Shown here piece after piece: positions 1-64,000 of a stretch of DNA of 64,000 bases. The translations under genes and the position numbers were made by a program. The notes under the pieces were generated by a model that saw only the letters and a program-made list of their open reading frames with translations, had not been told where the DNA came from and searched no databases. The first letter of the stretch is position 1; the number at the start of each line of letters is the position of its first letter. The stretch spans positions 1 to 64,000 of the forward strand of contig JAAYDT010000008.1 of the NCBI GenBank assembly GCA_012729145.1, written 5' to 3'. The stretch comes from Synergistaceae bacterium (GTDB lineage: Bacteria > Synergistota > Synergistia > Synergistales > Thermovirgaceae).

Positions 1-1521
1 GGTATTTACGAGAACAAGCCCAAGGTCTTTACCGATGATCCCGGCAGACCCGCCGGGATCTTTGTGGATATTATCGAAGCAGTCGCGGCTTCGGAGGGCT
101 GGCAGATAGAGTATGTGCGTGGTACCTGGAGCGAGGGGCTCGACCGTCTCGCCGCAGGTGAGATCGACCTTATGCCCGATGTGGCTTATACCGCGGAGAG
201 GGAGAAGAGGTTCTCGTTCCATTCAGAGCCAGTCCTGTCGGACTGGTTCCAGGTGTATGCCATAAAAGGGAGTGGAATAACCTCTATCCTGGATCTTGAC
301 GGCAAGAGGGTGTCAGTTCTGGAGCGGTCGATACAGGAGGAGGCTTTTGGCAGGCTTGTCGAAGGGTTCGACCTGGATGTCGATACGGTACCGTTCCCCG
401 ATTACGCCTCGGCCTTTCTGTCTGTTCGGGAGGGCAAGGTCGATGCGGTCATCACCAACCGCTTCTACGGTGTCATGCACCTTGGCAATTCCGGTCTCGA
501 GGACACGGCTGTAATCTTCAACCCGACTCGGCTATTCTTTGCTGCATCAAAAGGGGTATCCCCATCGTTCCTTGCTACACTGGATGATCGCCTGGCAGAG
601 ATGAAGCGCGAACCCGGTTCGGCCTATTTTCAGTCGCTGAAGAGATGGACATCCGAGACCTACCAGAGACAGTTCCCGGTCTGGATGAAGGTCTTTGCAG
701 CGGCGTTGGCGGCTGTGGCAGTAATAGGTGTTGCCGGGACGCTGGTTTTCAGACACCAGGTCCGGGTCCGCTCCCTGGAGCTTGTAAGAAGCATGGAGGC
801 CAGGGTCGCTGCCGAGACGGCGGACCATATGAAGTCGGCCTTTCTTGCTACCATGTCACATGAGCTCAGGACCCCCCTTAACTCGATCATAGGTTTCACC
901 GGGATCCTCATTCAGGGCCTTGCGGGTCCTCTCAACGCGGAACAGAAAAAGCAGTTGACAATGGTTCAGGGAAGCGCCAGGCACCTACTGGCGCTCATAA
1001 ACGATGTGCTGGATGTTTCAAAGATCGAGGCTGGGAGGCTTGTGCTGGAGAAGGAGCTCTTCTCGCCGGTGGATTCGGCTGGCGAGGTGATAGAGAGGGT
1101 CAGACCTCTCGCAGAGAAGAAGGGCATCTTCCTGCGTCACGAAGCAGCGCGGGAGAGGCACGAGATCCTGGGTGACAGAAGACGTTTCGACCAGATACTG
1201 CTCAATCTTCTGAACAATGCCGTAAAATTCACCGCCAGCGGGGGAGTTACAGTCAGGAGCAGTGTTGACGACAGAGGGCTTTTGTTTTCCGTGGCTGATA
1301 CGGGGATCGGCATAGAGGCAAAGGACCTGGAACAGATCTTTGAACCCTTCAAACAGCTGGATACGGGAAAAACAAGGCAATACGAGGGAACAGGTTTGGG
1401 GTTGTCCATCAGCAGAAAACTGGCGGAGGCGATGGGGGGATCCCTGGGCGCCGAAAGCCGGCCGGGAGAGGGGAGCATTTTCACGCTCCGCCTCCCTTTG
1501 AAGAGGAGTGAGGAAGAATGA
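1..1521 (+). CDS. Sensor histidine kinase with periplasmic SBP_bac_3 sensing domain (5' partial)
   Basis: The reading frame is open from base 1, so the start and any signal peptide lie outside the window. Window residues 1 to about 215 resemble a family-3 solute-binding domain (amino-acid-binding type), so the ligand is probably a small polar molecule sensed in the periplasm. A single membrane segment lies near residues 228-248. The cytoplasmic kinase core follows: H-box MSHELRTPLNS with phospho-accepting His at bases 859-861 (residue 287), N-box LLNNAVKFT near 405, and G-boxes DTGIGI and GTGLGLS near 433 and 464. All catalytic motifs are intact. The stop overlaps the next start by 4 bases (ATGA), so the kinase is co-translated with two response regulators, its likely phosphotransfer partners. 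The actual ligand cannot be read from sequence. Confidence 0.93.
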   Translation, partial: GIYENKPKVFTDDPGRPAGIFVDIIEAVAASEGWQIEYVRGTWSEGLDRLAAGEIDLMPDVAYTAEREKRFSFHSEPVLSDWFQVYAIKGSGITSILDLDGKRVSVLERSIQEEAFGRLVEGFDLDVDTVPFPDYASAFLSVREGKVDAVITNRFYGVMHLGNSGLEDTAVIFNPTRLFFAASKGVSPSFLATLDDRLAEMKREPGSAYFQSLKRWTSETYQRQFPVWMKVFAAALAAVAVIGVAGTLVFRHQVRVRSLELVRSMEARVAAETADHMKSAFLATMSHELRTPLNSIIGFTGILIQGLAGPLNAEQKKQLTMVQGSARHLLALINDVLDVSKIEAGRLVLEKELFSPVDSAGEVIERVRPLAEKKGIFLRHEAARERHEILGDRRRFDQILLNLLNNAVKFTASGGVTVRSSVDDRGLLFSVADTGIGIEAKDLEQIFEPFKQLDTGKTRQYEGTGLGLSISRKLAEAMGGSLGAESRPGEGSIFTLRLPLKRSEEE

Positions 1522-1898
1522 CCCGGGTCCTTATCATCGAGGACAACCACCAGAATCTTTACCTAATGAAGTTCCTGCTGGAAAGATCCGATATGGAAGT
1601 CATATCGGCCACCGACGGCTATGAGGGGATCAGGAAGGCCCTTCTGGAGAGGCCCGACTTGATCCTGCTGGACATCCAGCTCCCCCTGCTCGATGGTTAC
1701 GGTGTCGCCAGGGAACTAACGAAGCATGAAGAGCTCGCGTTGGTACCCATAATCGCCGTCACTTCTTACGCCATGCCCGATGACAGGGAAAAATGCCTCG
1801 CCGCGGGAGCGACGGGTTATATTGGGAAACCTATCGACCCTGAACGGTTCGTCAGCCAGATAATGAGCTTCCTGCCCGAAGGGAAGGTGCCGTCATGA
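1518..1898 (+). CDS. Single-domain response regulator (CheY/DivK-like)
   Basis: This 126-residue protein is a receiver domain with no output domain. The acidic pocket is E8-D9, the phospho-acceptor is Asp52 in LLDIQLP, the switch residue is Thr82 and the conserved lysine is K104 before Pro. It probably takes phosphate from the kinase just upstream, with which it overlaps by 4 bases, and either signals by protein contact or acts as an intermediate or phosphate sink. It overlaps the next regulator gene by 4 bases too, giving a three-gene phosphorelay operon. The DivK-like tag rests only on the length and the kinase-plus-HD-GYP context. Confidence 0.93.
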   Translation: MTRVLIIEDNHQNLYLMKFLLERSDMEVISATDGYEGIRKALLERPDLILLDIQLPLLDGYGVARELTKHEELALVPIIAVTSYAMPDDREKCLAAGATGYIGKPIDPERFVSQIMSFLPEGKVPS

Positions 1899-3895
1899 AG
1901 GTCCTTGTAGTTGATGACCGTGAAGACAACCTCTATCTGCTGGAAAGTCTTCTGGGCGGGAACGGTTTTGAAACAGATACGGCAAGGGAGGGACAAGAGG
2001 CCCTGGAAAAGGCGAGGAGAACCCCACCGGGACTAGTGATCAGCGACATCCTCATGCCCGGCATGGACGGGTTTGCGCTCTGCAGGGAGTGGAAAAAGGA
2101 CCCGATCCTGGAAAAGATACCTTTTGTCTTCTATACCTTCACCTACACCGACCCCCGGGACGAGCAGCTTGCCCTGGACATGGGAGCTGACCGTTTCATA
2201 CTTAAACCCGCAGAACCCGTGGATTTCATGAAGGTCATCAGAGATGTTCTGGCCCAATACGAGCACAATAACGGGATCCCTGCAAAAAAACCTATTGAGC
2301 CCGAGACAGTGGTATTGAAAGAGTACAACGAGGCACTGGTAAGAAAACTGGAGGATAAACTTGCCGACATAGAGTTACTGAATCAATCCCTGGATGAAAA
2401 AGACAAGAGACTCCTGCATATCAACCGGGTCCTCAGGGGGATCCGCGCGGTCAACCAGCTGATCGTCAAGGAGAGGGATAGAGACACCCTCACTCCGGAA
2501 GCATGCAGGAGGATAGTCGAAGGGAGCGGTTACGACGGGGCATGGATCATGCTGACCGGTCCCGGAAATGAACGGCTCAAATTTTCACAGGCAGGTTTCG
2601 AAGAAGAATCTTTCGAAAGTAGGACAGATCTGTTTTGTAAAGACGATCTTCCCCCCTGCTGTCGGAAATCCCTTGATGCGAAGGGACTGATCATCTCTCC
2701 GGCAGGATCGGACATTCACGAGGGCTGCCCCATGATATCCTTGTGTGGAATGGCCACATCCATGACGGCCCCCCTGACGCAAGAAGGTAAACTGTACGGG
2801 TTTCTCCTGGTTCTGCTCCCCCGGGATATAACAGCTGATGAAGAGGAAGTATCCCTCCTGAGTGAAATGGCCGGTGACCTGGCCTACAGTCTTGACAACA
2901 TCTCAATGGCTGAAGCCAGGCAGAGATCGGACGCTACCCTGCGGGCGACCTTCGATTCGGCCATCGACGGCATAATTCTTTACGATCCTGACGCCGACAG
3001 GCTTGTCCGCTTCAACAGGGCGATCAGCAAGATGCTTGGTTACTCTCCCGAGGAGATGGAACGCCTGAAAATGGAGAACATGCACCCTGCGGAAGACCTT
3101 CCCGGAATAATGGAAGACCTTAAAAACCAGATAAGCGGAGTAACACCCCTTGCCGTTAATATTCCTATGAAGAGAAAGGATGGATCGATCTTTTATGCCG
3201 ATGTAAACTCAAGTCCACTGGTCATTGACGGCAGGCTCCATGTCCTGGGGATCTTCAGGGATGTTTCCGGCATAAGGGATCTGAAGAAAAAAGAGAGGGA
3301 CGCCATAGAGAGGCTGCGGAGAGCTCTTGCGACGACCATCCACGTTCTCTCCCAGATACTGGAGAGAAGGGACCCTTATACCGCGGGTCACCAGAGAAGA
3401 GTGGCCGCCCTTGCAGGGGAGATAGCCCGGGAAATGGGTTTTGACCAGGAGCGAATTGACGGAATCATCATGACCGGGCAGGTCCATGACATTGGCAAGA
3501 TCTCCGTTCCTGCGGAGATACTGAGCAAGCCGGGCAAGATCTCTGAGATGGAACTTCGAATGATAAGAGAACACCCTATTCACGGGAGAGACATCCTGAA
3601 AGATGTCGACTCTCCCCTTCCTCTGTCTGATATCGTGTATCAGCACCACGAACGTCTGGACGGGTCCGGATATCCCAGGGGGATCAAGGGGGAGGAGATC
3701 CTCCTTGAAGCCCGCATTATCGCCGTAGCGGATGTGGTGGAGGCAATGGCAAGCCACAGGCCCTACAGGCCCTCCCACGGGATCGACGTTGCTCTTGATG
3801 AGATAGAAAGGAACCGGGGGGTCCTTTATGACGAAAAGGTAGTCGATGCTTGCGTTGAACTGTTCCGGCACAAGGGGTATGTTCTTCCTGACTGA
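1895..3895 (+). CDS. Response regulator with receiver, GAF, PAS and HD-GYP domains (c-di-GMP phosphodiesterase)
   Basis: Domain order in 666 residues: receiver 1-120 (D7-D8, phospho-acceptor Asp51, K104), a probable coiled coil at 140-180, a GAF-like domain about 190-340, PAS about 345-465, and an HD-GYP domain from about 480. The HD-GYP signature is complete: His499 in TAGH, HDIGK at 531-535, HH at 584-585 and GYP at 592-594. This predicts hydrolysis of cyclic di-GMP. The GAF-like part carries a cysteine cluster (C248, C255, C256, C278, C284) that could bind a metal, heme or Fe-S centre, or sense redox state; that is inference. As last gene of the operon it is the likely output, turning the periplasmic signal into a change in c-di-GMP. 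Confidence 0.92.
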   Translation: MKVLVVDDREDNLYLLESLLGGNGFETDTAREGQEALEKARRTPPGLVISDILMPGMDGFALCREWKKDPILEKIPFVFYTFTYTDPRDEQLALDMGADRFILKPAEPVDFMKVIRDVLAQYEHNNGIPAKKPIEPETVVLKEYNEALVRKLEDKLADIELLNQSLDEKDKRLLHINRVLRGIRAVNQLIVKERDRDTLTPEACRRIVEGSGYDGAWIMLTGPGNERLKFSQAGFEEESFESRTDLFCKDDLPPCCRKSLDAKGLIISPAGSDIHEGCPMISLCGMATSMTAPLTQEGKLYGFLLVLLPRDITADEEEVSLLSEMAGDLAYSLDNISMAEARQRSDATLRATFDSAIDGIILYDPDADRLVRFNRAISKMLGYSPEEMERLKMENMHPAEDLPGIMEDLKNQISGVTPLAVNIPMKRKDGSIFYADVNSSPLVIDGRLHVLGIFRDVSGIRDLKKKERDAIERLRRALATTIHVLSQILERRDPYTAGHQRRVAALAGEIAREMGFDQERIDGIIMTGQVHDIGKISVPAEILSKPGKISEMELRMIREHPIHGRDILKDVDSPLPLSDIVYQHHERLDGSGYPRGIKGEEILLEARIIAVADVVEAMASHRPYRPSHGIDVALDEIERNRGVLYDEKVVDACVELFRHKGYVLPD

Positions 3896-4044
3896 TCTGC
3901 CTCGAGGAAGAGACAGGAAAGCTTTCCTTGTGTTAAAAGAAGGTGGAAGGTCCCCTCATCTCTGGTTATCAGGGTTTTTGCTGTGAGAGGCGCAGATCAG
4001 CGACATGTAAGTTCAGGGGGCAAGTTTCCGGATCTAATTTAATC

Positions 4045-4209
4045 AGAAATCCACGGCTTCGGGATATACTGTCTCCCAGGACAGGAAGCGACATCGATTT
4101 CGAGGCCGGAAAGAATCTCCTTCCTGAACTGGAAGAGCTGGACAAACGTCTGGAAGGGGTCCAGGGGGCTTTAGTGAAAGGAGTTTTGTATGAGCATAAA
4201 CAGGTTTAA
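4045..4209 (+). pseudogene. Remnant of a second trehalose-phosphatase gene
   Basis: The translation in this frame, ending at the TAA of 4207-4209, contains FEAGKNLLPELEELDK, then GALVKGVLYEHK. This lines up with FEAGKEFLPVLNKAEELLP and GVLIQRKRFS of the intact phosphatase downstream. It therefore looks like an internal piece of a paralogous or ancestral otsB. No HAD motif DxDGT or GDD is found around it, and the frame runs into a stop just where the family would continue with its FS-x-HYR segment. The remnant supplies the ribosome-binding site (AAAGGAG) and start codon of the functional gene, which begins inside it. The upstream part of the open frame (from 3943) shows no recognisable similarity. 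Confidence 0.55.
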
Positions 4210-5035
4210 AGGTTCAAGAAAAAGACTAAAAGATATTCCTCATGCCCTCTCCTGTCTTGAGGAGATAGAGTCGGCTGTTCAGGGGAAGACCCTTTTCACT
4301 GCCCTGGATTTTGACGGCACACTCGCTCCGCTTAATAACGACCCCGAAGCCGTCGAGATCTCAGCCGAGATGAAAAAAAGGGTGAAGAATCTTGCCCTCA
4401 GATGCCATGTCGCCATTATGACCGGAAGGGACCTTGACGACATCAGAGAAAGGGTCGGCCTTGAAGAGCTTTTCTACTCCGGGAGCCACGGTTTCGAGAT
4501 AGCCGGTCCCCGGGAAAGCGGTCTTTTCTTTGAAGCAGGGAAAGAGTTCCTCCCCGTGTTGAATAAGGCAGAGGAACTTCTGCCCGGTATCATCGGAGAT
4601 ATACCCGGAGTATTGATCCAGAGGAAGAGGTTCTCGATATCCATCCATTACAGGATGGTCGAAAGGGAACGTATCAGGGAGCTTATTGAAAAAGCCGGAC
4701 GTGCCGTGAAAAGTATCGGAGGACTCGTGGCAAGAAATGACAAGAAGGCGTTAGAAATTCTCCCTGGCATGACCTGGAACAAGGGAAGCGCTCTTCTCTG
4801 GATCCTTGAGGCTGCAGGCATGACGGATCAAGACTCGTTCGCAATATCCATGGGTGACGATGTAACTGACGAGGACATGCACAAGGCAGTCAAGGGACGT
4901 GGTGCCGGGATAATAGTTACGGGGACCGAACCCCACCTTTCAAGCTTTGCGGACTACAGGCTCGGAAGCATAGCCGAGGCCGGAAGGTTCATCGAGATCC
5001 TCGAAAGGATAGCCGGCAATATCTCTCAGAACTGA
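4190..5035 (+). CDS. otsB: Trehalose-6-phosphate phosphatase
   Basis: A HAD-superfamily phosphatase of 281 residues with the family's full motif set: LDFDGTLAP (nucleophile Asp40, acid/base Asp42), TGR near 82, SGSHG near 100, the substrate-cap segment ending in SISIHYR, WNKGSAL, and the Mg-binding GDDVTDEDM at about 222-230. It is expected to remove phosphate from trehalose-6-phosphate in the cytoplasm to give trehalose, an osmoprotectant. No trehalose-6-phosphate synthase (otsA) is in the window, so its partner lies elsewhere. The ATG at 4190 has AAAGGAG 7 bases upstream and lies within the remnant of a second copy. A related glycosyl-phosphate phosphatase role (for example mannosylglycerate type) cannot be excluded. 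Confidence 0.88.
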   Translation: MSINRFKGSRKRLKDIPHALSCLEEIESAVQGKTLFTALDFDGTLAPLNNDPEAVEISAEMKKRVKNLALRCHVAIMTGRDLDDIRERVGLEELFYSGSHGFEIAGPRESGLFFEAGKEFLPVLNKAEELLPGIIGDIPGVLIQRKRFSISIHYRMVERERIRELIEKAGRAVKSIGGLVARNDKKALEILPGMTWNKGSALLWILEAAGMTDQDSFAISMGDDVTDEDMHKAVKGRGAGIIVTGTEPHLSSFADYRLGSIAEAGRFIEILERIAGNISQN

Positions 5036-5065
5036 AATCGTTATCTAAAGGAAACTGCTGTTCTG

Positions 5066-5656
5066 TCATTTAACGCATGAAATTTTTACTCTCCGTCCCA
5101 TCGGCACGGTCTCTGTGACCCTGAGCCCCGCGTCATTGGCGATGGAGCGTATCTTCTCCTCCGGGATACCGTGGAATGAAGAAACGGGCTCCATCAGGCA
5201 GAGCCGCCCTCCCGGTGCAAGGAGACAAGAAAGGGTATCCATTGTGCTCTGCCGTTTTCCGGGCGCTATGTCGTGAAGGACGTGAATGAACGTTACCAGG
5301 TCGAAACTCTCCGGCTCCAGCCCCAATGAACGGATGTCACCTTTCATGATCCTGGCGTTCGAATGACCCTTTAGCCTTGTCATGGCCCTCTCAGTCATGT
5401 AGGAGGAAGTATCCACGCCGACCACTGTCCCCCCTTTGTCCAGGGCTTTTGCCAGGTAAACTGTGAGTACTCCGTTACCGCACCCGAACTCCAGAACCCG
5501 TTCGCTCCCCTCAAGTTCCAGCCCTTCGACGAAAGGGGAGTATAGCCTTGGACCCGAAATTAAAGGGTGGATAACTGAAAGGCAAAAACGGAAAAGAAAC
5601 CCCGGTTTTTCGAAGTCACGCTGTTCGAATTTTTCTTTTGATGAATTATCTGTCAT
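5066..5656 (-). CDS. Class I SAM-dependent methyltransferase, Fur-controlled
   Basis: The protein has the Rossmann glycine motif VLEFGCGNG, the acidic motif-II residue in GVDTS, and a post-III segment with FIHVLHD, typical of the Methyltransf_11/25 group. The substrate is not evident. Two starts are possible: ATG at 5677 (MLSGGG...) or ATG at 5656 (MTDNSS...). The latter is preferred because a G-rich ribosome-binding stretch precedes it at normal spacing. The promoter just upstream contains a perfect Fur box between its -35 and -10 hexamers, so the gene should be repressed when iron is replete. This suggests a role in iron starvation or metal stress, for example modification of a metallophore or a small thiol. 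That role is inference only. Confidence 0.82.
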   Translation of the reverse strand: MTDNSSKEKFEQRDFEKPGFLFRFCLSVIHPLISGPRLYSPFVEGLELEGSERVLEFGCGNGVLTVYLAKALDKGGTVVGVDTSSYMTERAMTRLKGHSNARIMKGDIRSLGLEPESFDLVTFIHVLHDIAPGKRQSTMDTLSCLLAPGGRLCLMEPVSSFHGIPEEKIRSIANDAGLRVTETVPMGRRVKISCVK

Positions 5657-5695
5657 GGTCCCACCCCCGGATAACATTGATCACCCTCAACCAAA

Positions 5696-5724
5696 ATAAT
5701 GATAATAATTATCATTCTGGTCAA
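5696..5724 (-). promoter_or_regulatory. Sigma-70-type promoter of the methyltransferase gene
   Basis: Read on the minus strand, TTGACC (5724-5719) is followed by a 17-base spacer and CATTAT (5701-5696). The spacer is occupied by the Fur palindrome, an arrangement typical of direct repression by occlusion. It lies 40 bases upstream of the preferred ATG. Confidence 0.6.
5698..5716. promoter_or_regulatory. Fur box (ferric uptake regulator operator)
   Basis: AATGATAAT-A-ATTATCATT is a perfect 9-1-9 palindrome that contains the core 7-1-7 Fur recognition sequence TGATAAT-N-ATTATCA without mismatch. It sits between the promoter hexamers of the methyltransferase gene. A related FUR-family protein (Zur, PerR) would have a similar but not identical site; the exact core match favours iron-responsive Fur. 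Confidence 0.8.
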
Positions 5725-5832
5725 CACCCAGGCCGCTGAGAACAGTCGCTGCATGGGGATCATTCATGCAGGATGACCTTTTCCTCTCCAAATGGCTAGA
5801 TCAGGAATTGCCATCGGGGAAAAGTTTACTTT

Positions 5833-6261
5833 TCAGGCCAAAATCACGGGATCACCGGGTTGGACCTTTCCTCCCTTTTCCACCCTCAAGAAGTACCCCT
5901 TTTCAGGCAGGAGGCACCAGCCCCTGTAATCGTAGGAGTGAGGCTCTCCAGGCTTTTTCCCTTTTTCCACGACGATCAGAATTACACTCTCTCCTATTTT
6001 CATGGTCTGTCCTGGAGAAAGGTCTTCCGGAAGTCCGGCTATAACAAGATTTTCTGCCAGGGATCCCGGGGGAAAGGGGAAACCGGCACTGTTTTCAGCC
6101 TCGGAAATATCCTCTGACCTCAGAAGGCTTACCTGTCTTTCCCCCATCCCGAAATGCCCGTCACCATTTATTCCCTTCCCCTTGACGAAGTGAGCAGCTT
6201 CCATTTCTGTTTTCGGCTTCTGCCGGTCCTTGCCTGCGCAGACGGCGATCACTTTAGGCAT
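5833..6261 (-). CDS. Stand-alone MOSC domain protein
   Basis: At 142 residues the whole protein is one MOSC domain, the sulphur-carrier fold of molybdenum-cofactor sulfurase C-termini. It shows GINGDGHFG, then RQVSLLRSEDI, then a SLAENLVIAGL segment and the closing VQPGDPV. Small MOSC proteins are often found with molybdenum or tungsten cofactor enzymes, and a tungsten-type AOR is encoded elsewhere in this window, but a link between the two is inference. The gene lies upstream of the Fur-controlled methyltransferase on the same strand, with that gene's own promoter in between, so they are probably separate units. I see no clear promoter in the short divergent gap before the MliC-like gene. 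Confidence 0.82.
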   Translation of the reverse strand: MPKVIAVCAGKDRQKPKTEMEAAHFVKGKGINGDGHFGMGERQVSLLRSEDISEAENSAGFPFPPGSLAENLVIAGLPEDLSPGQTMKIGESVILIVVEKGKKPGEPHSYDYRGWCLLPEKGYFLRVEKGGKVQPGDPVILA

Positions 6262-6352
6262 GAAGATTCTCCTTCCAGGATCTGTTGTTCCAGAACACGA
6301 TCATAGGCAATAATACTCCCGGGAGATAGGATCTAGCGGGGAGGGTCTGCTG

Positions 6353-6670
6353 ATGAGAAGGTCCGCTGTAGCTATTGTATTGTTGTCACTCGTGATATTC
6401 ATGGTCTTTTGTGATGCAGGAGCTGGCGAAGCGCCGGAAGACACTCTTTTCACCTATGACTTTTCCGGTCTGGTTTTCGAAGTACGGTTCATAGAGGGTG
6501 CAGTGATCCTCTATCTTCCCGATGGCCCTCTGACGCTACCCCAGGGGATATCTGCGTCAGGGGCAAGATACACTGACGGGTCGACCACCTTCTGGATCAA
6601 GGGTGACGACGCCCACCTGGAGATCAACGGATCTTTGGTCGGGAAGAAAACAGATGTACCGCAGCAGTAA
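6353..6670 (+). CDS. Secreted MliC-like (C-type lysozyme inhibitor) domain protein
   Basis: An N-terminal signal peptide (hydrophobic run through about residue 20) is followed by a small domain of about 75 residues. Its second half, ASGARYTDGSTTFWIKGDD, matches the characteristic MliC/PliC motif of membrane-bound inhibitors of C-type lysozyme. The usual cysteine near the start of the domain (Y-x-C-x-x-G) is replaced: the matching stretch reads TYDFSGLVF. The only cysteine, in MVFCDAG, is in a poor lipobox context, so periplasmic or weakly lipid-anchored location are both possible. The ATG at 6353 has GGGGAGGG ahead of it. The predicted role, protecting the cell wall from lysozyme, is known for the family; here it is inferred from one motif. 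Confidence 0.7.
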   Translation: MRRSAVAIVLLSLVIFMVFCDAGAGEAPEDTLFTYDFSGLVFEVRFIEGAVILYLPDGPLTLPQGISASGARYTDGSTTFWIKGDDAHLEINGSLVGKKTDVPQQ

Positions 6671-6762
6671 ATCGTCACTTTTACCTGTTGGCCATCGGAT
6701 GCTCTCCGGACGAGGCAGACAGGCCTGAGATACCGGGTCTTTGGCTTTCCGTGTCATTTTCC

Positions 6763-7236
6763 TCAGGGCTCGTTTTTCTTCAAGATCACCATTACGATAT
6801 CGCTCCCGGAAGAATAGGGGGAGCCTTCTTCATCCAGGAGCCCCAGGGAGGAAGCCTCCTTTTCCAGGATCTTTCTCGTTCCAGGTGCCACTCCGTTACC
6901 ATTCCCGACCCTGGCGGATATGAATACCGAGGGGGACCAGTCAGGGCTAATGATCCCGTAAGCGATGGCCCTCTCATTCAAACCCTCGCCGACGGGATCT
7001 CTCCCCAGATAGTTAAGCAGGTCCCCGTAATCGATCTCGCTAGGCCATCTCCCTCTCTCGGAGAAGAATACCGCGGAAGCACTCCTGAGGGTCATCAGGT
7101 CGGCCACTATCCTTGCGGCTACAGCCTTGCTTCTGGCGTCGCCATAGACAGCGAACAGGCTGCCTGAAAGGATGCCTATGATCAGGATCGTTATCAGAAG
7201 TTCAGTAAGTGTGAAGCCCTTTTCCCCTCTTGTCAT
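6763..7236 (-). CDS. Type IV pilin-like protein (prepilin)
   Basis: The N-terminus MTRGEKG|FTLTELLITILI is a canonical short class-III signal: prepilin peptidase would cut after Gly7 and methylate Phe. Glu at position +5 of the mature protein and a 20-residue hydrophobic helix follow. The remaining ~125 residues form a small globular domain with no cysteines. I chose the ATG at 7236 because it gives the standard 7-residue leader; the open frame extends further upstream but that part looks non-coding. No other pilus, secretion or prepilin peptidase gene is nearby, so this is an orphan pilin or pseudopilin (GspG/H-like size) served by machinery elsewhere. Confidence 0.85.
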   Translation of the reverse strand: MTRGEKGFTLTELLITILIIGILSGSLFAVYGDARSKAVAARIVADLMTLRSASAVFFSERGRWPSEIDYGDLLNYLGRDPVGEGLNERAIAYGIISPDWSPSVFISARVGNGNGVAPGTRKILEKEASSLGLLDEEGSPYSSGSDIVMVILKKNEP

Positions 7237-7324
7237 GGAAGGATCCCCTGGAATTGTTGAATTTTTGCACCCTGGGAGGATATTAACGTGCCGGGAGGGT
7301 TTTGTCATCCCGGGGACTCTGCTC

Positions 7325-7333
7325 TGCTATAAT
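7325..7333 (+). promoter_or_regulatory. Extended -10 promoter for ppiB
   Basis: TGC followed by TATAAT (7328-7333) is a perfect extended -10 element, 60 bases upstream of the cyclophilin start. A TTGTCA lies 20 bases upstream, too far for an ideal -35, which extended -10 promoters do not require. Confidence 0.55.
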
Positions 7334-7392
7334 TATTTGCCTTGGGGGAGACCGGACCTTCAGATCTTCCAGTGAATAATGGAGGTGTAGGG

Positions 7393-7899
7393 ATGATCAG
7401 GCTGAAGACAAGCGAGGGCGACATCCTGCTAGAGATGTTCGAGGAAAAGGCCCCGAAGACGGTAGAGAATTTCCTTAACTATGTCAAGACCGGACACTAT
7501 GACGGGACCATCTTTCATCGGGTGATCGACGGATTTATGATCCAGGGGGGCGGTTTTGACGAGACGATGAGTCAGAAAGCAACAGAAGAGCCTGTTGAGA
7601 ACGAGGCCTCTAACGGGCTAAGGAACGAAGCCTACACTATTGCCATGGCCAGGACCCAGGACCCGCACTCTGCTACGACCCAGTTCTTCATCAATGTGAA
7701 GGACAACCACTTTCTGAACTTCACATCACCTGATGTCAGGGGGTGGGGTTATACCGTGTTCGGGAAAGTGATCGAAGGACATGATGTGGTCGACAGGATC
7801 AGGTCTGTCGAGACCTGCAGTCGTGCCGGTCTCGACGACGTCCCCGTTGAACCCGTAACAATAATCAAGGCTATTGTGGAGAAGGAAGAAGAAAGATGA
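7393..7899 (+). CDS. ppiB: Peptidyl-prolyl cis-trans isomerase, cyclophilin type
   Basis: The 168-residue protein is a bacterial cyclophilin: FHRVIDGFMIQGG carries the catalytic Arg-Phe pair region, AMARTQDPHSATTQFFIN is the signature core, and GYTVFGKVIEG follows. It has no signal peptide, so it acts in the cytoplasm on proline isomerisation during folding. The ATG at 7393 has GGAGG with suitable spacing; an in-frame upstream ATG at 7342 has no ribosome-binding site and would add non-conserved residues. The stop overlaps the next start by 4 bases. One small deviation is WGY in the loop where many bacterial members have CGY. Confidence 0.93.
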   Translation: MIRLKTSEGDILLEMFEEKAPKTVENFLNYVKTGHYDGTIFHRVIDGFMIQGGGFDETMSQKATEEPVENEASNGLRNEAYTIAMARTQDPHSATTQFFINVKDNHFLNFTSPDVRGWGYTVFGKVIEGHDVVDRIRSVETCSRAGLDDVPVEPVTIIKAIVEKEEER

Positions 7900-8438
7900 A
7901 GATCAGCCCCTTCCCGGAAGTGGACTCGATCCTCAGGCAGGCCGGTCTATGCGATTGTCTATGGGTGGCCCCATCGTCCATGACAGTTTCCCAGTGGGTG
8001 AGGATGAAGTGCATGTTCGGGTGTCCGGATTACGGAAAGAACGCCTCCTGCCCTCCCCATGTCCCCTCCGTGCAGGAATGCAGGGAGCTGCTGGGTGAGT
8101 ATTCCCATGCTGTTCTGATCCACCTGGTCTGTGATGTACACTCTGAAGAGAGAGGATCGTGGTGCGCAAGTTACCAGAAGTTGCTTGTGGAGGCGGAGAG
8201 GCAGGTCTTCCTGGCGGGACATGAAAAGGCTTTCCTTCTCTCCTTCGACAACTGCAACCTCTGCGGAGAGTGCACAGCCGATCCCAGGGACTGCAGGCTC
8301 CCCTACATGAGGAGACCGACCATGGAGGCCTTCGCAATAGACGTCTACTCCAGTGTGAGAAGGCTGGGGTACTCCATATCGGTCAAGAAGGACAGGGAGG
8401 AGAAGCCCGACCGTTTCGCCCTTCTGCTGGTGGAATAG
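7896..8438 (+). CDS. DUF2284 predicted metal-binding protein
   Basis: This 180-residue protein carries the cysteine pattern of the DUF2284 family: CMFGCPDYGKNASCPPHVPS near the N-terminus and CNLCGECTADPRDCRLP near residue 125. About ten cysteines suggest binding of one or two Fe-S clusters or zinc. The function of the family is unknown; it is common in anaerobes and archaea. It is translationally coupled (ATGA overlap) to the cyclophilin and is followed 9 bases later by tex, so the three genes are probably one transcript. Confidence 0.82.
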   Translation: MKISPFPEVDSILRQAGLCDCLWVAPSSMTVSQWVRMKCMFGCPDYGKNASCPPHVPSVQECRELLGEYSHAVLIHLVCDVHSEERGSWCASYQKLLVEAERQVFLAGHEKAFLLSFDNCNLCGECTADPRDCRLPYMRRPTMEAFAIDVYSSVRRLGYSISVKKDREEKPDRFALLLVE

Positions 8439-8447
8439 GGTTATCTG

Positions 8448-10613
8448 ATGGCTGACTCCAGTCATGCATCGATCATTGCGGCAGAACTCGGGATAAGCGA
8501 GGAGAAGGTCCTTGATACGGGCGCCCTTTTGCAGGAAGGGTGTTCGGTGCCCTTCATTGCCCGTTATCGCAAGGAGGCTACCGGCTCACTGGACGAGGTG
8601 GCGGTACTCGCCATAAGGGACAGATTTGCACAGCTGGAGGAGTTGGACAGGAGAAAGGCTGCCGTGATCAGATCCCTGAGGGAGAGGGACCTTCTCACAG
8701 AGGAACTCGAGAGAGCTGTTGCAGTAGCTCCGAACATGACAGCCCTGGAGGATATCTATCTCCCCTTCCGTCCGAAGAGAAGGACCAGGGCGTCCATCGC
8801 GCTGGGAAAGGGGCTGAAGGGTCTGGCAGACGCCCTCGTGGATGCCGCCGCGGGAGAGAGAACTGACCTTGATCCCCTCTCAGAGGCAGCCAGGTATATT
8901 GACGGAGGCAAGGGCGTGAAGTCGGCAGATGATGCCCTTGCGGGAGCAAGGGATATAATTGCAGAGAGGGCCAGCGAGGACAGAAGGGTCAGGGTCGCAC
9001 TCAGGGCAGTCTTTGCTCGCAACGGAAGGCTATCGTCGAAGGTTGTCAGGGGCAGGGAAGAGGAAGGTCTGAAGTACAGAGACTACTTCGATCTCGAAGA
9101 GCCAGCCAGATCCACTCCCTCACACAGGATCCTGGCCGTCTTCCGAGGGGAGAGAGAGGGCTTTCTCACCGTATCGGCAAGGCCGCCCTCTGAACTTGCC
9201 TTCCTGGAGATGGAGAGGGTGTTCATCAAGGCCGAAGGTCGGGCAGCCGATGAAGTCAGAAAGGCCATCAGGGATGGCTACGTGCGGCTCGCGGGACCCT
9301 CAATGGAGACTGAGCTAAAGAATGCCCTGAAGGTAAGGGCAGACCGGGAGGCCATAGGGGTCTTCTCCTCCAACGCAAGGGAGGTCCTGATGGCTCCCCC
9401 GCTCGGAGCCTTTCCTGTGATGGCCATCGACCCGGGTATACGGACCGGGTGCAAGCTGGTGATCCTCGATGCCAGGGGGCGGCTAGTTCTTGATGATGTG
9501 ATATTCCCCTTTTCGGGCAGGAAGGCCGAGGAGGAGGCCAGGAGAAAGGTATGCCGCATTCTCGAAAAACACCCGGTAAAAGCAGTCGCGGTGGGTAATG
9601 GAACTGCGGGAAGGGAGACCATGGCCTTCCTGCAGGGGATGGAACTTCCGGGCAATCCCAGGGCGATCCTTGTGAACGAAAGCGGTGCCTCGATCTACTC
9701 GGCTTCGAAAACCGCTCGGGAGGAGTTCCCTGACAGGGACGTAACAGTCAGGGGATCCGTATCGATAGGGAGGCGTCTCCAGGATCCTCTGGCCGAGCTG
9801 GTAAAGATCGATCCCAAATCCATCGGCGTCGGTCAGTACCAGCACGATGTGGACCAGAAGAAGCTGACGCAGTCACTGGAGGATGTGGTTGTCTCCTGTG
9901 TGAACGCCGTAGGGGTGGAACTGAACACCGCGAGCCCTCACCTCCTGTCCTACGTATCAGGTCTTGGACCCGGCCTGGCGGCTAACATTGTCGCATGGAG
10001 AGGATCCATGGGGCCTTTCAGATCGAGAGCACAGCTGCGCGAGGTGTCGCGTCTCGGCCCCAGAGCCTTTGAACAGTCCGCGGGGTTCCTAAGGATCAGA
10101 GGGAGCGTGAACCCTCTCGACGCAAGCGCTGTACACCCTGATCATTACGTTATTGTCGAGCGGATGGCCTCCGACCTGGGGTGTTCCGTCGAGGATCTCC
10201 TTGAGAACGAGAGCATGAGAGAGAGGATAAATGTTACTCATTATGTCTGTGAAAAGGCGGGCATACCTACCCTGAGAGATATCATGTCCGAATTGGCCAA
10301 GCCTGGCCGGGACCCCAGGAAGAATTTTGAAAGCGTGGAGTTCTCTCCTTCCGTACATGGGATAGAGGACCTGAACCCGGGGATGGAGCTTACAGGAGTG
10401 GTCTCCAACGTGACCGCCTTTGGCGTCTTCGTGGATGTGGGTGTCCACCAGGACGGGCTGGTACATGTCAGTCAGATGTCTGATCGTTTCGTGAAAAAAC
10501 CGTCGGACCTGGTAAAGGCAGGGCAGAAAGTCCGGGTCTCTGTACTGGAGGTAGACCTGCAGCGTAGAAGGATATCCCTGGCCATGAAAGGCGTCCGCCA
10601 GGACCCTTCCTGA
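8448..10613 (+). CDS. tex: Tex-family S1 RNA-binding transcription accessory protein
   Basis: At 721 residues the protein has the complete Tex layout: helix-rich N-terminus with PFIARYRKEATG near residue 38, an RNase H-like YqgF domain starting with AIDPGIRTGCK near 326, a helix-hairpin-helix region with GLGPGLAANIV near 506, and a C-terminal S1 domain (about 640-712) containing GVFVDVGVHQDGLVH. Tex binds nucleic acids and affects transcription and stress survival; its precise activity is still debated in the literature. It starts 9 bases after the DUF2284 gene. Gap 10614-10717 then separates it from the efflux operon. Confidence 0.95.
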   Translation: MADSSHASIIAAELGISEEKVLDTGALLQEGCSVPFIARYRKEATGSLDEVAVLAIRDRFAQLEELDRRKAAVIRSLRERDLLTEELERAVAVAPNMTALEDIYLPFRPKRRTRASIALGKGLKGLADALVDAAAGERTDLDPLSEAARYIDGGKGVKSADDALAGARDIIAERASEDRRVRVALRAVFARNGRLSSKVVRGREEEGLKYRDYFDLEEPARSTPSHRILAVFRGEREGFLTVSARPPSELAFLEMERVFIKAEGRAADEVRKAIRDGYVRLAGPSMETELKNALKVRADREAIGVFSSNAREVLMAPPLGAFPVMAIDPGIRTGCKLVILDARGRLVLDDVIFPFSGRKAEEEARRKVCRILEKHPVKAVAVGNGTAGRETMAFLQGMELPGNPRAILVNESGASIYSASKTAREEFPDRDVTVRGSVSIGRRLQDPLAELVKIDPKSIGVGQYQHDVDQKKLTQSLEDVVVSCVNAVGVELNTASPHLLSYVSGLGPGLAANIVAWRGSMGPFRSRAQLREVSRLGPRAFEQSAGFLRIRGSVNPLDASAVHPDHYVIVERMASDLGCSVEDLLENESMRERINVTHYVCEKAGIPTLRDIMSELAKPGRDPRKNFESVEFSPSVHGIEDLNPGMELTGVVSNVTAFGVFVDVGVHQDGLVHVSQMSDRFVKKPSDLVKAGQKVRVSVLEVDLQRRRISLAMKGVRQDPS

Positions 10614-10633
10614 CGTTCTTTAAAAAGTGGCTT

Positions 10634-10649
10634 AATGTTCCTTAACATT
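10634..10649. promoter_or_regulatory. Palindrome upstream of the efflux operon (candidate operator)
   Basis: AATGTT-CCTT-AACATT is a perfect 6-4-6 inverted repeat about 70 bases before the TolC-like start. It could be bound by a dimeric repressor such as a TetR or MarR member; no such regulator is adjacent. It is not followed by a T-run, so it is unlikely to be a terminator for tex. Confidence 0.3.
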
Positions 10650-10717
10650 TCTCAACCTCACCTTCAGTCTCCCGATAGTAAACTTCTGGAAATCATGAAT
10701 GGATCGGGTGAAGTCCA

Positions 10718-12016
10718 ATGCTGACGATGAAAAGGTTCCTCCAGTCAATCTGCTTTCTGATCCTGTTCTCTCTCGGCGCTGCCGCATACGCTTCAGGTGC
10801 ACCGCCGGGTTCGATCGTCCTCACCCTGGAGGATTGCATCAATACGGCGATCTCAGGTCATCCCGACCTGGCAGCAGGGAGGTCGGATCTCGAAGCCTCC
10901 GAGGCCAGAGTTGGGCAGGCCCAGTCGAGTCGTTACCCTTCCCTGGGATTTTCCACGGGTTTTTCTGAAAGGTCCTCCGGTGGGACTGGACCGTCGGAAG
11001 GTTCCTGGTCGAACGGTATCACGCTGTCACAGCTGGTCACCGACTGGGGCAGGACGCACGCGACGGTCAGAAGGAGCCTGCTGGATGTTGACAGCAGAAC
11101 CCTGGCCCTTGAGGCGAAGCAGTCTGACGTGGTGTTCGAGGTCACGAGAGCCTATTTCCAGCTTCTTAGATCCGTGAAGGACCTGGAGGTCGCCGAGGAG
11201 ACCCTGGCGTTGAACGAGGTCAGGCTGGAGCAGGCAGAAGCCTTTTTCAAGGTCGGGAAGGTTTCAAAGTACGATGTGACTGCCGCCCAGGTTTCCAAAA
11301 GCAATGCAGACCTCGCGCTGATACGTGCACGCACCTCCAGGAAGGAAGCCATGACCGCTCTGAAGGCAGCTATGGGCCAGGCGGGAGCCCCTGACTTCAG
11401 GGTCGTCGATGTGGAAGGTCACGAAACAGACGTCAGGGACGACGATGTTCCCTCCCTTGATGAGGCGATAGGCATCGCCCTTGAGAACAGGCCCGACCTC
11501 CTGGCTTACCAGGTAGCCCTTCGGTCCGCCGAGACCTCCGTTACCCTTGCCAGACTGGATAACGTCCCCCAGCTTCATCTTTCAGGGAACTACGGGTGGG
11601 GGAATTCCGGTTTCTGGGGCGGTGACAGCTGGAGGGCGGGGCTGACCCTTTCTTTTTCCCTCTATGATGGAGGACTGCAGAGAGAGAAGACAAGAGAAGC
11701 CATGGCCGGCCTGGATGGGGCCGAGGCCAGACTGGAGGCTTACAGGCAGATCGTGGTCAGCGACGTTACCCAGGCTGTTCTGGCAGCCTCAGACGCTTCT
11801 GAGGCCGTCTCGGCAGCCTCAGAGGGGCTGCGGATGGCAACAGAGAACCTTGAGATCGCAACCGGGAGGTACAGGGTAGGCGTAGGATCACCACTGGAGG
11901 TCTCTGATGCCACCAGAAATTACACCGAGGCCAAAGCTGCCTGGTATGCGGCTTTATACGATCGACTTACGGCCCGGGCGGCCCTGAAGAAGGCCATGGG
12001 AGTGACAGCAAGATGA
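10718..12016 (+). CDS. TolC-family outer membrane efflux protein
   Basis: The 432-residue product has a signal peptide (hydrophobic to about residue 23, cleavage near AYASG) and two outer-membrane-efflux repeats of alternating long helices and short strands, with LTLEDCINTAISGHPDL opening the first and LDEAIGIALENRPDL opening the second. It should form the outer membrane channel of a tripartite pump with the adaptor and ABC genes that follow. It overlaps macA by 4 bases (ATGA). A second in-frame ATG at 10727 is an alternative start. Substrates of such MacAB-TolC pumps include macrolides, peptides and heme precursors; nothing here decides which. Confidence 0.92.
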   Translation: MLTMKRFLQSICFLILFSLGAAAYASGAPPGSIVLTLEDCINTAISGHPDLAAGRSDLEASEARVGQAQSSRYPSLGFSTGFSERSSGGTGPSEGSWSNGITLSQLVTDWGRTHATVRRSLLDVDSRTLALEAKQSDVVFEVTRAYFQLLRSVKDLEVAEETLALNEVRLEQAEAFFKVGKVSKYDVTAAQVSKSNADLALIRARTSRKEAMTALKAAMGQAGAPDFRVVDVEGHETDVRDDDVPSLDEAIGIALENRPDLLAYQVALRSAETSVTLARLDNVPQLHLSGNYGWGNSGFWGGDSWRAGLTLSFSLYDGGLQREKTREAMAGLDGAEARLEAYRQIVVSDVTQAVLAASDASEAVSAASEGLRMATENLEIATGRYRVGVGSPLEVSDATRNYTEAKAAWYAALYDRLTARAALKKAMGVTAR

Positions 12017-13182
12017 AGAAGAACAGGAAGTTCCTGGCAGCTTTTCTTGTTTTTGTGGCAGCGGCCGGTATCTGGTACTACCGGTCACGTTCTTCTGACG
12101 TGCCCGTTGTCCAGACCACCACCGTCGTTCGGGGAGGTATCGTCAAGACCGTTTCTGCGACGGGATCCCTGAATGCGGTCAACACTGTGAACGTTGGAGC
12201 CCAGGTATCGGGAACGATCAGGAAGATACACGTGAATTACAACTCCCTGGTCCAGAAAGGGGATCTTCTTGCAGAGATAGACCCCTCTCTTCTGGAGGCC
12301 AACATCAGGCAGTCAGAGGCCAGCGTACTCTCCGCCCTGGCCTCCCTCCAGGAGGCAAGGGCAAACCTGGCCGAGGCAAAAAATAACCTGGAACGGAACA
12401 GAGAGCTTTTCTCCAGGGGTTATATAGCGGCGATGGAGCTGGATCAGTCACAGACAGCCTACGAGACAGCACTTTCCCGAACCAGAAGCTCTGAAGCATC
12501 CCTTTCCCATGCCAGGGCAGACCTCGATTACAGGAAGATCAACCTGGGGCACACCAGGATAGTATCCCCCATCGACGGGGTGATCATTAACCGGGAGGTC
12601 GATGAAGGGCAGACGGTCAACGCAAGCCAATCGGCCCCGACGCTCTTCACAATCGCCGAGGATCTGTCCAGGATGCAGGTCGAAGCCAACATTGACGAGG
12701 CCGATATTGGCCTGATCAGGCAGGGTCAACCTGTACAGTTCACCGTTGACGCTTTCCCTGATGAGTCTTTCGTGGGTTCCGTCAAGGAGGTCCGACTTGC
12801 GGCCGCAACAACCGACAACGTGGTGACCTACACGGTCATCATTTCTGTGGAGAACGAGAAGAAGATCCTGATGCCGGGCATGACCGCCAACGTATCAGTA
12901 ATAGTGGAGAAGAAGGATAACATACTGAAAGTCGCCAGTTCCGCCCTGAGATTTCGGCCTTCAGCGGATTCCGGCGGATCACAGTTCAGGGGGACGGCCC
13001 TCTGGACCCTTGAGAAGGGTGAACTGGTTCCCCATCTTGTCAAGACGGGGATCTACGACGGAATGTTCACCGAAGTTGAGGGGGAGGGGCTGGTCGAGGG
13101 CATGGAGGTTGTCACCTATATATCCAGCGCCTCGGAAGGAAGGTCATCCAGCGCTTTCGGGTTCGGAGGCCGGCCCAGGTGA
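12013..13182 (+). CDS. macA: MacA-type periplasmic adaptor of an ABC efflux pump
   Basis: The 389-residue protein has an N-terminal membrane anchor (about 8-24), a barrel-sandwich/lipoyl half starting VSATGSLNAVNTVNVGAQVSG, a helical hairpin (about 90-170), and a closing lipoyl half, then beta-barrel and membrane-proximal domains. It bridges the inner-membrane ABC transporter and the TolC-like channel. The gene sits in the order channel-adaptor-ATPase-permease. The C-terminus is rich in Ser and Gly and has no known motif. Confidence 0.92.
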   Translation: MKKNRKFLAAFLVFVAAAGIWYYRSRSSDVPVVQTTTVVRGGIVKTVSATGSLNAVNTVNVGAQVSGTIRKIHVNYNSLVQKGDLLAEIDPSLLEANIRQSEASVLSALASLQEARANLAEAKNNLERNRELFSRGYIAAMELDQSQTAYETALSRTRSSEASLSHARADLDYRKINLGHTRIVSPIDGVIINREVDEGQTVNASQSAPTLFTIAEDLSRMQVEANIDEADIGLIRQGQPVQFTVDAFPDESFVGSVKEVRLAAATTDNVVTYTVIISVENEKKILMPGMTANVSVIVEKKDNILKVASSALRFRPSADSGGSQFRGTALWTLEKGELVPHLVKTGIYDGMFTEVEGEGLVEGMEVVTYISSASEGRSSSAFGFGGRPR

Positions 13183-13196
13183 CGGGGTGACGGAAG

Positions 13197-13898
13197 ATGA
13201 CGATGAACGGAATAGTCAGGGTTGAAAGCATCACCAAGATATACAGCCTGGGCGATGTCAAGGTTGAAGCCTTGCGGAAGGTCAGTTTCTCGGTAGAGGC
13301 CGGAGAATTCCTCTCCATCATGGGAGCTTCAGGTTCAGGAAAGTCGACAATGATGAACATCCTGGGGTGCCTTGATACGCCGACTGGGGGACAGTATTTC
13401 CTTGAAGGGCATAACGTCAGTCGCCTGTCGGGGGACGAACTTGCGGACATTCGCAAGCACAAGATCGGTTTTGTCTTCCAGGGTTTCAACCTTCTCCCCC
13501 GGATGACGGCCCTGGAGAATGTAAAGCTTCCCATGCTCTACAACGGAGTACACCCCTCCATGAGGGACAGGAAGGCCATGGATGCCCTTGAAATGGTGGG
13601 ATTGGGTGACAGGGCTAACCACCAACCCCAGCAGCTCTCGGGGGGGCAGCAGCAGAGAGTGGCCATAGCACGTGCCCTTGTTAACGACGCCCCGATCATC
13701 CTGGCCGATGAGCCGACGGGGAACCTGGACAGCAGGACCAGCAAGGACATCATGGATCTTTTCACGGATCTTAACAGGGAGTACGGAAGGACCATAATAC
13801 AGGTCACACACGAGGCAGAAATGGCCTCCTACGGCAAGAGGGTCATCACTTTCCGGGACGGAATGGTGCTGAAGGACGAAAGGACGGAACGTCCATGA
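13197..13898 (+). CDS. macB: MacB-type ABC transporter ATPase
   Basis: This is a 233-residue nucleotide-binding domain with Walker [11 protein letters not shown]-loop in [12 protein letters not shown], signature [15 protein letters not shown], Walker [12 protein letters not shown] and switch His in QVTHE. Its closest families are LolD/MacB/FtsE. In E. coli MacB the ATPase and permease are one polypeptide; here they are two genes overlapping by 4 bases, as is common outside the Enterobacteria. A second ATG two codons in (13203) is possible. Confidence 0.93.
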
Positions 13899-15121
13899 TC
13901 TCGCTTTGGGAAACGTCAAGGATATCCTTCAGGGCCCTGACGGCCAACAAGATGCGCTCTGCACTGACCATGCTCGGGATAATAATCGGTGTTATGGCGG
14001 TCATCATGATGTTCGCCATCGGCTCCGGCGCAAACAGGGAGATCTCCGACAGGTTTTCCAGCATGGGGAGCAACATGCTTACAGTGAGACCCGGGGCAAG
14101 CCAGGGCCCCGGAGGGATCCGTAGCGGGACGGTGAACACCCTTACGGTGGATGATGCCAGGGCCATATCGGAGGAGTGCATGGCCGTGGCATACGCTGCC
14201 CCCGTCTACGGGGGCAGCGCCCAGGTCGTCTACGGCAACCAGAATTGGTCCACATCAGTCACAGGTACCACGCCAGAATACCTCTTCGTCCAGGACTGGA
14301 CCGTTGGATCGGGTATCGTATTCACCGAGCAGGACGTCAGGAGCGCGACCAAGGTCAGCGTTATCGGAAAGACGATAGTGGATAACCTCTTCGGGGGGGA
14401 GGACCCCATAGGGAAGACCATCAGGATAAGGAACGTCCCGGTGGTTGTGGTTGGGGTCCTGGGAGAGATAGGGACCAACCCCATGGGCAGGGATCAGGAC
14501 GATATAATCCTTGTGCCTGTGACGACAGCCCAGAGAAGGCTTTTCAGTTCTTCCAGGTCCGGGTCGGTCTCAACCATTATGGTAAAGGCCCGAAGCTCTG
14601 AACTGCTCAATGCGGCTCAGGACCAGGTAGAGTCGCTCCTGAGAATGAGACACCGCGTCCGTAAAGGGGAAGAGGACGATTTCTCCGTAAGGAACATGGC
14701 ACAGATGGTGGAGAACGCCAAGGCTGCAACAAGAACGATGACCATGCTTCTCACGGCAGTGGCGGGAGTCTCCCTTCTCGTGGGCGGGATAGGGATAATG
14801 AACATCATGCTGGTATCCGTCACCGAGAGGACCCGGGAGATAGGCATCAGAATGGCTCTCGGGGCGAAGACAATAGATATAAGGCTTCAGTTCCTGGTCG
14901 AGGCTTTGATGCTATCCCTGTTGGGGGGGACGACGGGGATCCTTCTCGGGGTGGCTGGTGCCCTTTCCATATCAAGGGCCTTCGGCTGGGCGGTGGAGGT
15001 GTCACTGTTCTCGATCTCCCTGGCTTTCGGTTTTTCTGCCTTCGTAGGGATATTTTTCGGGTACTACCCGGCCTGGAAGGCATCGCTGCTGAATCCAATA
15101 GAAGCGCTCCGGTACGAATAA
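13895..15121 (+). CDS. macB: MacB-type ABC transporter permease
   Basis: The 408-residue protein has the MacB/FtsX layout: one membrane helix near 24-42 (ALTMLGIIIGVMAVIMMF), a large periplasmic MacB_PCD domain of about 230 residues, then three helices. The motif SVTERTREIGIRMALGA before the third helix is the FtsX-family coupling motif. It pairs with the ATPase just upstream to drive substrates from the periplasm through the TolC-like channel. It is the last gene of the operon; a strong terminator begins at the base after its stop codon. Confidence 0.93.
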   Translation: MISLWETSRISFRALTANKMRSALTMLGIIIGVMAVIMMFAIGSGANREISDRFSSMGSNMLTVRPGASQGPGGIRSGTVNTLTVDDARAISEECMAVAYAAPVYGGSAQVVYGNQNWSTSVTGTTPEYLFVQDWTVGSGIVFTEQDVRSATKVSVIGKTIVDNLFGGEDPIGKTIRIRNVPVVVVGVLGEIGTNPMGRDQDDIILVPVTTAQRRLFSSSRSGSVSTIMVKARSSELLNAAQDQVESLLRMRHRVRKGEEDDFSVRNMAQMVENAKAATRTMTMLLTAVAGVSLLVGGIGIMNIMLVSVTERTREIGIRMALGAKTIDIRLQFLVEALMLSLLGGTTGILLGVAGALSISRAFGWAVEVSLFSISLAFGFSAFVGIFFGYYPAWKASLLNPIEALRYE

Positions 15122-15155
15122 GGCAGCGGGAAGGTTCTCCCCGCTGCCTTTCTTT
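15122..15155 (+). terminator. Rho-independent terminator of the efflux operon
   Basis: GGCAGCGGG and CCCGCTGCC form a 9-bp perfect stem with a 9-base loop, followed by a T-rich tail (TTTCTTT). It starts immediately after the permease stop codon. Confidence 0.9.
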
Positions 15156-15185
15156 CCTGAATGATCCGATTCCGACGGTATGAGC

Positions 15186-15332
15186 CTACCAGGGGCAGTT
15201 CGCGTTCTTGAGCCTTATGCTCGGTTCCACGATCTTTCCATCGAGGAGATCGGCCTTCAGGAAGGCTCCCTCAGGGAAACGCCAATGTGCAACGCCGTCC
15301 TTGAAGACGAGCCGTACAGGCAAATCTCGCAT
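15186..15332 (-). CDS. 48-residue orphan protein
   Basis: I do not recognise this protein. It begins MRDLPVRLVFKDG and ends LKNANCPW, with alternating hydrophobic and charged residues suggesting a small beta-rich fold; there is one cysteine and no signal or membrane segment. It is taken as real because the ATG at 15332 has a GAGG ribosome-binding site, and 35 bases further upstream there is a minus-strand promoter with perfect TATAAT, 17-base spacing and TTGACT. The open frame extends further upstream, but that part contains the promoter and is not coding. It faces the end of the efflux operon across a 64-base gap. Confidence 0.6.
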   Translation of the reverse strand: MRDLPVRLVFKDGVAHWRFPEGAFLKADLLDGKIVEPSIRLKNANCPW

Positions 15333-15366
15333 ATTTCCAACCTCGTTCCTTTCTTGATATTGACGT

Positions 15367-15395
15367 ATTATAGCACCTCCGGAAAAGCCAGTCAA
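15367..15395 (-). promoter_or_regulatory. Near-consensus sigma-70 promoter for the 48-residue ORF
   Basis: On the minus strand TTGACT (15395-15390), a 17-base spacer and TATAAT (15372-15367) match the sigma-70 consensus at 11 of 12 positions. The transcript would start about 25 bases before the ATG of the small ORF, leaving room for its ribosome-binding site only. Confidence 0.85.
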
Positions 15396-15478
15396 ACAGA
15401 CTAACAAGAGTGTTTTTAACATACTTCCAGTTATCCATTGTATGCTTTTACTACCTTGTGATCCCTTGAAAGAATCCA

Positions 15479-15538
15479 AGGATGGATCCTGTCCAAAAAT
15501 GCACCCTGTCCGAGGATGGACTTGGTCCAATGGGTGCA
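15479..15538. repeat. Tandem 16-bp direct repeat with flanking inverted repeat
   Basis: AGGATGGATCCTGTCC (15479-15494) and AGGATGGACTTGGTCC (15513-15528) are imperfect direct repeats 34 bases apart. TGCACCC (15500-15506) and GGGTGCA (15532-15538) are an inverted pair overlapping the second copy. They lie between the promoter of the small ORF and the pseudogene. They could be operator sites or simply decayed sequence. Confidence 0.35.
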
Positions 15539-15594
15539 AGATCCGTGCCAGACATTATTATCAGTCAGTATAGGCGGACAGGAGTGATGATCAG

Positions 15595-16424
15595 GTGTTG
15601 AAGGAACCTGTTCTGATCAACGTTTTTCAGGGTCTGGGAACAACCTTTCCCTGGCGGAAGAGATAGTTGCGGGACTGCTCCAGGAGGGTATCGCAGCCCA
15701 GCTGAGACCCCTTGAGAGGAGTGACCCGGGGGATACCCGTCAGGCCGGGACCATCGGGCTTGCATTCCCTGTTGCGATGTTCTCAACCTACCCCTTTGTC
15801 TGGGACTTTGTAGAGAACCTCCCCGACGGGAACAACAAGGATATTTTCATGCTCGACACCCTCGCGGGGTTAAGCGGCGGAATCGTCGGCCCCCTGAAAA
15901 AAGCCGTATCCGCCAGGGGGTACTGTCCTACAGGAGCTACGGAGATACGTATGCCTTCGAACTATGCAAGGACCGATCATGAGAAGCCCGAAGACGAGCG
16001 TCTGCGCTCTAAAGGACGCGAGAAGGCGGCATCCTTTGCGAAGGATCTTGCTTCGGTAAGGGCTTCGTGGCCGTCGATACCCCTTTTGCCGGACCTTGTC
16101 AAAAGGGTGGGCCGTGATCCCCGGAGCGCTGCATAGAGGGCAATACGCAGGAAGTTCCCCATCTCGGTCGACGTCCGGAAGTGCACAAGGTGCGGCTTGT
16201 GCTCGAAGGTTTGCCCAGTGAGGAACATTATCCTGGAGGGCTTTCACGGTTTTGGGGATCGCTGTCTTTCCTGCCAGCGATGTGTATCTCTCTGTCCGGA
16301 GGAAGCTATTGGGGTACAGGGACGGTCTTTTGTCCCATACCGGGGGCGGACCTCGAAAAGATGCTCGATATGGCTTGCAATGGCCACTAGTTCGGAAGGT
16401 CCCGAACCCTGCATCGAACTCTGA
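15595..16424 (+). pseudogene. Decayed EFR1-type protein (flavodoxin-like domain plus two 4Fe-4S motifs)
   Basis: The gene reads from a GTG at 15595 (GGAG upstream) as LKEPVLINVF, then needs a one-base shift in the T-run at 15623-15627 to continue SGSGNNLSLAEEIV, a flavodoxin phosphate loop. The frame then runs through AFPVAMFSTYPFV and MPSNYA, hallmarks of EFR1 proteins, to a TAG at 16134-16136. It resumes in the same frame with CTRCGLCSKVCP and CLSCQRCVSLCPEEAI, two intact ferredoxin motifs, and ends at 16424. The total of about 275 codons is the normal EFR1 size. Two independent lesions argue for a pseudogene rather than a sequencing error. The intact ancestor would be a cytoplasmic electron carrier. 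Confidence 0.8.
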
Positions 16425-16569
16425 TGCACCGATCGGTCATGAGTGCTATAATTCCGCCTGTTGGTGTCATTTTTTGATCAGGGATTACAGTGCTGTCTCC
16501 TGGGGTTCCCCTTCAGGAAACCGTTTAGGAGTGGCAGATATCAGAGGAGACGAAGGGGGGGAACCTGGC

Positions 16570-16854
16570 GTGTCTGAAAAATGGAAGGACGAACTTACCG
16601 AACAGCTGACAAAAGCGATCCTGTCCCTCGAGACTAGCGAGGAGGTCTACGATTTCCTCGAGGATGTGGCGACCATCGGAGAGATACGGGCTTTGGCCCA
16701 GAGGCTGGAAGTGGCCAGAAGGCTCAACGAAGGCGAGACATATCCCGTAATTGCCCAGCAGACCGGTGCCAGTACTGCTACGATCAGTCGGGTGAAAAAG
16801 TGCCTCGACTATGGGGCTGACGGTTACAAGTCGGTCCTGGAAAAGATGCAATAG
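16570..16854 (+). CDS. TrpR-like (YerC/YecD family) DNA-binding protein
   Basis: The 94-residue protein contains a TrpR-type helix-turn-helix: LAQRLEVARRLNEGETYPVIAQQTGASTATISRVKKCLDYG is the conserved core, described here in two overlapping parts (LAQRLEVARRL at about 43-53 and TGASTATISRVKK at about 66-78). The YerC/YecD subgroup lacks known tryptophan binding and its targets are mostly unknown. The GTG at 16570 is chosen because AAGGGGGG precedes it and homologues start close to the SEKWKDEL segment; the frame stays open upstream only by chance. It follows the decayed EFR1 gene by about 145 bases. Confidence 0.85.
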   Translation: MSEKWKDELTEQLTKAILSLETSEEVYDFLEDVATIGEIRALAQRLEVARRLNEGETYPVIAQQTGASTATISRVKKCLDYGADGYKSVLEKMQ

Positions 16855-16883
16855 TGCAGGCCGGATAAACAGGCCTTACCGGG

Positions 16884-16922
16884 ACGGGCATCCCGCCTTT
16901 GCAGCGGAGTGCCCGTTCTTTG
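16884..16922 (+). terminator. Terminator-like hairpin after the TrpR-like gene
   Basis: ACGGGCA (16884-16890) and TGCCCGT (16910-16916) pair around a 19-base loop and are followed by TCTTT. The stem is short and the loop long, so termination would be partial. The ribosome-binding site of the next gene begins at its end. Confidence 0.45.
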
Positions 16923-16941
16923 CAAGGGAGTGATCTCAGCC

Positions 16942-17832
16942 GTGGCAAGTCTCTACAGGTTCTTCGGGTTCGCTCTTCTGGCCATTATGACCTTGATAGT
17001 CTGGGCCTACATAGATCACTGCAGGAACAGGAAGAAGGCCACCAGATACGTTACAGAGAAGCTCCAGATGCCTGGGGTGAATTTTGAAATGACGCGGTTC
17101 GTGAACATGGCAAGGATCATCAGGAGCGCTTCCGAGAGCCTTTTGCTCGTTTTCTTCCTTAAAGACAGGCATATCGAGATCCCCGGATTCAGGCCGGAAG
17201 AAGTGGTGGATATCCCTCCTGACGGTGTTCTGCTTGCGGACCGTGAGAGATCAAGGTCCCTTGTGTATGTGGAAAGAGGTAAAAAGATATTCTTTCTGGA
17301 TATGAAGGATTTTGTCCCCGGGACGATATGCTATGTGAAAAGAGGAACGGGGGGCGTCAAGTTCGGGGAAAAGGAGATACCCTCAAGCAACCGGGACTGG
17401 TTTTTGATCGACAGGACTCGAGGCAGGACCCTCTATCCACCTCTCAGAGAACTTGAGCAGCACCCCGGCGACGGATTCTTCCACCTGCAGGGTATCGCCC
17501 CTACTGAAGGTTTTCTGCTGGACGAGGAGGGAGGACTTCTTCTTGTGGACGAGCAGAGAGGTACTTTTGCATTCCGCAAGAGCGGCAGAGATCTGCTCGA
17601 GGTCTTCTCATCCGGTGACATTATCTCTGTGGAAACAAACGACGAAGACCCCGACCTTCTCGATTTTGAAGTGGGGAGAAAGAGAAAGACCGTCTTCACT
17701 TTCGAGTTCAACGATGCCGGGGAAGCAGCCTACTGGAAAGCTTGGTTCGAAGAGACAAAAAAGGGAAAAACCGGGAGCGGGGAGGATGCCCGGTCGGTCT
17801 TCCTGAAACTGCCCCTTCTCAAGGGTATTTGA
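16942..17832 (+). CDS. Orphan membrane-anchored protein
   Basis: I do not recognise a family. The 296-residue product has one N-terminal membrane helix (GFALLAIMTLIVWAYI, about residues 9-24), a basic cytoplasmic-type flank (CRNRKKATR), and then about 260 residues that alternate charged and hydrophobic stretches, suggesting a beta-rich soluble domain. The last third is acidic (TNDEDPDLLDFEVG) and there are no cysteine clusters or obvious catalytic motifs. The charge pattern places the large domain in the cytoplasm. GTG 16942 is preferred because AGGGAG lies 9-10 bases before it; GTGs at 16909 and 16930 are alternatives. It ends 10 bases from the convergent NYN gene. Confidence 0.7.
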   Translation: MASLYRFFGFALLAIMTLIVWAYIDHCRNRKKATRYVTEKLQMPGVNFEMTRFVNMARIIRSASESLLLVFFLKDRHIEIPGFRPEEVVDIPPDGVLLADRERSRSLVYVERGKKIFFLDMKDFVPGTICYVKRGTGGVKFGEKEIPSSNRDWFLIDRTRGRTLYPPLRELEQHPGDGFFHLQGIAPTEGFLLDEEGGLLLVDEQRGTFAFRKSGRDLLEVFSSGDIISVETNDEDPDLLDFEVGRKRKTVFTFEFNDAGEAAYWKAWFEETKKGKTGSGEDARSVFLKLPLLKGI

Positions 17833-17842
17833 GTTCCAGCGA

Positions 17843-18640
17843 TCATTTCCCTGGTTTTTTCCCCTTGCGCTGCTTGTGGCGGATGAATATGGCCCTGTTC
17901 CCCGACTCGCCCCCGACCGCCCGGGATTCCATCTCGAAAAGCCCAGTTGCCTTGACCAGGGAGCTCAGCTTCCTGAAGCCGTAGTTCCTGGAATCAAAAG
18001 AAGGGGACTGGTTGGAAATATGCTGCCCCACGTTCCCGAGGGCGGCCCAGCCGTCCTCGTCTGCAACGGCGTCCACGCTGTTCCGGAGGAGGTTGGCAAG
18101 TTTTGTATCTCCCCTGAGCATTTTCGGGGCCTGTTTCTTCTTCGCTGCCAGGTCTTCACCAGCAGTATGCTCCGATCCGTCCTCCGCTGACTCCTTTTCA
18201 AGGATCTCCGTGTAAATGAACTTGTCGCAGGCGCTTACAAAGGCGTTGGGAGTGTTCTTCTTGCCGAACCCATAAACGGTGATGCCGCCCTCCCTGATGC
18301 GTGTGGCAAGGCGGGTGAAGTCACTGTCGCTGGATACCAGGCAGAAGCCGTTAAAGCGGTTGGAGTAGAGCAGGTCCATGGCGTCAATGATCATGGCGCT
18401 ATCGGTGGCGTTCTTTCCTACTGTGTAGTGGAACTGCTGGATCGGGTGGATAGCATAAGTCAGGAGGACCTCCTTCCAGCCCTTCAGGTAGGGAGAAGTC
18501 CAGTCTCCGTATATTCTTTTTACGCTTGCTATGCCGTACTTGGCAATCTCGGCGAAAAGGTTCTCGATCACCGAGGGGGAAGTATTATCGGCATCGATCA
18601 GTACAGCGAGGTTCTGTTGTCTTTCGGGTTCCGGGACCAT
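17843..18640 (-). CDS. NYN-domain putative ribonuclease with C-terminal OST-HTH (LOTUS) domain
   Basis: Residues 10-150 form a PIN-like NYN nuclease domain: LAVLIDADNTS gives the first acidic pair, KNATDSAMIIDAMDLLY the second and VSSDSDFTRLATRIRE the third, all acidic residues retained. After an acidic and lysine-rich linker, residues 185-255 form an OST-HTH/LOTUS domain (LLRNSVDAVADEDGWAALG ... NYGFRKLSSLVKATG). This is the LabA/YaiI-like architecture thought to cut or bind RNA; LOTUS domains bind RNA, including G-quadruplexes, in some members. The ATG at 18640 has GGGAGG upstream and is preferred over ATG 18661. No partner gene is evident. Confidence 0.88.
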   Translation of the reverse strand: MVPEPERQQNLAVLIDADNTSPSVIENLFAEIAKYGIASVKRIYGDWTSPYLKGWKEVLLTYAIHPIQQFHYTVGKNATDSAMIIDAMDLLYSNRFNGFCLVSSDSDFTRLATRIREGGITVYGFGKKNTPNAFVSACDKFIYTEILEKESAEDGSEHTAGEDLAAKKKQAPKMLRGDTKLANLLRNSVDAVADEDGWAALGNVGQHISNQSPSFDSRNYGFRKLSSLVKATGLFEMESRAVGGESGNRAIFIRHKQRKGKKPGK

Positions 18641-18689
18641 TTTTCTTCCTCCCTGGTTCATTTTGGCGAGCCAACACGATTATAAGGCA

Positions 18690-19433
18690 TTAGCGACCTC
18701 TCATCAGGGAGACTTCGATCTCTCCAAGCACCTTGTCCACAACAACTGCCATAAGAGCAGCCGGAATAGCACCCTGAAGGACCACAGCGGGGTTATGAGA
18801 GATCAGCCCCGATATTATCGGGGCACCCAGCCCGCCGGCACCTATAGTCGCTCCAATGGTGGCCGTCCCGACGGAGATCACCGTGGATGTTCTGATCCCT
18901 CCCATTATTACCGGTATAGCCACTGGTAGTTCAATCCTGAAAAGGGACTGGAAGGGGCGCATACCCATACCCTTGGCGGCATCGAGCACCTCAGGGGGTA
19001 CCGACATCAGTCCTGTTACGGTATTGTGCAGCACAGGCATGAGCCCGTAAAGGAAGAGAGCAAAAAGAGCCGGAGTGAAGCCGAAACCGAGGAGGGGCAC
19101 GGCGAGTGACAGAACCGCAACAGGCGGGAAGGTCTGCCCGATGGAAGCCAGATCATCGATGACGGGGATGAAGTCCCTGCCTCCCTTTCTCGTTACGACA
19201 ATTCCCCCGGCAACTCCCAGCAGGGTGGATAAAAGTGACGCTAACCCCACAAGAAAGAGGTGCTCCCCCGCCAGTCCCGCCAGGCTCGAACGTTCATAGA
19301 GCACCGTTCTCTGGCCGGGGAAAAGGTACCGAAGGGACCGCTCCCAGGCCGGTTCAGCCAGCAGCATGACCAGCAAGGCAACAGCCATGGCTGTTGCAAG
19401 GGCCCACCTTGAGAGGAGCTTGCCGGATCTCAT
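18690..19433 (-). CDS. Osmoprotectant ABC transporter permease (short, YehW-like)
   Basis: The 247-residue protein has an N-terminal membrane helix and five or six further helices of the ProW/OpuCB type. The EAA loop AAKGMGMRPFQSLFRIELP and the closing ATIGAGGLGAPI are characteristic. Its size matches YehW of the OsmU (YehZYXW) importer of glycine betaine and choline-type osmolytes. The gene overlaps the larger permease by 4 bases. No ATPase is encoded in this operon, whereas OsmU normally has YehX between the permeases. Confidence 0.87.
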   Translation of the reverse strand: MRSGKLLSRWALATAMAVALLVMLLAEPAWERSLRYLFPGQRTVLYERSSLAGLAGEHLFLVGLASLLSTLLGVAGGIVVTRKGGRDFIPVIDDLASIGQTFPPVAVLSLAVPLLGFGFTPALFALFLYGLMPVLHNTVTGLMSVPPEVLDAAKGMGMRPFQSLFRIELPVAIPVIMGGIRTSTVISVGTATIGATIGAGGLGAPIISGLISHNPAVVLQGAIPAALMAVVVDKVLGEIEVSLMRGR

Positions 19434-20623
19434 GACGCCCCTCCAGGCCTGAGTGCGGCGGACAGCCTCCGGAGCAGCCCGTCCGCCGAGAGGGCAAGAA
19501 TCACCGTCGGGATGGCACCAAGCAGGATAAGGTCAGGAGCTGCCTCTCCCAGACCCTGGAAGATGAACTGACCCAATCCCCCTGCGCCTATCAGGGCAGC
19601 TACAGCGGTGTTCCCGATGGTCTGGACTCCTGAGATCCGGACTCCCGTTACAACCACGGGTAGGGCGATCGGCAGTTCCACGTTGAGGAAAAGTTGCAGA
19701 GGATCCATTCCCATCCCTCTTCCTGACTCGATCACGCTTGGGTCTATCATGGAGAAGGCCGACAGGGTGTTGCGAATTATAGGGAGAACAGAGTAGACGG
19801 TCAGAGCGATCAGGGCGGGAGCCCATCCTATCCCCCCTATCCCCATGGAGGCCAGCAGGGGGACCTTTCTTGATGCGACAGCAAGGGGTGCTATCAAGAG
19901 TCCGAAAAGTGCGAGACTGGGTATGGTCTGGAGGGTGTTAACAGCGGAAAGGATGAAGGCTCTTGTCCTCCTTTTCCTGAAAGCTGCAATTCCCAGCGGA
20001 AATCCTATGACCGTCCCCAGGGATACTGCCGAAAAAGACAGGGTCAAATGACGGGAGAGTTCCTGCCAGAAACGGGAGCTCCTGTTTAAGAACTCCACCA
20101 TGAAGGAGAGGCTGTCGAGCTGCCCTGAAAGAAATAGCCCCAAAAGGGCTGCATAGAAACTGAAGCAGATGAAAGTGAAAGATCTTTCCTTCAGCGAGGC
20201 GATACGGCATGAGGACATGATCATGTAGGCGCCAAGAAGGGAGATCCAGGCCCCCGAACCCAACGATACCCTGGCAAGGGGAATATCTCCCTCGAGGATC
20301 TTTGATGACGAAGCACCGGCCTGCCAGAGGATCAGAAAGATCAGGGTCCTTGACAGAAAGGCTGCCGCTGCTGACCTCTGGCGGCTCGCACCCACCATCG
20401 CTGATACAAAAGAAGCAAGTACCAGAACCACAATGGCTAGAACGGGGGTGGAACCAAGAGCCCGGTAGACAGGAAGAGTCGCAGGAGGCGATATCCTGGT
20501 CTCCCTGACCACCAGAAAGGGGAGAAAGGACAGCGCAAAGACAATTACCATGGAACCGGCTATCATTACCCTGTCACGGCGGGGTGGGTTCTCCATAACA
20601 GCCTTCCCGGTCTCTTCACGCAT
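19430..20623 (-). CDS. Osmoprotectant ABC transporter permease (long, YehY-like)
   Basis: A 397-residue permease with about five extra N-terminal helices ahead of the conserved transport core, the same layout and length as YehY (385 residues) of OsmU. The core contains the EAA loop SGRGMGMDPLQLFLNVELP and ALIGAGGLGQFIFQGLG. It should form a heterodimer with the shorter permease. The start is uncertain: ATG 20623 has a weak ribosome-binding site, while an in-frame ATG at 20596 follows GGGAAGG. The binding protein gene ends 13 bases upstream. Confidence 0.87.
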   Translation of the reverse strand: MREETGKAVMENPPRRDRVMIAGSMVIVFALSFLPFLVVRETRISPPATLPVYRALGSTPVLAIVVLVLASFVSAMVGASRQRSAAAAFLSRTLIFLILWQAGASSSKILEGDIPLARVSLGSGAWISLLGAYMIMSSCRIASLKERSFTFICFSFYAALLGLFLSGQLDSLSFMVEFLNRSSRFWQELSRHLTLSFSAVSLGTVIGFPLGIAAFRKRRTRAFILSAVNTLQTIPSLALFGLLIAPLAVASRKVPLLASMGIGGIGWAPALIALTVYSVLPIIRNTLSAFSMIDPSVIESGRGMGMDPLQLFLNVELPIALPVVVTGVRISGVQTIGNTAVAALIGAGGLGQFIFQGLGEAAPDLILLGAIPTVILALSADGLLRRLSAALRPGGAS

Positions 20624-20636
20624 ATCCGGGTGGCAT

Positions 20637-21596
20637 CTAGTCTACGAACCCCTGGGAACGGAGGAATTCTCCGGCCACCCTTGCAGGGTCCTGTCCTTCC
20701 ACGGCGATCCGGCCGTTCAAAGTCTGAAGTGTCAGGAGGTCCAGCCTTTCAAAGACCGGGTCCATAATGCCGGCGATCTCTGGATATGCGTCAAGGATCT
20801 CCTTCCTGATTATCGGGGAAGGCTCGTAGACGGGCTGTACCCCGAGGGTATCCTCCAGGACCAGAAGATCAAGGACGGCTATGCCTCCATCAGTACCGTA
20901 AGCCATGGCGGCGTTTACTCCGTCCCGACCGAGAGATGCGGCCTGTTCCGTCTGGGCCGTGTTCCCTCCGGAGAGGATCAGCAGGCTTCCGCTGTCAAGC
21001 TTGAAACCGTAGGCATCCTCGAAAGCCGGTAAAGCGTCGGGCCGTGTGGCGAACTCCTCGGAACAGGCAAGTCGGATCCTTCCGCCACTGTTGACGAAGG
21101 CCGCAAGGTCTTCAAGAGTTGACAGACTTTCCTGTTGGGCAAGGTCCTTTCTTACGGCAATGGCCCAGGTGTTGTTCGCCGGAGCCGGACTTAGCCATAC
21201 GATGCCGTTCTTTTCCAGGTCCAGGGCGGACACCCTCCGGTGGGCGCTTTCCGGGTCCTTCCATACCCCGGCGTCGCTGTCCTCGAAAAAGTAGTAGCCG
21301 TTCCCGGTGTATTCAGGGTATATATCTATCTCTCCGGCAATTATAGCCTGCCTGACCACGCTGGTCGCTCCCAGGCCAGTTCTGTCAATGACCTTGAAAC
21401 CCTTTGATCTAAGCAGTATAACTATCATCTGTCCCAGCAGGCTTCCCTCGGTATCTATCTTTGAACCCACAGTCAGCATGCCCTGGGCGGAAAGACCGGG
21501 GTGAGCCGAAAGGGCAAGAAAGGATACCATCAGGAAAACTGAAAGGACCGAGGCTGCTATCCCTTGTCGTATGCCGGGTTTTTTTAATGTCAACAT
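20637..21596 (-). CDS. Osmoprotectant ABC transporter substrate-binding protein (OpuAC/YehZ-like)
   Basis: The 319-residue protein has a signal peptide (hydrophobic to about residue 36) with no lipobox, so it is a free periplasmic binding protein. The mature part begins LTVGSKIDTEGSLLGQM and contains GEIDIYPEYTGNG, hallmark motifs of the glycine betaine/choline/proline OpuAC family. It is first in the operon, 40 bases from a good promoter, with GGAGGTG at the ribosome-binding site. Aromatic cage residues (Y, W in the EYTGNGYYFF and VW segments) fit quaternary-amine binding, but the exact ligand is not decided. Confidence 0.9.
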   Translation of the reverse strand: MLTLKKPGIRQGIAASVLSVFLMVSFLALSAHPGLSAQGMLTVGSKIDTEGSLLGQMIVILLRSKGFKVIDRTGLGATSVVRQAIIAGEIDIYPEYTGNGYYFFEDSDAGVWKDPESAHRRVSALDLEKNGIVWLSPAPANNTWAIAVRKDLAQQESLSTLEDLAAFVNSGGRIRLACSEEFATRPDALPAFEDAYGFKLDSGSLLILSGGNTAQTEQAASLGRDGVNAAMAYGTDGGIAVLDLLVLEDTLGVQPVYEPSPIIRKEILDAYPEIAGIMDPVFERLDLLTLQTLNGRIAVEGQDPARVAGEFLRSQGFVD

Positions 21597-21637
21597 GACG
21601 TCACCTCCGGTTCGATTTTGTTCATCACTTTACAACA

Positions 21638-21666
21638 ATGATAGTCCGTCGCTCAGATCCTGTCAA
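21638..21666 (-). promoter_or_regulatory. Promoter of the osmoprotectant importer operon
   Basis: On the minus strand, perfect TTGACA (21666-21661), a 17-base spacer and TATCAT (21643-21638) lie about 42 bases before the binding-protein start. The rest of the 264-base gap 21597-21860 holds nothing else I can name; the plus-strand permease has no clear promoter here. Confidence 0.75.
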
Positions 21667-21860
21667 AATTGCTGTGCGGACTGATGAATATTGATAGTTC
21701 CTGGGACCTGGGCGATCTTCGGCAGGGGAGGTTGACGGGATCTTTCGATCTGCAGCCTTGAACCCGGAGCGAGGGACATTGATAATACATTGATAATACG
21801 AGGAAAGCCAGGATCTTCCAATGCCTGCCGGGACCGGATGCAGGAGAAAGGGTCTCCTTT

Positions 21861-23144
21861 ATGTCAGTTCAGGCAACAGCAGCATCTGCAGTATTTGTTC
21901 TTACGATCATCGCAATAGCTACCGGAAGGATGAGGAGGAGCGTCGCAACCCTTTTGGGCGCAAGCCTGCTCATGGCTTTCAATGTCATACCTGCCCACAG
22001 GGCTGTTGCCTACATCGACTTCAACACCATCGGCCTGCTCATGGGGATGATGATAATTGTGGGCGTCATCTCCAGGACAGGCCTGTTCCAGTATATCGCA
22101 GTCATGACGGTCAAGGCCACCGGGGGCAGGACCCATCTCACCTTCATCTCCGTCCTGGCCGTCACGGCCCTTCTTTCTGCTTTTCTTGACAATGTGACCA
22201 CGGTCCTTCTGGTCAGCCCGGTGGTGATCTCACTGGTTGACCTGATGGATGTGAACCCTATCCCCTTCCTTGTAGGAGAGGCCTTTGCCTCCAATATCGG
22301 AGGGACGGCAACTCTTGTTGGAGATCCGCCGAACATAATCATCGGGTCATTCGCGAACTTCTCCTTCATGGATTTCATTTTCTACCTGACACCTGCCGCC
22401 GTACTGGTCCTGGCCGTCGTCACCGCCTGGCTCCTCTTTCACTTTCGCAAGGATCTGGTCGGCGGGGAGAGGGCTGCCGAGAGAATAGCCCAGGTAGATG
22501 AGTCAAGACTGATAAAGGACAGGCATCTCATGGTCCGTGCCTCGGCCGCCATGATCCTTGTGGTTACCGGTTTCGGAATACACCATTTGCTTGAGCTGCC
22601 TGCCTCGGTCATAGCTCTCCTGGGCGCGGCCCTGCTCCTTGCCGCAGTACCCGTAAACGGCGACGAGATCATTCACAGGGATATCGAGTGGCCTACCATA
22701 CTGTTCTTTGCTTCCCTCTTCATAATTGTCGGAGCACTCAACGAGACGGGTGTCATAGCTGCCACATCGGGACTGTTCGGTTCACTCTTCGGCGGAAGGC
22801 CTCTGCTGGCAGCCATAGCCGTTCTGTGGTTCTCGGGGCTTGTCTGTGCCTTCGTCAATAACGTGGCATTCACGGCCACCTTTGTATACGTGGTCCGTGA
22901 CATGGCAACAGCAACCGGAATGGATCCGGGGCCGCTGTTCTGGGCCCTGGCTCTCGGGGCATGTCTGGGGGGGAATGGGACCTTCATGGGATCTGCGGCG
23001 AATGTCATTGTCGCCGATATCGCTGAAAAAAGCGGTAACCGGATCCATTTCAGGACATTCATGAGGACGGGACTGAAAGTAGTAGTAATATCACTGACCA
23101 CCGCAAGCCTTTATGTGGTTGTCAGATGGGGAGGTCTTTTCTGA
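21861..23144 (+). CDS. SLC13/ArsB-type anion permease
   Basis: The 427-residue protein has about eleven membrane helices in two homologous halves. Motifs include ALLSAFLDNVTTVLLVSPV (first half) and ASNIGGTATLVGDPPNIIIG, then CAFVNNVAFTATFV and GNGTFMGSAANVIVAD in the second. These are characteristic of the ion transporter superfamily that holds ArsB, P-protein, NhaD and SLC13 members. It may export arsenite or carry divalent oxyanions or carboxylates; no arsenic genes are adjacent. The gene precedes the CBS-MoaD-AOR cluster on the same strand with a 73-base gap containing a small hairpin, so co-expression is possible. Confidence 0.85.
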   Translation: MSVQATAASAVFVLTIIAIATGRMRRSVATLLGASLLMAFNVIPAHRAVAYIDFNTIGLLMGMMIIVGVISRTGLFQYIAVMTVKATGGRTHLTFISVLAVTALLSAFLDNVTTVLLVSPVVISLVDLMDVNPIPFLVGEAFASNIGGTATLVGDPPNIIIGSFANFSFMDFIFYLTPAAVLVLAVVTAWLLFHFRKDLVGGERAAERIAQVDESRLIKDRHLMVRASAAMILVVTGFGIHHLLELPASVIALLGAALLLAAVPVNGDEIIHRDIEWPTILFFASLFIIVGALNETGVIAATSGLFGSLFGGRPLLAAIAVLWFSGLVCAFVNNVAFTATFVYVVRDMATATGMDPGPLFWALALGACLGGNGTFMGSAANVIVADIAEKSGNRIHFRTFMRTGLKVVVISLTTASLYVVVRWGGLF

Positions 23145-23163
23145 CAGGTGTGGCCTTGCTTTA

Positions 23164-23183
23164 CCTCTTTGTCTGTAAAGAGG
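23164..23183 (+). other. Small hairpin between permease and CBS genes
   Basis: CCTCTTT and AAAGAGG form a 7-bp perfect stem with a 6-base loop just after the permease stop codon. It lacks a T-tail, so it is more likely an RNA-processing or partial attenuation structure than a terminator. Confidence 0.4.
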
Positions 23184-23217
23184 ATACTTGTAGGGACCAA
23201 AGAAAGGAGGTTCCCTG

Positions 23218-23673
23218 ATGCTTGTGGGAGATCTTATGGACAGGGACCTTACGGCCGTATCCCCAGAGACGACCGTAGCAGAGGCCGTGGAGATTATGGC
23301 CGGTCACAGGATATCGGGAGTTCCTGTGGTCGATGAAGAGGGCAAGGTGATGGGCTTCCTGAGTGAGAAGGACGTTGTGAGGGCGGCTCTCCCCGGCTAT
23401 TTTGACCTCTTGCAGGACTCCTCCTTTCTCCCGGATTACGGTCAGTTCAGGAAAAGGCTTCAGAGGGTCAGTCTCGAAAGGGTCGACAAGTACATGAAAA
23501 GCGATGTGATAGTCTTTGAAGAACAGGATACGGACCTGCATGCAGCGATGGCCCTTATCTCCAGAAACCTTAAGAGGGCTCCAGTCGTGAGAGATGGCAT
23601 CTTTTCCGGGGTCATCAGCAGGGCCGATCTCCTTGACTACATTCTTCACTCCAGAGAGGAACCTTCGGACTGA
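23218..23673 (+). CDS. CBS-domain pair protein
   Basis: The 151 residues are two CBS motifs: LMDRDLTAVSPETTVAEAV at 5-23 with ISGVPVVDEEGKVMGFLSE, and YMKSDVIVFEEQDTDL near 92 with LKRAPVVRDGIFSGVISRADLL. Such modules bind adenine nucleotides and regulate partner proteins; no enzymatic domain is fused. AAGGAGG precedes the ATG. The stop and the next start overlap by one base (TGATG), coupling it to the MoaD-like and AOR genes, so it may sense energy charge for that pathway (inference). Confidence 0.9.
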   Translation: MLVGDLMDRDLTAVSPETTVAEAVEIMAGHRISGVPVVDEEGKVMGFLSEKDVVRAALPGYFDLLQDSSFLPDYGQFRKRLQRVSLERVDKYMKSDVIVFEEQDTDLHAAMALISRNLKRAPVVRDGIFSGVISRADLLDYILHSREEPSD

Positions 23674-23942
23674 TGTCACGCAAGGGTTTTACGCTGAAAT
23701 TCTATGGCCCATGGCAGCGGGCGGCCGGTGTGGAAGAGCTCTTCCTGCCCCAGGAGAGTGTCACGACCGTTTGGTGTCTTATCAAGAAGCTGGAAGCCCG
23801 GTTCGGAGAGGAGTTCTCCTCCCACAGGGAGGGGTTGGTCTGTCTTTATGACAGTGTAAAGGGTCCCAGGGCCCTTGATCTGAACGAAGATCTTCTTCCG
23901 GGCTCCACCATCCTCTTCCTGGGGATCGTGGAGAGCGGTTAA
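23673..23942 (+). CDS. MoaD/ThiS-like ubiquitin-fold protein linked to AOR
   Basis: The 89-residue protein has the beta-grasp pattern of MoaD-type sulphur carriers: a first strand FTLKFYGPWQRAAG, a central helix (VTTVWCLIKKLEARFG), and the closing LLPGSTILFLG segment. It ends VESG rather than the Gly-Gly that MoaD and ThiS need for adenylation and thiocarboxylate formation. It is therefore either a divergent carrier or a structural partner. Small MoaD-like proteins beside aldehyde ferredoxin oxidoreductases are common in anaerobes. It lies between the CBS gene (1-base overlap) and the AOR gene (21-base gap). Confidence 0.75.
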   Translation: MSRKGFTLKFYGPWQRAAGVEELFLPQESVTTVWCLIKKLEARFGEEFSSHREGLVCLYDSVKGPRALDLNEDLLPGSTILFLGIVESG

Positions 23943-23963
23943 ACAAGGCAGGGAGGGAAAGGA

Positions 23964-25805
23964 ATGAATGGGTACCAGGGAAGAGTTGCAATGATCGAGT
24001 TGGGGGAGAGAAGGTACAGGGATATCTTCCTCGACGAGGGTCTTGTCAGAAAGTACATAGGGGGATCGGGGCTGGGGACCTACTTCCTGTTAAAGTTCTG
24101 CACCCCCGGGACCAAACCTCTATCGCCGGAGAACCCTTTGATCTTCACTACAGGCCCCTTCCAGGGGACAGGCATACCAACTTCCGGTAGGCACCAGGTG
24201 GTAACCAGGTCACCTCTTACAGGGATATTCCTGGAATCCGATGCTGGAGGCAGCTTCGGGTTCCATCTCAAGAGGGCAGGCTACGACGGCCTTATCATTA
24301 CCGGAAGGTCTGAAAGACCGGTTTATCTGAAGGTGCTGGACGGCCAGATAGGCTTTGAGGATGGCCAGGACCTTTGGGGACTGGACACCATGGAGACCGA
24401 TGCGAGGCTCAAATCGGTCTTCGGTGAGAGGATCGGAGTCTCCTGCATAGGCCCCGCAGGTGAAAAACAGATACCCCTTGCAGGGATCTTCCACGACGGT
24501 ACTGACGCCAGAGCCGCAGGAAGAGGAGGGGCAGGAGCCGTAATGGGCAGCAAGAACCTCAAGGCTATTGTTGCCAGCGGGAGCTCCGGGACGGAAGTTC
24601 ATGACAGAAAGGCCCTCACGGTCCTGATATCAGAAAAGAACGCCATCCTCAAAGAAAAGGGAGCGGGAATGACCCTCTACGGAACCGTCGGCGGAATGGG
24701 GATGGCGGAGGAGCTGGGGGACCTTCCAATCAGGAACTGGAAACAGGGTTCCTGGAAGGAAGAGGTCAGGGAGATAACAGGCCAGAGGATGGCCGAGACG
24801 ATACTCACAGGCAATTACGGATGTGTTGCATGTCCTGTCAGATGCGGGAGGGTCGTCAATATCGGCGGGGGAAATATCGGTGGTCCGGAATACGAGACCA
24901 TGGGCATGCTGGGAAGCAACTGCCTGGTCAACGACCTGGATGCCATAGCCAGGGCCAACGAACAGTGCAACCGTCTCGGGATAGACACCATATCCACCGG
25001 TTCGGTTATCGCCTTCGCGATGGAGTGTTACGAACACGGGATCCTCACCGGTGAACAGGCAGGGATGCCCCTTCACTGGGGAAGTGGTGAGGCCGTGAAC
25101 TACCTGGTGACCAAGATAGGCAATGGTGAAGGGATCGGAGGCCTCCTCGGGAGGGGAACGCGAGCGGCCGCAAAAGAGCTGGGAAGAGGGGCGGAAAGGT
25201 TCGCCATCCACTCCAAAGGGCTGGAATTCCCTGCCCATGACCCGAGGTGTTTCAAAAGCCTTGCTGCCGGCTACGCAACGTCGGTGAGAGGGGCCTGTCA
25301 TCTGAATGGATATTCCTATGCCTGGGAGAGGTCCGCCACTTTCCCGGAGTTCGGGTACCCCGAGAAGCAGGACAGGACCACCGACAAAGGCAAGGGGATA
25401 ATGAACGCCAGGTTCCAGAATCTTTCCAGCCTCGTCGATTCGCTCAAGATATGCAAATTCATCCTTCTTATGGGGGTAAACCTTTCTGATATCTCGCGGT
25501 GGCTGAAGTGTGTGACGGGTTGGGAGTATTCGATCAAGGAGCTGGAGGAGACGGGAGAACGCATCTACAATATGAAACGGATCTTTAATGCCGGCTTGGG
25601 ACTTGACAGGAGCGACGACACACTCCCTCAAAGGATCCTTGCAGAACCCAGGGGTAGCGGAGGTTCTGCCAATACGCTTCCAGACCTAGGGATGCAGCTC
25701 GATGAGTATTACAGCTACAGGGGATGGAGCAACGAGGGGATCCCTCTTGAGGAAAAGCTTGAAGGATCGGGCTTGAGAGAGTTCATGAACTGGATCCCCT
25801 CCTGA
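23964..25805 (+). CDS. aor: Aldehyde ferredoxin oxidoreductase, tungsten-pterin type
   Basis: This 613-residue protein carries the AOR N-terminal domain (YIGGSGLGTYFL, TTGPFQGTGIPTSGR, DAGGSFGFHLKRAGYDG) and the Fe-S ligand motif CVACPVRC near residue 288, followed by the helical domains with DTISTGSVIAFAMECYEHG. A further cysteine in LKICKF near 499 is the likely fourth ligand of the 4Fe-4S cluster. The family oxidises aldehydes to acids with ferredoxin as acceptor, using a tungsten bis-pterin cofactor, in strictly anaerobic cytoplasm. Substrate class cannot be decided among AOR, FOR, GOR or WOR types. The start at ATG 23964 has GGGAGGG upstream. It closes the CBS-MoaD-AOR unit; no terminator is obvious after it. 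Confidence 0.93.
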   Translation: MNGYQGRVAMIELGERRYRDIFLDEGLVRKYIGGSGLGTYFLLKFCTPGTKPLSPENPLIFTTGPFQGTGIPTSGRHQVVTRSPLTGIFLESDAGGSFGFHLKRAGYDGLIITGRSERPVYLKVLDGQIGFEDGQDLWGLDTMETDARLKSVFGERIGVSCIGPAGEKQIPLAGIFHDGTDARAAGRGGAGAVMGSKNLKAIVASGSSGTEVHDRKALTVLISEKNAILKEKGAGMTLYGTVGGMGMAEELGDLPIRNWKQGSWKEEVREITGQRMAETILTGNYGCVACPVRCGRVVNIGGGNIGGPEYETMGMLGSNCLVNDLDAIARANEQCNRLGIDTISTGSVIAFAMECYEHGILTGEQAGMPLHWGSGEAVNYLVTKIGNGEGIGGLLGRGTRAAAKELGRGAERFAIHSKGLEFPAHDPRCFKSLAAGYATSVRGACHLNGYSYAWERSATFPEFGYPEKQDRTTDKGKGIMNARFQNLSSLVDSLKICKFILLMGVNLSDISRWLKCVTGWEYSIKELEETGERIYNMKRIFNAGLGLDRSDDTLPQRILAEPRGSGGSANTLPDLGMQLDEYYSYRGWSNEGIPLEEKLEGSGLREFMNWIPS

Positions 25806-25850
25806 GAGGCACGGATTTCATTTTATTGAAATCTTTTTTGGGTAGGGGTA

Positions 25851-25881
25851 TTGTTGACAAGGGAAAATAAAGGTATACTTA
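25851..25881 (+). promoter_or_regulatory. Promoter of spoVS
   Basis: TATACT (25874-25879) lies 17 bases after TTGTTG (25851-25856). An overlapping TTGACA (25854-25859) pairs with TACTTA at 16 bases. Either pairing gives a reasonable sigma-70 promoter about 90 bases before the spoVS ATG, in the AT-rich gap after the AOR gene. Confidence 0.6.
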
Positions 25882-25966
25882 TCGTTACAGATGCGTAATG
25901 CGGTAAAGAGTGGATCGAAGGTGACAGCGGAGCAGTATCGTGGAATCCAGGGGAGGGCGATATTCC

Positions 25967-26227
25967 ATGGAAGTACTCAAGGTCTCTGCAAACTCTCAGC
26001 CAAAATCTGTCGCCGGCGCGATCGCGGCTGTGGTAAGAGAGAGCGGTGCGGTCGAGATCCAGGCGGTAGGAGCGGGTGCTGTTAACCAGACGGTCAAGTC
26101 TATAGCTATCGCAAGGGGGTATGTCTCGCCCAACGGGATCGATCTCGTCTGTATCCCTTCCTTCGCCAAGATAGACATCGACGGCGAGGAAAGAACGGCC
26201 ATGAAGTTCCAGCTCGAAAACCGCTGA
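25967..26227 (+). CDS. spoVS: Stage V sporulation protein S homologue (SpoVS, Alba-like)
   Basis: The 86-residue protein is nearly all conserved SpoVS sequence: EVLKVSANSQPKSVAGAIAA, then AVGAGAVNQTVKSIAIARGY and VCIPSFAKIDIDGEERTAM. SpoVS proteins have an Alba-like fold and are thought to bind nucleic acid; they occur in many bacteria that do not sporulate. ATG 25967 follows GGGAGGG and gives the usual family N-terminus. The gene is monocistronic, with its own promoter and a strong terminator. No other sporulation gene is in the window. Confidence 0.95.
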   Translation: MEVLKVSANSQPKSVAGAIAAVVRESGAVEIQAVGAGAVNQTVKSIAIARGYVSPNGIDLVCIPSFAKIDIDGEERTAMKFQLENR

Positions 26228-26255
26228 ACCGTTGTCAGTCCGATCCAGATCCTAG

Positions 26256-26287
26256 AACCCGCGGGCCGTAAGGGCCCGCGGGTTTTT
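26256..26287 (+). terminator. Rho-independent terminator of spoVS
   Basis: AACCCGCGGGCC and GGCCCGCGGGTT form a 12-bp perfect stem with a 5-base loop, followed by a run of T (the stem's own TT plus four more). Confidence 0.95.
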
Positions 26288-26344
26288 TGACCACTTGCGT
26301 CTGGCCTCTCTCCTTCGGAGTAACAACCCTTTTTGATCACCAGT

Positions 26345-26373
26345 TTCATGACCACTGCAACTAGTGCTACAAT
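26345..26373 (+). promoter_or_regulatory. Probable promoter of the hisS-aspS operon
   Basis: TACAAT (26368-26373) with a weak TTCATG 17 bases upstream stands 43 bases before hisS, after the spoVS terminator. The leader is too short for a T-box riboswitch. Confidence 0.4.
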
Positions 26374-26416
26374 CTAACGATTCCGATCAGGCAAACTGCA
26401 GCAAGGAGGGTTTTCC

Positions 26417-27682
26417 ATGTCCAGCATCAAGGCCCCGCGGGGAGTCCGGGATATACTTCCCGACGAATCGTGGAAGTGGGAGTATGTCTTTGCCGTAACG
26501 AGAAAGGCTGCAAGTGATTTCGGCTACAGGGAGGTCCACCTTCCCGTGTTCGAACATACCGAGCTTTTCTCAAGGGGTGTCGGAGAGACCACCGATGTGG
26601 TTGAGAAGGAGATGTACACTTTCGAGGACCGTGCCGGGAGAAGCCTTACTCTCCGCCCGGAGCTCTCGGCGTCGATGGTACGATCCTACCTGGAGAACAG
26701 GATGGACAGGCAGCATCAGCCGGCAAAACTCTGGAGCGCAGGGCCGATGTTCCGCTACGAGCGACCCCAGAAGGGGCGATACCGCCAGTTCTGGCAGATA
26801 GACTTCGAGGCCATCGGAAGCCAGGATCCCTTTGTGGACGTGGAGTCAGTGGAGCTTTCCCTGGAGATATTCAGGAGACTCGGGCTTTCCAATCTGGAGG
26901 TGGTGGTCAATTCAGTGGGCTGTCCCGTCTGCAGGCCAGTCCATAAAAAGGCCCTCCAGAATTTCCTGAGACCGAGACTGAACGATCTCTGCGAGACCTG
27001 CCAGGCAAGGTTCGACCGTAATCCCCTGAGGATCCTGGACTGCAAGAACCCGTCCTGTCGGGCCCTGACCGATGACGCTACGGGGACCATATCCTGCCTC
27101 TGCGAAGAGTGTTCAGAACACTTTGAGATGGTAAAAAAGGGGCTCGAGATGATCGGGGCCTCTTTCAGAATAGACAACAGGCTTGTTCGTGGACTGGACT
27201 ACTACACCAAGACTGCCTACGAGGTCCTTTCAGGAGATCTCGGTGCCCAGAACGCAGTCTGCGGCGGAGGGCGCTACGATAACCTGGCCGAGTCCATAGG
27301 GGGTCCCCATACTCCTGGAGTGGGATTTGCGACGGGAGTGGAGAGGATAGTCCTCACCATGGAACAGCAGGGGTGTTCTTTCGGGGAAGCCCCGAACATT
27401 GATGTTTTCGTGATCTCTGCCGATGGATCCTCCAGGAAGGAAGCCGTTACGGCTCTCTACGACATACGAAGGGCCGGGATATCCGCCGATATCGACTACA
27501 CGGGCAGGAGCTTCAAGGCACAGTTCAAGGCTGCCGGTAGTAGCGGTGCTGTTTTTGCCTGCATTCTCGGGCCTGAGGAGGTAGCGTCGGGACAAGTCAC
27601 CCTGAAGGACCTGCGAACCGCTGAACAGAAGTCAGTCAGAAGAGCCGAACTGACGGACTTCCTGAAGACATGGCTGAGATGA
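26417..27682 (+). CDS. hisS: Histidyl-tRNA synthetase
   Basis: A class II synthetase of 421 residues with motif 1 in the VHLPVFEHTELFSRGVGE region, motif 2 in FRYERPQKGRYRQFWQID, the histidine-specific LVRGLDYYT and GGGRYDNL segments, motif 3 near GVGFATGVERI, and the C-terminal anticodon-binding domain. It charges tRNA-His in the cytoplasm. An insert with paired cysteines (CPVCRPVHKK, CETC, CKNPSC, CLCEEC, about residues 170-230) suggests a zinc-binding insertion, a feature of some bacterial HisRS. The ribosome-binding site AAGGAGGG is strong. aspS follows 20 bases later, the usual pairing. Confidence 0.96.
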   Translation: MSSIKAPRGVRDILPDESWKWEYVFAVTRKAASDFGYREVHLPVFEHTELFSRGVGETTDVVEKEMYTFEDRAGRSLTLRPELSASMVRSYLENRMDRQHQPAKLWSAGPMFRYERPQKGRYRQFWQIDFEAIGSQDPFVDVESVELSLEIFRRLGLSNLEVVVNSVGCPVCRPVHKKALQNFLRPRLNDLCETCQARFDRNPLRILDCKNPSCRALTDDATGTISCLCEECSEHFEMVKKGLEMIGASFRIDNRLVRGLDYYTKTAYEVLSGDLGAQNAVCGGGRYDNLAESIGGPHTPGVGFATGVERIVLTMEQQGCSFGEAPNIDVFVISADGSSRKEAVTALYDIRRAGISADIDYTGRSFKAQFKAAGSSGAVFACILGPEEVASGQVTLKDLRTAEQKSVRRAELTDFLKTWLR

Positions 27683-27702
27683 GACAGGAAGAAGGGACCC
27701 CC

Positions 27703-29526
27703 ATGAAAAGCCAGTTCTTCGACAGAAGCTGGAAGAGGACTTCCTATTGCGGTTACGTGCCTGTGCCGGGAGAGAAGGGAGCCGAAGTGCTCCTCAACGG
27801 ATGGCTCCGCCGGAGAAGGGACCTGGGCGGAATCATCTTCATCGAACTGTGGGACCACACCGGCACGGTCCAGGTGGTCTTTGACCCAGCCATGGGGAGC
27901 CTCTATGAAAAAGCAAAGGGCCTGAGGAATGAGTTCGTCCTGGCAGTCAGGGGGAGGGTCAGGAAGAGACCTGAAGGTACGGAGAACCCTTCCATGCCGA
28001 CCGGTGACAGGGAGGTCGTTGTTGAAGATTTCATTGTCCTTTCTCCATCACGGCCTCTTCCCTTCGAGATATCCGAAGCCGACAGGGTTGACGAGAACCT
28101 CCGCCTGAGATCCAGATACCTTGATCTCAGGCGTCCCTTCATGCAGAACAACCTGAGGCTCAGGAGCAAGGCTGCGGAGTTCACCAGGTCCTACCTCACA
28201 GGCAAGGGGTTCGTCGAGATCGAGACGCCCATGCTGACCAAATCCACCCCGGAGGGGGCCAGGGATTATCTTGTACCGGCAAGGGTGAACCCCGGCCGTT
28301 TCTTTGCCCTTCCCCAGTCACCGCAGATATTCAAACAGATCCTCATGGTAGGGGGCATCGACCGCTACTATCAGGTAGTCAAGTGCTTCAGGGATGAGGA
28401 TCTCCGGGCCGACCGACAGCCCGAGTTCACCCAGATAGACATAGAGATGAGCTTCATTACCGAGGAGGACATAATGTTCCTCATGGAAGGGTACATGAAA
28501 GGGCTTTTCCAGAGCGTCCTTGGCGAGACCCTTGAAGATACCTTCCCGGTTCTCCCCTGGCATGAGGCCATCGACCGTTTCGGCAGCGACAAACCGGACA
28601 TGAGAATAGAATCGGAGATCCTCGACCTGGACAACAGTTTCAGAGAGTGCTCCTTCGAGGGCTTTCGGAGGGTCCTGGGAGAGGGCGGAGTCGTAAGGGG
28701 GCTTATGATACCCGGAGGCGCGGCCATGTCGCGAAAGGAGATCTCCGATCTCGAAGCCAGGGCAAGGGAACTGGGGGCATCTGGCCTTGCCTCATTCGTG
28801 ATCCGGGATAGCGCACTCAAGGGGCCTCTGGTCAAGTTCCTCTCCGATGGTGCTCAGCAAGACCTGGTGAAGAGGACAGGCCTTACCGAGAAAGACGCGC
28901 TGGTTGTTGCAGCAGGACCCTGGAGGGAGACCTGCGAGATCCTGGGTCATCTGCGTCTTGAGACAGTGACCAGTTCCTCCCAGGTATCGGAGGGGACCTG
29001 GAGATTCCTCTGGGTTACGGATTTCCCACTCCTTGAGTGGGACGAGGAGGGATCACGCTGGTCAGCCGTCCACCACCCCTTTACCTCTCCCAATCTCGAG
29101 GACCTCGATCTCCTCGAGAAGGATCCGGGCAGGGTAAGATCCAGGGCTTATGACCTGGTGTTGAACGGTACCGAGATCGGTGGAGGCTCCATAAGGATCC
29201 ACGACCCTTCGGTCCAGCAGAGGGTGTTCGAGGTAATGGACTTCACCCCTGAACGGGCCAGGGAGAGGTTCGGTTTCCTGATCGACGCCCTTGCCTCGGG
29301 AACTCCACCTCACGGTGGCATTGCCATCGGTTTCGACAGGTTGGTCATGTTCCTGTGCGGGGTTCATTCGATACGGGATGTGATCGCTTTCCCGAAGACC
29401 CAGAAGGCCCAGTGCCTGATGTCGGGAGCACCTTCAGACGTTGACCAGGCGCAGCTGGAGGAACTTCACATCTCGCTGGATCTTGCCGGGGAGGGTGGAG
29501 AGTGCGGATCAGGGGGCGGGGAGTAA
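27703..29526 (+). CDS. aspS: Aspartyl-tRNA synthetase (bacterial type)
   Basis: This 607-residue protein has the bacterial AspRS layout: OB-fold anticodon domain (WLRRRRDLGGIIFIELWD), class II core with motif 1 (FVEIETPMLTKSTPEGARDY), motif 2 (FRDEDLRADRQPEFTQID), a GAD insertion domain, and motif 3 (GTPPHGGIAIGFDRLVM). It may be discriminating (tRNA-Asp only) or also charge tRNA-Asn; this cannot be settled without knowing whether GatCAB and AsnRS exist in the genome. ATG 27703 is chosen over the in-frame 27670, which would overlap hisS and lacks conservation. Confidence 0.96.
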   Translation: MKSQFFDRSWKRTSYCGYVPVPGEKGAEVLLNGWLRRRRDLGGIIFIELWDHTGTVQVVFDPAMGSLYEKAKGLRNEFVLAVRGRVRKRPEGTENPSMPTGDREVVVEDFIVLSPSRPLPFEISEADRVDENLRLRSRYLDLRRPFMQNNLRLRSKAAEFTRSYLTGKGFVEIETPMLTKSTPEGARDYLVPARVNPGRFFALPQSPQIFKQILMVGGIDRYYQVVKCFRDEDLRADRQPEFTQIDIEMSFITEEDIMFLMEGYMKGLFQSVLGETLEDTFPVLPWHEAIDRFGSDKPDMRIESEILDLDNSFRECSFEGFRRVLGEGGVVRGLMIPGGAAMSRKEISDLEARARELGASGLASFVIRDSALKGPLVKFLSDGAQQDLVKRTGLTEKDALVVAAGPWRETCEILGHLRLETVTSSSQVSEGTWRFLWVTDFPLLEWDEEGSRWSAVHHPFTSPNLEDLDLLEKDPGRVRSRAYDLVLNGTEIGGGSIRIHDPSVQQRVFEVMDFTPERARERFGFLIDALASGTPPHGGIAIGFDRLVMFLCGVHSIRDVIAFPKTQKAQCLMSGAPSDVDQAQLEELHISLDLAGEGGECGSGGGE

Positions 29527-29543
29527 GGATAAGAAAGAAGACC

Positions 29544-29816
29544 ATGGCCTGGCACTTTCATCTGGATGAGGAAGGCGGTTCCCTGAAAGGGGAACTCCAG
29601 GTGGACGGTTGGGAAGGATCGGGGGAGATGAACCAGTGGTTCGAAAAGAACCACCGGGAAGAGGTCGAGATGGTGCTCAAAGGCATGGGGAGAGTCCGGC
29701 TGACCCCCAGGGGGATCCGTATCCATGAATCAGGTCATCATAACGAGAGCATCGTAAAGGTTGAGGGTTTCCTTCTCGAGACACTGAAGGAGGATGAGGA
29801 TCCCCGGCTGATATAA
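29544..29816 (+). CDS. Small orphan protein of about 90 residues
   Basis: I do not recognise a family. The product is soluble, acidic overall and His- and Trp-containing (MAWHFHLDEEGG, ENHR-type segment in WFEKNHREE, IHESGHHNES). It probably forms a small alpha/beta domain. It sits 17 bases after aspS and ends 32 bases before the UPF0173 hydrolase, so it is likely co-transcribed with both. The ATG at 29544 has only a weak AAGAAAG-type ribosome-binding site; a start at 29502 inside aspS is possible. Confidence 0.6.
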   Translation: MAWHFHLDEEGGSLKGELQVDGWEGSGEMNQWFEKNHREEVEMVLKGMGRVRLTPRGIRIHESGHHNESIVKVEGFLLETLKEDEDPRLI

Positions 29817-29848
29817 TGGAGGAAATCAGACAATGGGGAGGCAGGAAA

Positions 29849-30532
29849 ATGGCCAGGTTGACATTTCTTGGACATGCGGCTTTTCATCTGGAAGGGCGAG
29901 CCCTCGATGCCTTGATAGATCCCTTCCTCACGGGGAATGATATGACACATTACTCTCCCCGGGATTTCCCGGATGTCAACTATATTTTCGTAACCCACGG
30001 ACACGGAGACCATCTCGGAGATACCCCCGAGATAGCAAAGAAGACGGGGGCGACGGTGGTCGCGACTGTCGAGATGTGCAGCGAACTGGCGAAGGACAAG
30101 ATTAAAAGCCATCCCCTGCAGATAGGAGGAGCCTTTACCTTCCCCTTCGGGAGGGTGAAGATGACGCCTGCCTGGCACGGTTCTGGGATCCAGTGTGAGA
30201 AGGGCATGCTATACGGGGGTGTGGCTGGCGGGTTCCTGATCGAGGTCGACGGACATAAGATCTACCATGCAGGCGACACGGGGCTCACCGTCGAGATGGG
30301 GCTGCTGGCCGACGATGGTGTCGATGTCGCACTTCTCCCTATCGGTGGGAACTACACCATGGATATCGACGATGCAGTTCGGGCCGTCAGAATGATCAGA
30401 CCCCGCATCGCTGTACCCATGCACTTCGATACTTTCCCGGTGATAAAGGCCTCCCCCGAGGAGTTTTCCTCCAAGGCCGCCGGGCTCGCAGAGATAAGGG
30501 TCCTGAAGGTGGGGGAGAGCCTGGAGATCTGA
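29849..30532 (+). CDS. UPF0173 metal-dependent hydrolase (metallo-beta-lactamase fold)
   Basis: The 227-residue protein opens with LTFLGHAAFHLEG and carries the metal motif THGHGDHLGD (HxHxDH), a further His in PAWHGSG, an Asp in HAGDTGL, and His in VPMHFDTFPVI. This is the UPF0173/YtkL family, close to UlaG, whose physiological substrate is unknown in most organisms. All zinc ligands are present. ATG 29849 follows GGGAGGCAGG and gives the family's usual N-terminus; the frame is open 11 codons earlier. It meets the convergent RpiR gene across 6 bases. Confidence 0.9.
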   Translation: MARLTFLGHAAFHLEGRALDALIDPFLTGNDMTHYSPRDFPDVNYIFVTHGHGDHLGDTPEIAKKTGATVVATVEMCSELAKDKIKSHPLQIGGAFTFPFGRVKMTPAWHGSGIQCEKGMLYGGVAGGFLIEVDGHKIYHAGDTGLTVEMGLLADDGVDVALLPIGGNYTMDIDDAVRAVRMIRPRIAVPMHFDTFPVIKASPEEFSSKAAGLAEIRVLKVGESLEI

Positions 30533-30538
30533 ACCATA

Positions 30539-31408
30539 TCAGGAGTACTTTAACCCGAAAACGGGGTGGAAGATCCTTTCGTCGTGAAGGAACTGGGCCT
30601 GTTCCTCCAGTGCCATCCTTGCCGGGTCACCCATATTTACGGCAAGGACCGAGGTCAGGATATGGACCAGGAAGAGGGGGCCGATAATACTGCTCCCGAA
30701 CATCGGGCTGGTGGCGCTTACAAAGAAGGAGAGGTCCGAGAACCTGCAGATCGGGGCCGCGGGGCTGTCGGTAATGGAGACGATCCCGGCTCCGTTCCTT
30801 TGGGCTATCTCCACCGCTTCAGTGACCTCGATCACGAAACTGGGGAGTTCGCAGACCACCACCAGGTCGCCCCGTTTGACTGCTCTGGCCTGTTCCTGGA
30901 GGGTCATTCCGGACCTGGTCATGAGGATGGCCCGCAACCCCATGGTCCTTAGCCTGATGAAAAGCGATTCAGCCACCACGGATGAGATGCCCCACCCGGC
31001 ACAGTAGACTGTTTCCGCTTCCTGGATCTTTGAGCAGAAGAGTGAGACATCATCGGGTTTGATCTGGGTCCATGTATCGTCCAGGTTCGCGTGCTCCAGC
31101 CTGTGGATGGTCACCGGGAGGTCCTGGCGGTTGTCCAAAACCCTCGCAAGCATCGCCGCCGGGTTGACCTGTCCCAGCACAGCGGATTTGAGTGCGTCCT
31201 TCAGCTGAGAGTAGCCGTCAAAACCCAGCATCCTTGAGACCCTTACCAGCTGGGCCTTGGATACTCCCAGTTCGTCGGCCACATCTCCTATGGACCGGAA
31301 GGCCGCTTCCCTCATGTTCATAAGAAGATATTCGACGACCCGCCTGGCCTTTCTTGGCATGCCCTGCATCTTTTCCCTTAGAAGCTCCTGCAACTGTCCA
31401 GCTTCCAC
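30539..31408 (-). CDS. RpiR-family transcriptional regulator (HTH plus SIS domain)
   Basis: The N-terminal ~75 residues form an HTH_6 domain with SIGDVADELGVSKAQLVRVSRMLGFDGYSQLK. The C-terminal SIS domain (about 115-260) contains AETVYCAGWGISSVVAES and reads as a phosphosugar-binding module. Members repress or activate sugar-phosphate or amino-sugar genes, and some sense other small phosphorylated ligands. No sugar genes are nearby, so the target is unclear. I prefer the GTG at 31408, which follows GGGAGGT at 8 bases; the longer frame from ATG 31447 has no ribosome-binding site. Confidence 0.88.
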   Translation of the reverse strand: MEAGQLQELLREKMQGMPRKARRVVEYLLMNMREAAFRSIGDVADELGVSKAQLVRVSRMLGFDGYSQLKDALKSAVLGQVNPAAMLARVLDNRQDLPVTIHRLEHANLDDTWTQIKPDDVSLFCSKIQEAETVYCAGWGISSVVAESLFIRLRTMGLRAILMTRSGMTLQEQARAVKRGDLVVVCELPSFVIEVTEAVEIAQRNGAGIVSITDSPAAPICRFSDLSFFVSATSPMFGSSIIGPLFLVHILTSVLAVNMGDPARMALEEQAQFLHDERIFHPVFGLKYS

Positions 31409-31534
31409 CTGGAATGACCTCCCGAAAGCCCTTTTGAAATGAACCATTCAGGCAAAAAGTTGACTTTAGCATACTTTGGGTCCTGGTGGAAGTCAACGGA
31501 GGCAGGAAACCTGAAGCAAGGCGTCAGGCGACAG

Positions 31535-31771
31535 GCAGCAGGCAGCAGGAAAGGCAGAAAACCCTTGAGGCGGGAGAACCAAATTCAAAGGCGTGAATGG
31601 TGAACGGTCAACGGTGAACAGAAGGGGTAAATGCCAAATCCTTTGCACCGCAGACGCTCTGCCCGTGATGGCGAACTGTCTTCGTAGGGTGTTGTCGCAG
31701 ATATGACCATAATATTTTGTGAGCGAAGTGAAGGATCTGGACTTTCGCTTTTCCCTACCGTTCACTGTTTA
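31535..31771. repeat. Heptanucleotide repeat cluster A (mosaic intergenic element)
   Basis: The 314-base gap 31448-31761 has no gene. At 31594-31621 four heptamers stand in tandem, of form TGAACGG. On the opposite strand two more (CCGTTCA, CTGTTTA; 31758-31771) run into the MATE gene, whose stop codon is within one of them. The cluster also has a CAGCAGG tandem (31535-31550) and a module GAAAACCCTTGAGGCGGGAG at 31557-31576 that recurs in cluster C. TTTGCACCGCAGA (31645 onward) resembles TTGCACCACAGAG of cluster D. Confidence 0.8.
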
Positions 31772-33147
31772 CGCTTTTGATCCTCTCCATTCTCCGATGA
31801 CAGTTCTATCCCAACTTTGATCTTGTCCATCACCTTGAATATGAAGTAGGTCGACAGGAGGAAGGAGACGAAGGCAGAGATCGGCTGGCACCACCAAACC
31901 CCGGAAAGACCGAAGGCCCTGGAGAGAATAGCTGCCGCCGGAATTCGGATCGCCAGGGTCCTCATTACCTGGGCGATCATTCCGTAAACTGGGTAACCGC
32001 TTCCCTGGAAGACACCCCAGAAAGAGATGTCCGCTGCTGCAAAAAGATAGGCCGTCGCCGAAGCCCTGATGGATGAGACGGCCATTCCCATAACCTGAGG
32101 CGAAGGTCTGAAGAGGGCAAGCACAAGATGGGGCCACATGTAGACCATGGCCCCGATAACGCCGATCATGACCGCCGAGGAGAGAAGGACCACTCTCAAC
32201 GCTCCGCGGACCCTGGGATAATCGCCTTTCCCGATGTTGTAGCCGATGAAGGGAATAAGAGCAGAGTTGAAGCCGAATACGGGGAGAAATACGAACATCT
32301 CTACCCTGTTGCCCAGCATGAAGGCACCTATGGCTGCAGGGCCATAGCCTGCGAGGATCCTGTTCAGCATTGCACCTCCGACGGCCATGCTGCCCTGGGA
32401 TATTGCCACTGGAAGACCGATCCTGCCTATGCTGATCCATCTGCCAGGGTGGTCGGGTCTCCAGGTTACGGCCGGAATGATCGCACTCCGTTCTTTGAGC
32501 CTCGACCACAGGTACAGGCATGAGGCCAGCCGGCCGATGAAGGTGGCTAGCGACGCACCGGCTATCCCCCATCCGAAGGTGAATATCAGAAGGGGGTCAA
32601 GCAGGACGTTGATCCCGTTGCCGAGGATCATGCTCTTCATGGGGGTCACCGTATCCCCCTGGCTCCTGAAGATGGAGTCGGCAACCAGGGAGAAGGACAT
32701 CAGCGGGGTTGCAAGGACCATCCAGAAAGCATAACGGTGGCTTTCGACGAGGACGTCTCCGGAACCGCCAAGGAGGGAGAAAAAGGCGTTTGAAGATCGA
32801 CGGAAAAGCAGGGGCATCACCAGTGTCGAAAGGACCAGGACAAGGACAAGAGCTGCGTCGGCATAGTCCCGGGCTTCACCTTGCTTCCCCTTGCCCAGGG
32901 AGTTGCTCATCCTGGTGGTGGCCCCCACGGCCATGCCGTTCACCAGGGCGAAGACAACGAAGACAAGGGGAAAGGAAAGTGACATGGCGGCCAGAGAGGA
33001 CTCCCCCAGCCATGATACGAAGACCGTATCGACCAGGTGGAACATGGTATGGAAGAGCATGGAGAACATCGAAGGCAAGGCAAGCTGCCAGAGTGTTCCG
33101 GCGACGCTCCCGGCGCCCATGTCCAGGTTCCTCTTGAGGATGGCCAT
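31762..33147 (-). CDS. MATE-family multidrug/sodium antiporter
   Basis: The 461-residue protein has about twelve membrane helices in two MatE halves, starting LALPSMFSMLFHTMFHLVDTVF and with a second half starting IGLPVAISQGSMAVGGAML. It belongs to the MATE exporters that expel cationic compounds using sodium or proton gradients; the DinF/NorM/MepA subgroup cannot be set by eye. GGAGGG precedes the ATG at 33147. The last codons (QKRKQ-stop) lie in the heptanucleotide repeat of cluster A, so the C-terminus has probably been altered by that element. Confidence 0.92.
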   Translation of the reverse strand: MAILKRNLDMGAGSVAGTLWQLALPSMFSMLFHTMFHLVDTVFVSWLGESSLAAMSLSFPLVFVVFALVNGMAVGATTRMSNSLGKGKQGEARDYADAALVLVLVLSTLVMPLLFRRSSNAFFSLLGGSGDVLVESHRYAFWMVLATPLMSFSLVADSIFRSQGDTVTPMKSMILGNGINVLLDPLLIFTFGWGIAGASLATFIGRLASCLYLWSRLKERSAIIPAVTWRPDHPGRWISIGRIGLPVAISQGSMAVGGAMLNRILAGYGPAAIGAFMLGNRVEMFVFLPVFGFNSALIPFIGYNIGKGDYPRVRGALRVVLLSSAVMIGVIGAMVYMWPHLVLALFRPSPQVMGMAVSSIRASATAYLFAAADISFWGVFQGSGYPVYGMIAQVMRTLAIRIPAAAILSRAFGLSGVWWCQPISAFVSFLLSTYFIFKVMDKIKVGIELSSENGEDQKRKQ

Positions 33148-33228
33148 TGATCCCTCCGCAGTGGAAGACTCAGAGCATTGTATGTAAAAAAGGCGCCGGG
33201 GGCAAATGTTTTCGTGTTCGTGGAAGTT

Positions 33229-34170
33229 TCATCGGGTCCATGTGACCAGGCGTTTTACCTCATCGATGGCGATCTCTGAAAGGGACGCAAGTTCCCGGAA
33301 ACCCCAATTCCCATGTCCCGAGAGAAGGGACCGGTAACTTAAAGGGACAGACCATGGACCCGACCGCGCCCGATGAACAAGCGAAAGGGCCAGGGCGTAA
33401 GAGCGTGCCAACTCACCCAGGGCAGGGTGGTGAGGTCCGGCCACGACGCCTTCGCCAAGGGAGGCCGTCTCCTGGAGGCCGACACGGAGGAGTTCGAAAC
33501 CTGACTCCCGGGCTTTGCGGATCATTCTTCCGGCCCAGCGGGCACTTTCATCTATCCCGGGAGGTGTGTAACTTCCGGAGAGGAAGAGCTCCTCCAGCGG
33601 GGTGCCCCTGAGTACCAGGCAAGGGTATATCCTCAACTGCATGGGTCTGTCTCCCTTTATTTCAGCGAGAACCCTTATGTCCTCCAGCGATGATGACGGG
33701 TCCTGACCCGGAAGGCCTGTCATGAGCTGCACTCCAGGAACGAGCCAGGTACTGTCGGTTACCAGGGAGACCCTCTCCACGGCCGTGGCTCCGGTGTAAC
33801 CCCTGTTGCACAGGTTCAGCACCTTGTCCTCGAGGGAGGAGATTCCCAGCTCCAGAAATCTCACCGGGAACCGTGAAAGAAAGTCGAGGATCCCCGGATC
33901 GACGCAAAGAGGGTGGGTGGAGATCCTTATCCGGCTGGAAGCGGGAGCCTGTGCCGCAACTTCCAGGTATTCCTCCTGACGGTCCATGGGCTGACATGTG
34001 AAGCTGCCGCCGAAAAAGCACGTCTCCAGGGGTTCGACGGCCCCCTGAAGGGCCCTTCTGATCTCACCCGGAGCGGGTTGAACGCCATGGCCGGTGATGG
34101 TCCTCTGGTCGCAGTATACGCACCTGTTAGGGCAGTCCTTCATGGGAAGAAAGAAGGGAATGCGCCTCAC
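33229..34170 (-). CDS. Elp3-like radical SAM protein
   Basis: The radical SAM cluster motif is CPNRCVYCDQ (CxxxCxxC) at about residues 12-21, followed by CFFGGSFTCQP, RISTHPLC, the VRFLELGISSL strand and LMTGLPGQDP, typical of the Elp3/HemN-like group without a C-terminal acetyltransferase domain. It likely acts in the cytoplasm on RNA or a small substrate; the exact reaction is unknown. GTG 34170 overlaps the ImmA-like stop by 4 bases (GTGA) and follows AAGGGG. The group often lies near rnc-smc in Clostridia; here it closes an XRE-ImmA operon. Confidence 0.85.
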   Translation of the reverse strand: MRRIPFFLPMKDCPNRCVYCDQRTITGHGVQPAPGEIRRALQGAVEPLETCFFGGSFTCQPMDRQEEYLEVAAQAPASSRIRISTHPLCVDPGILDFLSRFPVRFLELGISSLEDKVLNLCNRGYTGATAVERVSLVTDSTWLVPGVQLMTGLPGQDPSSSLEDIRVLAEIKGDRPMQLRIYPCLVLRGTPLEELFLSGSYTPPGIDESARWAGRMIRKARESGFELLRVGLQETASLGEGVVAGPHHPALGELARSYALALSLVHRARSGPWSVPLSYRSLLSGHGNWGFRELASLSEIAIDEVKRLVTWTR

Positions 34171-34595
34171 CAGGAGACCCCTTCGGTCCACTCGTCGAAC
34201 ACAGCGGCCCAGGCGAACATGTCCGCCTGATATTCGAAACTGGTCATAGGGGTGGCCGTCCCCGACCAGAAGGCTTCGCCTCTCGTATGATGAACCAGAT
34301 GGTATATCTCGTGGAAGGCGGCGAAGCGCTTCCAGATCTCAGGGAGGAGGCTGTTAAGATAGATCCGTGCCCTTTGACCTCTGGCCACATGCAGACCCCA
34401 GATAGATATCGGCAACGGCAGAGTTACGATCTCGACAGACCTTCCGCATGCCTCTTCCGCTTTAGCCAGAAGGTCGAGATCGTCAAGTCCCTTCCAGTGA
34501 GAGGCCTCTTCGAAGGCCCAATCCGGGATCCTCTCAGGTGGGGATGGCCACTCGAACCCGTCAGTGCATGTGTCTCCCAGGGCAGTTTCAGCCAT
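34167..34595 (-). CDS. ImmA/IrrE-family metallopeptidase
   Basis: The 142-residue protein contains the zinc peptidase motif in RFAAFHEIYHLVHH (HExxH) and the third-ligand segment FEYQADMFAWAAV. ImmA-type proteases cleave a partner XRE-type repressor to relieve repression in response to a signal such as DNA damage. The start overlaps the end of the upstream XRE gene by 8 bases (ATGGCTGA) and has AGGGAAG ahead, so the two are tightly coupled. No integrative element or phage genes surround the pair, so it is likely a domesticated or stress-response module. Confidence 0.87.
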   Translation of the reverse strand: MAETALGDTCTDGFEWPSPPERIPDWAFEEASHWKGLDDLDLLAKAEEACGRSVEIVTLPLPISIWGLHVARGQRARIYLNSLLPEIWKRFAAFHEIYHLVHHTRGEAFWSGTATPMTSFEYQADMFAWAAVFDEWTEGVSW

Positions 34596-34944
34596 CTTCC
34601 CTGTCCCAGTCGGAGAGAGCCGCCTCAATGAGCTTCTGGACAAGCTGCACCTCACCCCTGGAAAGCTTCCTGCTCCGGTACCAGATCTCCACCGGTTCCC
34701 GGCCGTTAAGCACCTCTTCCAGCATGAGCCTTCCCGTGCTGTCCCGGTAGGGATCCTGTACCAGGTCGACCACGTCCACGTCGAGGGCCTCGGCCAGGCG
34801 TTTCAGAAGCTTCATTGAAGGCAGTCTCCTGTTGCTCTCCAGGGACTGGATGTATATGCGGCTCACATCCACTATTTCGGAAAGTTTCTTCTGGGTTAGT
34901 CCCTTCGATCTGCGAAGGGTCTTGATCCTTAGTCCCAGGCTCAT
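34588..34944 (-). CDS. XRE-family transcriptional regulator, probable ImmA target
   Basis: Residues 1-60 form a Cro/CI helix-turn-helix: IKTLRRSKGLTQKKLSEIVD and SRIYIQSLESNRRLPSMKLL. The rest, about 55 residues, is acidic and may be a dimerisation and protease-recognition region. It should repress its own operon (XRE, ImmA-like, radical SAM). The ATG at 34944 follows CGGAGG. An AT-rich promoter region with TATAAT lies just upstream and could hold its operator. Confidence 0.88.
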   Translation of the reverse strand: MSLGLRIKTLRRSKGLTQKKLSEIVDVSRIYIQSLESNRRLPSMKLLKRLAEALDVDVVDLVQDPYRDSTGRLMLEEVLNGREPVEIWYRSRKLSRGEVQLVQKLIEAALSDWDREDG

Positions 34945-34975
34945 GGCCCATACCTCCGTTCATTATGTTACATAT

Positions 34976-34981
34976 ATTATA
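34976..34981 (-). promoter_or_regulatory. -10 element (TATAAT) of the XRE-ImmA-radical SAM operon
   Basis: A perfect TATAAT on the minus strand lies 31 bases from the XRE start codon in an AT-rich stretch. The -35 region (TGGTAA at 17 bases) matches poorly, as is usual where a regulator controls the promoter. Confidence 0.45.
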
Positions 34982-34990
34982 CCTGTAGTA

Positions 34991-35869
34991 TTAAATGTTT
35001 ACCACGTCGGGGAAGAGAGTATCACAGTCGTGAAGGAAGAGGGTGCATGTCAGAAGGTCAGCCGCCCCTCCCGGGCTGATCCTGTGTAGGCTGAAGAACT
35101 CGTCCATCTCACTTATCGATCCCAGGGCTCCGGTGTCGTAGGGGATTTCATGGGCCAGAAGGTTCTCCACCAGGGGGAGGTAGTCGGCTTTCCAGAAAGG
35201 ATAACCTTTCCTGGCTACGATGTTGGTGTCCTCCCCGTGCTTCATGAGGCTGAAGAGTGCGTAAAGAGCGCTGTCATGCCTGGTTACTCCCCTGGCCAGG
35301 GCCCTCCTGAAGGGAGGGATGCCGTGTTCCAGGACGGTAGGGAAACCTCTCTCGGCCTCACCCCTGATACCTGTCATACCGTGTTCCAGATATATTCTCT
35401 CACCGCTGGTCAGTGGTCTCGCAGGGGGTTCGCTCTCAAGTGATCCCAGTTCCTTTTCGCAGCACCCGCTGACAGCCGCGGCGGCTGCGGCGGCCACCTT
35501 TTCTGGCCGGAGACCTTCACTGAGAAAGGAACAGCGGCCCGCTCCGTAGAGGAGGAGCGACAGGGCGAAGATCAGGCCCTTGTGAGTGTTGACACCAGAA
35601 GTGGCCTCGAACATGGCCCTGTCCATCTCTATCCCGGTTCTGCGCAGGACGTTGAGTGCCTCCTCCGGGGGAACTCCTCTCAGACCCTCCAGGGCCTGTT
35701 TTTGCCAGAAGGGTGCCAGGGCTGAAGCGCTCAGGAGGAAAGTGACAAAATCCATGTCCCGATGCGAACCTGGACCAAAACGGTCGACAAGACCAGGTTT
35801 TGGGGCTATGAAAACTTCCCACAGGGTCGCAGAGACGGCAATGACACCAAGAGCGGCGTGAAGGGACAT
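34991..35869 (-). CDS. citG: Triphosphoribosyl-dephospho-CoA synthase (CitG/MdcB family)
   Basis: The 292-residue protein carries the family motif KPGLVDRFGPGSHRDMD near residue 25, then GVNTHKGLIFALSLLLYGAG and the helical C-terminal region with HGEDTNIVARKG. The enzyme makes the prosthetic group precursor of citrate lyase or malonate decarboxylase from dephospho-CoA and ATP. It is alone here: no citrate lyase (CitDEF), CitX or malonate decarboxylase genes are in the window. Some family members act in unrelated cofactor or ATP:dephospho-CoA chemistry, so a different role is possible. AAGGGAGAG precedes the ATG. Confidence 0.85.
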   Translation of the reverse strand: MSLHAALGVIAVSATLWEVFIAPKPGLVDRFGPGSHRDMDFVTFLLSASALAPFWQKQALEGLRGVPPEEALNVLRRTGIEMDRAMFEATSGVNTHKGLIFALSLLLYGAGRCSFLSEGLRPEKVAAAAAAAVSGCCEKELGSLESEPPARPLTSGERIYLEHGMTGIRGEAERGFPTVLEHGIPPFRRALARGVTRHDSALYALFSLMKHGEDTNIVARKGYPFWKADYLPLVENLLAHEIPYDTGALGSISEMDEFFSLHRISPGGAADLLTCTLFLHDCDTLFPDVVNI

Positions 35870-35881
35870 TTTCTCTCTCCC

Positions 35882-35910
35882 TTGACTGGGTTTTGAAAAA
35901 AGCGGATACT
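35882..35910 (+). promoter_or_regulatory. Promoter of the DtxR-slt-ybaK operon
   Basis: TTGACT (35882-35887), a 17-base spacer and GATACT (35905-35910) lie 36 bases before the regulator start. The following GGCTAAC (35938-35944) and the GTCTAACC just inside the gene resemble half-sites of DtxR/MntR operators, suggesting self-regulation. Confidence 0.6.
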
Positions 35911-35945
35911 GAACTGGATATTAACAAAAATAGGCGAGGCTAACA

Positions 35946-36446
35946 ATGTCTAACCTCAGTGCAAGAAGCGAAGATTATCTTAAGGCCATATTCAAGCTCC
36001 AGGAGGAGAAGAAAGTGGTCCGGGTCAAGGACCTGGCCCAGTGCCTCGGAGTGAGATCGCCCACCGTCGTGGGAGTCATTTCCGGCCTCAAGGAAAGCGG
36101 GCTGGTCGACCAGGAGCACTACGGGTACATCTCCCTGACCCCTGAGGGGGACACCCTTGCAAGATCCCTTATCCAGAACGAGGATCTCCTTCGTTCCTTC
36201 TTCGAGGAGGTTCTCAGCCTGGACACCGAGGAGGCAGGACTTAACGCCTGCAACATAGAGCATTATATTACCCCGACTTGCAGGGAGCGACTGGTATCCT
36301 TCATAAAATTCCTGGAGATATGCGGGAGGGGATCCCCGAAGTGGCTCGACCATTTCAGGCACTTTGTCCTGACAGGAGAGCCACCCCCCTGCGACAGATG
36401 CGGCGAAATACTGCCAGGGGACGGAAAGAGATGCGAAAAGGACTGA
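35946..36446 (+). CDS. DtxR/MntR-family metal-dependent regulator
   Basis: The 166-residue protein has the winged HTH of the family (SEDYLKAIFKLQEE, then VKDLAQCLGVRSPTVVGVISGL) and a helical dimerisation domain with metal-ligand-type residues (HY in LVDQEHYGY, CNIEHYI). The C-terminus has CDRCGEILPGDGKRCEKD, a probable zinc-ribbon-like tail in place of an SH3 domain. It should repress manganese or iron uptake genes when metal is plentiful. Its own gene is first in an operon with slt, which starts 16 bases before this stop codon. Confidence 0.88.
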   Translation: MSNLSARSEDYLKAIFKLQEEKKVVRVKDLAQCLGVRSPTVVGVISGLKESGLVDQEHYGYISLTPEGDTLARSLIQNEDLLRSFFEEVLSLDTEEAGLNACNIEHYITPTCRERLVSFIKFLEICGRGSPKWLDHFRHFVLTGEPPPCDRCGEILPGDGKRCEKD

Positions 36447-38428
36447 CCCTTCTACTTATTATTACCCTTTTGCTGCCCCTTCTTGCCTTGACCCCAAGGG
36501 CAGAGGCATCGGAAATAGAGGATCTTTTCTGGTCAAGGCAGTGGTCTACCCTTGAAAGCAGGATCCTTTCACCTGGAAGCAAGGTATCTCCAAAAGAACG
36601 AGTGATCTATGCCAACTCTCTCTGGCTCCAGGGGAGATGGGCCCCTGCCCTGGAGATCTTCCTCGAGGAGAGAGACTCCCTTCCGGAAGATCTTCAACCC
36701 TTCACGGACATGCTCATTCTTCTGGGTCTCGAAAGGACAGGATCTCCAAAGAAAGCGAGGGATGTGGCCCTTTCCCTCTGGAACAAGGAGGACTGGGTAC
36801 TTGCACCTTATGTAGCATATGCCCTGGGAAGGTTCTACCTGAATGATGGCCAGGCGGCAGAGGCAGGGAGATGGTTCAGGGCGATGGCAGAGAGGGCCAG
36901 GGATGCATCACTGCGCAGACAGGCCCTGGAAGCCCTTCTCAAGCTTCCCGACCCCGATCCGGGGTTTGCGTTGGCTCTTCTCGAGATCTCCCCCTTTCAC
37001 AGGGGAGCCCTCTCAATGATCAGACAGGATCCGGGACCGGAAGACACAAGTACCGCTTTCCCCCTGGGGTATGCTGCTTTTTTCTCCGGCGACTTCCAGG
37101 GAGCCCTGGCCCACCTCGAACGAGTCCCCCTCGAAGATCCAAGATCAGAGAGGGCTGCCTTCTTCAGGGCAAGAACCCTTTCGAACCTCGGAAAGGGCGA
37201 CGAGGCCCTGCAGCTCTGGAAGGAACTGGCCCTGAAGGCTTCAAGGTACTCGCAGACCTCGATCGAGTCCATTTCCAGGATGGCCCAGGAAAAGGGAGGA
37301 AAAGCTACTGAAGTGCTGATGGAGATCGCCGGTACAGGAACTGGCGATCCTGCCGCCTCGGCACTGGCCGAACTAGCAAACCTCTTCGCCAGGATAGGGG
37401 AAGAGGACAAGGCTTCGCGATTCGAGGAGATACTCCTGGAGAAGCATGCCTCGAGCCGCTTCACCGCGGCAGCCCTGTGGGAGAAGGGGTGGTCTGCCTG
37501 GAAGAGGGGGGATATCAGGGCTGCCGATGCAGCCTGGACCAGGGCCCTTGATGCAGGAAACGACCGAAGGCAGGAATCCCGTCTTTTGTACTGGACTGCA
37601 AAGGCGAACGAGAGGCTGGGTGATTCAAGGACCGCAACATATCTCCTTGAGAGGCTCCGGAAGAGTTACCCGACGGATTACTACACGTTCCTTGCCTTTC
37701 CCTCCGGCCCTGGAAGAGTGCAGAATATCGTCCCCGACCAACTGGCCGGCGGAGGCGGCAAACTGGCCGAATGGGGGTTCGTCATCTATGCGAGAATGCA
37801 GCTCTCTTCATCGGATGACCCCGCATCCAGGTTCACCTCTGCCAGGCTTGCACTTTGGCTGGGTGACGCCAGGAGCGCGCTTTTGGATTCCATCCCCCTG
37901 GTCCCGCTGCTGGCCCGGTATGATAACATACCCCTCCCCCTTCTAGAGACTCTCTATCCACGGGCCAGGGAGAGAGAGGTGATGGCGGCCTCCTTGAGGT
38001 TCGGCATTGATCCGGTGGACATTTGGGCTATCATGCGCCGTGAGAGCGCCTTCGACGAAGAGGCTGTCAGCAGCGCTGGTGCCATGGGGCTGATGCAACT
38101 GATGCCCCCCACGGCGAGAGAGAACGCAATGATGCTCGGGGAGAAGGAGGGCGATTACTTCGATCCCGCAAAGAACATCCTGTTGGGGGCATATCACTTC
38201 TCGAGGCTGATGAAGATGTTTGACCGGATAGAATTCGCCGTGGCAGCTTACAACGCGGGCCAGGGTGCTGTTGGAAGATGGCTCCCCCCAAAGAGGTCTG
38301 TCGATGAGTGGGTCGAGGATATACCTTACGGCGAGACAAGGGAGTTCGTTCGACAGGTCATGGCGAACAGATATATCTACAGGATCACCTACCCGGAGAT
38401 GGGGCAGAAGGGAGATCAGCAGGAATGA
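36431..38428 (+). CDS. slt: Soluble lytic murein transglycosylase (Slt70-like)
   Basis: The 665-residue product has a signal peptide (LTLLLIITLLLPLLALTPRAEA), a long tetratricopeptide-like superhelical region (about 30-500), and a C-terminal SLT domain with catalytic Glu in MRRESAFDEEAVSSAGAMG and LMQLMPPTAR, plus VAAYNAGQGAVGRWL. It cleaves peptidoglycan glycan strands to anhydromuropeptides in the periplasm during wall turnover. The ATG at 36431 has GGAAAGAG and yields the signal peptide; it overlaps the DtxR gene end by 16 bases. It overlaps the ybaK-like start by 4. Confidence 0.92.
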   Translation: MRKGLTLLLIITLLLPLLALTPRAEASEIEDLFWSRQWSTLESRILSPGSKVSPKERVIYANSLWLQGRWAPALEIFLEERDSLPEDLQPFTDMLILLGLERTGSPKKARDVALSLWNKEDWVLAPYVAYALGRFYLNDGQAAEAGRWFRAMAERARDASLRRQALEALLKLPDPDPGFALALLEISPFHRGALSMIRQDPGPEDTSTAFPLGYAAFFSGDFQGALAHLERVPLEDPRSERAAFFRARTLSNLGKGDEALQLWKELALKASRYSQTSIESISRMAQEKGGKATEVLMEIAGTGTGDPAASALAELANLFARIGEEDKASRFEEILLEKHASSRFTAAALWEKGWSAWKRGDIRAADAAWTRALDAGNDRRQESRLLYWTAKANERLGDSRTATYLLERLRKSYPTDYYTFLAFPSGPGRVQNIVPDQLAGGGGKLAEWGFVIYARMQLSSSDDPASRFTSARLALWLGDARSALLDSIPLVPLLARYDNIPLPLLETLYPRAREREVMAASLRFGIDPVDIWAIMRRESAFDEEAVSSAGAMGLMQLMPPTARENAMMLGEKEGDYFDPAKNILLGAYHFSRLMKMFDRIEFAVAAYNAGQGAVGRWLPPKRSVDEWVEDIPYGETREFVRQVMANRYIYRITYPEMGQKGDQQE

Positions 38429-38931
38429 AAGAACGGACGCCACTCCCGGAGCAGATCGCCGTGGATCCCGTAGAAAAGGTCAGGGCTTTCCTCGAAGAAG
38501 CAGGCTATGAAGGGGAGATCCATTTCAGCGAGGAGACGATAAGGACCGTTGACGATGCCTCCAGAAGCGTGGGAGCTCCCCCGGAGGAGATCCTGAAGAC
38601 CATTGTCCTTTTGGCCGACGGAAGACCTGTCATTGCACTGATGTCGGGGCCTAACAGGATCGACCTGAAAAAGGTCAAAGCCCTCCTGGATGCCAGGAAG
38701 GTCTCCATGGCAAGGCCGGAGTGGGTCCTGGAGTATTCCGGGTTCGAAGTGGGCGGGGTGCCCCCGGTTGGTTTTCCCTCCAGGCCCTGTGCCGTGATCG
38801 ACAGGGACCTTTTCCGGTTCGAGGTAGTATGGGCGGCGGCAGGAACCGATCACGCCTTCTTCCCTGTCAATCCCCGGAAGCTGGCAGGCTACACAGGTGG
38901 TGTCGAGGCGGACATTAAGAAGGAGGGCTAA
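38425..38931 (+). CDS. YbaK/ProX-type aminoacyl-tRNA deacylase
   Basis: The 168-residue protein is a single YbaK/EbsC domain: VRAFLEEAGYEGEIHFSEE-type opening, TIVLLADGRPVIALMSGPNRID with the conserved lysine following (LKKVKALL), the VGGVPPVGFP loop, and AAGTDHAFFPVNPRKL near the end. Members hydrolyse mischarged tRNAs (Cys-tRNA-Pro and others). It is the third gene of the operon, starting in the stop of slt (ATGA). Its TAA overlaps the TAG of the convergent PPC gene, so the two coding regions end on the same bases. Confidence 0.9.
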   Translation: MKERTPLPEQIAVDPVEKVRAFLEEAGYEGEIHFSEETIRTVDDASRSVGAPPEEILKTIVLLADGRPVIALMSGPNRIDLKKVKALLDARKVSMARPEWVLEYSGFEVGGVPPVGFPSRPCAVIDRDLFRFEVVWAAAGTDHAFFPVNPRKLAGYTGGVEADIKKEG

Positions 38932-39350
38932 CGCTTCTCGGGTACTATCGCTTCCAACCAGCCGTCGAATTCCCGGTTGAGGCGGATCGACCTCAGTGGG
39001 CGTATGAAGACCTCCAGGTTGTGGAAGGTAACGACCTTCAGAACGTGTCCACCCAGCGAAGCGTGATCCATCCCGTTGAAAACGGCATGAACATGGGGGT
39101 AGAGAGCCCCCTCCCTCATGCTTACGTTGCCGCTCAGGGACGCAACCTCGAAAGTTCCTTCGAACCGCTCCCGGATGTACTCCTTCCCGGTGTACCATCC
39201 GAAAATGATCTCCCTGGCCATCCCCAACCCCCCGACAATGATCGCCGAATCCAGGGAGTACTCCTCGCAGGCCGCTGATATTGAGCGATGCAGCTCCTCG
39301 CCTTCGCTCAGTCGAAGAAAGGCCATGTCCTCAGTTACGGAGTATCGCAA
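38928..39350 (-). CDS. PPC/DUF296 domain protein
   Basis: The 140-residue protein is one PPC domain (plants and prokaryotes conserved): SAIIVGGLGMAREIIFGWY near 35, PHVHAVFNGMDHASLGGHVL near 84-103 with the conserved His-containing motif, and EVFI at about 113. Archaeal and bacterial members form trimers and may bind metal or nucleic acid; plant members are fused to AT-hooks. Function is unknown. The start is TTG at 39350, with GGAGGAG 6 bases upstream. It converges on ybaK with a 4-base overlap. Confidence 0.83.
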   Translation of the reverse strand: MRYSVTEDMAFLRLSEGEELHRSISAACEEYSLDSAIIVGGLGMAREIIFGWYTGKEYIRERFEGTFEVASLSGNVSMREGALYPHVHAVFNGMDHASLGGHVLKVVTFHNLEVFIRPLRSIRLNREFDGWLEAIVPEKR

Positions 39351-39468
39351 AGGGCACTCCTCCCTTCCTTTGTGACATCATTTTACCATATCATTGCGAT
39401 GTTGTTCGGGGATCATGTGTTAGAATATCGCCTGTCCTTTATCCCGTATTTTCATGGAGGAGTCCGAT

Positions 39469-40221
39469 TTGAGCTTTTTCATGCTTGTTCTTGCCACCCT
39501 GCTGGGAGGGGTTACGGGTTTCCTGAACGTTGTCGCCGGGGGCGGATCCCTCCTTAGCCTTCCATTCCTTATCTTCCTCGGTCTTGACGCTTCTTCCGCC
39601 AATGCCACCAACCGGGTGGGAATACTCCTTCAGAATGTAGTGGCCGTGTGGCAGTTCCGGAGGGACAAGGTGCTGTCGTTGAGAGAGTCCCTCTCCCTGG
39701 GTATTCCGGCATCCATCGGTGCGGTGGGGGGGGCCCTCCTGGCTGTCCAGCTTGATGAACGCTTTATGAAGATGATCATAGCCCTCCTGATATCCTTCAT
39801 GGCGGTCCTCCTTGTCGCCAGGCCGCGGATGTGGGAGACCCATCGCAAGACTTCATGGCCCACCTGGGCCAAGTGGTGTCTCTTCATCGCCATAGGGGCT
39901 TATGGAGGTTTCATCCAGGCAGGGGTGGGTTTCCTGCTGATCTGGGCACTTGCAGGGGCCGTCGGGAAGGATCTTGTCAGGGCCAATGCCCTTAAGGTGG
40001 CGATCGTTCTCTGCTTTACGGTGGTCAGCTTCATTATCTTCTTTTCCAAGGGGCTCATCAACATGCAGTTCGGTCTTGCCCTGGCCTTGGGCAGTATGGC
40101 CGGGGGATGGATAGGGACACGCTTCTCGGTGGTGAAAGGGAACAAGTGGATAAGGTATATTCTTGTTGTAATGGTGGTTGTCAGTGCCCTGAGGATGATC
40201 TTCGGGGCCTTTGGGAGCTGA
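39469..40221 (+). CDS. TSUP-family permease (TauE/SafE)
   Basis: The ~250-residue protein has eight predicted membrane helices in two TauE repeats, with NVVAGGGSLLSLPFLIFLG in the first and YGGFIQAGVGFLLIWALA in the second. The family moves sulphur-based anions such as sulphite, thiosulphate or sulphoacetate. I place the start at TTG 39469 because GGAGGAG (39456-39462) is spaced 6 bases before it; an ATG at 39454 would contain that site, and ATG 39481 is another option. It is monocistronic with a strong terminator. Confidence 0.88.
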   Translation: MSFFMLVLATLLGGVTGFLNVVAGGGSLLSLPFLIFLGLDASSANATNRVGILLQNVVAVWQFRRDKVLSLRESLSLGIPASIGAVGGALLAVQLDERFMKMIIALLISFMAVLLVARPRMWETHRKTSWPTWAKWCLFIAIGAYGGFIQAGVGFLLIWALAGAVGKDLVRANALKVAIVLCFTVVSFIIFFSKGLINMQFGLALALGSMAGGWIGTRFSVVKGNKWIRYILVVMVVVSALRMIFGAFGS

Positions 40222-40224
40222 CGG

Positions 40225-40270
40225 GAAAAGAGCCCGGCCGGGGGGGGCACCCCCCGGCCGGGCTCTTTTC
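40225..40270. terminator. Bidirectional rho-independent terminator
   Basis: A 21-bp perfect inverted repeat (GAAAAGAGCCCGGCCGGGGGG and its complement) with a 4-base loop is flanked by A- and T-runs, so it can terminate both the TSUP gene and the convergent asparaginase gene, whose stop codon it touches. Confidence 0.95.
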
Positions 40271-41258
40271 ACTTTTTACCCATAAGGTAAAGCTGCAGGT
40301 CTTCCTTTGAAAAGTGCGCTCCCAGGCCTACGGCGAGCCTTAGCCTGGCATGCTCCGGCCTCAGCCCTCCTCCGTCCATCACGCCCATTTCAAGCAGTCT
40401 TCTTGCGCTTCCCTCGAAGCCGTAGAGAGTGTTGGTGTGCCCCCTCCGACATCGCGTGGTTATAACAACGGCCGTATCGTTCTTGATCAGAGGTTTGAGG
40501 TACTGGATCCACGAGGGGGGGATGTTGCCCGCACCGAAACCAGCCAGAACAAGTCCCTCGAGGCTTCTGGACCTGGAGAGACATGAAAGGGTCCAGTCCC
40601 CTCCGCCGAGGGATGCCCAAAGTATCTCCACATCCTTTGCGGGCATTATAGCTCCTTCAAGCGCCGGGGGTCTGTTGGGCTTCCTGATTATCCTGATCTC
40701 ACCGCCCACGAAATCGGCCACAGGGCCTCTCCCGGGAGCCGAGAAGGCATCCCTTCGATGGGCCACCTCCTTGGCGACCTCCGAAGCAGCGAAAAGCTGG
40801 TCCTGGAAACATGCCAGGACCCCCATGCCCCACATGCACTCCGATGAAGCGGCCTTTACGGCTTGTGAGAGGTTGGCCATTGCATCAGACCCCTGAAGCC
40901 CGGGAGGCTGCATGGCCCCAGTAAAGACCACTGGCTGGGGGTACGCCCACAGGAGGTCGGTCAGGTAGGCCATCTCCTCGAGGGAATCGGTCCCGCAGGT
41001 GACTACTATTCCCGAAGCACCATCCTTGACGAGTTTGCGCAGCAATTCTACGAGATCAGTGGTCATACGTATGGTATAGTGACTGCTGGGCTGGTGGCTC
41101 CAGTCGATCACCTGGAGATCTCTTCCCAGGTCGGTCGGGAGAATCTCTACCAGGTCCTGGGCGGAGAGAGTAGGGACATAGCCGTTCTGTTTAGAGCTGA
41201 AGGTCATGCTGATGGTGCCGCCGGTCCCAACAAAGGCAATCTTTTCACGGTGCGGCAT
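40269..41258 (-). CDS. ansA: L-asparaginase
   Basis: The 329-residue enzyme begins KIAFVGTGGTISM, with the nucleophile Thr15 of the TGGTI motif, and has the second signature VTCGTDSLEEMA near residue 90, where Thr-Asp form part of the second catalytic triad. The absence of a signal peptide implies a cytoplasmic (type I-like) enzyme that hydrolyses asparagine to aspartate and ammonia, fitting amino-acid fermentation. Cys replaces the His found in the THGTDT signature of many members. GGGAGGTGG precedes the ATG. It is divergent from trkA. Confidence 0.9.
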   Translation of the reverse strand: MPHREKIAFVGTGGTISMTFSSKQNGYVPTLSAQDLVEILPTDLGRDLQVIDWSHQPSSHYTIRMTTDLVELLRKLVKDGASGIVVTCGTDSLEEMAYLTDLLWAYPQPVVFTGAMQPPGLQGSDAMANLSQAVKAASSECMWGMGVLACFQDQLFAASEVAKEVAHRRDAFSAPGRGPVADFVGGEIRIIRKPNRPPALEGAIMPAKDVEILWASLGGGDWTLSCLSRSRSLEGLVLAGFGAGNIPPSWIQYLKPLIKNDTAVVITTRCRRGHTNTLYGFEGSARRLLEMGVMDGGGLRPEHARLRLAVGLGAHFSKEDLQLYLMGKK

Positions 41259-41350
41259 TGGTCCACCTCCCTTGTCCGGATAAGTTTACCACTTTTCTGT
41301 TGCAGGCAGAGTCAGGGTTGCCTTATTCCTCCCGGGGGGTGAAGCAGAAG

Positions 41351-42715
41351 ATGAAGATCGTGATAATCGGAGCTGGAGAGGTAGGGTTCAGTGTAGCTTC
41401 CAGCCTTTCCCAGGAGGGGCACGATATCACCATTGTGGAGAGCAACGACGAGAGGGCCGCCAAGGCCGAGAACGAGCTCGACGTAATGGTTGTAAGGGGG
41501 AACGGTTCCAGACCCACGGTGCTTGAACAGGCGGGCATCTGTCCCGGCTGTGACACGGACCTCCTGATAGCCTGCTCCAACCATGACGAGGTCAATATAA
41601 TGGCCTGCTGGATCGCCCGTCGTGCCGGGGTGAAGAGAGTGATCTCCAGGGCACGAGGGATGGAGTATACCGACAGCCCCACCTGGGCGAGACAGTTGGG
41701 GATAGACGTGATGATCTCGCCGGAGAGGTCCGTTGCCAGGGAGATAGAGGAGTTCCTCTCCATAAGCTCTGCTGTCCACACCGCAGAGTTCTTCGGGGGC
41801 AAGGTGGGGGTTTATGCGTTCAGGGTCAGCTCCGGTTCGGCCCTCATGGGGATACCCCTGAGGGATCTCCGTCGTATCCACCCGAAGATCACCGCCCTGG
41901 TCGTCTTTATCGAAAGGCAGGGAAAGGGTTTCGTGCCATCGGGAGAGGACAGGCTCGAGGCTGAGGATCTCTGTTTCACGGTTACCTCAAAGTCCCAGGC
42001 CCAGGACCTGGAGGAGCTGTTCACGAAGAAGAAGACCCCGGAGCTGAGAAGAGTTATCATCATCGGAGGAGGGAAGATCGGGTACCAGGTGGCCAGGAGG
42101 CTCGAGATAAGATACCCCAAGCTCGATATCAGGCTCATTGACCAGGACCGCGAGAAGTGCGAGAAACTCTCGAGGGAGCTTGAGAGGTCGATAATAATTC
42201 ATGGGGACGGCATGGACGAGGAACTTCTCAGGTATGAGGGGGTAGATGAGGCTGACGGATTTGTAACTACAACGGCAAACGACGAGCACAACCTTCTTAT
42301 CGGTGTGGTCGGAAAGGCCCTTGGGGCCAGTAAAAGCGTAGCGGTGGTGAGACGGGAGCTGCTCATGAGGCTTACGGATTACATTGCCGTCGATTCGATG
42401 GTCAACCCTAACCAGGCCCTGGCGACGGTAATAATGAGGCAGGTTCGCTACCCCTTCGGAACGGGCGCACTTTCGATCATTGACGAGATCGACGCCGAAG
42501 TTCTGGAACTTTCGATCCCTCACGGCAGCACAGCCTGCGGGAAGAGGATAATGGACCTGGAGCTCCCAAAGGGCATACTGATTGCCCTTGTCTCGAGGAA
42601 CGGAGAGATGTTCGTGCCGTGGGGGGATAACGATCTCAAGGAGAATGACGAGGTCCTTATCTTCGCCTCGGAAGAACTGATGCCCAGGGCAGTCGAGATA
42701 CTGGGGGTGGAATAG
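41351..42715 (+). CDS. trkA: Trk potassium uptake regulatory subunit TrkA
   Basis: The 454-residue protein has two RCK units, each with a Rossmann NAD-binding motif: KIVIIGAGEVGFSVA at the start and RVIIIGGGKIGYQVA near residue 233, each followed by an RCK_C domain. It binds NAD(H) or ATP on the cytoplasmic face and gates the TrkH channel. ATG 41351 gives the normal N-terminus; the frame is open further upstream but without conservation. TrkH follows with one base between the genes, the standard trkA-trkH arrangement. Confidence 0.94.
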   Translation: MKIVIIGAGEVGFSVASSLSQEGHDITIVESNDERAAKAENELDVMVVRGNGSRPTVLEQAGICPGCDTDLLIACSNHDEVNIMACWIARRAGVKRVISRARGMEYTDSPTWARQLGIDVMISPERSVAREIEEFLSISSAVHTAEFFGGKVGVYAFRVSSGSALMGIPLRDLRRIHPKITALVVFIERQGKGFVPSGEDRLEAEDLCFTVTSKSQAQDLEELFTKKKTPELRRVIIIGGGKIGYQVARRLEIRYPKLDIRLIDQDREKCEKLSRELERSIIIHGDGMDEELLRYEGVDEADGFVTTTANDEHNLLIGVVGKALGASKSVAVVRRELLMRLTDYIAVDSMVNPNQALATVIMRQVRYPFGTGALSIIDEIDAEVLELSIPHGSTACGKRIMDLELPKGILIALVSRNGEMFVPWGDNDLKENDEVLIFASEELMPRAVEILGVE

Positions 42716-42716
42716 T

Positions 42717-44168
42717 TTGAGACTGGCCGTCGTTGCCAAGGTCCTCTCTCTTCTCTGTCTTCTCGTCTCGCTATTCATGGTGTTCCCTATGATATGGTCA
42801 CTGGCCGACGGTTCAAACGACCTTCCGGCCTTGTCTGGCGGCATGGCTACCGGGCTGTTAGTTTCGGCGGTTCTTTTTGCTGTCGGCTTCAAGGCAAAAG
42901 CAAGGGACCTGGGTGTACGCGAGGCCTTCGCAGTGGTCTCTCTCTCGTGGGTCTTTGCCTCGGCTATTGGTGGAGTACCCTACCTTCTGAACGGGACGGT
43001 CTCCAGCTTCACCGATGCCTTTTTCGAGGCCATGTCAGGTTTCACAACTACCGGTGCTTCCATTTTGACGGATATCCAGTCCAATCCAAGGGGCATACTC
43101 TTCTGGCGCGATCTCACCCATTGGCTTGGGGGCATGGGGATCATAGTTCTCAGCCTAGCGATCCTGCCCTTCCTGGGGGTAGGCGGGATGCAGCTCTACA
43201 AGGCTGAGGTGCCCGGACCCGTGCCGGAGAAGATCACTCCACGGGTCCGCCAAACGGCACTTTTGCTCTGGGGAGTCTATGTTCTGCTTTCTGCGATTCA
43301 GGTCGGGGCGCTGATGCTTGGGGGGATGGACCTCTTTGAATCGCTGACCCACACATTCGGTACGATGGCGACCGGAGGGTTCTCCCCGCTCAACGGAAGC
43401 ATAGGCCAATACGGGAACCCGTACTTCGAATGGGTGATAACCCTTTTCATGTTCCTGGCGGGGGCCAATTTCGTGCTTCATTATCTCGCTCTCAAGGGTG
43501 ATCTTGGCGCATGGTGGCGTGACGAGGAGTTCCGTTTCTATGCAAGGATCACAGTAGCATCTGTTCTTGCCGCCACTGCGGTCCTTTTCGCTACCGGGAC
43601 CTACGGAACCTTGTCCGATTCTTTCCGTTACGGGGCTTTCCAGGTCGTCAGCATTCTGACAACAACGGGTTATGTTACCTCTGATTACGAACTTTGGCCC
43701 TTCTTTATCCAGTACCTTCTGTTGTTCCTGATGTTTGTCGGAGGATGCGCAGGATCGACCGGAGGCGGGATAAAGAACATGAGGATAATAGTCCTAATGA
43801 AACACGTTGGTGCCGAACTCAAGAGGCTCCTTCACCCCAAGGCTATATTTACCGTAAGGATCGGGGGCAGGGTCCTGGAGAGGGAGGTCATATCCTCGGT
43901 AACGGCTTTTTTCGTGATGTACATAGGGCTTTTCTCCCTTGCGGCCATGGTGATGGCCGCCCTGGGTCTGGATGTAATTTCGGCCGTTGCCAGTGTTGCG
44001 GCGACTATAGGCAATATAGGTCCGGGGCTGGGTTCAGTAGGTCCCTCGGAGAACTATGCCCATATCCCTGTGGCGGGAAAGTGGGTCCTCTCTTTCTGCA
44101 TGCTTCTCGGGAGGCTCGAGATCTATACGGTTATGATGCTTTTCCTCCCCGGGACCTGGAGGAGATAG
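42717..44168 (+). CDS. trkH: Trk potassium uptake channel subunit TrkH
   Basis: The 483-residue protein has about ten membrane helices in four pore-loop repeats, including FEAMSGFTTTGASIL, THWLGGMGIIVLSLAILP, FGTMATGGFSPLN and ILTTTGYVTSDYELWP, and the GGCAGSTGGGIKNMR segment of the gating loop. It forms the potassium pore, regulated by TrkA. The start is TTG 42717, with GGGGGTGGAA upstream. Repeat cluster B follows the stop codon. Confidence 0.94.
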   Translation: MRLAVVAKVLSLLCLLVSLFMVFPMIWSLADGSNDLPALSGGMATGLLVSAVLFAVGFKAKARDLGVREAFAVVSLSWVFASAIGGVPYLLNGTVSSFTDAFFEAMSGFTTTGASILTDIQSNPRGILFWRDLTHWLGGMGIIVLSLAILPFLGVGGMQLYKAEVPGPVPEKITPRVRQTALLLWGVYVLLSAIQVGALMLGGMDLFESLTHTFGTMATGGFSPLNGSIGQYGNPYFEWVITLFMFLAGANFVLHYLALKGDLGAWWRDEEFRFYARITVASVLAATAVLFATGTYGTLSDSFRYGAFQVVSILTTTGYVTSDYELWPFFIQYLLLFLMFVGGCAGSTGGGIKNMRIIVLMKHVGAELKRLLHPKAIFTVRIGGRVLEREVISSVTAFFVMYIGLFSLAAMVMAALGLDVISAVASVAATIGNIGPGLGSVGPSENYAHIPVAGKWVLSFCMLLGRLEIYTVMMLFLPGTWRR

Positions 44169-44219
44169 GAAGATTCAGGAGGCGTGAGACCTGATCCGTA
44201 AACCCAAGAATAAAGGGTT

Positions 44220-44312
44220 TGAACGGTAAACAGCAAACGGGCCGAGAATCGCAAGCCGCAAAAAACAAAGGCGCGTAAACAGTTTTTCACCGTCTACTGT
44301 TTACGCGCCTTT
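44220..44312. repeat. Heptanucleotide repeat cluster B with a 17-bp inverted repeat
   Basis: The gap 44169-44353 holds three tandem heptamers at 44220-44240 (TGAACGG type). It also has a perfect inverted repeat: AAAGGCGCGTAAACAGT (44267-44283) and its complement at 44296-44312, separated by 12 bases. The right arm and loop, ACCGTCTACTGTTTACGC, match ACCGTTCACTGTTTACGC of cluster A with two differences. The hairpin ends in TTT and lies between the convergent trkH and LUD genes, so it may also terminate transcription in either direction. Confidence 0.75.
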
Positions 44313-44353
44313 ATGCCCTGCTTTTTCGTCTTACTTCTAACCTCTGACGGATC

Positions 44354-45016
44354 CTAGTACCCCAGCTCCTCCCCGACGATAATTACATGTACGTCGCGTC
44401 CGAAGGGGGCTCTCTCAAGGACAAGGGTGGCCCGGCAGAACCGGTTCGGGACCTTGCAGTTGACACAGAAGCCGGTGTTTGCGCAAGGGATGTCTATCCC
44501 TTTGCTGATGGCGTTAAGCGGTGTGGCTACGTCCCTTATCCTCTGGGTAGCGGACTGTATATCGCGACTGACCTTGTTGATGCCCACGACAAAGATGATC
44601 CGGTTCCTTGCCCAGGCCATGGCTGCCACGCGGTTGCCCGTTCCGTCGATGTTCACCAGCATCCCGTCCAGAGTGACCCCGTTGGAGCTGGAAAGGAAGA
44701 CATCGCTGGTGTTCTCCTCTTCCCATCTCCTCGATCTGTCCTCAGGGGCGAGCGACGGGTCCCAGTGCTCGAAAACCCTGCAATTCCTGGCCTGGAGCTC
44801 TTCGAAGAGCCCCAGTTCCCGGATGGTTGATGATCCGGGGACCCCTACGGAAGAGCCCTCCGGGACCAGTTCCATCACCTTGTTAACGGCCTCTTCGCTG
44901 GACCCGGCATAGACCGCCTTGAACCCGTTGGCCTCCAGGGCCTTCACCACGCTCTTGCCGAGGTGCTCGTTATAAGTCCTTCTGACTTCAAGGTTCTTCT
45001 TCTGCATCGGATTCAT
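44354..45016 (-). CDS. LUD-domain (LutC/YkgG-like) protein
   Basis: The 220-residue protein is a single LUD/DUF162 domain: VGVPGSSTIRELGL near 78, SSNGVTLDGMLVNIDGTGNRVA near 112 and VVGINKVSRD near 145. It ends with a cysteine group (CANTGFCVNCKVPNRFC) not found in LutC itself, suggesting a metal or Fe-S site. LutC works with LutA and LutB in lactate oxidation, but neither is in the window. The stand-alone DUF162 type with the C-terminal cysteines is common in anaerobes and of unknown role. Confidence 0.87.
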   Translation of the reverse strand: MNPMQKKNLEVRRTYNEHLGKSVVKALEANGFKAVYAGSSEEAVNKVMELVPEGSSVGVPGSSTIRELGLFEELQARNCRVFEHWDPSLAPEDRSRRWEEENTSDVFLSSSNGVTLDGMLVNIDGTGNRVAAMAWARNRIIFVVGINKVSRDIQSATQRIRDVATPLNAISKGIDIPCANTGFCVNCKVPNRFCRATLVLERAPFGRDVHVIIVGEELGY

Positions 45017-45176
45017 AGGTCTTTCCCCTTTCCCTTAATGTTTTTTCCCTTGGTTCCAGCGTCCCAATTTTATCAGAACACCGACGGGATATGAAAAGGC
45101 CCGAGGCTATGGATCAGTATGACAATTTTGCCAAAAAGTGTTATTCTCTTATGCTAAAGAGAATGGAGGGATAACC

Positions 45177-45452
45177 ATGTGCAGAGTGATAACCCCCGAT
45201 CAGAGTGGAGGACACGCCCATGTCGATGATCCGCTTTCGATTGCGGAGCTTCTGAGAGAGACCCTGTCGCAGGAGCTCGATGCCATGACCGAACTGGCAG
45301 CAAGATACCACATCATAGAAGATGAAGAGATCCGCCACTCCCTGGGGTACCTGATAGGATCCCGCAGAAAAGACCTGGCTGTCCTGTGGGACCTTCTCCA
45401 GAAAGCCGAGGAGAAGGCCTTTGGTGGTCACCACCATGGGCATGAGCATTAG
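45177..45452 (+). CDS. Small His-rich helical protein, possibly ferritin-like
   Basis: I do not recognise a named family. The 91-residue product has an N-terminal SGGHAHVDDP, two predicted long helices (about 22-45 and 50-80) with LSQELDAMTELAARYHIIED, and a His-rich tail GGHHHGHEH. Two antiparallel helices with Glu and His suggest a half-ferritin or another metal-handling bundle, but no ExxH motif is seen, so this is inference. GGAGGG precedes the ATG. The terminator at 45654 probably ends its transcript after repeat cluster C. Confidence 0.65.
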   Translation: MCRVITPDQSGGHAHVDDPLSIAELLRETLSQELDAMTELAARYHIIEDEEIRHSLGYLIGSRRKDLAVLWDLLQKAEEKAFGGHHHGHEH

Positions 45453-45502
45453 GTTGGGATCGGGTAAGGCCTGGATCGTAACGGGAGACGCATGACTAGT
45501 AG

Positions 45503-45599
45503 ATCGTGAATCGTAAATCGTGCATCGTGAAGCAACCCGGGAGACATGCGAGACGCAGCAGGAGACAGGGAGGGCCGAAACCCTTGAAACGCGGGAGAA
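45503..45599 (+). repeat. Heptanucleotide repeat cluster C
   Basis: Four tandem heptamers of form ATCGTGA (equivalent to TGAATCG) stand at 45503-45530. They are followed by a CAGCAGG stretch (45556-45562) and the module GAAACCCTTGAAACGCGGGA (45577-45596), which matches the module of cluster A with a small insertion and a few changes. The whole 310-base gap 45453-45762 otherwise holds the terminator, palindrome and promoter of the ylxM operon. Confidence 0.8.
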
Positions 45600-45653
45600 A
45601 ACTGCGACCTCCAAAAATGCTTGAACGATTTTCGTGAAAAAACATGACAAACC

Positions 45654-45685
45654 CGGGGGATGCCAGATATGGCACCCCCCGTTTT
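45654..45685 (+). terminator. Terminator upstream of the ylxM promoter
   Basis: CGGGGG and TGCCA pair with TGGCA and CCCCCG around a GATA loop with one A-C mismatch, followed by TTTT. It insulates the operon from transcription arriving from the small His-rich gene. Confidence 0.8.
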
Positions 45686-45686
45686 G

Positions 45687-45710
45687 CTGTCAAGTAATTA
45701 TACTTGACAG
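45687..45710. promoter_or_regulatory. 10-4-10 palindrome overlapping the -35 of the ylxM promoter
   Basis: CTGTCAAGTA (45687-45696), ATTA and TACTTGACAG (45701-45710) form a perfect inverted repeat. Its right half contains the -35 hexamer TTGACA and its left half is the same hexamer on the other strand. This fits an operator for a dimeric repressor or activator. It may also allow divergent -35 recognition. Confidence 0.6.
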
Positions 45711-45732
45711 GCCTGAAGCGGACTCCTATAAT
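45704..45732 (+). promoter_or_regulatory. Full-consensus sigma-70 promoter of the ylxM-ffh-rpsP operon
   Basis: TTGACA (45704-45709), a 17-base spacer and TATAAT (45727-45732) match the consensus at 12 of 12 positions, 30 bases before the TTG start of ylxM. This should be among the strongest promoters in the genome. Confidence 0.92.
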
Positions 45733-45762
45733 CGTCCACTGTGCATATTTGGAGGTGTCCCA

Positions 45763-46119
45763 TTGAAAGACCAGATAGAGCACAGGGTAATGCTTTCAAG
45801 ACTCTTCGACTTTTACGAGCCGGTCCTTACAGAGAAACAGCGGGAGGCCTTTCGTCTCCACGTGCTGGAGGACTGGTCGCTCTCCGAGGTCGCCGAAAGA
45901 CTCGAGGTGACCAGGCAGGGAGCCCATGATCTCGTTCAGAGGGGCAGGGACCGCCTCCTGGAGATGGAGGGACTGCTGGGTTTTTCTGCAAAGGATGCCA
46001 AATGGGAAAGGCACTTCAGGGAACTAGGGAGATGGTACCAGCGCCATATGGAGAAGATATCCCAAGAAGCTGCCGCCGAACTTGCGGTCTTGCTTGCCCC
46101 TGAAGAGCGGGAGGGCTGA
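45763..46119 (+). CDS. ylxM: YlxM-like helix-turn-helix protein, SRP-associated
   Basis: The 118-residue protein begins KDQIEHRVMLSRLFDFYEPV and carries the sigma-70-region-4-like helix-turn-helix LSEVAERLEVTRQGAHDLVQRG near 45-66, the YlxM/UPF0122 signature. In Gram-positive bacteria YlxM associates with the signal recognition particle. It starts with TTG at 45763, with GGAGGTG 5-6 bases upstream, and precedes ffh by 8 bases. The C-terminal ~35 residues extend beyond the usual length and are helical. Confidence 0.9.
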   Translation: MKDQIEHRVMLSRLFDFYEPVLTEKQREAFRLHVLEDWSLSEVAERLEVTRQGAHDLVQRGRDRLLEMEGLLGFSAKDAKWERHFRELGRWYQRHMEKISQEAAAELAVLLAPEEREG

Positions 46120-46127
46120 TACGCCTT

Positions 46128-47465
46128 ATGTTCGATTCGCTCAGGGAACGCCTTGAAGGTGTGTTCAAAGGGCTCAGGAGCAGGGGGAAACTGACGGAAG
46201 AGGACATCTCCGTCGCCTTGAGGGATGTCAGGAGGGCGCTCCTGGAGGGTGACGTCAACTTCCGGGTTGTCAAGGACCTGGTGGACAGGATCCGTGAACG
46301 TGCTGCCGGAAGGGATGTGCTCGACTCGATCACTCCTGCCCAGCAGGTGATCGCCATAGTCTACGAGGAGATGGCGGCTCTGATGGGCTCGGGGCGTCAA
46401 TCCTTGTCCTTCTCCCCGAAACCTCCGACGAAATACCTCCTTGTGGGGCTCCAGGGTTCGGGGAAGACGACGACCTGCGTCAAGATAGCCAAGAAGATCT
46501 CCGACGGCCACAAGCCTCTAGTGGTCGGATGCGACCTGAGGAGACCTGCCGCCGTGGACCAGCTCAGGATACTCGCCGGGCAGGCCGGAGTGGGCTTCTT
46601 TGGCCCCTCTGGGGGAGAGAAGGATGTCCTCCCTCTTGTCCGCAGGGCAGAGGAGTACGCGGCCCGGAGGCTTTACGATGTCATTCTCTTCGACACGGCA
46701 GGCCGTCTCAACATCGATGACCAGCTCATGGAGGAGCTTGCCTCTCTTGGAGGGATCCTCTCCCCGACAGAGACTCTCCTGGTGGTCGATTCGATGACAG
46801 GTCAGGAAGCTGTCAACGTCGCAGCTGCCTTCAACGACAAGATCCCCCTTAGCGGGATCGTCCTGACGAAGCTTGATGGTGACTCAAGGGGAGGGGCTGC
46901 CCTGAGCATAAGGGCAGCCACCGGGGTTCCGGTCAAACTCGCTGGTGTTGGAGAAAAGGTCACTGACATCGAGCAGTTCGATCCCCGGAGGATGGCCCAA
47001 CGCGTTCTGGGTATGGGGGATGTCCAGGGTCTGGTGGAGAGGATCCAGGAGGCTGCCGACGACAGGGAGATCGAGAAGATAGCAGCTTCGGTCAAAAAGA
47101 AGAGGATGACCATGGATGACATGCTCCTTCAGATCAGGCAGGTCAGGAAGATGGGGCCCCTGGACAAGGTTCTCGAGATGATACCCGGTGCGGGCAGGGT
47201 CAAGGGGCTGGACAATGTTCAGCTCGACCCCGGGCGACTTGCCCATGTGGAGGCAGTGATCCTGTCCATGACAAAAAAAGAGAGGGAGAACCCCCAGATA
47301 ATCAAGGGCAGCAGGCGCAGAAGGATCGCCCAGGGGTCAGGTACCTCGGTGCAGATGGTAAATCAGGTCCTGAAGCAGTTCGAGCAGATGAGCATGTTGA
47401 TGAAGCGGTTCGCTCCAGGTAAAGGGGCGAAACTGCCCAGGGGATTCCCCCCCATTCCCATGTAG
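46128..47465 (+). CDS. ffh: Signal recognition particle protein Ffh
   Basis: The 445-residue GTPase has the N domain (1-90), the G domain with P-loop [13 protein letters not shown] near 107, DTAGR near 188, TKLDGD near 246 and GVGEK near 272, and a methionine-rich M domain from about 300 ([25 protein letters not shown]). It binds 4.5S RNA and signal sequences for co-translational membrane targeting. It lies in the translation operon with ylxM and rpsP. Confidence 0.97.
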
Positions 47466-47550
47466 GAAGGACCGCCGCGCCCCTTGTTCATGGAAACGGC
47501 ATTTATTGGATCTATGGAACAGTAGAATAAATACAGGAGGTGGCAGACAT

Positions 47551-47820
47551 ATGGCAGTTCGTATTCGCCTAGCAAGGTTCGGCCGTAAGAAGCAGCCCTT
47601 TTACCGACTGGTAGTTGCCGACTCGAGGGCGCCCCGTGACGGTGCTTTCATCGAACAGATAGGGTCATACGACCCCATGAAGGAGCCGGCAGCGCTGAAG
47701 GTCCAGGAGGACAGGGCCCTTTACTGGCTGGGTGTTGGAGCGCTTCCGTCGGATACGGCCCGGGCGATCCTGAAGAAGACGGGAGTCTGGGACAAGTTCA
47801 CATCCGGGAAGAAGCAGTAA
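47551..47820 (+). CDS. rpsP: Ribosomal protein S16
   Basis: The 89-residue protein begins [19 protein letters not shown] and contains the family core [21 protein letters not shown]. It binds 16S rRNA early in small-subunit assembly. AGGAGGTG is a near-ideal ribosome-binding site. An 85-base gap separates it from ffh; no terminator is visible there. Confidence 0.97.
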
Positions 47821-47832
47821 CGGGATCCGCTC

Positions 47833-48078
47833 ATGCCGGATTACGAGGAACTCGTGGGGTTCATCGTCAGGAGCATTGTTCCCGATCCTGACGGTGTGAC
47901 GATCACGTCACAGAGAAGCGTCGGAGGAGTTGTAAAGGTACTGGTAAGGGTTTCAAGGGACGACATGGGGCGGCTGATAGGCAAGCACGGCGTTACGATA
48001 AACGCCATCAGGATGGTTGCCAGAGCTGCCGCTGTCAAACCCGGCGAGAAAGTGGAAGTGGACATCCTGGAAGACTGA
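47833..48078 (+). CDS. khpA: KH-domain RNA-binding protein KhpA
   Basis: The 81-residue protein is one KH domain with the GXXG loop GKHG (residues 52-55, in DDMGRLIGKHGVTINAIR). KhpA (YlqC) usually pairs with KhpB and binds many RNAs. It lies 12 bases after rpsP, in the standard rpsP-khpA-rimM-trmD order. Confidence 0.95.
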   Translation: MPDYEELVGFIVRSIVPDPDGVTITSQRSVGGVVKVLVRVSRDDMGRLIGKHGVTINAIRMVARAAAVKPGEKVEVDILED

Positions 48079-48103
48079 GGTGGCAGCCTTGAAAGGACCC
48101 ACA

Positions 48104-48622
48104 ATGGTGACTATAGGACGGATCCTTGGCGCCCACGGGGTCAGGGGCGAGATCAAGGTCCTTCCGCTCACGGATTTTCCGGAGCGTTTCCTCGATATGG
48201 ACAGGATCGACATCTTCCGGCCGGAGGGGAAGCTGATAGCTTCGCTTTCGATCCGAACCATCAGACTTCACGAGGGGAAGGGCCTCTTTCTTGTAGGGTC
48301 CGAAGATATCAGCGATCGGGATAAGGCACAGGCCCTTGAGGGCGGTCTCATTATGGTGGATCCTTCCGAAAGGGTCCCCTTGCCTGAGGGCAGTTACTGG
48401 ATCGAGGATATTGTGGGTCTTGCGGTAGTCCTCTCAGGAACAGGCGAAGAGCTGGGCAAGGTGGAGGATGTTCTCCGGACGGGAGTTCATGATGTCTACT
48501 CCCTAAGGACACCTGAAGGCGACGTAAGGATGATCCCGGCAGTCCGCGAAGTGGTCCTTAGAGTCTCACCCGAAGAGGGGGTTATTGAGATAAGTCTGCC
48601 GGAGGGGCTCTGGGATCGATGA
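48104..48622 (+). CDS. rimM: Ribosome maturation factor RimM
   Basis: This 172-residue protein has the N-terminal RimM barrel (VTIGRILGAHGVRGEIKV) and the C-terminal PRC-barrel domain (GSYWIEDIVGLAVV, TGVHDVYSL, MIPAVREVVL). It assists 30S head assembly by binding S19. ATG 48104 has AAGGA upstream; a TTG at 48089 (GAGGTGG before it) is a good alternative. The stop overlaps trmD by 4 bases. Confidence 0.95.
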   Translation: MVTIGRILGAHGVRGEIKVLPLTDFPERFLDMDRIDIFRPEGKLIASLSIRTIRLHEGKGLFLVGSEDISDRDKAQALEGGLIMVDPSERVPLPEGSYWIEDIVGLAVVLSGTGEELGKVEDVLRTGVHDVYSLRTPEGDVRMIPAVREVVLRVSPEEGVIEISLPEGLWDR

Positions 48623-49782
48623 TCGTAACGGTGATCACCCCTTTCCCGGAGTTGCTGGGTCCGTTCTTCTCGACCGGCGTAATAGGGAAGGCTGTTGAAA
48701 AGAGTCTTATCGACATCCGTTTTATTAACCCTCGCGACCATTCTGATGGACATTACGGCCAGATCGATGATTACGCCTACGGCGGCGGGGGGATGGTGTT
48801 GATGGCTGAACCCCTTGCCAGAGCGGTTGATGAAGCAAAAGCCGGAGGTCAGGCCTTTGTGGTGCATCCGGGCCCCCAGGGCGTGGTCCTGGGACAGCAT
48901 CTTGTGGAATCCCTTGCGTCGAAAGAGCACCTCGTTATCGTATGCGGCCGGTACGAAGGAGTGGACGAACGGTTCGTTGACAAGTACGTGGACCTGGAGA
49001 TCTCCATAGGGGATTATGTCCTTACGGGGGGAGAACTGCCTGCCATGGTGATCATCGACGCCGTAGCCCGTCTTGTTCCGGGTGTGGTAGGGCAGGAAGC
49101 CGCCGTCGAGGAGGATTCCTTCTTCAGAGGTATGCTTGATACACCTCATTACACGAGGCCTTCTTCGTGGAAGGGGAGCGAGGTCCCCAGAGTCCTCACC
49201 GGAGGTGACCACCTAAAGACAAGTTCCTGGAGGCGCCGGCAGTCCGTGGCGAGGACACTCGGAAGAAGGCCCGATATGATCGCAAGGGCGAATATTGGAC
49301 CCTACCTTGACAAGGGCGTTTATGTCATACTTGTCCCAGCCAGACGGGAGGTAACCCTGGAAGAAGCGGAGGCCATTGCGGACCTTGGTGCCTCCTTCGG
49401 TTGCGAGAGGGCCATATTCATCAGTACCGATGAGGCCTTTCACAAAGAACTCCAGGAGAGTCTTGGAGGGAAAGGGAAAGTCCTTCGATCACCGGGAAGA
49501 GCCATTGCCTGGATCAAGGACCGTGAGAAAGAAGATCCCTTCGTTATCATCTGCGGAAGTACTGACAGGGGATCTATCCATTGGCTTGAAGCAAAGAGGC
49601 TCGGGCTCGCATCGGGGAGACCCATAGTATTCCTGGCAGGCGAGGGAGCCGAGAGTTTTACGCCCGATCCGGGGCAACAGGTGTCCCTGGGTCCGGTCAG
49701 GGGCGGTAGGGATGACAGAACCCTTTCCTGTCCCCGGGATACATTGGCCGTCATCCTGGACAGATTTTTCGGCCGGCGTTAG
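48619..49782 (+). CDS. trmD: TrmD tRNA (guanine37-N1)-methyltransferase fused to a second SPOUT-type RNA methyltransferase domain
   Basis: Residues 1 to about 220 are TrmD, which makes m1G37 in tRNA: INPRDHSDGHYGQIDDYAYG, GGGGMVLM and CGRYEGVDERF, and the knotted-fold motif SIGDYVLTGGELPA. The protein continues for about 160 residues with VYVILVPARREVT and PIVFLAGEGAES up to AVILDRFFG, which fits the RNA_Me_trans (PF09936) SPOUT domain that elsewhere is a separate gene next to trmD. At 387 residues it is about 140 longer than ordinary TrmD. The second domain's RNA target is not established. The gene is followed by rplS. Confidence 0.92.
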   Translation: MIVTVITPFPELLGPFFSTGVIGKAVEKSLIDIRFINPRDHSDGHYGQIDDYAYGGGGMVLMAEPLARAVDEAKAGGQAFVVHPGPQGVVLGQHLVESLASKEHLVIVCGRYEGVDERFVDKYVDLEISIGDYVLTGGELPAMVIIDAVARLVPGVVGQEAAVEEDSFFRGMLDTPHYTRPSSWKGSEVPRVLTGGDHLKTSSWRRRQSVARTLGRRPDMIARANIGPYLDKGVYVILVPARREVTLEEAEAIADLGASFGCERAIFISTDEAFHKELQESLGGKGKVLRSPGRAIAWIKDREKEDPFVIICGSTDRGSIHWLEAKRLGLASGRPIVFLAGEGAESFTPDPGQQVSLGPVRGGRDDRTLSCPRDTLAVILDRFFGRR

Positions 49783-49812
49783 CATCTACAGGCAGTATTC
49801 AACAGGGAGGGA

Positions 49813-50166
49813 ATGACAATGGACTCAAGGATAGCTCTTATAGAGAGCAGATACCTGAGAAAGGAGACTCCCGAGTTCCGACCGGGCGACACCGTCAAGG
49901 TACACGTGAAGGTGACCGAGGGGAACAGGGAGAGGATCCAGGTCTTTGAAGGGATCGTTATCGCCAGGAAGCACGGGGGCATGCGAGAGACCTTTACCGT
50001 CCGGAAAGTATCGGGCGGGGTCGGTGTGGAGAGGGTCTTCCCGCTCCACTGTCCAAGCGTCGACCGCATCGAAGTGGTACGCCATGGAAGGGTCCGCAGG
50101 GCAAAACTCTACTACCTCAGGAAGCTCAGCGGAAAAGCTGCAAGGATCAAGGAGCGCCGCTTCTAG
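49813..50166 (+). CDS. rplS: Ribosomal protein L19
   Basis: The 117-residue protein has the L19 core [18 protein letters not shown] and [16 protein letters not shown], then [21 protein letters not shown]. It lies at the 30S-50S interface. Two ATGs, 49813 and 49819, are both possible after GGGAGG; the second has better spacing. The operon ends at the following terminator. Confidence 0.97.
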
Positions 50167-50189
50167 CACACCCTGTTGCCGGCCCTGTT

Positions 50190-50225
50190 AGCCGTCGCGC
50201 CCTGACCAAGGCGCGACGGCTCTTT
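50190..50225 (+). terminator. Rho-independent terminator of the translation operon
   Basis: AGCCGTCGCGCC and GGCGCGACGGCT form a 12-bp perfect stem with an 8-base loop and a CTTTC tail, 24 bases after rplS. Confidence 0.9.
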
Positions 50226-50260
50226 CGTGCCCTTTCTTTTTCTGATATGGGGAGGTTGTT

Positions 50261-51187
50261 TTGGATTCTTTCCTGATGGTCCTGCCACTGGCCCTGGTCA
50301 TGGGACTCGGGGTCCTTTTCCGCCGCATCGGTCTCCTGGATGGGAGAGCTGTCCACCGTCTTAATTCGATACTGTACTGGGCCGCTCTTCCGGCCCTTCT
50401 GTTCCGGTCGATCCTTGGGGTCGGTCCAGGCATACTCTCTGAACCAAACCTCTTCTGGGCGGTCCATTCGACATTTCTGATCGTCCCGGCTATAGCCCTG
50501 ATCCTTGCAAGGATCTCAACCAGTGACAGGAGGAGGCTTGCCGTATCGGTGCTGGCCTCGATTAGATCGAACAACGTTTTTATGGGGATCCCCGCGGTTA
50601 CGATCGCCATGGGACAGGAAGGATTTCAGGCCGTTTCTTTATACCTTGCCGTATCTTTGGTGGGGTTCAATTTTATCTCCATTACCTGGGGACAGGTGAT
50701 CCTTTCCGGAAGACTGACCCTGAAATCCCTTCACGATACACTTCTGCAGCTATTGAAGAACCCCCTTATCCTGGCTAGCATTATGGGGATGGCTGGTGCA
50801 TTCGCAGGGTTCAACAGGCTCCCCTTCTGGCTTGATTCCGCGGTTAAAATGGTGGGAGACACCGGAAGCGGCATAGCCCTGATCGCCCTGGGAGCCTCGA
50901 TCAGTTTCGAAAACCTCCGCGGGGCCATGAAATCGGCATGGAGAGACAGCCTCTTCAAACTTTTTGTAAACCCGGCGCTTGTCTGGTGTGCCTTCCTGGC
51001 CTGGCCTGTTGATCCCGTGCTGCGGAACGCTGTTGTTCTGACTTCGGCAATGCCTGCCGCAGTCAACAGTTTCGTGATAGCCCACAAAATGGGGATGGAC
51101 CACGAATACGCCGGCAAGATCGTGGCCCTGAGTACGGCCCTCTCGGTCTTCTCCCTCCCGATATGGATTTGGCTGTTGGGGATATAG
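50261..51187 (+). CDS. AEC-family transporter (auxin efflux carrier type)
   Basis: The 308-residue protein has ten predicted membrane helices in two five-helix halves. RLNSILYWAALPALLFRSIL is the family's first conserved segment, SNNVFMGIPAV the second, and NPLILASIMGMAGAF opens the second half. Bacterial AEC members transport malonate, malate or other small organic anions. No decarboxylase genes are near. It starts with TTG at 50261 after GGGGAGG. Confidence 0.9.
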   Translation: MDSFLMVLPLALVMGLGVLFRRIGLLDGRAVHRLNSILYWAALPALLFRSILGVGPGILSEPNLFWAVHSTFLIVPAIALILARISTSDRRRLAVSVLASIRSNNVFMGIPAVTIAMGQEGFQAVSLYLAVSLVGFNFISITWGQVILSGRLTLKSLHDTLLQLLKNPLILASIMGMAGAFAGFNRLPFWLDSAVKMVGDTGSGIALIALGASISFENLRGAMKSAWRDSLFKLFVNPALVWCAFLAWPVDPVLRNAVVLTSAMPAAVNSFVIAHKMGMDHEYAGKIVALSTALSVFSLPIWIWLLGI

Positions 51188-51284
51188 GGCTTCGACAGGG
51201 GGTGTTCATGGGCCGGTACCGTAAGGATCGACCGGACACAGGGATGACAGGGCATCGCCGGGTCACGTATGGAGACCTTTGTCC

Positions 51285-51313
51285 TTGACGCACCACTTCA
51301 ACTTGCATATAAT
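51285..51313 (+). promoter_or_regulatory. Promoter of tRNA-Leu
   Basis: TTGACG (51285-51290), 17 bases, and TATAAT (51308-51313) match the consensus at 11 of 12 positions, 19 bases before the tRNA. Confidence 0.85.
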
Positions 51314-51332
51314 TCTTTCGCATCTTTGGAAC

Positions 51333-51419
51333 GCGGGGGTGGCGGAACAGGTAGACGCGCTAGGTTGAGGGCCTAGTGGCTTACGGGCTGTGGGAGTTCA
51401 AGTCTCCCCCTCCGCACCA
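51333..51419 (+). tRNA. tRNA-Leu (anticodon GAG)
   Basis: The 87-base gene folds as a type II tRNA. The acceptor stem GCGGGGG pairs with CCTCCGC (one G-T), the D-arm is GCG/CGC, and the anticodon stem CTAGG/CCTAG carries the loop TTGAGGG with anticodon GAG. A long variable arm follows, then the T-stem GGGAG/CTCCC with TTCAAGT. The 3' CCA is encoded. It reads CTC and CTT codons. Confidence 0.97.
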
Positions 51420-51430
51420 TGGAAACAGGT

Positions 51431-51466
51431 GACGGCCGCTACTCAAGGAGCGGCCGTCCTTCATTT
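51431..51466. terminator. Terminator between tRNA-Leu and typA
   Basis: GACGGCCGCT and AGCGGCCGTC form a 10-bp perfect stem with an 8-base loop, followed by CTTCATTT. It lies 11 bases after the tRNA and may serve the convergent typA gene too. Confidence 0.85.
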
Positions 51467-51478
51467 CCCCGGCCGTGA

Positions 51479-53353
51479 TCAGGACACCTCCCTGTGCAGC
51501 CTCTTCTTCCTCTTGTTGTCATCGAGAATTGCCTTCCTGATCCTGACGGACAGGGGGGTCACCTCGACGAGCTCATCAGAGGCTATCCACTCCAGGGCCT
51601 TTTCAAGGGTCATCTTTCTTGGGGTGTCCAGTTTTGTGTACTGATCCTGGGTGGATGAGCGGTGGTTGGTCATCTGCTTTCTCTTCGTGGGGTTGCAGAC
51701 CATGTCCCCGGGGCGGGAGTTCTCGCCCACAACCATGCCCTCGTAGACCCTGTCCATGGGGCTTATGAATAGGGTACAACGCTCCTGCAGGTTTTCGATC
51801 TGGTAAGCCGTGGCTTCTCCAGTTTCGAGGCTGACCACGGAACCCCTGTTCCTGGGATTTATCTCCCCCGTCCACGGACCGTATCCGTTGAAGGACGAAG
51901 ACATGATGCCCATTCCCCTGGTATCGGTCAGGAACTCCCCCCGGTAGCCGATGAGACCCCTGGTGGGGATCGAGAACTCCATCCGGAGCGTATTCCCGCC
52001 TGAAGGGTTCAGGAGGCCGAGCATGCGCCCCTTTCTTCTGGCAATCTTTTCGAAGACCACTCCCTGGTACTCCTCGGGAACATCTATGATCAGGGATTCC
52101 ATTGGCTCGAAGAGCCGGCCGTCGATCATCTCTGTTATGACTTCAGGTCGGGATACGCAGAACTCGGCACCCTCACGTCTCATCTCCTCGATCAGTATGG
52201 CAAGATGAAGCTCTCCTCTGCCTGAGATCTTGATCCCGTCGGGCCTCCCCAGGTCCTCCATATGGAGGGCTATGTTCATCCTGGTCTCTCTTTCGATCCT
52301 GGAGCGGATCTGTCTCAGGGTTATGGCCTGGCCCTCCTGGCCTGCGAAGGGACCGTTGTTGACAAGGATGAACATCGATATGGTGGGCTCTTCGATGGAG
52401 AGGGGTTTCATCGCCGGGTCTTCGATCACAGGGGAAGAGAAGACGTCCCCGATGCCGATCTCCTTCGGTCCCGATATCCATATTATATCCCCGGCGTTAA
52501 CTTCCTCGACAGGGACCCGGTCCAGCCCCCTTGTTATCCACATCTGTGCTGCCTTTTCCCGGCTGCTGTCGGTTACCTCCCAGTCCCCCTCCTGCTTCCT
52601 GGGGTCGAACCAGCGTGAGGTGGTCCTGATGAACTCTTCACCCTGTCTAAGGGAACCCTGGAGTACCTTGCCGCATCCGATACGGCCGGAGTATTCATTC
52701 CAGGCGAGGGTGGTCACCTGCATCAGGAACGGGGCCTCCGGATCAGCCTCGGGAGCGGGTACGTATTCGATGATCATGTCGAAAAGAGCTTTCATATCTC
52801 CTGGCTTTGCGGTCTCTCCCATATCTTTCACCGCCCAGCCCTGCAGCCCCGATCCGTAGATGACAGGGAAATCAGCCTGCTCGTCCGTTGCCCCCAGTTC
52901 GATGAAGAGGTCGAAGGTCCTGTTCAGGGTTTCTGCCAGGTCTGCTCCAGGGCGATCCGCCTTGTTTATGAACACCAGCGGCCTCAGCCCCATTGCCAGG
53001 GCGTGGCGGAGTACATACCGGGTCTGCGGCATGGGACCCTCGTTGGCATCCACCAGCAGAAGCACAGAATCGACGGTCGAAAGGACCCTCTCCACTTCCC
53101 CGGAAAAGTCAGCATGTCCAGGGGTATCCACAAGGTTGATCAGGTGATCACCCCAGGTTACTGTACAGTGTTTTGAGCGAATGGTTATGCCCCGCTCCCT
53201 CTCCAGCTCATTGCTGTCCATTACTCGTTCCTCAATGCGGGCGTTCTCGCGGAAGACCCTGGCAGCGCGGAAGATAGAATCGATAAGGGTGGTCTTTCCG
53301 TGGTCGATGTGGGCAATTATCGCAAGGTTGCGGATCTTTTCGACTTCGTGCAT
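51479..53353 (-). CDS. typA: Ribosome-associated GTPase TypA/BipA
   Basis: The 624-residue translational GTPase has G1 AHIDHGKTTL near residue 15, switch region RERGITI, G3 DTPGHADF, G4 NKADRPGAD, elongation factor domains II and III, and the TypA-specific C-terminal domain (GEINPRNRGSVVSLETGEA). It acts on the ribosome in stress and large-subunit assembly. ATG 53353 is chosen, with CAGGAG upstream; the open frame extends into the leader, which contains a 13-bp direct repeat. Confidence 0.95.
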   Translation of the reverse strand: MHEVEKIRNLAIIAHIDHGKTTLIDSIFRAARVFRENARIEERVMDSNELERERGITIRSKHCTVTWGDHLINLVDTPGHADFSGEVERVLSTVDSVLLLVDANEGPMPQTRYVLRHALAMGLRPLVFINKADRPGADLAETLNRTFDLFIELGATDEQADFPVIYGSGLQGWAVKDMGETAKPGDMKALFDMIIEYVPAPEADPEAPFLMQVTTLAWNEYSGRIGCGKVLQGSLRQGEEFIRTTSRWFDPRKQEGDWEVTDSSREKAAQMWITRGLDRVPVEEVNAGDIIWISGPKEIGIGDVFSSPVIEDPAMKPLSIEEPTISMFILVNNGPFAGQEGQAITLRQIRSRIERETRMNIALHMEDLGRPDGIKISGRGELHLAILIEEMRREGAEFCVSRPEVITEMIDGRLFEPMESLIIDVPEEYQGVVFEKIARRKGRMLGLLNPSGGNTLRMEFSIPTRGLIGYRGEFLTDTRGMGIMSSSFNGYGPWTGEINPRNRGSVVSLETGEATAYQIENLQERCTLFISPMDRVYEGMVVGENSRPGDMVCNPTKRKQMTNHRSSTQDQYTKLDTPRKMTLEKALEWIASDELVEVTPLSVRIRKAILDDNKRKKRLHREVS

Positions 53354-53366
53354 TTTTCTGCCATCT

Positions 53367-53403
53367 CCTGAAAAAAGGTTCTGGGCGTTCCCTGAAAAAA
53401 GGT
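53367..53403 (-). repeat. 13-bp direct repeat in the typA leader
   Basis: CCTGAAAAAAGGT occurs at 53367-53379 and 53391-53403 with no mismatch. On the typA strand this reads ACCTTTTTTCAGG twice, the copy nearer the gene forming part of its ribosome-binding site. The rest of the divergent 205-base gap to the next gene shows nothing else I can name. Confidence 0.7.
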
Positions 53404-53558
53404 GCACAGGCTGGGAATGATACATCTTCGGGGCTGTTCAGGCAATATGCCATTATTTGGATCCCGGGCCTGGAAAAACTTGCCCCCCGGGGATCTGGAT
53501 ATTAAACTTCTTCTGGAGAACCCATGGATATATTGAATACCCGGAGGTCAGGCTATTG

Positions 53559-54233
53559 ATGAGCAGATCGTCCCAACCGGCTTTTCTGGTATTTCTTGTA
53601 CTTCTCTGGTCCTTCTTTTCGATCGTCACAGTTCCTGCCTTCGCGGAGGGGGAGAGGTACGACAGGCTTGAGGTGATCGTTCCTGTTCAGTCCGAAGAGG
53701 ATCCCGGAATGGATGTCCTGTCGGATCTAAAGGCGGATGTCATCGTGTCGGCTTTTACAAGGGTCAACAGGAGTCTGGACATTCCTACGGCATCTAATTA
53801 CGCCTCCCATGTTCTTGAGGCTGCCGGGGAGTTCGGTATCCACCCCTTCATGATAGCCTCGATAATAATCAGGGAGTCCACGGTCAGACAGAATGCCCGA
53901 TCACGCTATGCCTACGGGCTGATGCAGATCAACTGGAAGGCTCATCGCAAGGGTTTGACAAAAGCTTTCAGCACCATCAGGACCCTAGATGATCTGCTGC
54001 AGCCTCGTAACAATATTTTTGCGGGAACGTATATCTTCTCCTGGTATCTCAGATCGAGCGATGGGGACATGGACAAGGCCCTCTCGAAATACCTCGGGAG
54101 GACCGGGAAGAAGTATGTCTCCAGGGTCATGTCGGGTTACAGGGATATGATAAAGGATCTGGAGGAACGCAAGGACAAGTACGGGAGCGAAACCGTAAGA
54201 AGTTCCTCTAGTGTGGCCTTTGCTGTAGAATAG
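53559..54233 (+). CDS. Secreted lytic transglycosylase-like protein
   Basis: The 224-residue protein has a signal peptide (FLVFLVLLWSFFSIVTVPAFA) and a single SLT domain at about 85-200 with the catalytic Glu in IIRESTVRQNARSRYAYG and LMQINW. It lacks the tetratricopeptide region of Slt70, resembling MltC/EmtA-type or specialised secretion-associated transglycosylases. It is expected to act on peptidoglycan in the periplasm. GGAGG precedes; a TTG at 53556 is an alternative start. Confidence 0.87.
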   Translation: MSRSSQPAFLVFLVLLWSFFSIVTVPAFAEGERYDRLEVIVPVQSEEDPGMDVLSDLKADVIVSAFTRVNRSLDIPTASNYASHVLEAAGEFGIHPFMIASIIIRESTVRQNARSRYAYGLMQINWKAHRKGLTKAFSTIRTLDDLLQPRNNIFAGTYIFSWYLRSSDGDMDKALSKYLGRTGKKYVSRVMSGYRDMIKDLEERKDKYGSETVRSSSSVAFAVE

Positions 54234-54279
54234 ACCGGTCGTTCTGGTCCAGAATCCATCTTAAGAGGGAGCGGTGTAA

Positions 54280-55356
54280 TTGGCAAACTCTTTACCGGTT
54301 CTCAGGATAGGAAAGTATTCCCCCAGGTACCCCCTTATCCAGGGAGGAATGGGGGTGCGCATCTCCGGCCCGAGCCTGGCCGGGGCTGTCGCCAGTGCGG
54401 GCGGGATCGGTACCATTGCCAGCGTAGGACTTGCCGTTGCCTCCGATGTTTACGACGGCAGGAACTACTTCGAAGCCAACCAGATCGTTCTGAAAAAGGA
54501 CGTTGAGGAAGCCAGAAAGAGCTCCGGCGGGGGGATCATCGCTGTTAACGCCATGGTCGCCCTCACCGACTATGACCTTCACGTAAGGGCTGCCTGTGAA
54601 GGCGGCGCAGATATGATCATATCCGGGGCGGGGTTGCCCCTGAGACTCCCGGAGCTGACCAGGGAATTCCCTCACGTAGCACTTGTCCCCATAGTCAGTT
54701 CCACCAAGGCGGCAAGCCTGATAATCAGACGATGGGAAAAGCTCTACGGGAGGCTTCCGGACGCCTTCGTGGTCGAGACGCCTCTTTACGCGGGGGGGCA
54801 CCTTGGCGTGACCAAGATGGAACATGTCATGGACGAGGCGCTCTCACTGGAGTCTGTCATTCCGGGGCTGGTCAGGTATCTCGATGAAGAAGTGGGTGAG
54901 GATATCCCCGTTATAGGTGCGGGGGGGATATGGGACCGTGGTGACATGGACAAGGTCTTTTCCCTGGGCGCTAGAGGGGTTCAGATGGGCACCCGGTTCG
55001 CGTCTACCCTTGAAGGTGATGCCGACATCAGGTTCAAACAGGCCCTTATCGACGCCCGTGAAGAGGACGTGGTGATCATTAAGAGCCCCGTGGGTATACC
55101 CGGCCGGGCGCTCAGGTCTCCATTCGTCGAGAAATACCTGGAAGGTACCGTTGAGAGCAAACCCTGTTTTGCCAACTGCCTCTCCCACTGTTCTTACCGG
55201 ACTGACAGACAGGCCTTCTGTATAGCCCAGGCCCTGGTGGACGCCTTCCGCGGCAACTGGGAGGAGGGGCTTTTCTTCTGTGGTTCCAACGTAGCCAGGA
55301 TAACCAGGATGGAGACCGTTGAGGAGATCTTCAGGGATCTCTTCGGTCAAGAGTAG
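54280..55356 (+). CDS. Nitronate monooxygenase / NPD-like flavin oxidoreductase
   Basis: The 358-residue TIM-barrel flavoenzyme contains YPLIQGGMGVRISGPSLAG at the start, GGHLG, the FMN-binding GAGGIWDRGDM, and GARGVQMGTRF. These are 2-nitropropane dioxygenase family motifs; the larger group includes FabK enoyl-ACP reductases. A cysteine group CFANCLSHCSYR near residue 300 is not seen in the classical enzyme and may bind a metal or Fe-S cluster, as expected in anaerobes. It starts with TTG at 54280 after GAGGGAG. Confidence 0.85.
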   Translation: MANSLPVLRIGKYSPRYPLIQGGMGVRISGPSLAGAVASAGGIGTIASVGLAVASDVYDGRNYFEANQIVLKKDVEEARKSSGGGIIAVNAMVALTDYDLHVRAACEGGADMIISGAGLPLRLPELTREFPHVALVPIVSSTKAASLIIRRWEKLYGRLPDAFVVETPLYAGGHLGVTKMEHVMDEALSLESVIPGLVRYLDEEVGEDIPVIGAGGIWDRGDMDKVFSLGARGVQMGTRFASTLEGDADIRFKQALIDAREEDVVIIKSPVGIPGRALRSPFVEKYLEGTVESKPCFANCLSHCSYRTDRQAFCIAQALVDAFRGNWEEGLFFCGSNVARITRMETVEEIFRDLFGQE

Positions 55357-55386
55357 CGACCGGAGACCTTCCACCGGATATTGAAG

Positions 55387-55430
55387 GGATCAGGGCCGGG
55401 TCCGTTCTGTGACCCGGCCCTGATCCTTGG
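55387..55430. terminator. Bidirectional terminator
   Basis: A 16-bp perfect inverted repeat (GGATCAGGGCCGGGTC and its complement at 55411-55426) with an 8-base loop lies between two convergent genes. Confidence 0.85.
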
Positions 55431-55454
55431 TCGACCTTGAACGTCGGTCTTCTC

Positions 55455-56750
55455 TCAGCTGTATCCCTTCTCTTTAAGGAGGGGTAACGCCAATGCCTTC
55501 AGACCCGGAAGGTTTCTGAAGAAAATTAGCGATGCCCCGACGCATACCAGGCCTCCGATGAAAAGGGTTAGTGGAGCCCCGAAAAGTTTCGCCGACGCAC
55601 CCGCAAGAAGACTCCCCACAGGGCCCGTACCTATAATGGACATGACGTAGAGGCTCATCACCCGCCCCCTCATGTGTTCCTCAACTAGAGCCTGTATCAG
55701 GGTGTTGCATGAAGAGATGGAGAGGACCATTCCGAATCCCACCAGTGGCATAAGTGAAATGGACAGGATCTGGACCCTTGACATGGAGAACAGAGACAGC
55801 GCTACCCCGAAAAGAGCCGTAGCGTAAGCTGCCACCTTCCCCAGACCTATGGGGCTCTTGCGCAGGGCCAGAAAGATCGTCCCCGCCAGAGCCCCGATCC
55901 CTGTGGATGCAAGGAGATACCCCAGGGTCTTCGGCCCGCCACCGAGTATCTCCTTAGCGAATACGGGGAGCATCACCAGGTAAGGCAGCCCGAAGAGGCT
56001 CAAGAGCGTCAAAAGGATCAACAAGGCCTTGATGGGAGGGAAGTTGAAGGCGTACTCAAGGCCGTCAATAACTCCCGACAGCCCCGGCTTGGGCCGGATC
56101 GAGGGTTCCCTCGGCGGCACCCTGATCGCCCTGAGTGCAGCGATAGTCGCAAGGAAGGAGAGGCCGTTGACAAGAAAGCATATCCCCTCACCGACGGCCG
56201 CTATGGCTATTCCTGCTATGGAGGGTCCAATAAGCCTGGCGGAGTTGAATAGTGATGAGTTGAGGGCGATGGCGTTCCCGAGATCATCCTTCCTGTCAAC
56301 GAGCTGGATCACGAAGGCCTGGCGGGCCGGCATATCGAAAGAGTTAACCACTCCCAGGAAGGTGCTCAGGATTACAATATGCCAGTAGAGAATGGTGCCC
56401 GAGAGGGTGAGTGCGGCAAGGACCAGGGCCTGGGCGACGGCCATCCACTGGGTGATCAGGAGGAGTTTTCTCAGTTCCCACCTTTCAAGCCAGACCCCGG
56501 TAAAAAGAGTGAGGAAAAATATGGGGATCTGTCCGATAAAATCGACAAAGCCCAGGGAGAGGGGCGAAAGGGTGATACGGTAGACCAGCCAGCTCAGGGC
56601 TACCCTCTGGATCCAGAGCCCTATGAGGGATATGCTCTGGCCCATGAAGAAGAGCCTGTAGTTGCGTGAACCAAGGGCTCTCAGTCCCTGCCTGAAACCC
56701 CTTCCGGTCTGAACTCCGAATTCCACAAGACGGGTCCTGAAGTAATGCAC
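55455..56750 (-). CDS. MFS transporter (MFS_3 / enterobactin-exporter-like)
   Basis: The 431-residue protein has about twelve membrane helices. It shows RLFFMGQSISLIGLWIQRVALSWL at the start (described in two parts: GQSISLIGLW, QRVALSWL), VNSFDMPARQAFVIQLV and NALSLNS-type NAIALNSSLFNSARLIGPSIAG, all typical of the MFS_3 family. Members export siderophores, drugs or other small molecules. The start is GTG 56750 with AGGAAGAG before it. PepF lies 22 bases upstream on the same strand, so the two may be co-transcribed. Confidence 0.9.
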   Translation of the reverse strand: MHYFRTRLVEFGVQTGRGFRQGLRALGSRNYRLFFMGQSISLIGLWIQRVALSWLVYRITLSPLSLGFVDFIGQIPIFFLTLFTGVWLERWELRKLLLITQWMAVAQALVLAALTLSGTILYWHIVILSTFLGVVNSFDMPARQAFVIQLVDRKDDLGNAIALNSSLFNSARLIGPSIAGIAIAAVGEGICFLVNGLSFLATIAALRAIRVPPREPSIRPKPGLSGVIDGLEYAFNFPPIKALLILLTLLSLFGLPYLVMLPVFAKEILGGGPKTLGYLLASTGIGALAGTIFLALRKSPIGLGKVAAYATALFGVALSLFSMSRVQILSISLMPLVGFGMVLSISSCNTLIQALVEEHMRGRVMSLYVMSIIGTGPVGSLLAGASAKLFGAPLTLFIGGLVCVGASLIFFRNLPGLKALALPLLKEKGYS

Positions 56751-56771
56751 GGCTCTTCCTGATACCTCCCG

Positions 56772-58607
56772 TTATATATGAAGGAGCATTTCAAGCTCTT
56801 CCAGGGTGGCTCCAAAAAGATCCAGGGTAGTCCTGACAGGCTCAGGGCTGGTCATGTCGACCCCGGCATCCCGAAGGACCTCGATGGCGGGGGCTGACCT
56901 TCCTCTTTCCAGGAAACGAAGGAACCGGTCAGCGGCTGTTCTTCCCTCTTCGAGGATACTTCTTGAAAGCGCTGTCGCCGCCGAGTAACCCGTTGCGTAC
57001 TGGTAGACGTAGAAGGGTGAGTAGAAGTGGGGTATGCGGGCCCACTCGATCTCTATCTCCCTGTCGAGTTCTACCGCCGGGCCGTAGTAGGCTTCGTTGA
57101 GATCCCTCCACAGGGTGCAGAATGTCTCCGCCGTAGGGGCCTCGCCCCTTTCTGTCATTCCGTGAACCTCCCGTTCGAATTCGGCGAACATGGTCTGGCG
57201 GAAGACAGTCGTCCTGATCTGTTCAAGGCGATAGTTGAGGAGGTACATTCTTTCCTCGCGACTGGAGGCTGACCGGACAAGGTGGTCCAGGAGAAGGGCC
57301 TCGTTGGTAGTCGAGGCAACCTCGGCAATGAATATGGAGTGACCGGAGTATACAAAGGGTTGTTCCCTGTCGGTAAAGAACCTGTGGAGGGCATGCCCCA
57401 TCTCGTGTGCCAGGGTGAAGACATCCCTTATCCGGTCGTTGTAGTTGAGGAGGACATAGGGGTGAACAGGGTACGCTCCCCATGAATAGGCTCCACCCCT
57501 TTTCCCCCTGTTCTCGTAAACGTCGATCCATCCTCCTGAAAAACCCTCGTCCAGGGCGGCCAGGTAGGCTCCACCCAGGGACTTTAGCCCATCTCTGACC
57601 ATCTCCAGGGCATCACGGTAAGGTATATCCTGGCGGTACTCTTCCACCAGGGGTACGTAAAGGTCGAACATCCTTACCGGGGAAACATCCAGCACCTTCC
57701 CCCGGAGCTTTACATAGCGATGGAGCAGATCGAGGCTTTCACGGACCCCGTCCACAAGGGAGGAGTAGACCGAAAGTGGAATATCGTCCCCGTGGAGGGC
57801 GGACTCGAGATCCGAGCCGAATCCCCTTGCCCTTGAATAGAATAGCGAACCCCGCAGGGCAGAGTTAAGGGATGCCGTGAGGGTATTCCTGTACCGGTCG
57901 TAAGTTCCGAAGAGGTTGTTGTAGGCGTCCTCTCTGACCCTACGGTCACGGCTCTGCAGGAAGGTTCCGAAACGTTCCTCCGAGAAAGGGACCTCCCTCC
58001 CATTCTCATCGCGTACAGGGGGGAAGGTCATGTCCGCATTGGTGAGCATGGAGAAAATGTTCTCCGGAGCGTGAGCAAGCTCTCCTGACGCGGCCAGCAG
58101 TTCCTCCTCCCTCGAAGACAACACATGTTCCCGCTTTCGAAGTATCTCTTCCAGGAAGAAACGATAGACCTCAAGATCCCCCTCTCGTTTCAGGAATTCC
58201 ATGAGGGTTTCTTCGGGGATCTGGAGGATCTCCGGTGTGACGAAGGCTTCAGAACGCGATGCCGCTACCGCCAGGGAGGTTGCTCTTGCTGCGAAGGCCT
58301 GGCCTGCCGGATCTCTGGTATCTTCATGGCTCTTCATGTGGGCGTAGGCGTACACCCTGGACGTCAGCTCGCCGATCCTGTCACAGAGCCTGAGGCATTC
58401 CAGCAGTGCCGAGGGCGAGGAAGAGAGCTTCGTCCTGAAGGCCTCAAGGGAATCCATGAGATCCCCTGCCTCTTTCAGGGCGTTCTCCCACTCGGTTGTG
58501 TCTCCAAAAAGGTCTTCAAGGGCCCATTTGAAGGTTTTCTCCAGATCTGACCTTTCGGGTATTGTACCTCTGCCTGCGTGGTCGCTGTCATGATCAGGGT
58601 CTTTCAT
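56772..58607 (-). CDS. pepF: Oligoendopeptidase F (M3B family)
   Basis: This 611-residue zinc peptidase has the motif HEMGHALHRFF near residue 395 with the third-ligand Glu in the EVASTTNEALL segment, and PepF/M3B-type flanking helical domains. It hydrolyses short peptides of about 7-17 residues in the cytoplasm, in keeping with a peptide- and amino-acid-degrading metabolism. GGAG precedes the ATG. It lies upstream of the MFS exporter. Confidence 0.94.
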   Translation of the reverse strand: MKDPDHDSDHAGRGTIPERSDLEKTFKWALEDLFGDTTEWENALKEAGDLMDSLEAFRTKLSSSPSALLECLRLCDRIGELTSRVYAYAHMKSHEDTRDPAGQAFAARATSLAVAASRSEAFVTPEILQIPEETLMEFLKREGDLEVYRFFLEEILRKREHVLSSREEELLAASGELAHAPENIFSMLTNADMTFPPVRDENGREVPFSEERFGTFLQSRDRRVREDAYNNLFGTYDRYRNTLTASLNSALRGSLFYSRARGFGSDLESALHGDDIPLSVYSSLVDGVRESLDLLHRYVKLRGKVLDVSPVRMFDLYVPLVEEYRQDIPYRDALEMVRDGLKSLGGAYLAALDEGFSGGWIDVYENRGKRGGAYSWGAYPVHPYVLLNYNDRIRDVFTLAHEMGHALHRFFTDREQPFVYSGHSIFIAEVASTTNEALLLDHLVRSASSREERMYLLNYRLEQIRTTVFRQTMFAEFEREVHGMTERGEAPTAETFCTLWRDLNEAYYGPAVELDREIEIEWARIPHFYSPFYVYQYATGYSAATALSRSILEEGRTAADRFLRFLERGRSAPAIEVLRDAGVDMTSPEPVRTTLDLFGATLEELEMLLHI

Positions 58608-58842
58608 CGTCAGGTCTCCTTCTGATCCTGCCCTGAAGGGTGAGGGGGATCCATGATGGGTGATCTTCCAGATAACCTAGATGCTAGCATAAGAAAGAAC
58701 AAACTGCCTGACCTGTGATGGAAGTGAGAAGAAAGAGCCTCCCGGGATAACTCCGCTGTCAGAAAGAGAGAATTACCTGTGGGGGGGTAATAGGGTCTAC
58801 AATAGATCATGACCATGCCGCGACAATCAAGGGGGAAGGTCG

Positions 58843-59568
58843 GTGCTGCAGGGATCTTTCGGATGGATCGCTCTTTTTGCTTTTCTGGCCGCTACTGTTA
58901 ACGCCCTGGGCATCCTGGTGGTCTTCAGGTACAGGGAACAGGCCGAAAAGCTGATGCCATACCTGATGTGTTTCGCAGCGGGGGTCCTTATATCCACACC
59001 CCTGATGATAGCCCTCCCCGCAGCTCTGGAGAGGGATCCCCGCTCAGGATTCATGGCTCTTGGCGGGTTTTTGTTCATGTTCTTCTCCAACAAGGTTATC
59101 CGGCATTACACTCACGAGGAGGCACTGGCCTTCGGGATAACTGCCGCTCAGGGGATAGCGGTCCACTCGTTCGTGGACGGCATCGTCTATGCCGTCACCT
59201 TCGAGGTGAGCGTTCTGGTGGGGGTCCTCTCTGCAGGAGGACTCGTGGCACACGAGTTCGCGGAAGGAGTTATCACCTTCCTGATCCTCGTAAGGGGGGG
59301 AGTGAACAGAAGAGCAGCCATGGTCTCCGCTTTCCTGATAGCATCCCTTACCACACCTCTCGGGGCCTTTGTGGCCTACCCCTTTATAAGACCCCTGAGT
59401 GGTGGCACCCTGGGGTTGCTGCTCGGATTCGTGTCTGGCGTGCTCATATATGTCTCTGCCTCGCACCTGCTCCCGGAGGCAAGGGGGCATGAAGAACGCC
59501 ACTCACTTTTGGCTTTCATGGCAGGAGTGGTCCTTGCATCCTTTATTGTAATGACCCATGGACATTGA
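58843..59568 (+). CDS. ZIP-family metal transporter
   Basis: The 241-residue protein has eight predicted helices with the metal-path motifs of ZIP proteins: HSFVDGIVYAVTF in helix IV (HSxxD) and HEFAEGVITF in helix V (HExxEG). It should import zinc, iron or manganese, or work in reverse, as for some bacterial ZIP members. It starts with GTG at 58843 after GGGGGAAGG. The gap upstream (58608-58842) has a weak TACAAT at 58798-58803 and nothing else I can name. Confidence 0.9.
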   Translation: MLQGSFGWIALFAFLAATVNALGILVVFRYREQAEKLMPYLMCFAAGVLISTPLMIALPAALERDPRSGFMALGGFLFMFFSNKVIRHYTHEEALAFGITAAQGIAVHSFVDGIVYAVTFEVSVLVGVLSAGGLVAHEFAEGVITFLILVRGGVNRRAAMVSAFLIASLTTPLGAFVAYPFIRPLSGGTLGLLLGFVSGVLIYVSASHLLPEARGHEERHSLLAFMAGVVLASFIVMTHGH

Positions 59569-59618
59569 ACGGCAGGGCAGGGTCCCTTCCTGGATGTTAA
59601 CTTTATGGGGGGAGATGG

Positions 59619-59975
59619 ATGAGGCTGGAGAAGCGCTCAACGATAGCTGTTTTTCTGGCAGTCATGGTCCTTTTCAATCTTGCCTGCCAGAGTTTCGTTA
59701 TGGCGGCAAATGCCTGGAGGGTGGATGTCTCTGAAGAGGCCATCGGGGGCTTCGGAAGGTTTATGGAGTTCGCCAGAGGTCTCTTCCGATCTGCCGAAGA
59801 GGATGGGGCTTCGGAAGGGTCGGGAAGCGAAAAGGCCTTTTCGACGAACCCCTTCGTCTATATCGCGGCCTTCTGGACAGAGATTGTGAACGCGCCAGAA
59901 GAAAGGTCTTTTTGGGAAAGGATCATAGCCTTTCTTGAGGCGGTAAAGGTGAAGGGACGGGGAATGATCATGTAA
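59619..59975 (+). CDS. Small secreted orphan protein
   Basis: I do not recognise a family. The 118-residue product has a signal peptide (AVFLAVMVLFNLACQSFVMAA); the cysteine at position 24 is in a poor lipobox context. The mature part is amphipathic and rich in Phe, Trp and Glu, with a Ser/Gly/Glu linker. GGGGGGAGATGG precedes the ATG. The TAA stop codon coincides with the first heptamer of repeat cluster D, so the natural C-terminus may once have been different. Confidence 0.6.
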   Translation: MRLEKRSTIAVFLAVMVLFNLACQSFVMAANAWRVDVSEEAIGGFGRFMEFARGLFRSAEEDGASEGSGSEKAFSTNPFVYIAAFWTEIVNAPEERSFWERIIAFLEAVKVKGRGMIM

Positions 59976-60226
59976 CTCGTGACTCGTGACGGGTGAAATC
60001 CGTAAACCGTGAATCGTGAACCGAAAAACAGATCTTGCACCACAGAGAAAACAAGGTCACTATTGGGCAGAGTCTGGATCGTTGATCTTTTCTTGCCTTT
60101 TCCGTTCACCGTTCACTGTTTGCCGTTCACGCAGTTTACCCTTCGAGCATTGACCTTGGTTCAAACATTACGATTAACGACTCACGGTTCACGATTGACG
60201 GATCAAGATTTCCGATTCACAGATCA
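59973..60226. repeat. Heptanucleotide repeat cluster D (largest)
   Basis: Three arrays share one 7-base phase each. At 59973-60023 there are seven units (one of 9 bases) of form TGAATCG on the plus strand. At 60102-60129 there are four of form CCGTTCA. At 60171-60226 there are eight of form CGATTCA, the reverse complement. AATCGTGAACCG (60012-60023) and CGGTTCACGATT (60185-60196) are a perfect 12-bp inverted pair. Between lies TTGCACCACAGAG (60035-60047). The 294-base gap 59976-60269 is almost wholly this element. Confidence 0.9.
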
Positions 60227-60269
60227 CGGTCTTGTAAAAACGGTCCACTAAACGAAAGGAGGTCTCGCA

Positions 60270-60590
60270 ATGAAGGAAAAGTTCGAGAACGTTACTCTTG
60301 TAAGCAAGGCCAATGTCTATCTTGACGGCAAGGTGACCAGCAGGACCTTCTTCCTCCCCTCGGGAGAGAGGAAGACGGCGGGCATCTTCCTGCCCGGAGA
60401 GTACGAGTTCGGAACTAACGAGGCTGAAATAATGGATGTCGTTCAGGGTAGTGCGGAGGTACTGCTCCCCGGAGAGACGGAATGGAAAAAGTTCGGTCCC
60501 GGTGAGTGCTTCAGGATTCCTTCAAAGAGCTCCTTTAAACTAAAGATCGGGGAAGTTCTCGACTATATCTGCTCATACATCAAGGAGTGA
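60270..60590 (+). CDS. ppnP: Pyrimidine/purine nucleoside phosphorylase PpnP
   Basis: The 106-residue single-domain cupin matches PpnP (DUF1255, YaiE) with VYLDGKVTSRTFFLPSGE, KTAGIFLPGEYEFGT and EIMDVVQGSAEVLLPG. It cleaves several nucleosides with phosphate. AAAGGAGG gives a strong ribosome-binding site. Repeat cluster D directly precedes it, so its promoter is either within the repeats or upstream. Confidence 0.92.
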   Translation: MKEKFENVTLVSKANVYLDGKVTSRTFFLPSGERKTAGIFLPGEYEFGTNEAEIMDVVQGSAEVLLPGETEWKKFGPGECFRIPSKSSFKLKIGEVLDYICSYIKE

Positions 60591-60604
60591 CAAACCCTTC
60601 GTTG

Positions 60605-60640
60605 CTCCTGGGGGATAAGCCCGTCACCCCCAGGAGTCTA
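60605..60640. terminator. Hairpin terminator after ppnP
   Basis: CTCCTGGGGG and CCCCCAGGAG form a 10-bp perfect stem with a 12-base loop between convergent genes. The following TCTAT is a weak tail. Confidence 0.65.
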
Positions 60641-60883
60641 TCGGTTGGAGAAGTAGATGAAGAACATGACCCCCATGAAAAAACCTACCGACAAGGCTTT
60701 CACGATCCTTGAAGTATCCCTTCTTTCCGGTCTTTTCGGGTCGAAATATCCGGACGGGGATCCTGTTCTTTCTTTTTTACGTCTCTTCCCTGTAAATTTG
60801 TCCGCATAGGAATAAGTCAGGAAACCCGCACCCAGGCCCATAAAAACGGCGCCTGCCAGTGGCTGTAGCAAAGAACCGTCCAT
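60638..60883 (-). CDS. Small orphan membrane protein
   Basis: I do not recognise a family. The 81-residue product has two membrane helices (LAGAVFMGLGAGFLTYSY near 9-26 and ALSVGFFMGVMFFIYF near 63-78) joined by a strongly basic loop (KFTGKRRKKER ... RPERRDTSR). The positive loop suggests both ends face the periplasm. The ATG at 60883 is supported by AAGGGG upstream; the frame remains open upstream into repeat cluster E and is not coding there. Confidence 0.6.
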   Translation of the reverse strand: MDGSLLQPLAGAVFMGLGAGFLTYSYADKFTGKRRKKERTGSPSGYFDPKRPERRDTSRIVKALSVGFFMGVMFFIYFSNR

Positions 60884-61036
60884 CGGTCTACCCCTTCCCG
60901 GGAGGAGTCTTTCTCCTTCCAATATTGCAGAGGCTATCCTTTCAGGGAAGACCGTGTCAAGGGCGACCTGTCGGGATGCCTTATTCGGGAGGATCCCCTG
61001 GGCGAAGATGTGATGGAAGGTGAGAAGAAAAACCCG

Positions 61037-61075
61037 TGAATCATAAATCGTGATTCGTGGATCGTGAACCGAAAA
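61037..61075 (+). repeat. Heptanucleotide repeat cluster E
   Basis: Five tandem heptamers at 61037-61071 (TGAATCA to TGAACCG) continue as AAAA. The string ATCGTGAACCGAAAA (61061-61075) also occurs in cluster D at 60013-60027. The cluster lies between the small membrane protein and the 3' end of the MFS gene. Confidence 0.85.
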
Positions 61076-61107
61076 GGCTGAAAAAGAAAGCGGCAGGAAG
61101 GACAGGA

Positions 61108-62409
61108 TCAAGCGCGTACCCTGTCGCTGCGCTTGGGGCTCCCGTCATCATTCCCTGCCTCGTTCATCCCCTTGTCGACATCCACCTTGCGGAGCAGGAA
61201 GATCCCTCCTGCGAAGAAAAGGATCAGGGAGACTATCCCCATACGGGTGGAGCCGGTGAGTTGCGTCAGAACCGCAAAAAGGGCAGGTCCGGCCACTCCC
61301 GAGAATTTGCTGAATATGTCGTAAAGGGCGAAGAACTCCCCCGTCCTTGCCCGGGGGACCATTACGCCGTAAGTGCTCCGGCTGATGGCCTGGACACCTC
61401 CCTGGACCATTCCTACAGCAATGGCCAGGACCCAGAAGTGCCATGCCCTTTCCAGGAAGAAGGCGCCGAAAGAAATGACACCGTACCATATCAGCCCTAT
61501 GGTTATTGCCGCCTTGCCCCCCACCCTTAGGGAGAGTTTCCCGAAGAGGATGGAGAAGGGGGCTCCGACGAACTGGGTGGCGAGAAGGGCCCCAACGAGG
61601 TGCAGCATCCCTATACCTTTCTCGGCACCGTAGATGGCGGCCATCTTCATTATCGTGCCGACGCCGTCGTTATAAAGCCAGAAAGCGACCAGGAAAACCA
61701 GTAATTCCCGGTAGCGCCTGATGTTCCTCAGGGTCTCCGCCAGTTGACCGAACCCCCGGGTAAGTACGTGCCCCCCTTCAACTGCACCATTGACCTCGAC
61801 AACCGGCTCCGGGACAAGGACCATCAAGGGTATCGTGAAGGTGATCCACCACAGCCCGACGGACAGGAAAGACAATCTTGCTCCAAGGCCTCCCGGGAGA
61901 AGAACCACCGCTGCAATGTTGGCGGCAAGTAGTGCGCCTCCCCCAAGATATCCCCATGCGTACCCTCTGGACGATATCTCGTCGATCCTGCCATGGGGGG
62001 CGATGTGGGGGAGAAGAGAGTCGTAGAAGATCATGGACAGGGAAAACCCCAGGCTTCCAAGGGCGTAAAGAGCCAGTGCCCTCATCCAGTCGCCGTATCC
62101 GACGGTGAAAAGGAAACCCGTAGAAACTGCCCCCAGGAGCGTGAAGACAAGCAGGAACCGTTTCTTCAGTCCCCCTATGTCAGCCATGCTCCCAAGGACC
62201 GGAGCCAATGAAGCCCCTATCAGAAGAGCAAGGGATGATGTGTACCCCCAAAGGGCAGCTGGGGAGTTGGGTGCCAGTCCGGCAGCTGCCACCTCCCTGA
62301 AGTACACGGGCAGGAGGGCCGCCATTATGGTGGTCGCGAAGGCAGAATTCCCGGCATCATAGAGGCACCAGGCCTTTACCTGTTTCTCTTTGCAGCTGTC
62401 AGATCTCAT
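61108..62409 (-). CDS. UMF1/Atg22-type MFS transporter
   Basis: The ~433-residue protein has twelve helices with WCLYDAGNSAFATTIMAALLP at the start (read as WCLYDAGNSAF then ATTIMAALLP), and YNDGVGTIMKMAAIYGAE in the second half, the UMF1 signature. Family members include Atg22, a vacuolar amino-acid exporter in yeast; bacterial roles are unclear. ATG 62409 gives the conserved N-terminus; the frame continues upstream into the promoter region of the divergent DAK2-DegV gene. The last residues are charged and variable, next to repeat cluster E. Confidence 0.88.
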   Translation of the reverse strand: MRSDSCKEKQVKAWCLYDAGNSAFATTIMAALLPVYFREVAAAGLAPNSPAALWGYTSSLALLIGASLAPVLGSMADIGGLKKRFLLVFTLLGAVSTGFLFTVGYGDWMRALALYALGSLGFSLSMIFYDSLLPHIAPHGRIDEISSRGYAWGYLGGGALLAANIAAVVLLPGGLGARLSFLSVGLWWITFTIPLMVLVPEPVVEVNGAVEGGHVLTRGFGQLAETLRNIRRYRELLVFLVAFWLYNDGVGTIMKMAAIYGAEKGIGMLHLVGALLATQFVGAPFSILFGKLSLRVGGKAAITIGLIWYGVISFGAFFLERAWHFWVLAIAVGMVQGGVQAISRSTYGVMVPRARTGEFFALYDIFSKFSGVAGPALFAVLTQLTGSTRMGIVSLILFFAGGIFLLRKVDVDKGMNEAGNDDGSPKRSDRVRA

Positions 62410-62555
62410 AGGGACAATTCTAACCTTTCCTTCAACGGGGGGCATCCCGGATAAGGGCCTTTTTGCCGACAGACCGAAAGGGCTTTTTTTGGTATCCTTG
62501 ACCGGGTATTTCCTGAAGGATCTACCGGAGCCGAAAATATACAAGAGGTGGATAC

Positions 62556-64000
62556 ATGAAGATAAGAACCCTTGATGGGCCGCGCCTCCACAGGGGGTTC
62601 TCTGCCGGCGCCCTCAACGTAAGGGCAAGGCAGGAGGTCCTGAACAGCATGAACGTCTTCCCGGTCCCCGACGGGGACACGGGGACGAACCTCGCAGCGA
62701 CCGTTCAATCCGTTTCGGAAGGGACGGTGATCAGCCGTTCCCTTTCGGAGACGAGTTCCTCCATGGCAGACGCCGCCCTCATGGGGGCCCGCGGCAACTC
62801 AGGCCTTATTTTCGCCCAGTTCCTCTACGGGTTCTCCCAGGGGTCCGGTGGTCGGGAAGAGCTGGACGTTAAGGCCTTCGGCAAGGCCGTATCCGGGGCA
62901 ATACCCTATGCCAGGGAGGCTCTAAGCAAGCCTGTGGAGGGAACTATCCTGACGGTGATGGAGGACTGGGCCTCAGAGGTGGGAGCACTCGCCAGGCGCT
63001 ACAGTGATTTTGCCCATATCCTGCCCGGATCGTTGGAAGTGGCCAGGAAGTCCCTTAAAGAGACACCTTCGAGACTACCGGTCCTTGCGAAGGCAGGGGT
63101 TCTCGATGCCGGCGCCCAGGGGTTCGTGGATTTCCTGGAGGGGATAGTCTCCTTCCTTGAGAGCGGTGATCTCAGACAGTTCTCGAAGCTGTCAGGGACA
63201 CCGTCGATCCAGCACATCCACGAGGACTTTCAGGATAACGAACCTTCCTTCAGGTACTGTACCGAGGCACTCCTCTGTGGAGAGAGGATGGACATCAAGA
63301 CCATAAGGGCCGAGATGCAGCCCTTTGGGGACTCCCTCATCGTCGGCGGGCACGGGGGGAAGGTCAGGGTTCATATCCATACTGACACCCCTGGCCGGCT
63401 GTTCTTCACGATCAAGAAACACGGTGCCCTCACCCAGCAGAAAGCCGATGACATGAGGCGACAGGTTGATGTCTGCAGGAAAAGGATGCACTCCGTGGCC
63501 CTTGTAACGGACTCCACCTGTGATCTGCCCCAGGAATTCCTTGACAGGAACCAGATCCACGTGGTTCCTCTCCGCCTGGCTTTTGGGGAGAGCGTCTTTA
63601 TCGACAGGGTGACCATATCCTCCGAACAGTTCTACACTCTCCTGGAAGAGTCCGGAGAGAGGCCTGTAAGTTCCCAACCCTCCATCTCCGACTTCGAAAG
63701 GACCTACCGGTTCCTCCTCGAGCACTACAACTCGGTCATTGCTGTGCATATCTCGTCTAAGCTGAGCGGGACATGGAACGCCAGCAGGGCTGCCGCAGAA
63801 AAGGTGGGGGGGATGATCACCGTGATCGATTCCAGGACGGCTTCAGCTCCTCTGGGCCTGCTGGTCATGAGGGCTGCCCAGGCCCTGAACGAAGGGAAAG
63901 GCCACGAGGAGACCGTCTCCCTTATCGAGGCCGGGATCCCTGGAGCGAAGATCTTTGTCAGCCTGAAGACCCTGAAGTATATGGTCAGGGGGGGGAGAGT
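62556..64000 (+). CDS. DAK2-DegV fusion protein (3' partial)
   Basis: The gene runs off the right edge. Residues 1 to about 200 are a DAK2 (dihydroxyacetone kinase L-like) domain: VFPVPDGDTGTNLAAT near 29-44 with nucleotide-Mg Asp residues, LMGARGNSGLI near 72-82 and AGVLDAGAQGFVDFL near 179-193. A connecting domain follows, then from about residue 312 a DegV lipid-binding domain with ALVTDSTCDLP and HISSKLSGTW. In Gram-positive bacteria separate FakA (DAK2-type) and FakB (DegV-type) proteins phosphorylate fatty acids; this fusion may join both steps. AAGAGGTGG precedes the ATG. Confidence 0.9.
   Translation, partial: MKIRTLDGPRLHRGFSAGALNVRARQEVLNSMNVFPVPDGDTGTNLAATVQSVSEGTVISRSLSETSSSMADAALMGARGNSGLIFAQFLYGFSQGSGGREELDVKAFGKAVSGAIPYAREALSKPVEGTILTVMEDWASEVGALARRYSDFAHILPGSLEVARKSLKETPSRLPVLAKAGVLDAGAQGFVDFLEGIVSFLESGDLRQFSKLSGTPSIQHIHEDFQDNEPSFRYCTEALLCGERMDIKTIRAEMQPFGDSLIVGGHGGKVRVHIHTDTPGRLFFTIKKHGALTQQKADDMRRQVDVCRKRMHSVALVTDSTCDLPQEFLDRNQIHVVPLRLAFGESVFIDRVTISSEQFYTLLEESGERPVSSQPSISDFERTYRFLLEHYNSVIAVHISSKLSGTWNASRAAAEKVGGMITVIDSRTASAPLGLLVMRAAQALNEGKGHEETVSLIEAGIPGAKIFVSLKTLKYMVRGGR

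Follow-up and report, generated by a model that had tools for sequence, protein, structure and literature searches.

A small-protein family of Synergistota: a strongly promoted single gene in the window and a pseudoknot-type leader in relatives

Sequence comparison shows that the 48-codon open reading frame (ORF) described here, from the minus strand of a 64,000-nucleotide stretch of DNA (the window), is a real gene of a small-protein family that extends across Synergistota. It forms a single-gene unit with a strong promoter, a ribosome-binding site and a hairpin. In many relatives, the gene instead follows a tRNA gene or a local promoter and is preceded by a conserved RNA element that may form a pseudoknot next to the Shine–Dalgarno sequence (SD). 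Tentatively, we read the product as a translation-associated accessory factor that binds RNA and that, in the relatives, would be autogenously controlled through this leader.

The window gene and its signals

The features of the region are as follows:

15395-15390, minus strand: -35 hexamer TTGACT; TTGAC[AT] in 5 of 5 aligned genomes
15375-15367, minus strand: extended -10 element, TGC-TATAAT (TATAAT at 15372-15367); TGnTAnnAT in 5 of 5 aligned genomes
15352-15341, minus strand: purine-rich ribosome-binding region AAAGGAACGAGG, 8 nt ahead of the ATG
15332-15186, minus strand: small-protein gene of 48 codons; ATG at 15332, stop TAG at 15188-15186; core LVxxxxGxxxWxxPEGxF
15120-15150, minus strand: 14-bp hairpin between the small gene and the convergent ABC permease gene
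13895-15121, plus strand: ABC permease gene, convergent neighbour of the small gene, taken by recognition to be MacB-like

Translation of the ORF gives MRDLPVRLVFKDGVAHWRFPEGAFLKADLLDGKIVEPSIRLKNANCPW. The TTGACT-17-TATAAT promoter that had been proposed is present ahead of it; the spacer between the -35 and -10 hexamers is 17 nt, and a TG one base 5' of the -10 makes this an extended element. The claim that the ORF has its own ribosome-binding site was likewise borne out, by AAAGGAACGAGG at its 8-nt distance from the ATG and by the motif GAAAGGAA(A)CGAGGT in all five aligned genomes. Assuming a transcription start near 15360, the transcript would carry a 5' leader of about 28 nt. The hairpin at 15120-15150 has a folding energy of -26 kcal/mol (z = -7.3), equalled by none of 200 shuffles, and is probably a terminator common to both convergent genes, with the better T-run on the plus strand.

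A mechanical ORF list gave a 117-residue frame starting at TTG 15539, which we rejected. The relatives G002, G004, G005 and G008 have in-frame stops near the ATG, and their open frame starts just 2–7 codons 5' of it; ATG 15332 is for this reason the likely start. Further upstream, positions 15499-16387 hold a decayed relative of an intact G002 gene (P0002), which we take, by recognition only, to be of flavodoxin/ferredoxin type. The match runs over three reading frames, and its main piece is 85% identical to the G002 gene.

Across five genomes of the host's family, the 144 nt of the ORF align without an indel, and the changes gather at third codon positions. For the 8 of 10 genome pairs with dS above 0.5, dN was 0.13–0.24; the remaining two pairs, the window against G002 (dS 0.10, dN 0.047) and G005 against G008 (dS 0.14, dN 0.027), are too close to tell. 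The codon pattern shows an ORF under purifying selection that codes for protein. Two congeners, G001 and G003, keep the flavodoxin-type neighbour and the end of the permease gene, and at the junction between them the promoter and the ORF are both absent. The preliminary description had raised the case of an ORF lost behind a promoter that was kept; in the two congeners checked, the two are missing together. Thus, the gene behaves as a cassette of promoter plus ORF, and by this comparison it is dispensable at the level of the genus.

Extent of the family and its promoters

The search for relatives that had been proposed as a check uncovered a small-protein family across Synergistota. Searching with the single sequence gave matches in 23 of 41 genomes at E ≤ 1, most of the weaker ones chance, and in 13 at E ≤ 8.4e-4, both counts including its own genome. 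A 16-sequence profile at E ≤ 0.01 matched in 76 of 185 genomes of the phylum, again including its own, and in 40 of 62 genera, so that the term "orphan" used previously does not apply. The matches reach 49 of the 115 good-quality genomes, and 109 of the 185 are without one. A few of the weakest matches are probably chance; those in G007 and G037 (L158, L159) look spurious by eye and are still inside the tally of 76. When a contig collection was scanned with one peptide pattern, by which distant relatives elsewhere may be missed, 24 loci were found, 21 of them in Synergistota. The others, L118 and L119 (Bryobacterales) and L120 (Petrotoga), are segments of 15–18 residues within larger proteins and were discounted as chance matches; a search of the genomes behind L118 and L120 gave one match each, at the same place as the pattern hit. 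In the scans made, the family is limited to Synergistota.

The member table has 86 rows (80 loci given), of which 78 with E < 1e-4 and an ATG start are counted here as members. The core LV-x5-8-W-x2-P-[ED]-G-x-[FL] fits 69 of the 78, and L8, V9, W17, P20, G22 and F24 are invariant in alignments of 16 and 21 sequences. The window protein has the L-V, W, P, G and F of this core in register near its N-terminus. Members are 39–70 residues long (n = 78; median 52), the value of 70 coming from a frameshifted copy. Multiple matches occur in some genomes, with six in G040 and four in G046.

Profile searches of Pfam-A, NCBIfam, PHROGs (six proteins only) and PADLOC gave no match (best E 0.13), nor did sequence searches of the PDB; PADLOC gave none among 21 members. 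No relative was found in viral contigs with the family alignment (A2), in phages with one relative or in plasmids with the window protein. Searches of the literature did not turn up the family; they took in part of PMC6429828, a study of intergenic regions of Thermovirga lienii (Synergistetes) whose supplementary table could already list the element. Conserved small proteins are thus known as a kind, and this family is absent from the libraries searched. It shares with that kind a short, conserved single-gene unit, strong expression signals and the lack of a domain match, but differs in that, as far as the scans reach, it is confined to one phylum, and in having its own leader in several clades. 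A short, strongly signalled gene absent from these libraries is easily missed by annotation, and Synergistota, a little-studied phylum, gains a well-defined unknown.

The isoelectric point ranges from 4.5 to 11.8 (median 9.4) and exceeds 7.5 in 58 of the 78 members; the other 20 are not basic. AlphaFold2 predicted an almost all-beta meander for the window protein (pLDDT 74) and for a relative (pLDDT 85). The product would be an abundant, soluble, compact all-beta protein. Fold searches with both models (Foldseek, VIA-align) gave no significant match, a result that excludes no fold family. The weak Foldseek matches favour cell-wall-binding hairpin repeats (best E 0.6, none significant), reflecting a likeness to the W/G-rich beta-hairpins of the choline-binding or CROP type. 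However, these repeats are not among the few VIA-align rows, and the family protein consists of one unit and has no signal peptide by eye.

The near-perfect promoter pattern TTGACW-N16-18-TATAAT occurs twice in the window, compared with 0.01 expected from shuffles, and nine times in the 1.78-Mb genome, compared with once for a reversed control pattern. A looser scan (≥9/12) of positions 14000-17000 gave 1 site, compared with 1.4 in shuffles, so that only the near-perfect quality of the promoter is unusual. The sole other near-perfect promoter of the window, TTGACA-17-TATAAT at 45704-45732 on the plus strand, lies before a YlxM-like gene. Of the eight in the genome other than that of the small gene, one precedes a tRNA-Leu/Met/Met operon, and six precede genes that we take, by recognition, to be carA, ylxM (the window site just named), a sodium-symporter gene, an arginine decarboxylase gene, an IclR regulator gene and smpB. 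At the remaining one, L179 (G000:C104:14200), the longest ORF starting in the first 250 nt has 44 codons. The promoter had been considered out of proportion to the size of the gene. Since the other eight near-perfect promoters mostly precede ordinary genes, its strength is notable, but not disproportionate here.

A sigma-70 match of 10–12 out of 12 within the last 150 nt was found upstream of 38 of 43 leaderless members, compared with 57 of 2150 shuffles. These 43 members (E < 1e-4, ATG start, 110 nt or more available upstream; f4 and the leader group, set by hand, excluded) span families f1, f3, f5 and f6 and include close species, hence they are not independent. L121, L091, L070, L151 and L155 fell under 10/12. 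A strong predicted promoter is a family trait of the leaderless members.

tRNA genes and the leader of relatives

In 21 of the 78 members, from families f3, f4, f7 and f8, a tRNA-Asn or tRNA-Cys gene ends no more than 300 nt upstream on the same strand, at a distance of 101–263 nt. The complete run Val-Asp-Phe-Gly-Cys is present in 7 of these 21; others stop at a contig end or contain just one tRNA gene. Because the link is inherited, the 21 members do not represent 21 events. No tRNA was found near the window copy (L057, window 1-20000).

Many relatives have, between the tRNA (or local promoter) and the ORF, first a terminator-like hairpin and then a conserved element. This element consists of a helix, P1, whose loop contains UGGNACCGA, and UCGGAA directly ahead of the SD; UCGGAA can pair with ACCGA as an H-type pseudoknot. 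For the P1 arms of 15 sequences, the native mean was -17.6 kcal/mol, compared with -12.3 kcal/mol when arms were reassorted (0 of 20,000), and each native P1 pair was equalled by at most 11 of 200 shuffles. For nine representatives, chosen by hand and four of them from family f3, the native assignment of arms was the best of 362,880 permutations. A foreign arm nevertheless pairs better than the own arm in 10 of the 15 sequences, and single leader sequences are no more stable than shuffles.

In an alignment of 19 leaders (A5), 88.5% of cells pair, with a covariation of 0.236 compared with 0.160 in shuffles (0 of 500), while the number of pair types was not above shuffles, 85 of 500 reaching the observed value. 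Shifts in A5, of L092 by two columns and of L080 and L081 by one column at the 3' end, lower its pair counts. Five of the eight P1 pairs have changed on both sides. Sliding the register by -2 gave 17 cells with two-sided changes, compared with 14, but pairing of just 50%. The pseudoknot pairing itself is weakly tested, because it is nearly invariant.

A covariance model of the leader, built on seven P1 pairs with the pseudoknot left out and run with stricter filters, matched 29 places in 24 of 185 genomes. Of these, 26 (E ≤ 1.2e-4) lie directly before a family ORF and the remaining 3 (E > 0.01) elsewhere; 19 of the 26 are training sequences and the rest close copies, and the 26 include additional or damaged copies from G040, G046 and G005. 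The model found no leader at the tRNA-linked f4 members and none in the window's genome (G000), placing the window gene outside the pseudoknot-leader subgroup. Rfam at the gathering threshold gave, for 15 loci, only tRNA, with no leader and no T-box. In the leaders of L090, L124, L077, L073 and L123, a CCAGA(A) segment precedes the terminator-like hairpin, and the 5' arm of that hairpin contains its complement, (T)TCTGG; by eye, this segment is a possible antiterminator. A simple terminator finder was positive in only 31 of the 78 members, so that we do not ascribe a terminator of its own to the family as a whole.

Some genomes have additional copies at tRNA sites. In G005, a second, divergent copy in the window's own family (f1) lies behind tRNA-Cys (L063:3737-4131, contig C166). 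Its N-terminus is changed and its leader closely resembles the one found in the distant family f8; the copy possibly represents a transfer at a tRNA-Cys site. L095 (G040) and L072 (G046) have extra copies of leader plus ORF, some behind the 3' half of tRNA-Cys, and in L072 a frameshift affects at least one copy. Elements that use tRNA genes as integration sites leave such a 3' half behind.

Neighbouring genes, compared through 80 ORFs from 21 loci with crude ORF calls, are kept within families. Between families, L077 (f3) and L090 (f9) have two convergent downstream genes in common (82% and 72% identity), so that transfer of a block or shared descent is possible; other likeness of neighbours between families is general ABC-ATPase similarity and one ORF read across tRNAs. 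In L096, L150 and L151, which belong to one clade, the small gene begins about 165–180 nt after an hpf-type frame ends. Pfam detected S30AE domains in L096 only among these three.

Possible functions

Our best guess is that the product is an accessory factor that binds RNA and is linked to translation, a tentative reading based on the basic charge of most members, the location of many relatives at the 3' end of tRNA operons and a leader pseudoknot with strong matches only ahead of this gene. The small protein, basic in most members, would bind RNA near the ribosome; such a role is suggested by the upstream tRNA operon and, at three loci of one clade, the upstream hpf-type gene. In the leader-bearing relatives, the product would bind the leader and thereby limit its own synthesis, feedback control of translation being suggested by the strong leader matches, which lie only before the family's own gene and beside the SD. 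In the window lineage, where the gene is found elsewhere and has no leader, the strong promoter presumably sets the level. The link to translation rests on the relatives, since the window copy has neither a tRNA neighbour nor a leader.

Ribosomal proteins limit their own synthesis by binding leader RNA, and the arrangement in the relatives, a pseudoknot RNA immediately 5' of the SD for a small protein that is basic in most members, resembles this. However, none of the libraries searched linked the family protein to a ribosomal protein, no Rfam leader reached the gathering score at the 15 loci, the window copy is leaderless and the feedback is putative. T-box leaders offer another comparison, in that the UGGNACCGA of the relatives recalls the UGGN bulge and lies near tRNA genes and a terminator-like hairpin. 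In the relatives, however, the terminator comes before the motif rather than after it, Rfam gave no match, and the family gene belongs neither to the aminoacyl-tRNA synthetase genes nor to the amino-acid genes. Should the protein bind its leader RNA, tRNA production would have a new autoregulated factor linked to it; should it not, the pseudoknot becomes a candidate riboswitch.

A fuller scenario, which we regard as unlikely as a whole, is that of a phylum-specific translation-associated protein whose gene originated as the last part of a tRNA operon, with a new class of H-type pseudoknot leader from which the window lineage escaped. In the tRNA-linked ancestor, expression would have come from read-through or from a local promoter behind the terminator, and the pseudoknot would be recognised by the product or by a tRNA-related signal. 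In the window lineage, the gene would then have become free of leader control, relocated and acquired its own strong promoter.

We consider a function outside translation roughly as probable as a translation-associated one. The family could equally be an abundant small protein with a role in stress, metal handling or as an enzyme accessory, the tRNA site being merely strongly transcribed or prone to integration; we give this account, too, somewhat less than even chances. It fits the leaderless clades, which adjoin varied genes and have their own promoters, and the extra copies in L095 (G040), which by eye follow the 3' half of tRNA-Cys, but a generic passenger gene would not ordinarily carry a pseudoknot, and four families show the tRNA link.

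Half of a toxin-antitoxin pair or another mobile selfish module would explain the clean presence or absence of promoter plus ORF within the genus as well as the six matches in G040 and four in G046. Such modules are improbable, given that no neighbour is widely common among the 80 neighbouring ORFs of the 21 loci and that neither PADLOC (21 members) nor the plasmid, phage and viral-contig searches gave a match.

The preliminary description had offered either an abundant small protein or a regulatory RNA. The small protein stands, and its abundance is probable from the selection on the ORF and the promoters of the family. A regulatory or dual-function RNA in which the ORF is incidental is very improbable: a strong promoter and a hairpin do flank a short transcript, but the codon-position pattern, the dN/dS values and an amino-acid core kept phylum-wide argue for the protein, and the ORF region folds with no excess structure over shuffles (z = -0.18). 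For the window copy, we rejected the RNA on the codon evidence and this ordinary folding. Least probable of all is a leader peptide controlling a downstream gene, to which a short ORF behind a promoter would correspond, but the next gene in the window is convergent, with the hairpin in between.

Follow-up and report, generated by a model that had tools for sequence, protein, structure and literature searches.

The heptad locus upstream of ppnP

The window, by which we mean the whole stretch of 64,000 nucleotides that was analysed, carries near its right end a gene for a protein of 118 amino acids followed by ppnP, and between these two genes tandem heptanucleotide repeats are present on both strands (cluster D, Table 1). 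The arrays in the window were delimited with a two-strand HMM built as a seven-state cycle and trained on arrays of the window's own genome (G000; G001–G003 belong to the same genus and G004–G009 to the same family). A first-pass annotation of this DNA had described arrays with a strict 7-base phase at 59973–60226 on both strands. These arrays are real and their period of 7 is held, but the phase is not strict, as the HMM has to change phase once in the forward array and three times in the reverse block. The forward array reads GTAACTC GTGACTC GTGACGG GTGAAATCC GTAAACC GTGAATC GTGAACC with one of its seven units being 9 bases long, and its first heptad overlaps the upstream gene's stop codon (TAA). 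The reverse block includes the four-unit run GTGAACG GCAAACA GTGAACG GTGAACG together with a longer run, and ppnP begins 39 bp 3' of the arrays. The position weight matrix of the heptads starts with G (.94), T (.91), R (.86) and A (.97), followed by A (.81) and two variable positions. The 12-bp inverted pair noted in the first annotation proved to be exact on direct reading (AATCGTGAACCG and CGGTTCACGATT), and the folding check suggested there turned out positive, with either strand of cluster D predicted to fold better than shuffled sequences (z -2.2 and -2.1). No intrinsic terminator was called at cluster D, the sigma-70 scan gave no call at the promoter-like stretch at 60150–60164, and a search against Rfam returned a tRNA as the sole match in the window and no relevant match at nine array loci. 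In G004, G005 and G008 the ppnP orthologs are also preceded by heptads.

Table 1: Coordinates of the heptad arrays and neighbouring features in the window, with the basis of each assignment.
Feature	Positions	Strand	Basis
Left arm of another facing pair, GTGAACG type; missing in G001, G003 and G008	31592–31621	+	HMM, 37.3 bits
Right arm of the 31.6-kb pair, at the 3' terminus of a gene encoding a MatE transporter	31756–31777	-	HMM, 27.7 bits; Pfam
Single array, GTGAATC type; orthologous gap of G003 without array	45475–45531	+	HMM, 40.9 bits
Gene preceding cluster D (118 aa, without Pfam match); G004, G005 and G008 have a related neighbour in this position	59619–59975	+	
Left arm of cluster D, seven heptads, GTRACTC type then GTRAAYC type, ending in GAAAA; lies over the upstream stop codon	59972–60027	+	HMM, 60.6 bits
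Left half of exact 12-bp inverted pair, AATCGTGAACCG	60012–60023	+	Direct reading; paired in predicted fold
Spacer (loop) between the arms, non-periodic; missing in G004, where the arms abut	60028–60097		HMM and comparison with G004
Right arm of cluster D, inverted; GTRAACG-type heptads on the loop side, GTRAAYC type outside	60098–60230	-	HMM, 109.4 bits
TTGACCTTGGTTCAA, non-repeat imperfect palindrome or promoter-like stretch within the right arm; kept in G004	60150–60164	+	Sequence comparison; no sigma-70 scan call
Right half of exact 12-bp inverted pair	60185–60196	-	Direct reading; paired in predicted fold
ppnP, pyrimidine/purine nucleoside phosphorylase, 3' of the arrays	60270–60590	+	Pfam PF06865, 2.5e-34
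Second array, 3' of ppnP, GTGAATC type	61031–61082	+	HMM, 42.6 bits

Beyond cluster D the window holds three array loci (31592–31777, 45475–45531 and 61031–61082). Families with a period of 7 but without GTRA units, for example of the CAGGCAG/TCAGGCC and ACGTCTC types, also occur in G000 (window 31512–31555; loci L048 and L061). At 44190–44310 of the window a degenerate, terminator-like hairpin GGCGCGTAAACAG...CTGTTTACGCGCCTTTAT is found, and the corresponding site of G003 carries full arrays. Recurrent intergenic phrases around CACAGAG or CACCGCAGAG lie beside the arrays at 60028–60075 and at many other array loci.

Abundance, placement and distribution

To the window and the adjoining 18 kb we added 20 further stretches of G000 chosen without regard to repeats, resulting in a sample of 482 kb in which genes were called with a simple custom hexamer scorer and not with a standard gene finder. 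Its 38 kb of intergenic DNA contain 24 period-7 segments and its 443 kb of coding sequence 2, and none was found in shuffled intergenic sequence. From the other periods only 14 stands out, and none but multiples of 7 exceeds 2 segments in the intergenic DNA. In the 82 kb made up of the window and the adjoining 18 kb we counted 7 such segments versus 0.3 in order-2 Markov resamples, and a search of G000 with the heptad pattern gave 76 matches and none with the reversed pattern. The excess that the first-pass annotation had made the test of its claim is thus present, and its view that neither chance nor base composition explains the arrays is borne out by the shuffles, the resamples and the reversed-pattern controls. 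A coding origin, which it had also doubted, is rejected as the arrays avoid genes. All of the 21 array clusters in the sample, 17 of them outside the window, are intergenic, except where arrays overlap the ends of genes and for a single ORF call that is doubtful. Many arrays begin no farther than about 35 bp from a stop codon. Single arrays read away from the nearer ORF in 10 of 13 cases, and 2 of 18 cases lie between divergent genes versus about 23% expected by length, both counts being small numbers.

The pattern GTRAAYSGTRAAYSGTRAA, counted with at most one mismatch and with a reversed-pattern control of 0 in all ten family genomes, gave 63 matches in G000, 6, 40 and 136 in G001, G002 and G003 of the same genus, and 134, 127 and 128 in G004, G005 and G008 of the same family. 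In G006, G007 and G009, also of this family, no match was found at this stringency, and in 31 kb of intergenic DNA from G006 there is 1 period-7 segment. Across 121 genomes from this phylum, seven contain exact matches, and five of these belong to the window's own family. A longer pattern matched at least 118 stretches in named genomes from many phyla, with Acidobacteria, Chloroflexi, Bacteroidetes, Deltaproteobacteria, Gemmatimonadetes, Cyanobacteria and others among the matches listed and the cultivated Terrimonas and Mesorhizobium among the matching genomes. Whole-genome counts for 18 such genomes reach 195 in a member of the Pyrinomonadaceae (G061), 365 in Desulfobacterales HSG2 and 137 in Caldilineales, the controls being 0 or close to it, and as these genomes were picked because they match, the counts describe breadth and not frequency. 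Viral sequences gave only 66 matching stretches among 2.9 million contigs. On the G000 contigs C15, C19, C53, C59, C73, C78 and C114 several arrays are found not more than a few hundred bases from the contig ends, which suggests that the repeats break the assembly.

Facing arms and their turnover

The forward and reverse arrays, treated as separate features in the first annotation, are instead two arms of one inward-facing pair with the layout (GTRANNN)n ... (NNNTYAC)n. Among neighbouring arrays of G000 not more than 300 bp apart a forward array followed by a reverse one was observed 15 times versus 0 times for the opposite order, and with all sets pooled 67 pairs are facing versus 6 back-to-back (p 4e-14). 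The signal on the opposite strand within 150 bp was stronger on the inward than on the outward side in three sets (32:16, 46:9 and 139:56). A detector that does not depend on the unit found 84 inverted heptad pairs versus 32 direct ones, and G outnumbers C on the inward-reading strand of 77 inverted pairs, whatever their unit, versus 5 in which C outnumbers G. As most loci in this count had been retrieved by the GTRA pattern, the inverted pairs without GTRA units, with 13 showing more G than C on the inward strand versus 2, provide the cleaner, albeit small, figure. Judged by eye, the arms in G000 are built from modules with GTRACTC or GTGAGAC outside, followed by GTRAAYC, a linker such as GGAAGATCAAAAGGC and GTRAACG next to the loop. 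The acidobacterium G061 follows the same plan in a far more regular form in which four GTGACRR units, a linker and GTRAATC units ending with GTRAATA succeed each other. There, all 19 of 19 pairs are facing, 13 of 17 outer modules consist of four units, and four is also the mode of the inner module.

Inside the arrays the similarity of units drops with distance (5.03, 4.83, 4.49 and 3.95 of 7 positions), so that adjacent units are most alike. At the ppnP locus G004 has the same array core as G000 with additional whole units and without the 70-bp spacer. Between genera this locus shows 94% identity over 52 bp as well as over a hand-delimited stretch of 84 bp, compared to 55% at third codon positions of ppnP. 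Since the conserved segments consist in part of the non-repeat promoter-like palindrome, the constraint may act on a regulatory region and not on the heptads themselves. G000, G002 and G004 carry the 31.6-kb pair, which is missing from the orthologous gaps of G001, G003 and G008, and at other orthologous sites arrays are present in G000 but not in G003 or vice versa. Separate loci have array-bearing or adjoining segments in common (83–89 bp at 99% and 106–113 bp at 89–90% identity).

Pairing between the arms was compared within loci and after swapping. Arms from the same locus pair better in G001–G003 (three genomes pooled, p 0.006), and within-locus pairing is strong in G061, where 0 of 20,000 permutations was as good. 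In G000 complementarity is not higher between arms of the same locus than between those of different loci (p 0.58), and compensatory stem evolution was looked for in this genome and not seen. Differences between arms of the G-A and A-G kind are about equally common (33 vs 29).

Relation to known repeats and possible origin

The first-pass annotation knew heptameric repeats from cyanobacteria and none from this kind of genome. The STRRs of Calothrix, cited in PMC4692102, are cyanobacterial heptamers, and a published class of this kind exists (PMC4692102, PMC2700814, PMC4679880). GGGNATC and GGGGAYT heptamer repeats occur in Xanthomonas and Nostoc, and Xanthomonas carries heterogeneous GGGANTN heptamers in 70–75 convergent pairs per genome which are intergenic, near ORF ends, rarely between divergent genes and variable between relatives (Rehm et al. 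2015, PMC4692102). Our GTRANNN arrays are the same kind of repeat with a different unit. They share the heterogeneous 7-base tandem units with four conserved first bases, the intergenic location in many copies, the convergent pairs near the end of an adjoining ORF, the strong variation in length and sequence among relatives and a G-rich strand that reads inward (here 67:6 and 77:5). In contrast, they have no GGG runs, occur in other phyla and form nested modules that mix unit families. Four units are commonest in Xanthomonas, a number taken there as a sign of quadruplexes (PMC4692102). For GTRANNN units a G-quadruplex is ruled out as G-runs are lacking, and because the other features of the Xanthomonas repeats are found here or in the acidobacterium, with small numbers behind the count between divergent genes, quadruplex formation cannot be the general cause. 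Geobacter metallireducens has heptanucleotide elements with four GGGACCG units and class-3 sites of five MTYCTGA units (Aklujkar et al. 2009, PMC2700814). They are also tandem, dispersed in many copies and, for class 3, displayed as opposite-strand pairs, but they have other units, are classed as predicted regulatory sites and, in the case of GGGACCG, also lie within genes, unlike here. The TAACTGA direct repeats of Beggiatoaceae (MacGregor 2015, PMC4679880) are likewise intergenic heptamers in many copies with a patchy phylogenetic spread, whereas they have one fixed unit with rare near variants, are nearly all direct and mostly lie just 5' of start codons. No published description of a GTGAATC-type unit was found in our literature search.

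Inward-facing arms between genes are present in dozens of copies in G000 and are present or absent at orthologous sites, the arrays change by whole 7-base units, and the same architecture and orientation rule recur across many phyla. We therefore consider cluster D, with a probability of about one half, to be one copy of a dispersed, non-coding, hairpin-type heptad element that is mostly neutral or selfish and locally co-opted. Such copies would spread as, or together with, short inverted-repeat DNA tolerated only between genes, and their arms would lengthen and shorten through 7-base slippage, while in some genomes the arms may be kept alike by hairpin-based exchange or by selection on the stem. 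Most copies would be neutral or mildly selfish intergenic DNA and some may have been co-opted, as suggested by the arms and the promoter-like stretch 5' of ppnP that are conserved between genera. Against this stands that we found neither element boundaries nor a target-site duplication nor an autonomous copy, so that we infer mobility solely from copy number, shared segments and presence or absence. Inverted arms are present as in a MITE, but no duplication was recognised in the few empty-site comparisons and the spacers, with 20–238 bp and widely differing sequences, are unlike those of an ordinary MITE. The lack of arm-to-arm coupling in G000 also speaks against it, as do the G000 arrays without a strong partner, whose weak opposite signal is not inward-biased (11:16).

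Pure replication slippage, in which heptanucleotide microsatellites arise in place by a polymerase slipping 7 bases and are never copied to new sites, would account for the resemblance of adjacent units, for the differing unit number at the orthologous ppnP locus and for several unrelated unit families within one genome, and a polymerase-footprint origin has been proposed for the heptamer excess (discussion of PMC4692102). As it predicts neither facing pairs with a single polarity and a G-rich inward strand, nor modules of modally four units joined by a linker in the acidobacterium, nor linkers and flanks common to separate loci, we regard it as unlikely. Somewhat less probable still are RNA-level stem-loops under selection, either as terminator-like hairpins at 3' ends or as regulatory RNA structure. 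The fold of cluster D, the better pairing of same-locus arms in G001–G003 and the acidobacterium and the many array starts close to stop codons agree with them, but arm coupling is missing in G000, loops extend up to 238 nt, no terminator was called at cluster D, G-A and A-G differences are about equal, and the Xanthomonas repeats are transcribed although a regulatory role was not found (Rehm 2015, PMC4692102). The first-pass annotation had also considered a protein-binding array. Sites for a specific protein, be it a regulator or a chromosome-organising factor, would be compatible with the conserved segments 5' of ppnP and the preferred unit number in one genome. As unit types vary within one genome and between genera, this idea is unsupported, and with presence not conserved at several compared sites and G006, G007 and G009 of the same family being without arrays, we consider it improbable.

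For the dispersed element itself we searched for copying enzymes. A search for proteins with RVT_1 domain had 0 matches in the ten family genomes while the positive controls gave matches, and copying by a reverse transcriptase of retron or DGR type was rejected there. A Y1_Tnp protein, usually of the 280–330 aa type, is encoded in all ten family genomes including the array-free G006, G007 and G009, and arrays were near 0 of 14 Y1 loci examined. Among the 18 array-bearing genomes of other groups no Y1_Tnp match was found in G061, G063, G064, G066, G074 and G077, each with at least 20 array matches, and likewise in G069 with 5. Draft genomes could miss such genes, yet that many chance misses are unlikely. 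Furthermore, Y1_Tnp is encoded in 12 of 30 additional genomes from the phylum that had been selected for zero array matches, showing that the gene does not track the arrays. The copying enzyme is not an RVT_1-family reverse transcriptase in the lineage studied here, nor is it, as a general rule, a Y1/RAYT transposase. The arrays resemble REP/REPIN elements, which a Y1 (RAYT) transposase mobilises, in their short facing inverted pairs, their intergenic location and their many copies, and every tested family genome has a Y1_Tnp protein. This reading is very improbable and as a general mechanism largely refuted by the 0 of 14 flanked loci, by the gene in array-free G007 and G009 and by the lack of a match in six genomes from other phyla that are rich in arrays, among them G061 (195 matches), the most regular one. 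Also in structure the arrays differ from REP/BIME/REPIN sequences as the arms are tandem heptads and not one palindrome, with GTRA recurring every 7 bases in place of a short palindrome with a 5' GTRG-type tetranucleotide, and as a RAYT link is lacking. In three genomes (loci L243, L245 and L249) a Y1_Tnp gene of about 285–316 aa has the same neighbour, which suggests vertical inheritance.

Heptamer repeats have been reported piecemeal, as G-quadruplexes in Xanthomonas, translational control in Beggiatoaceae and regulator sites in Geobacter. The units described here are incapable of quadruplexes and share the intergenic placement and convergent pairing, and one acidobacterium shows the same four-unit preference that was once read as a quadruplex sign. 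One polarity rule across phyla and unrelated units points to a common generating process which can now be searched for directly. We tentatively propose, although we hold it to be rather doubtful, a cross-phylum class of hairpins defined by a 7-base period, a G-rich strand that reads inward and a preference for modules of four units. Such a class would depend neither on the unit sequence nor on quadruplexes and would be produced by a so far undescribed machinery that copies in 7-base steps.

Two further repeats accompany the arrays. A spacer cassette GGGAGCTTTACCGGGAACA..., for which Rfam gave no match, is common to several loci between or near facing arrays (L045, 274–371; L061, 4796–4892; L196, about 3000–3230) and is also present in G004. 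The recurrent word CCCTGTCGCTGCGCTTGGGGCACCTT, often located between GTRACTC heptads (window 61119–61144; L040, L050, L055, L065, L067 and L257), looks like a separate short dispersed repeat.
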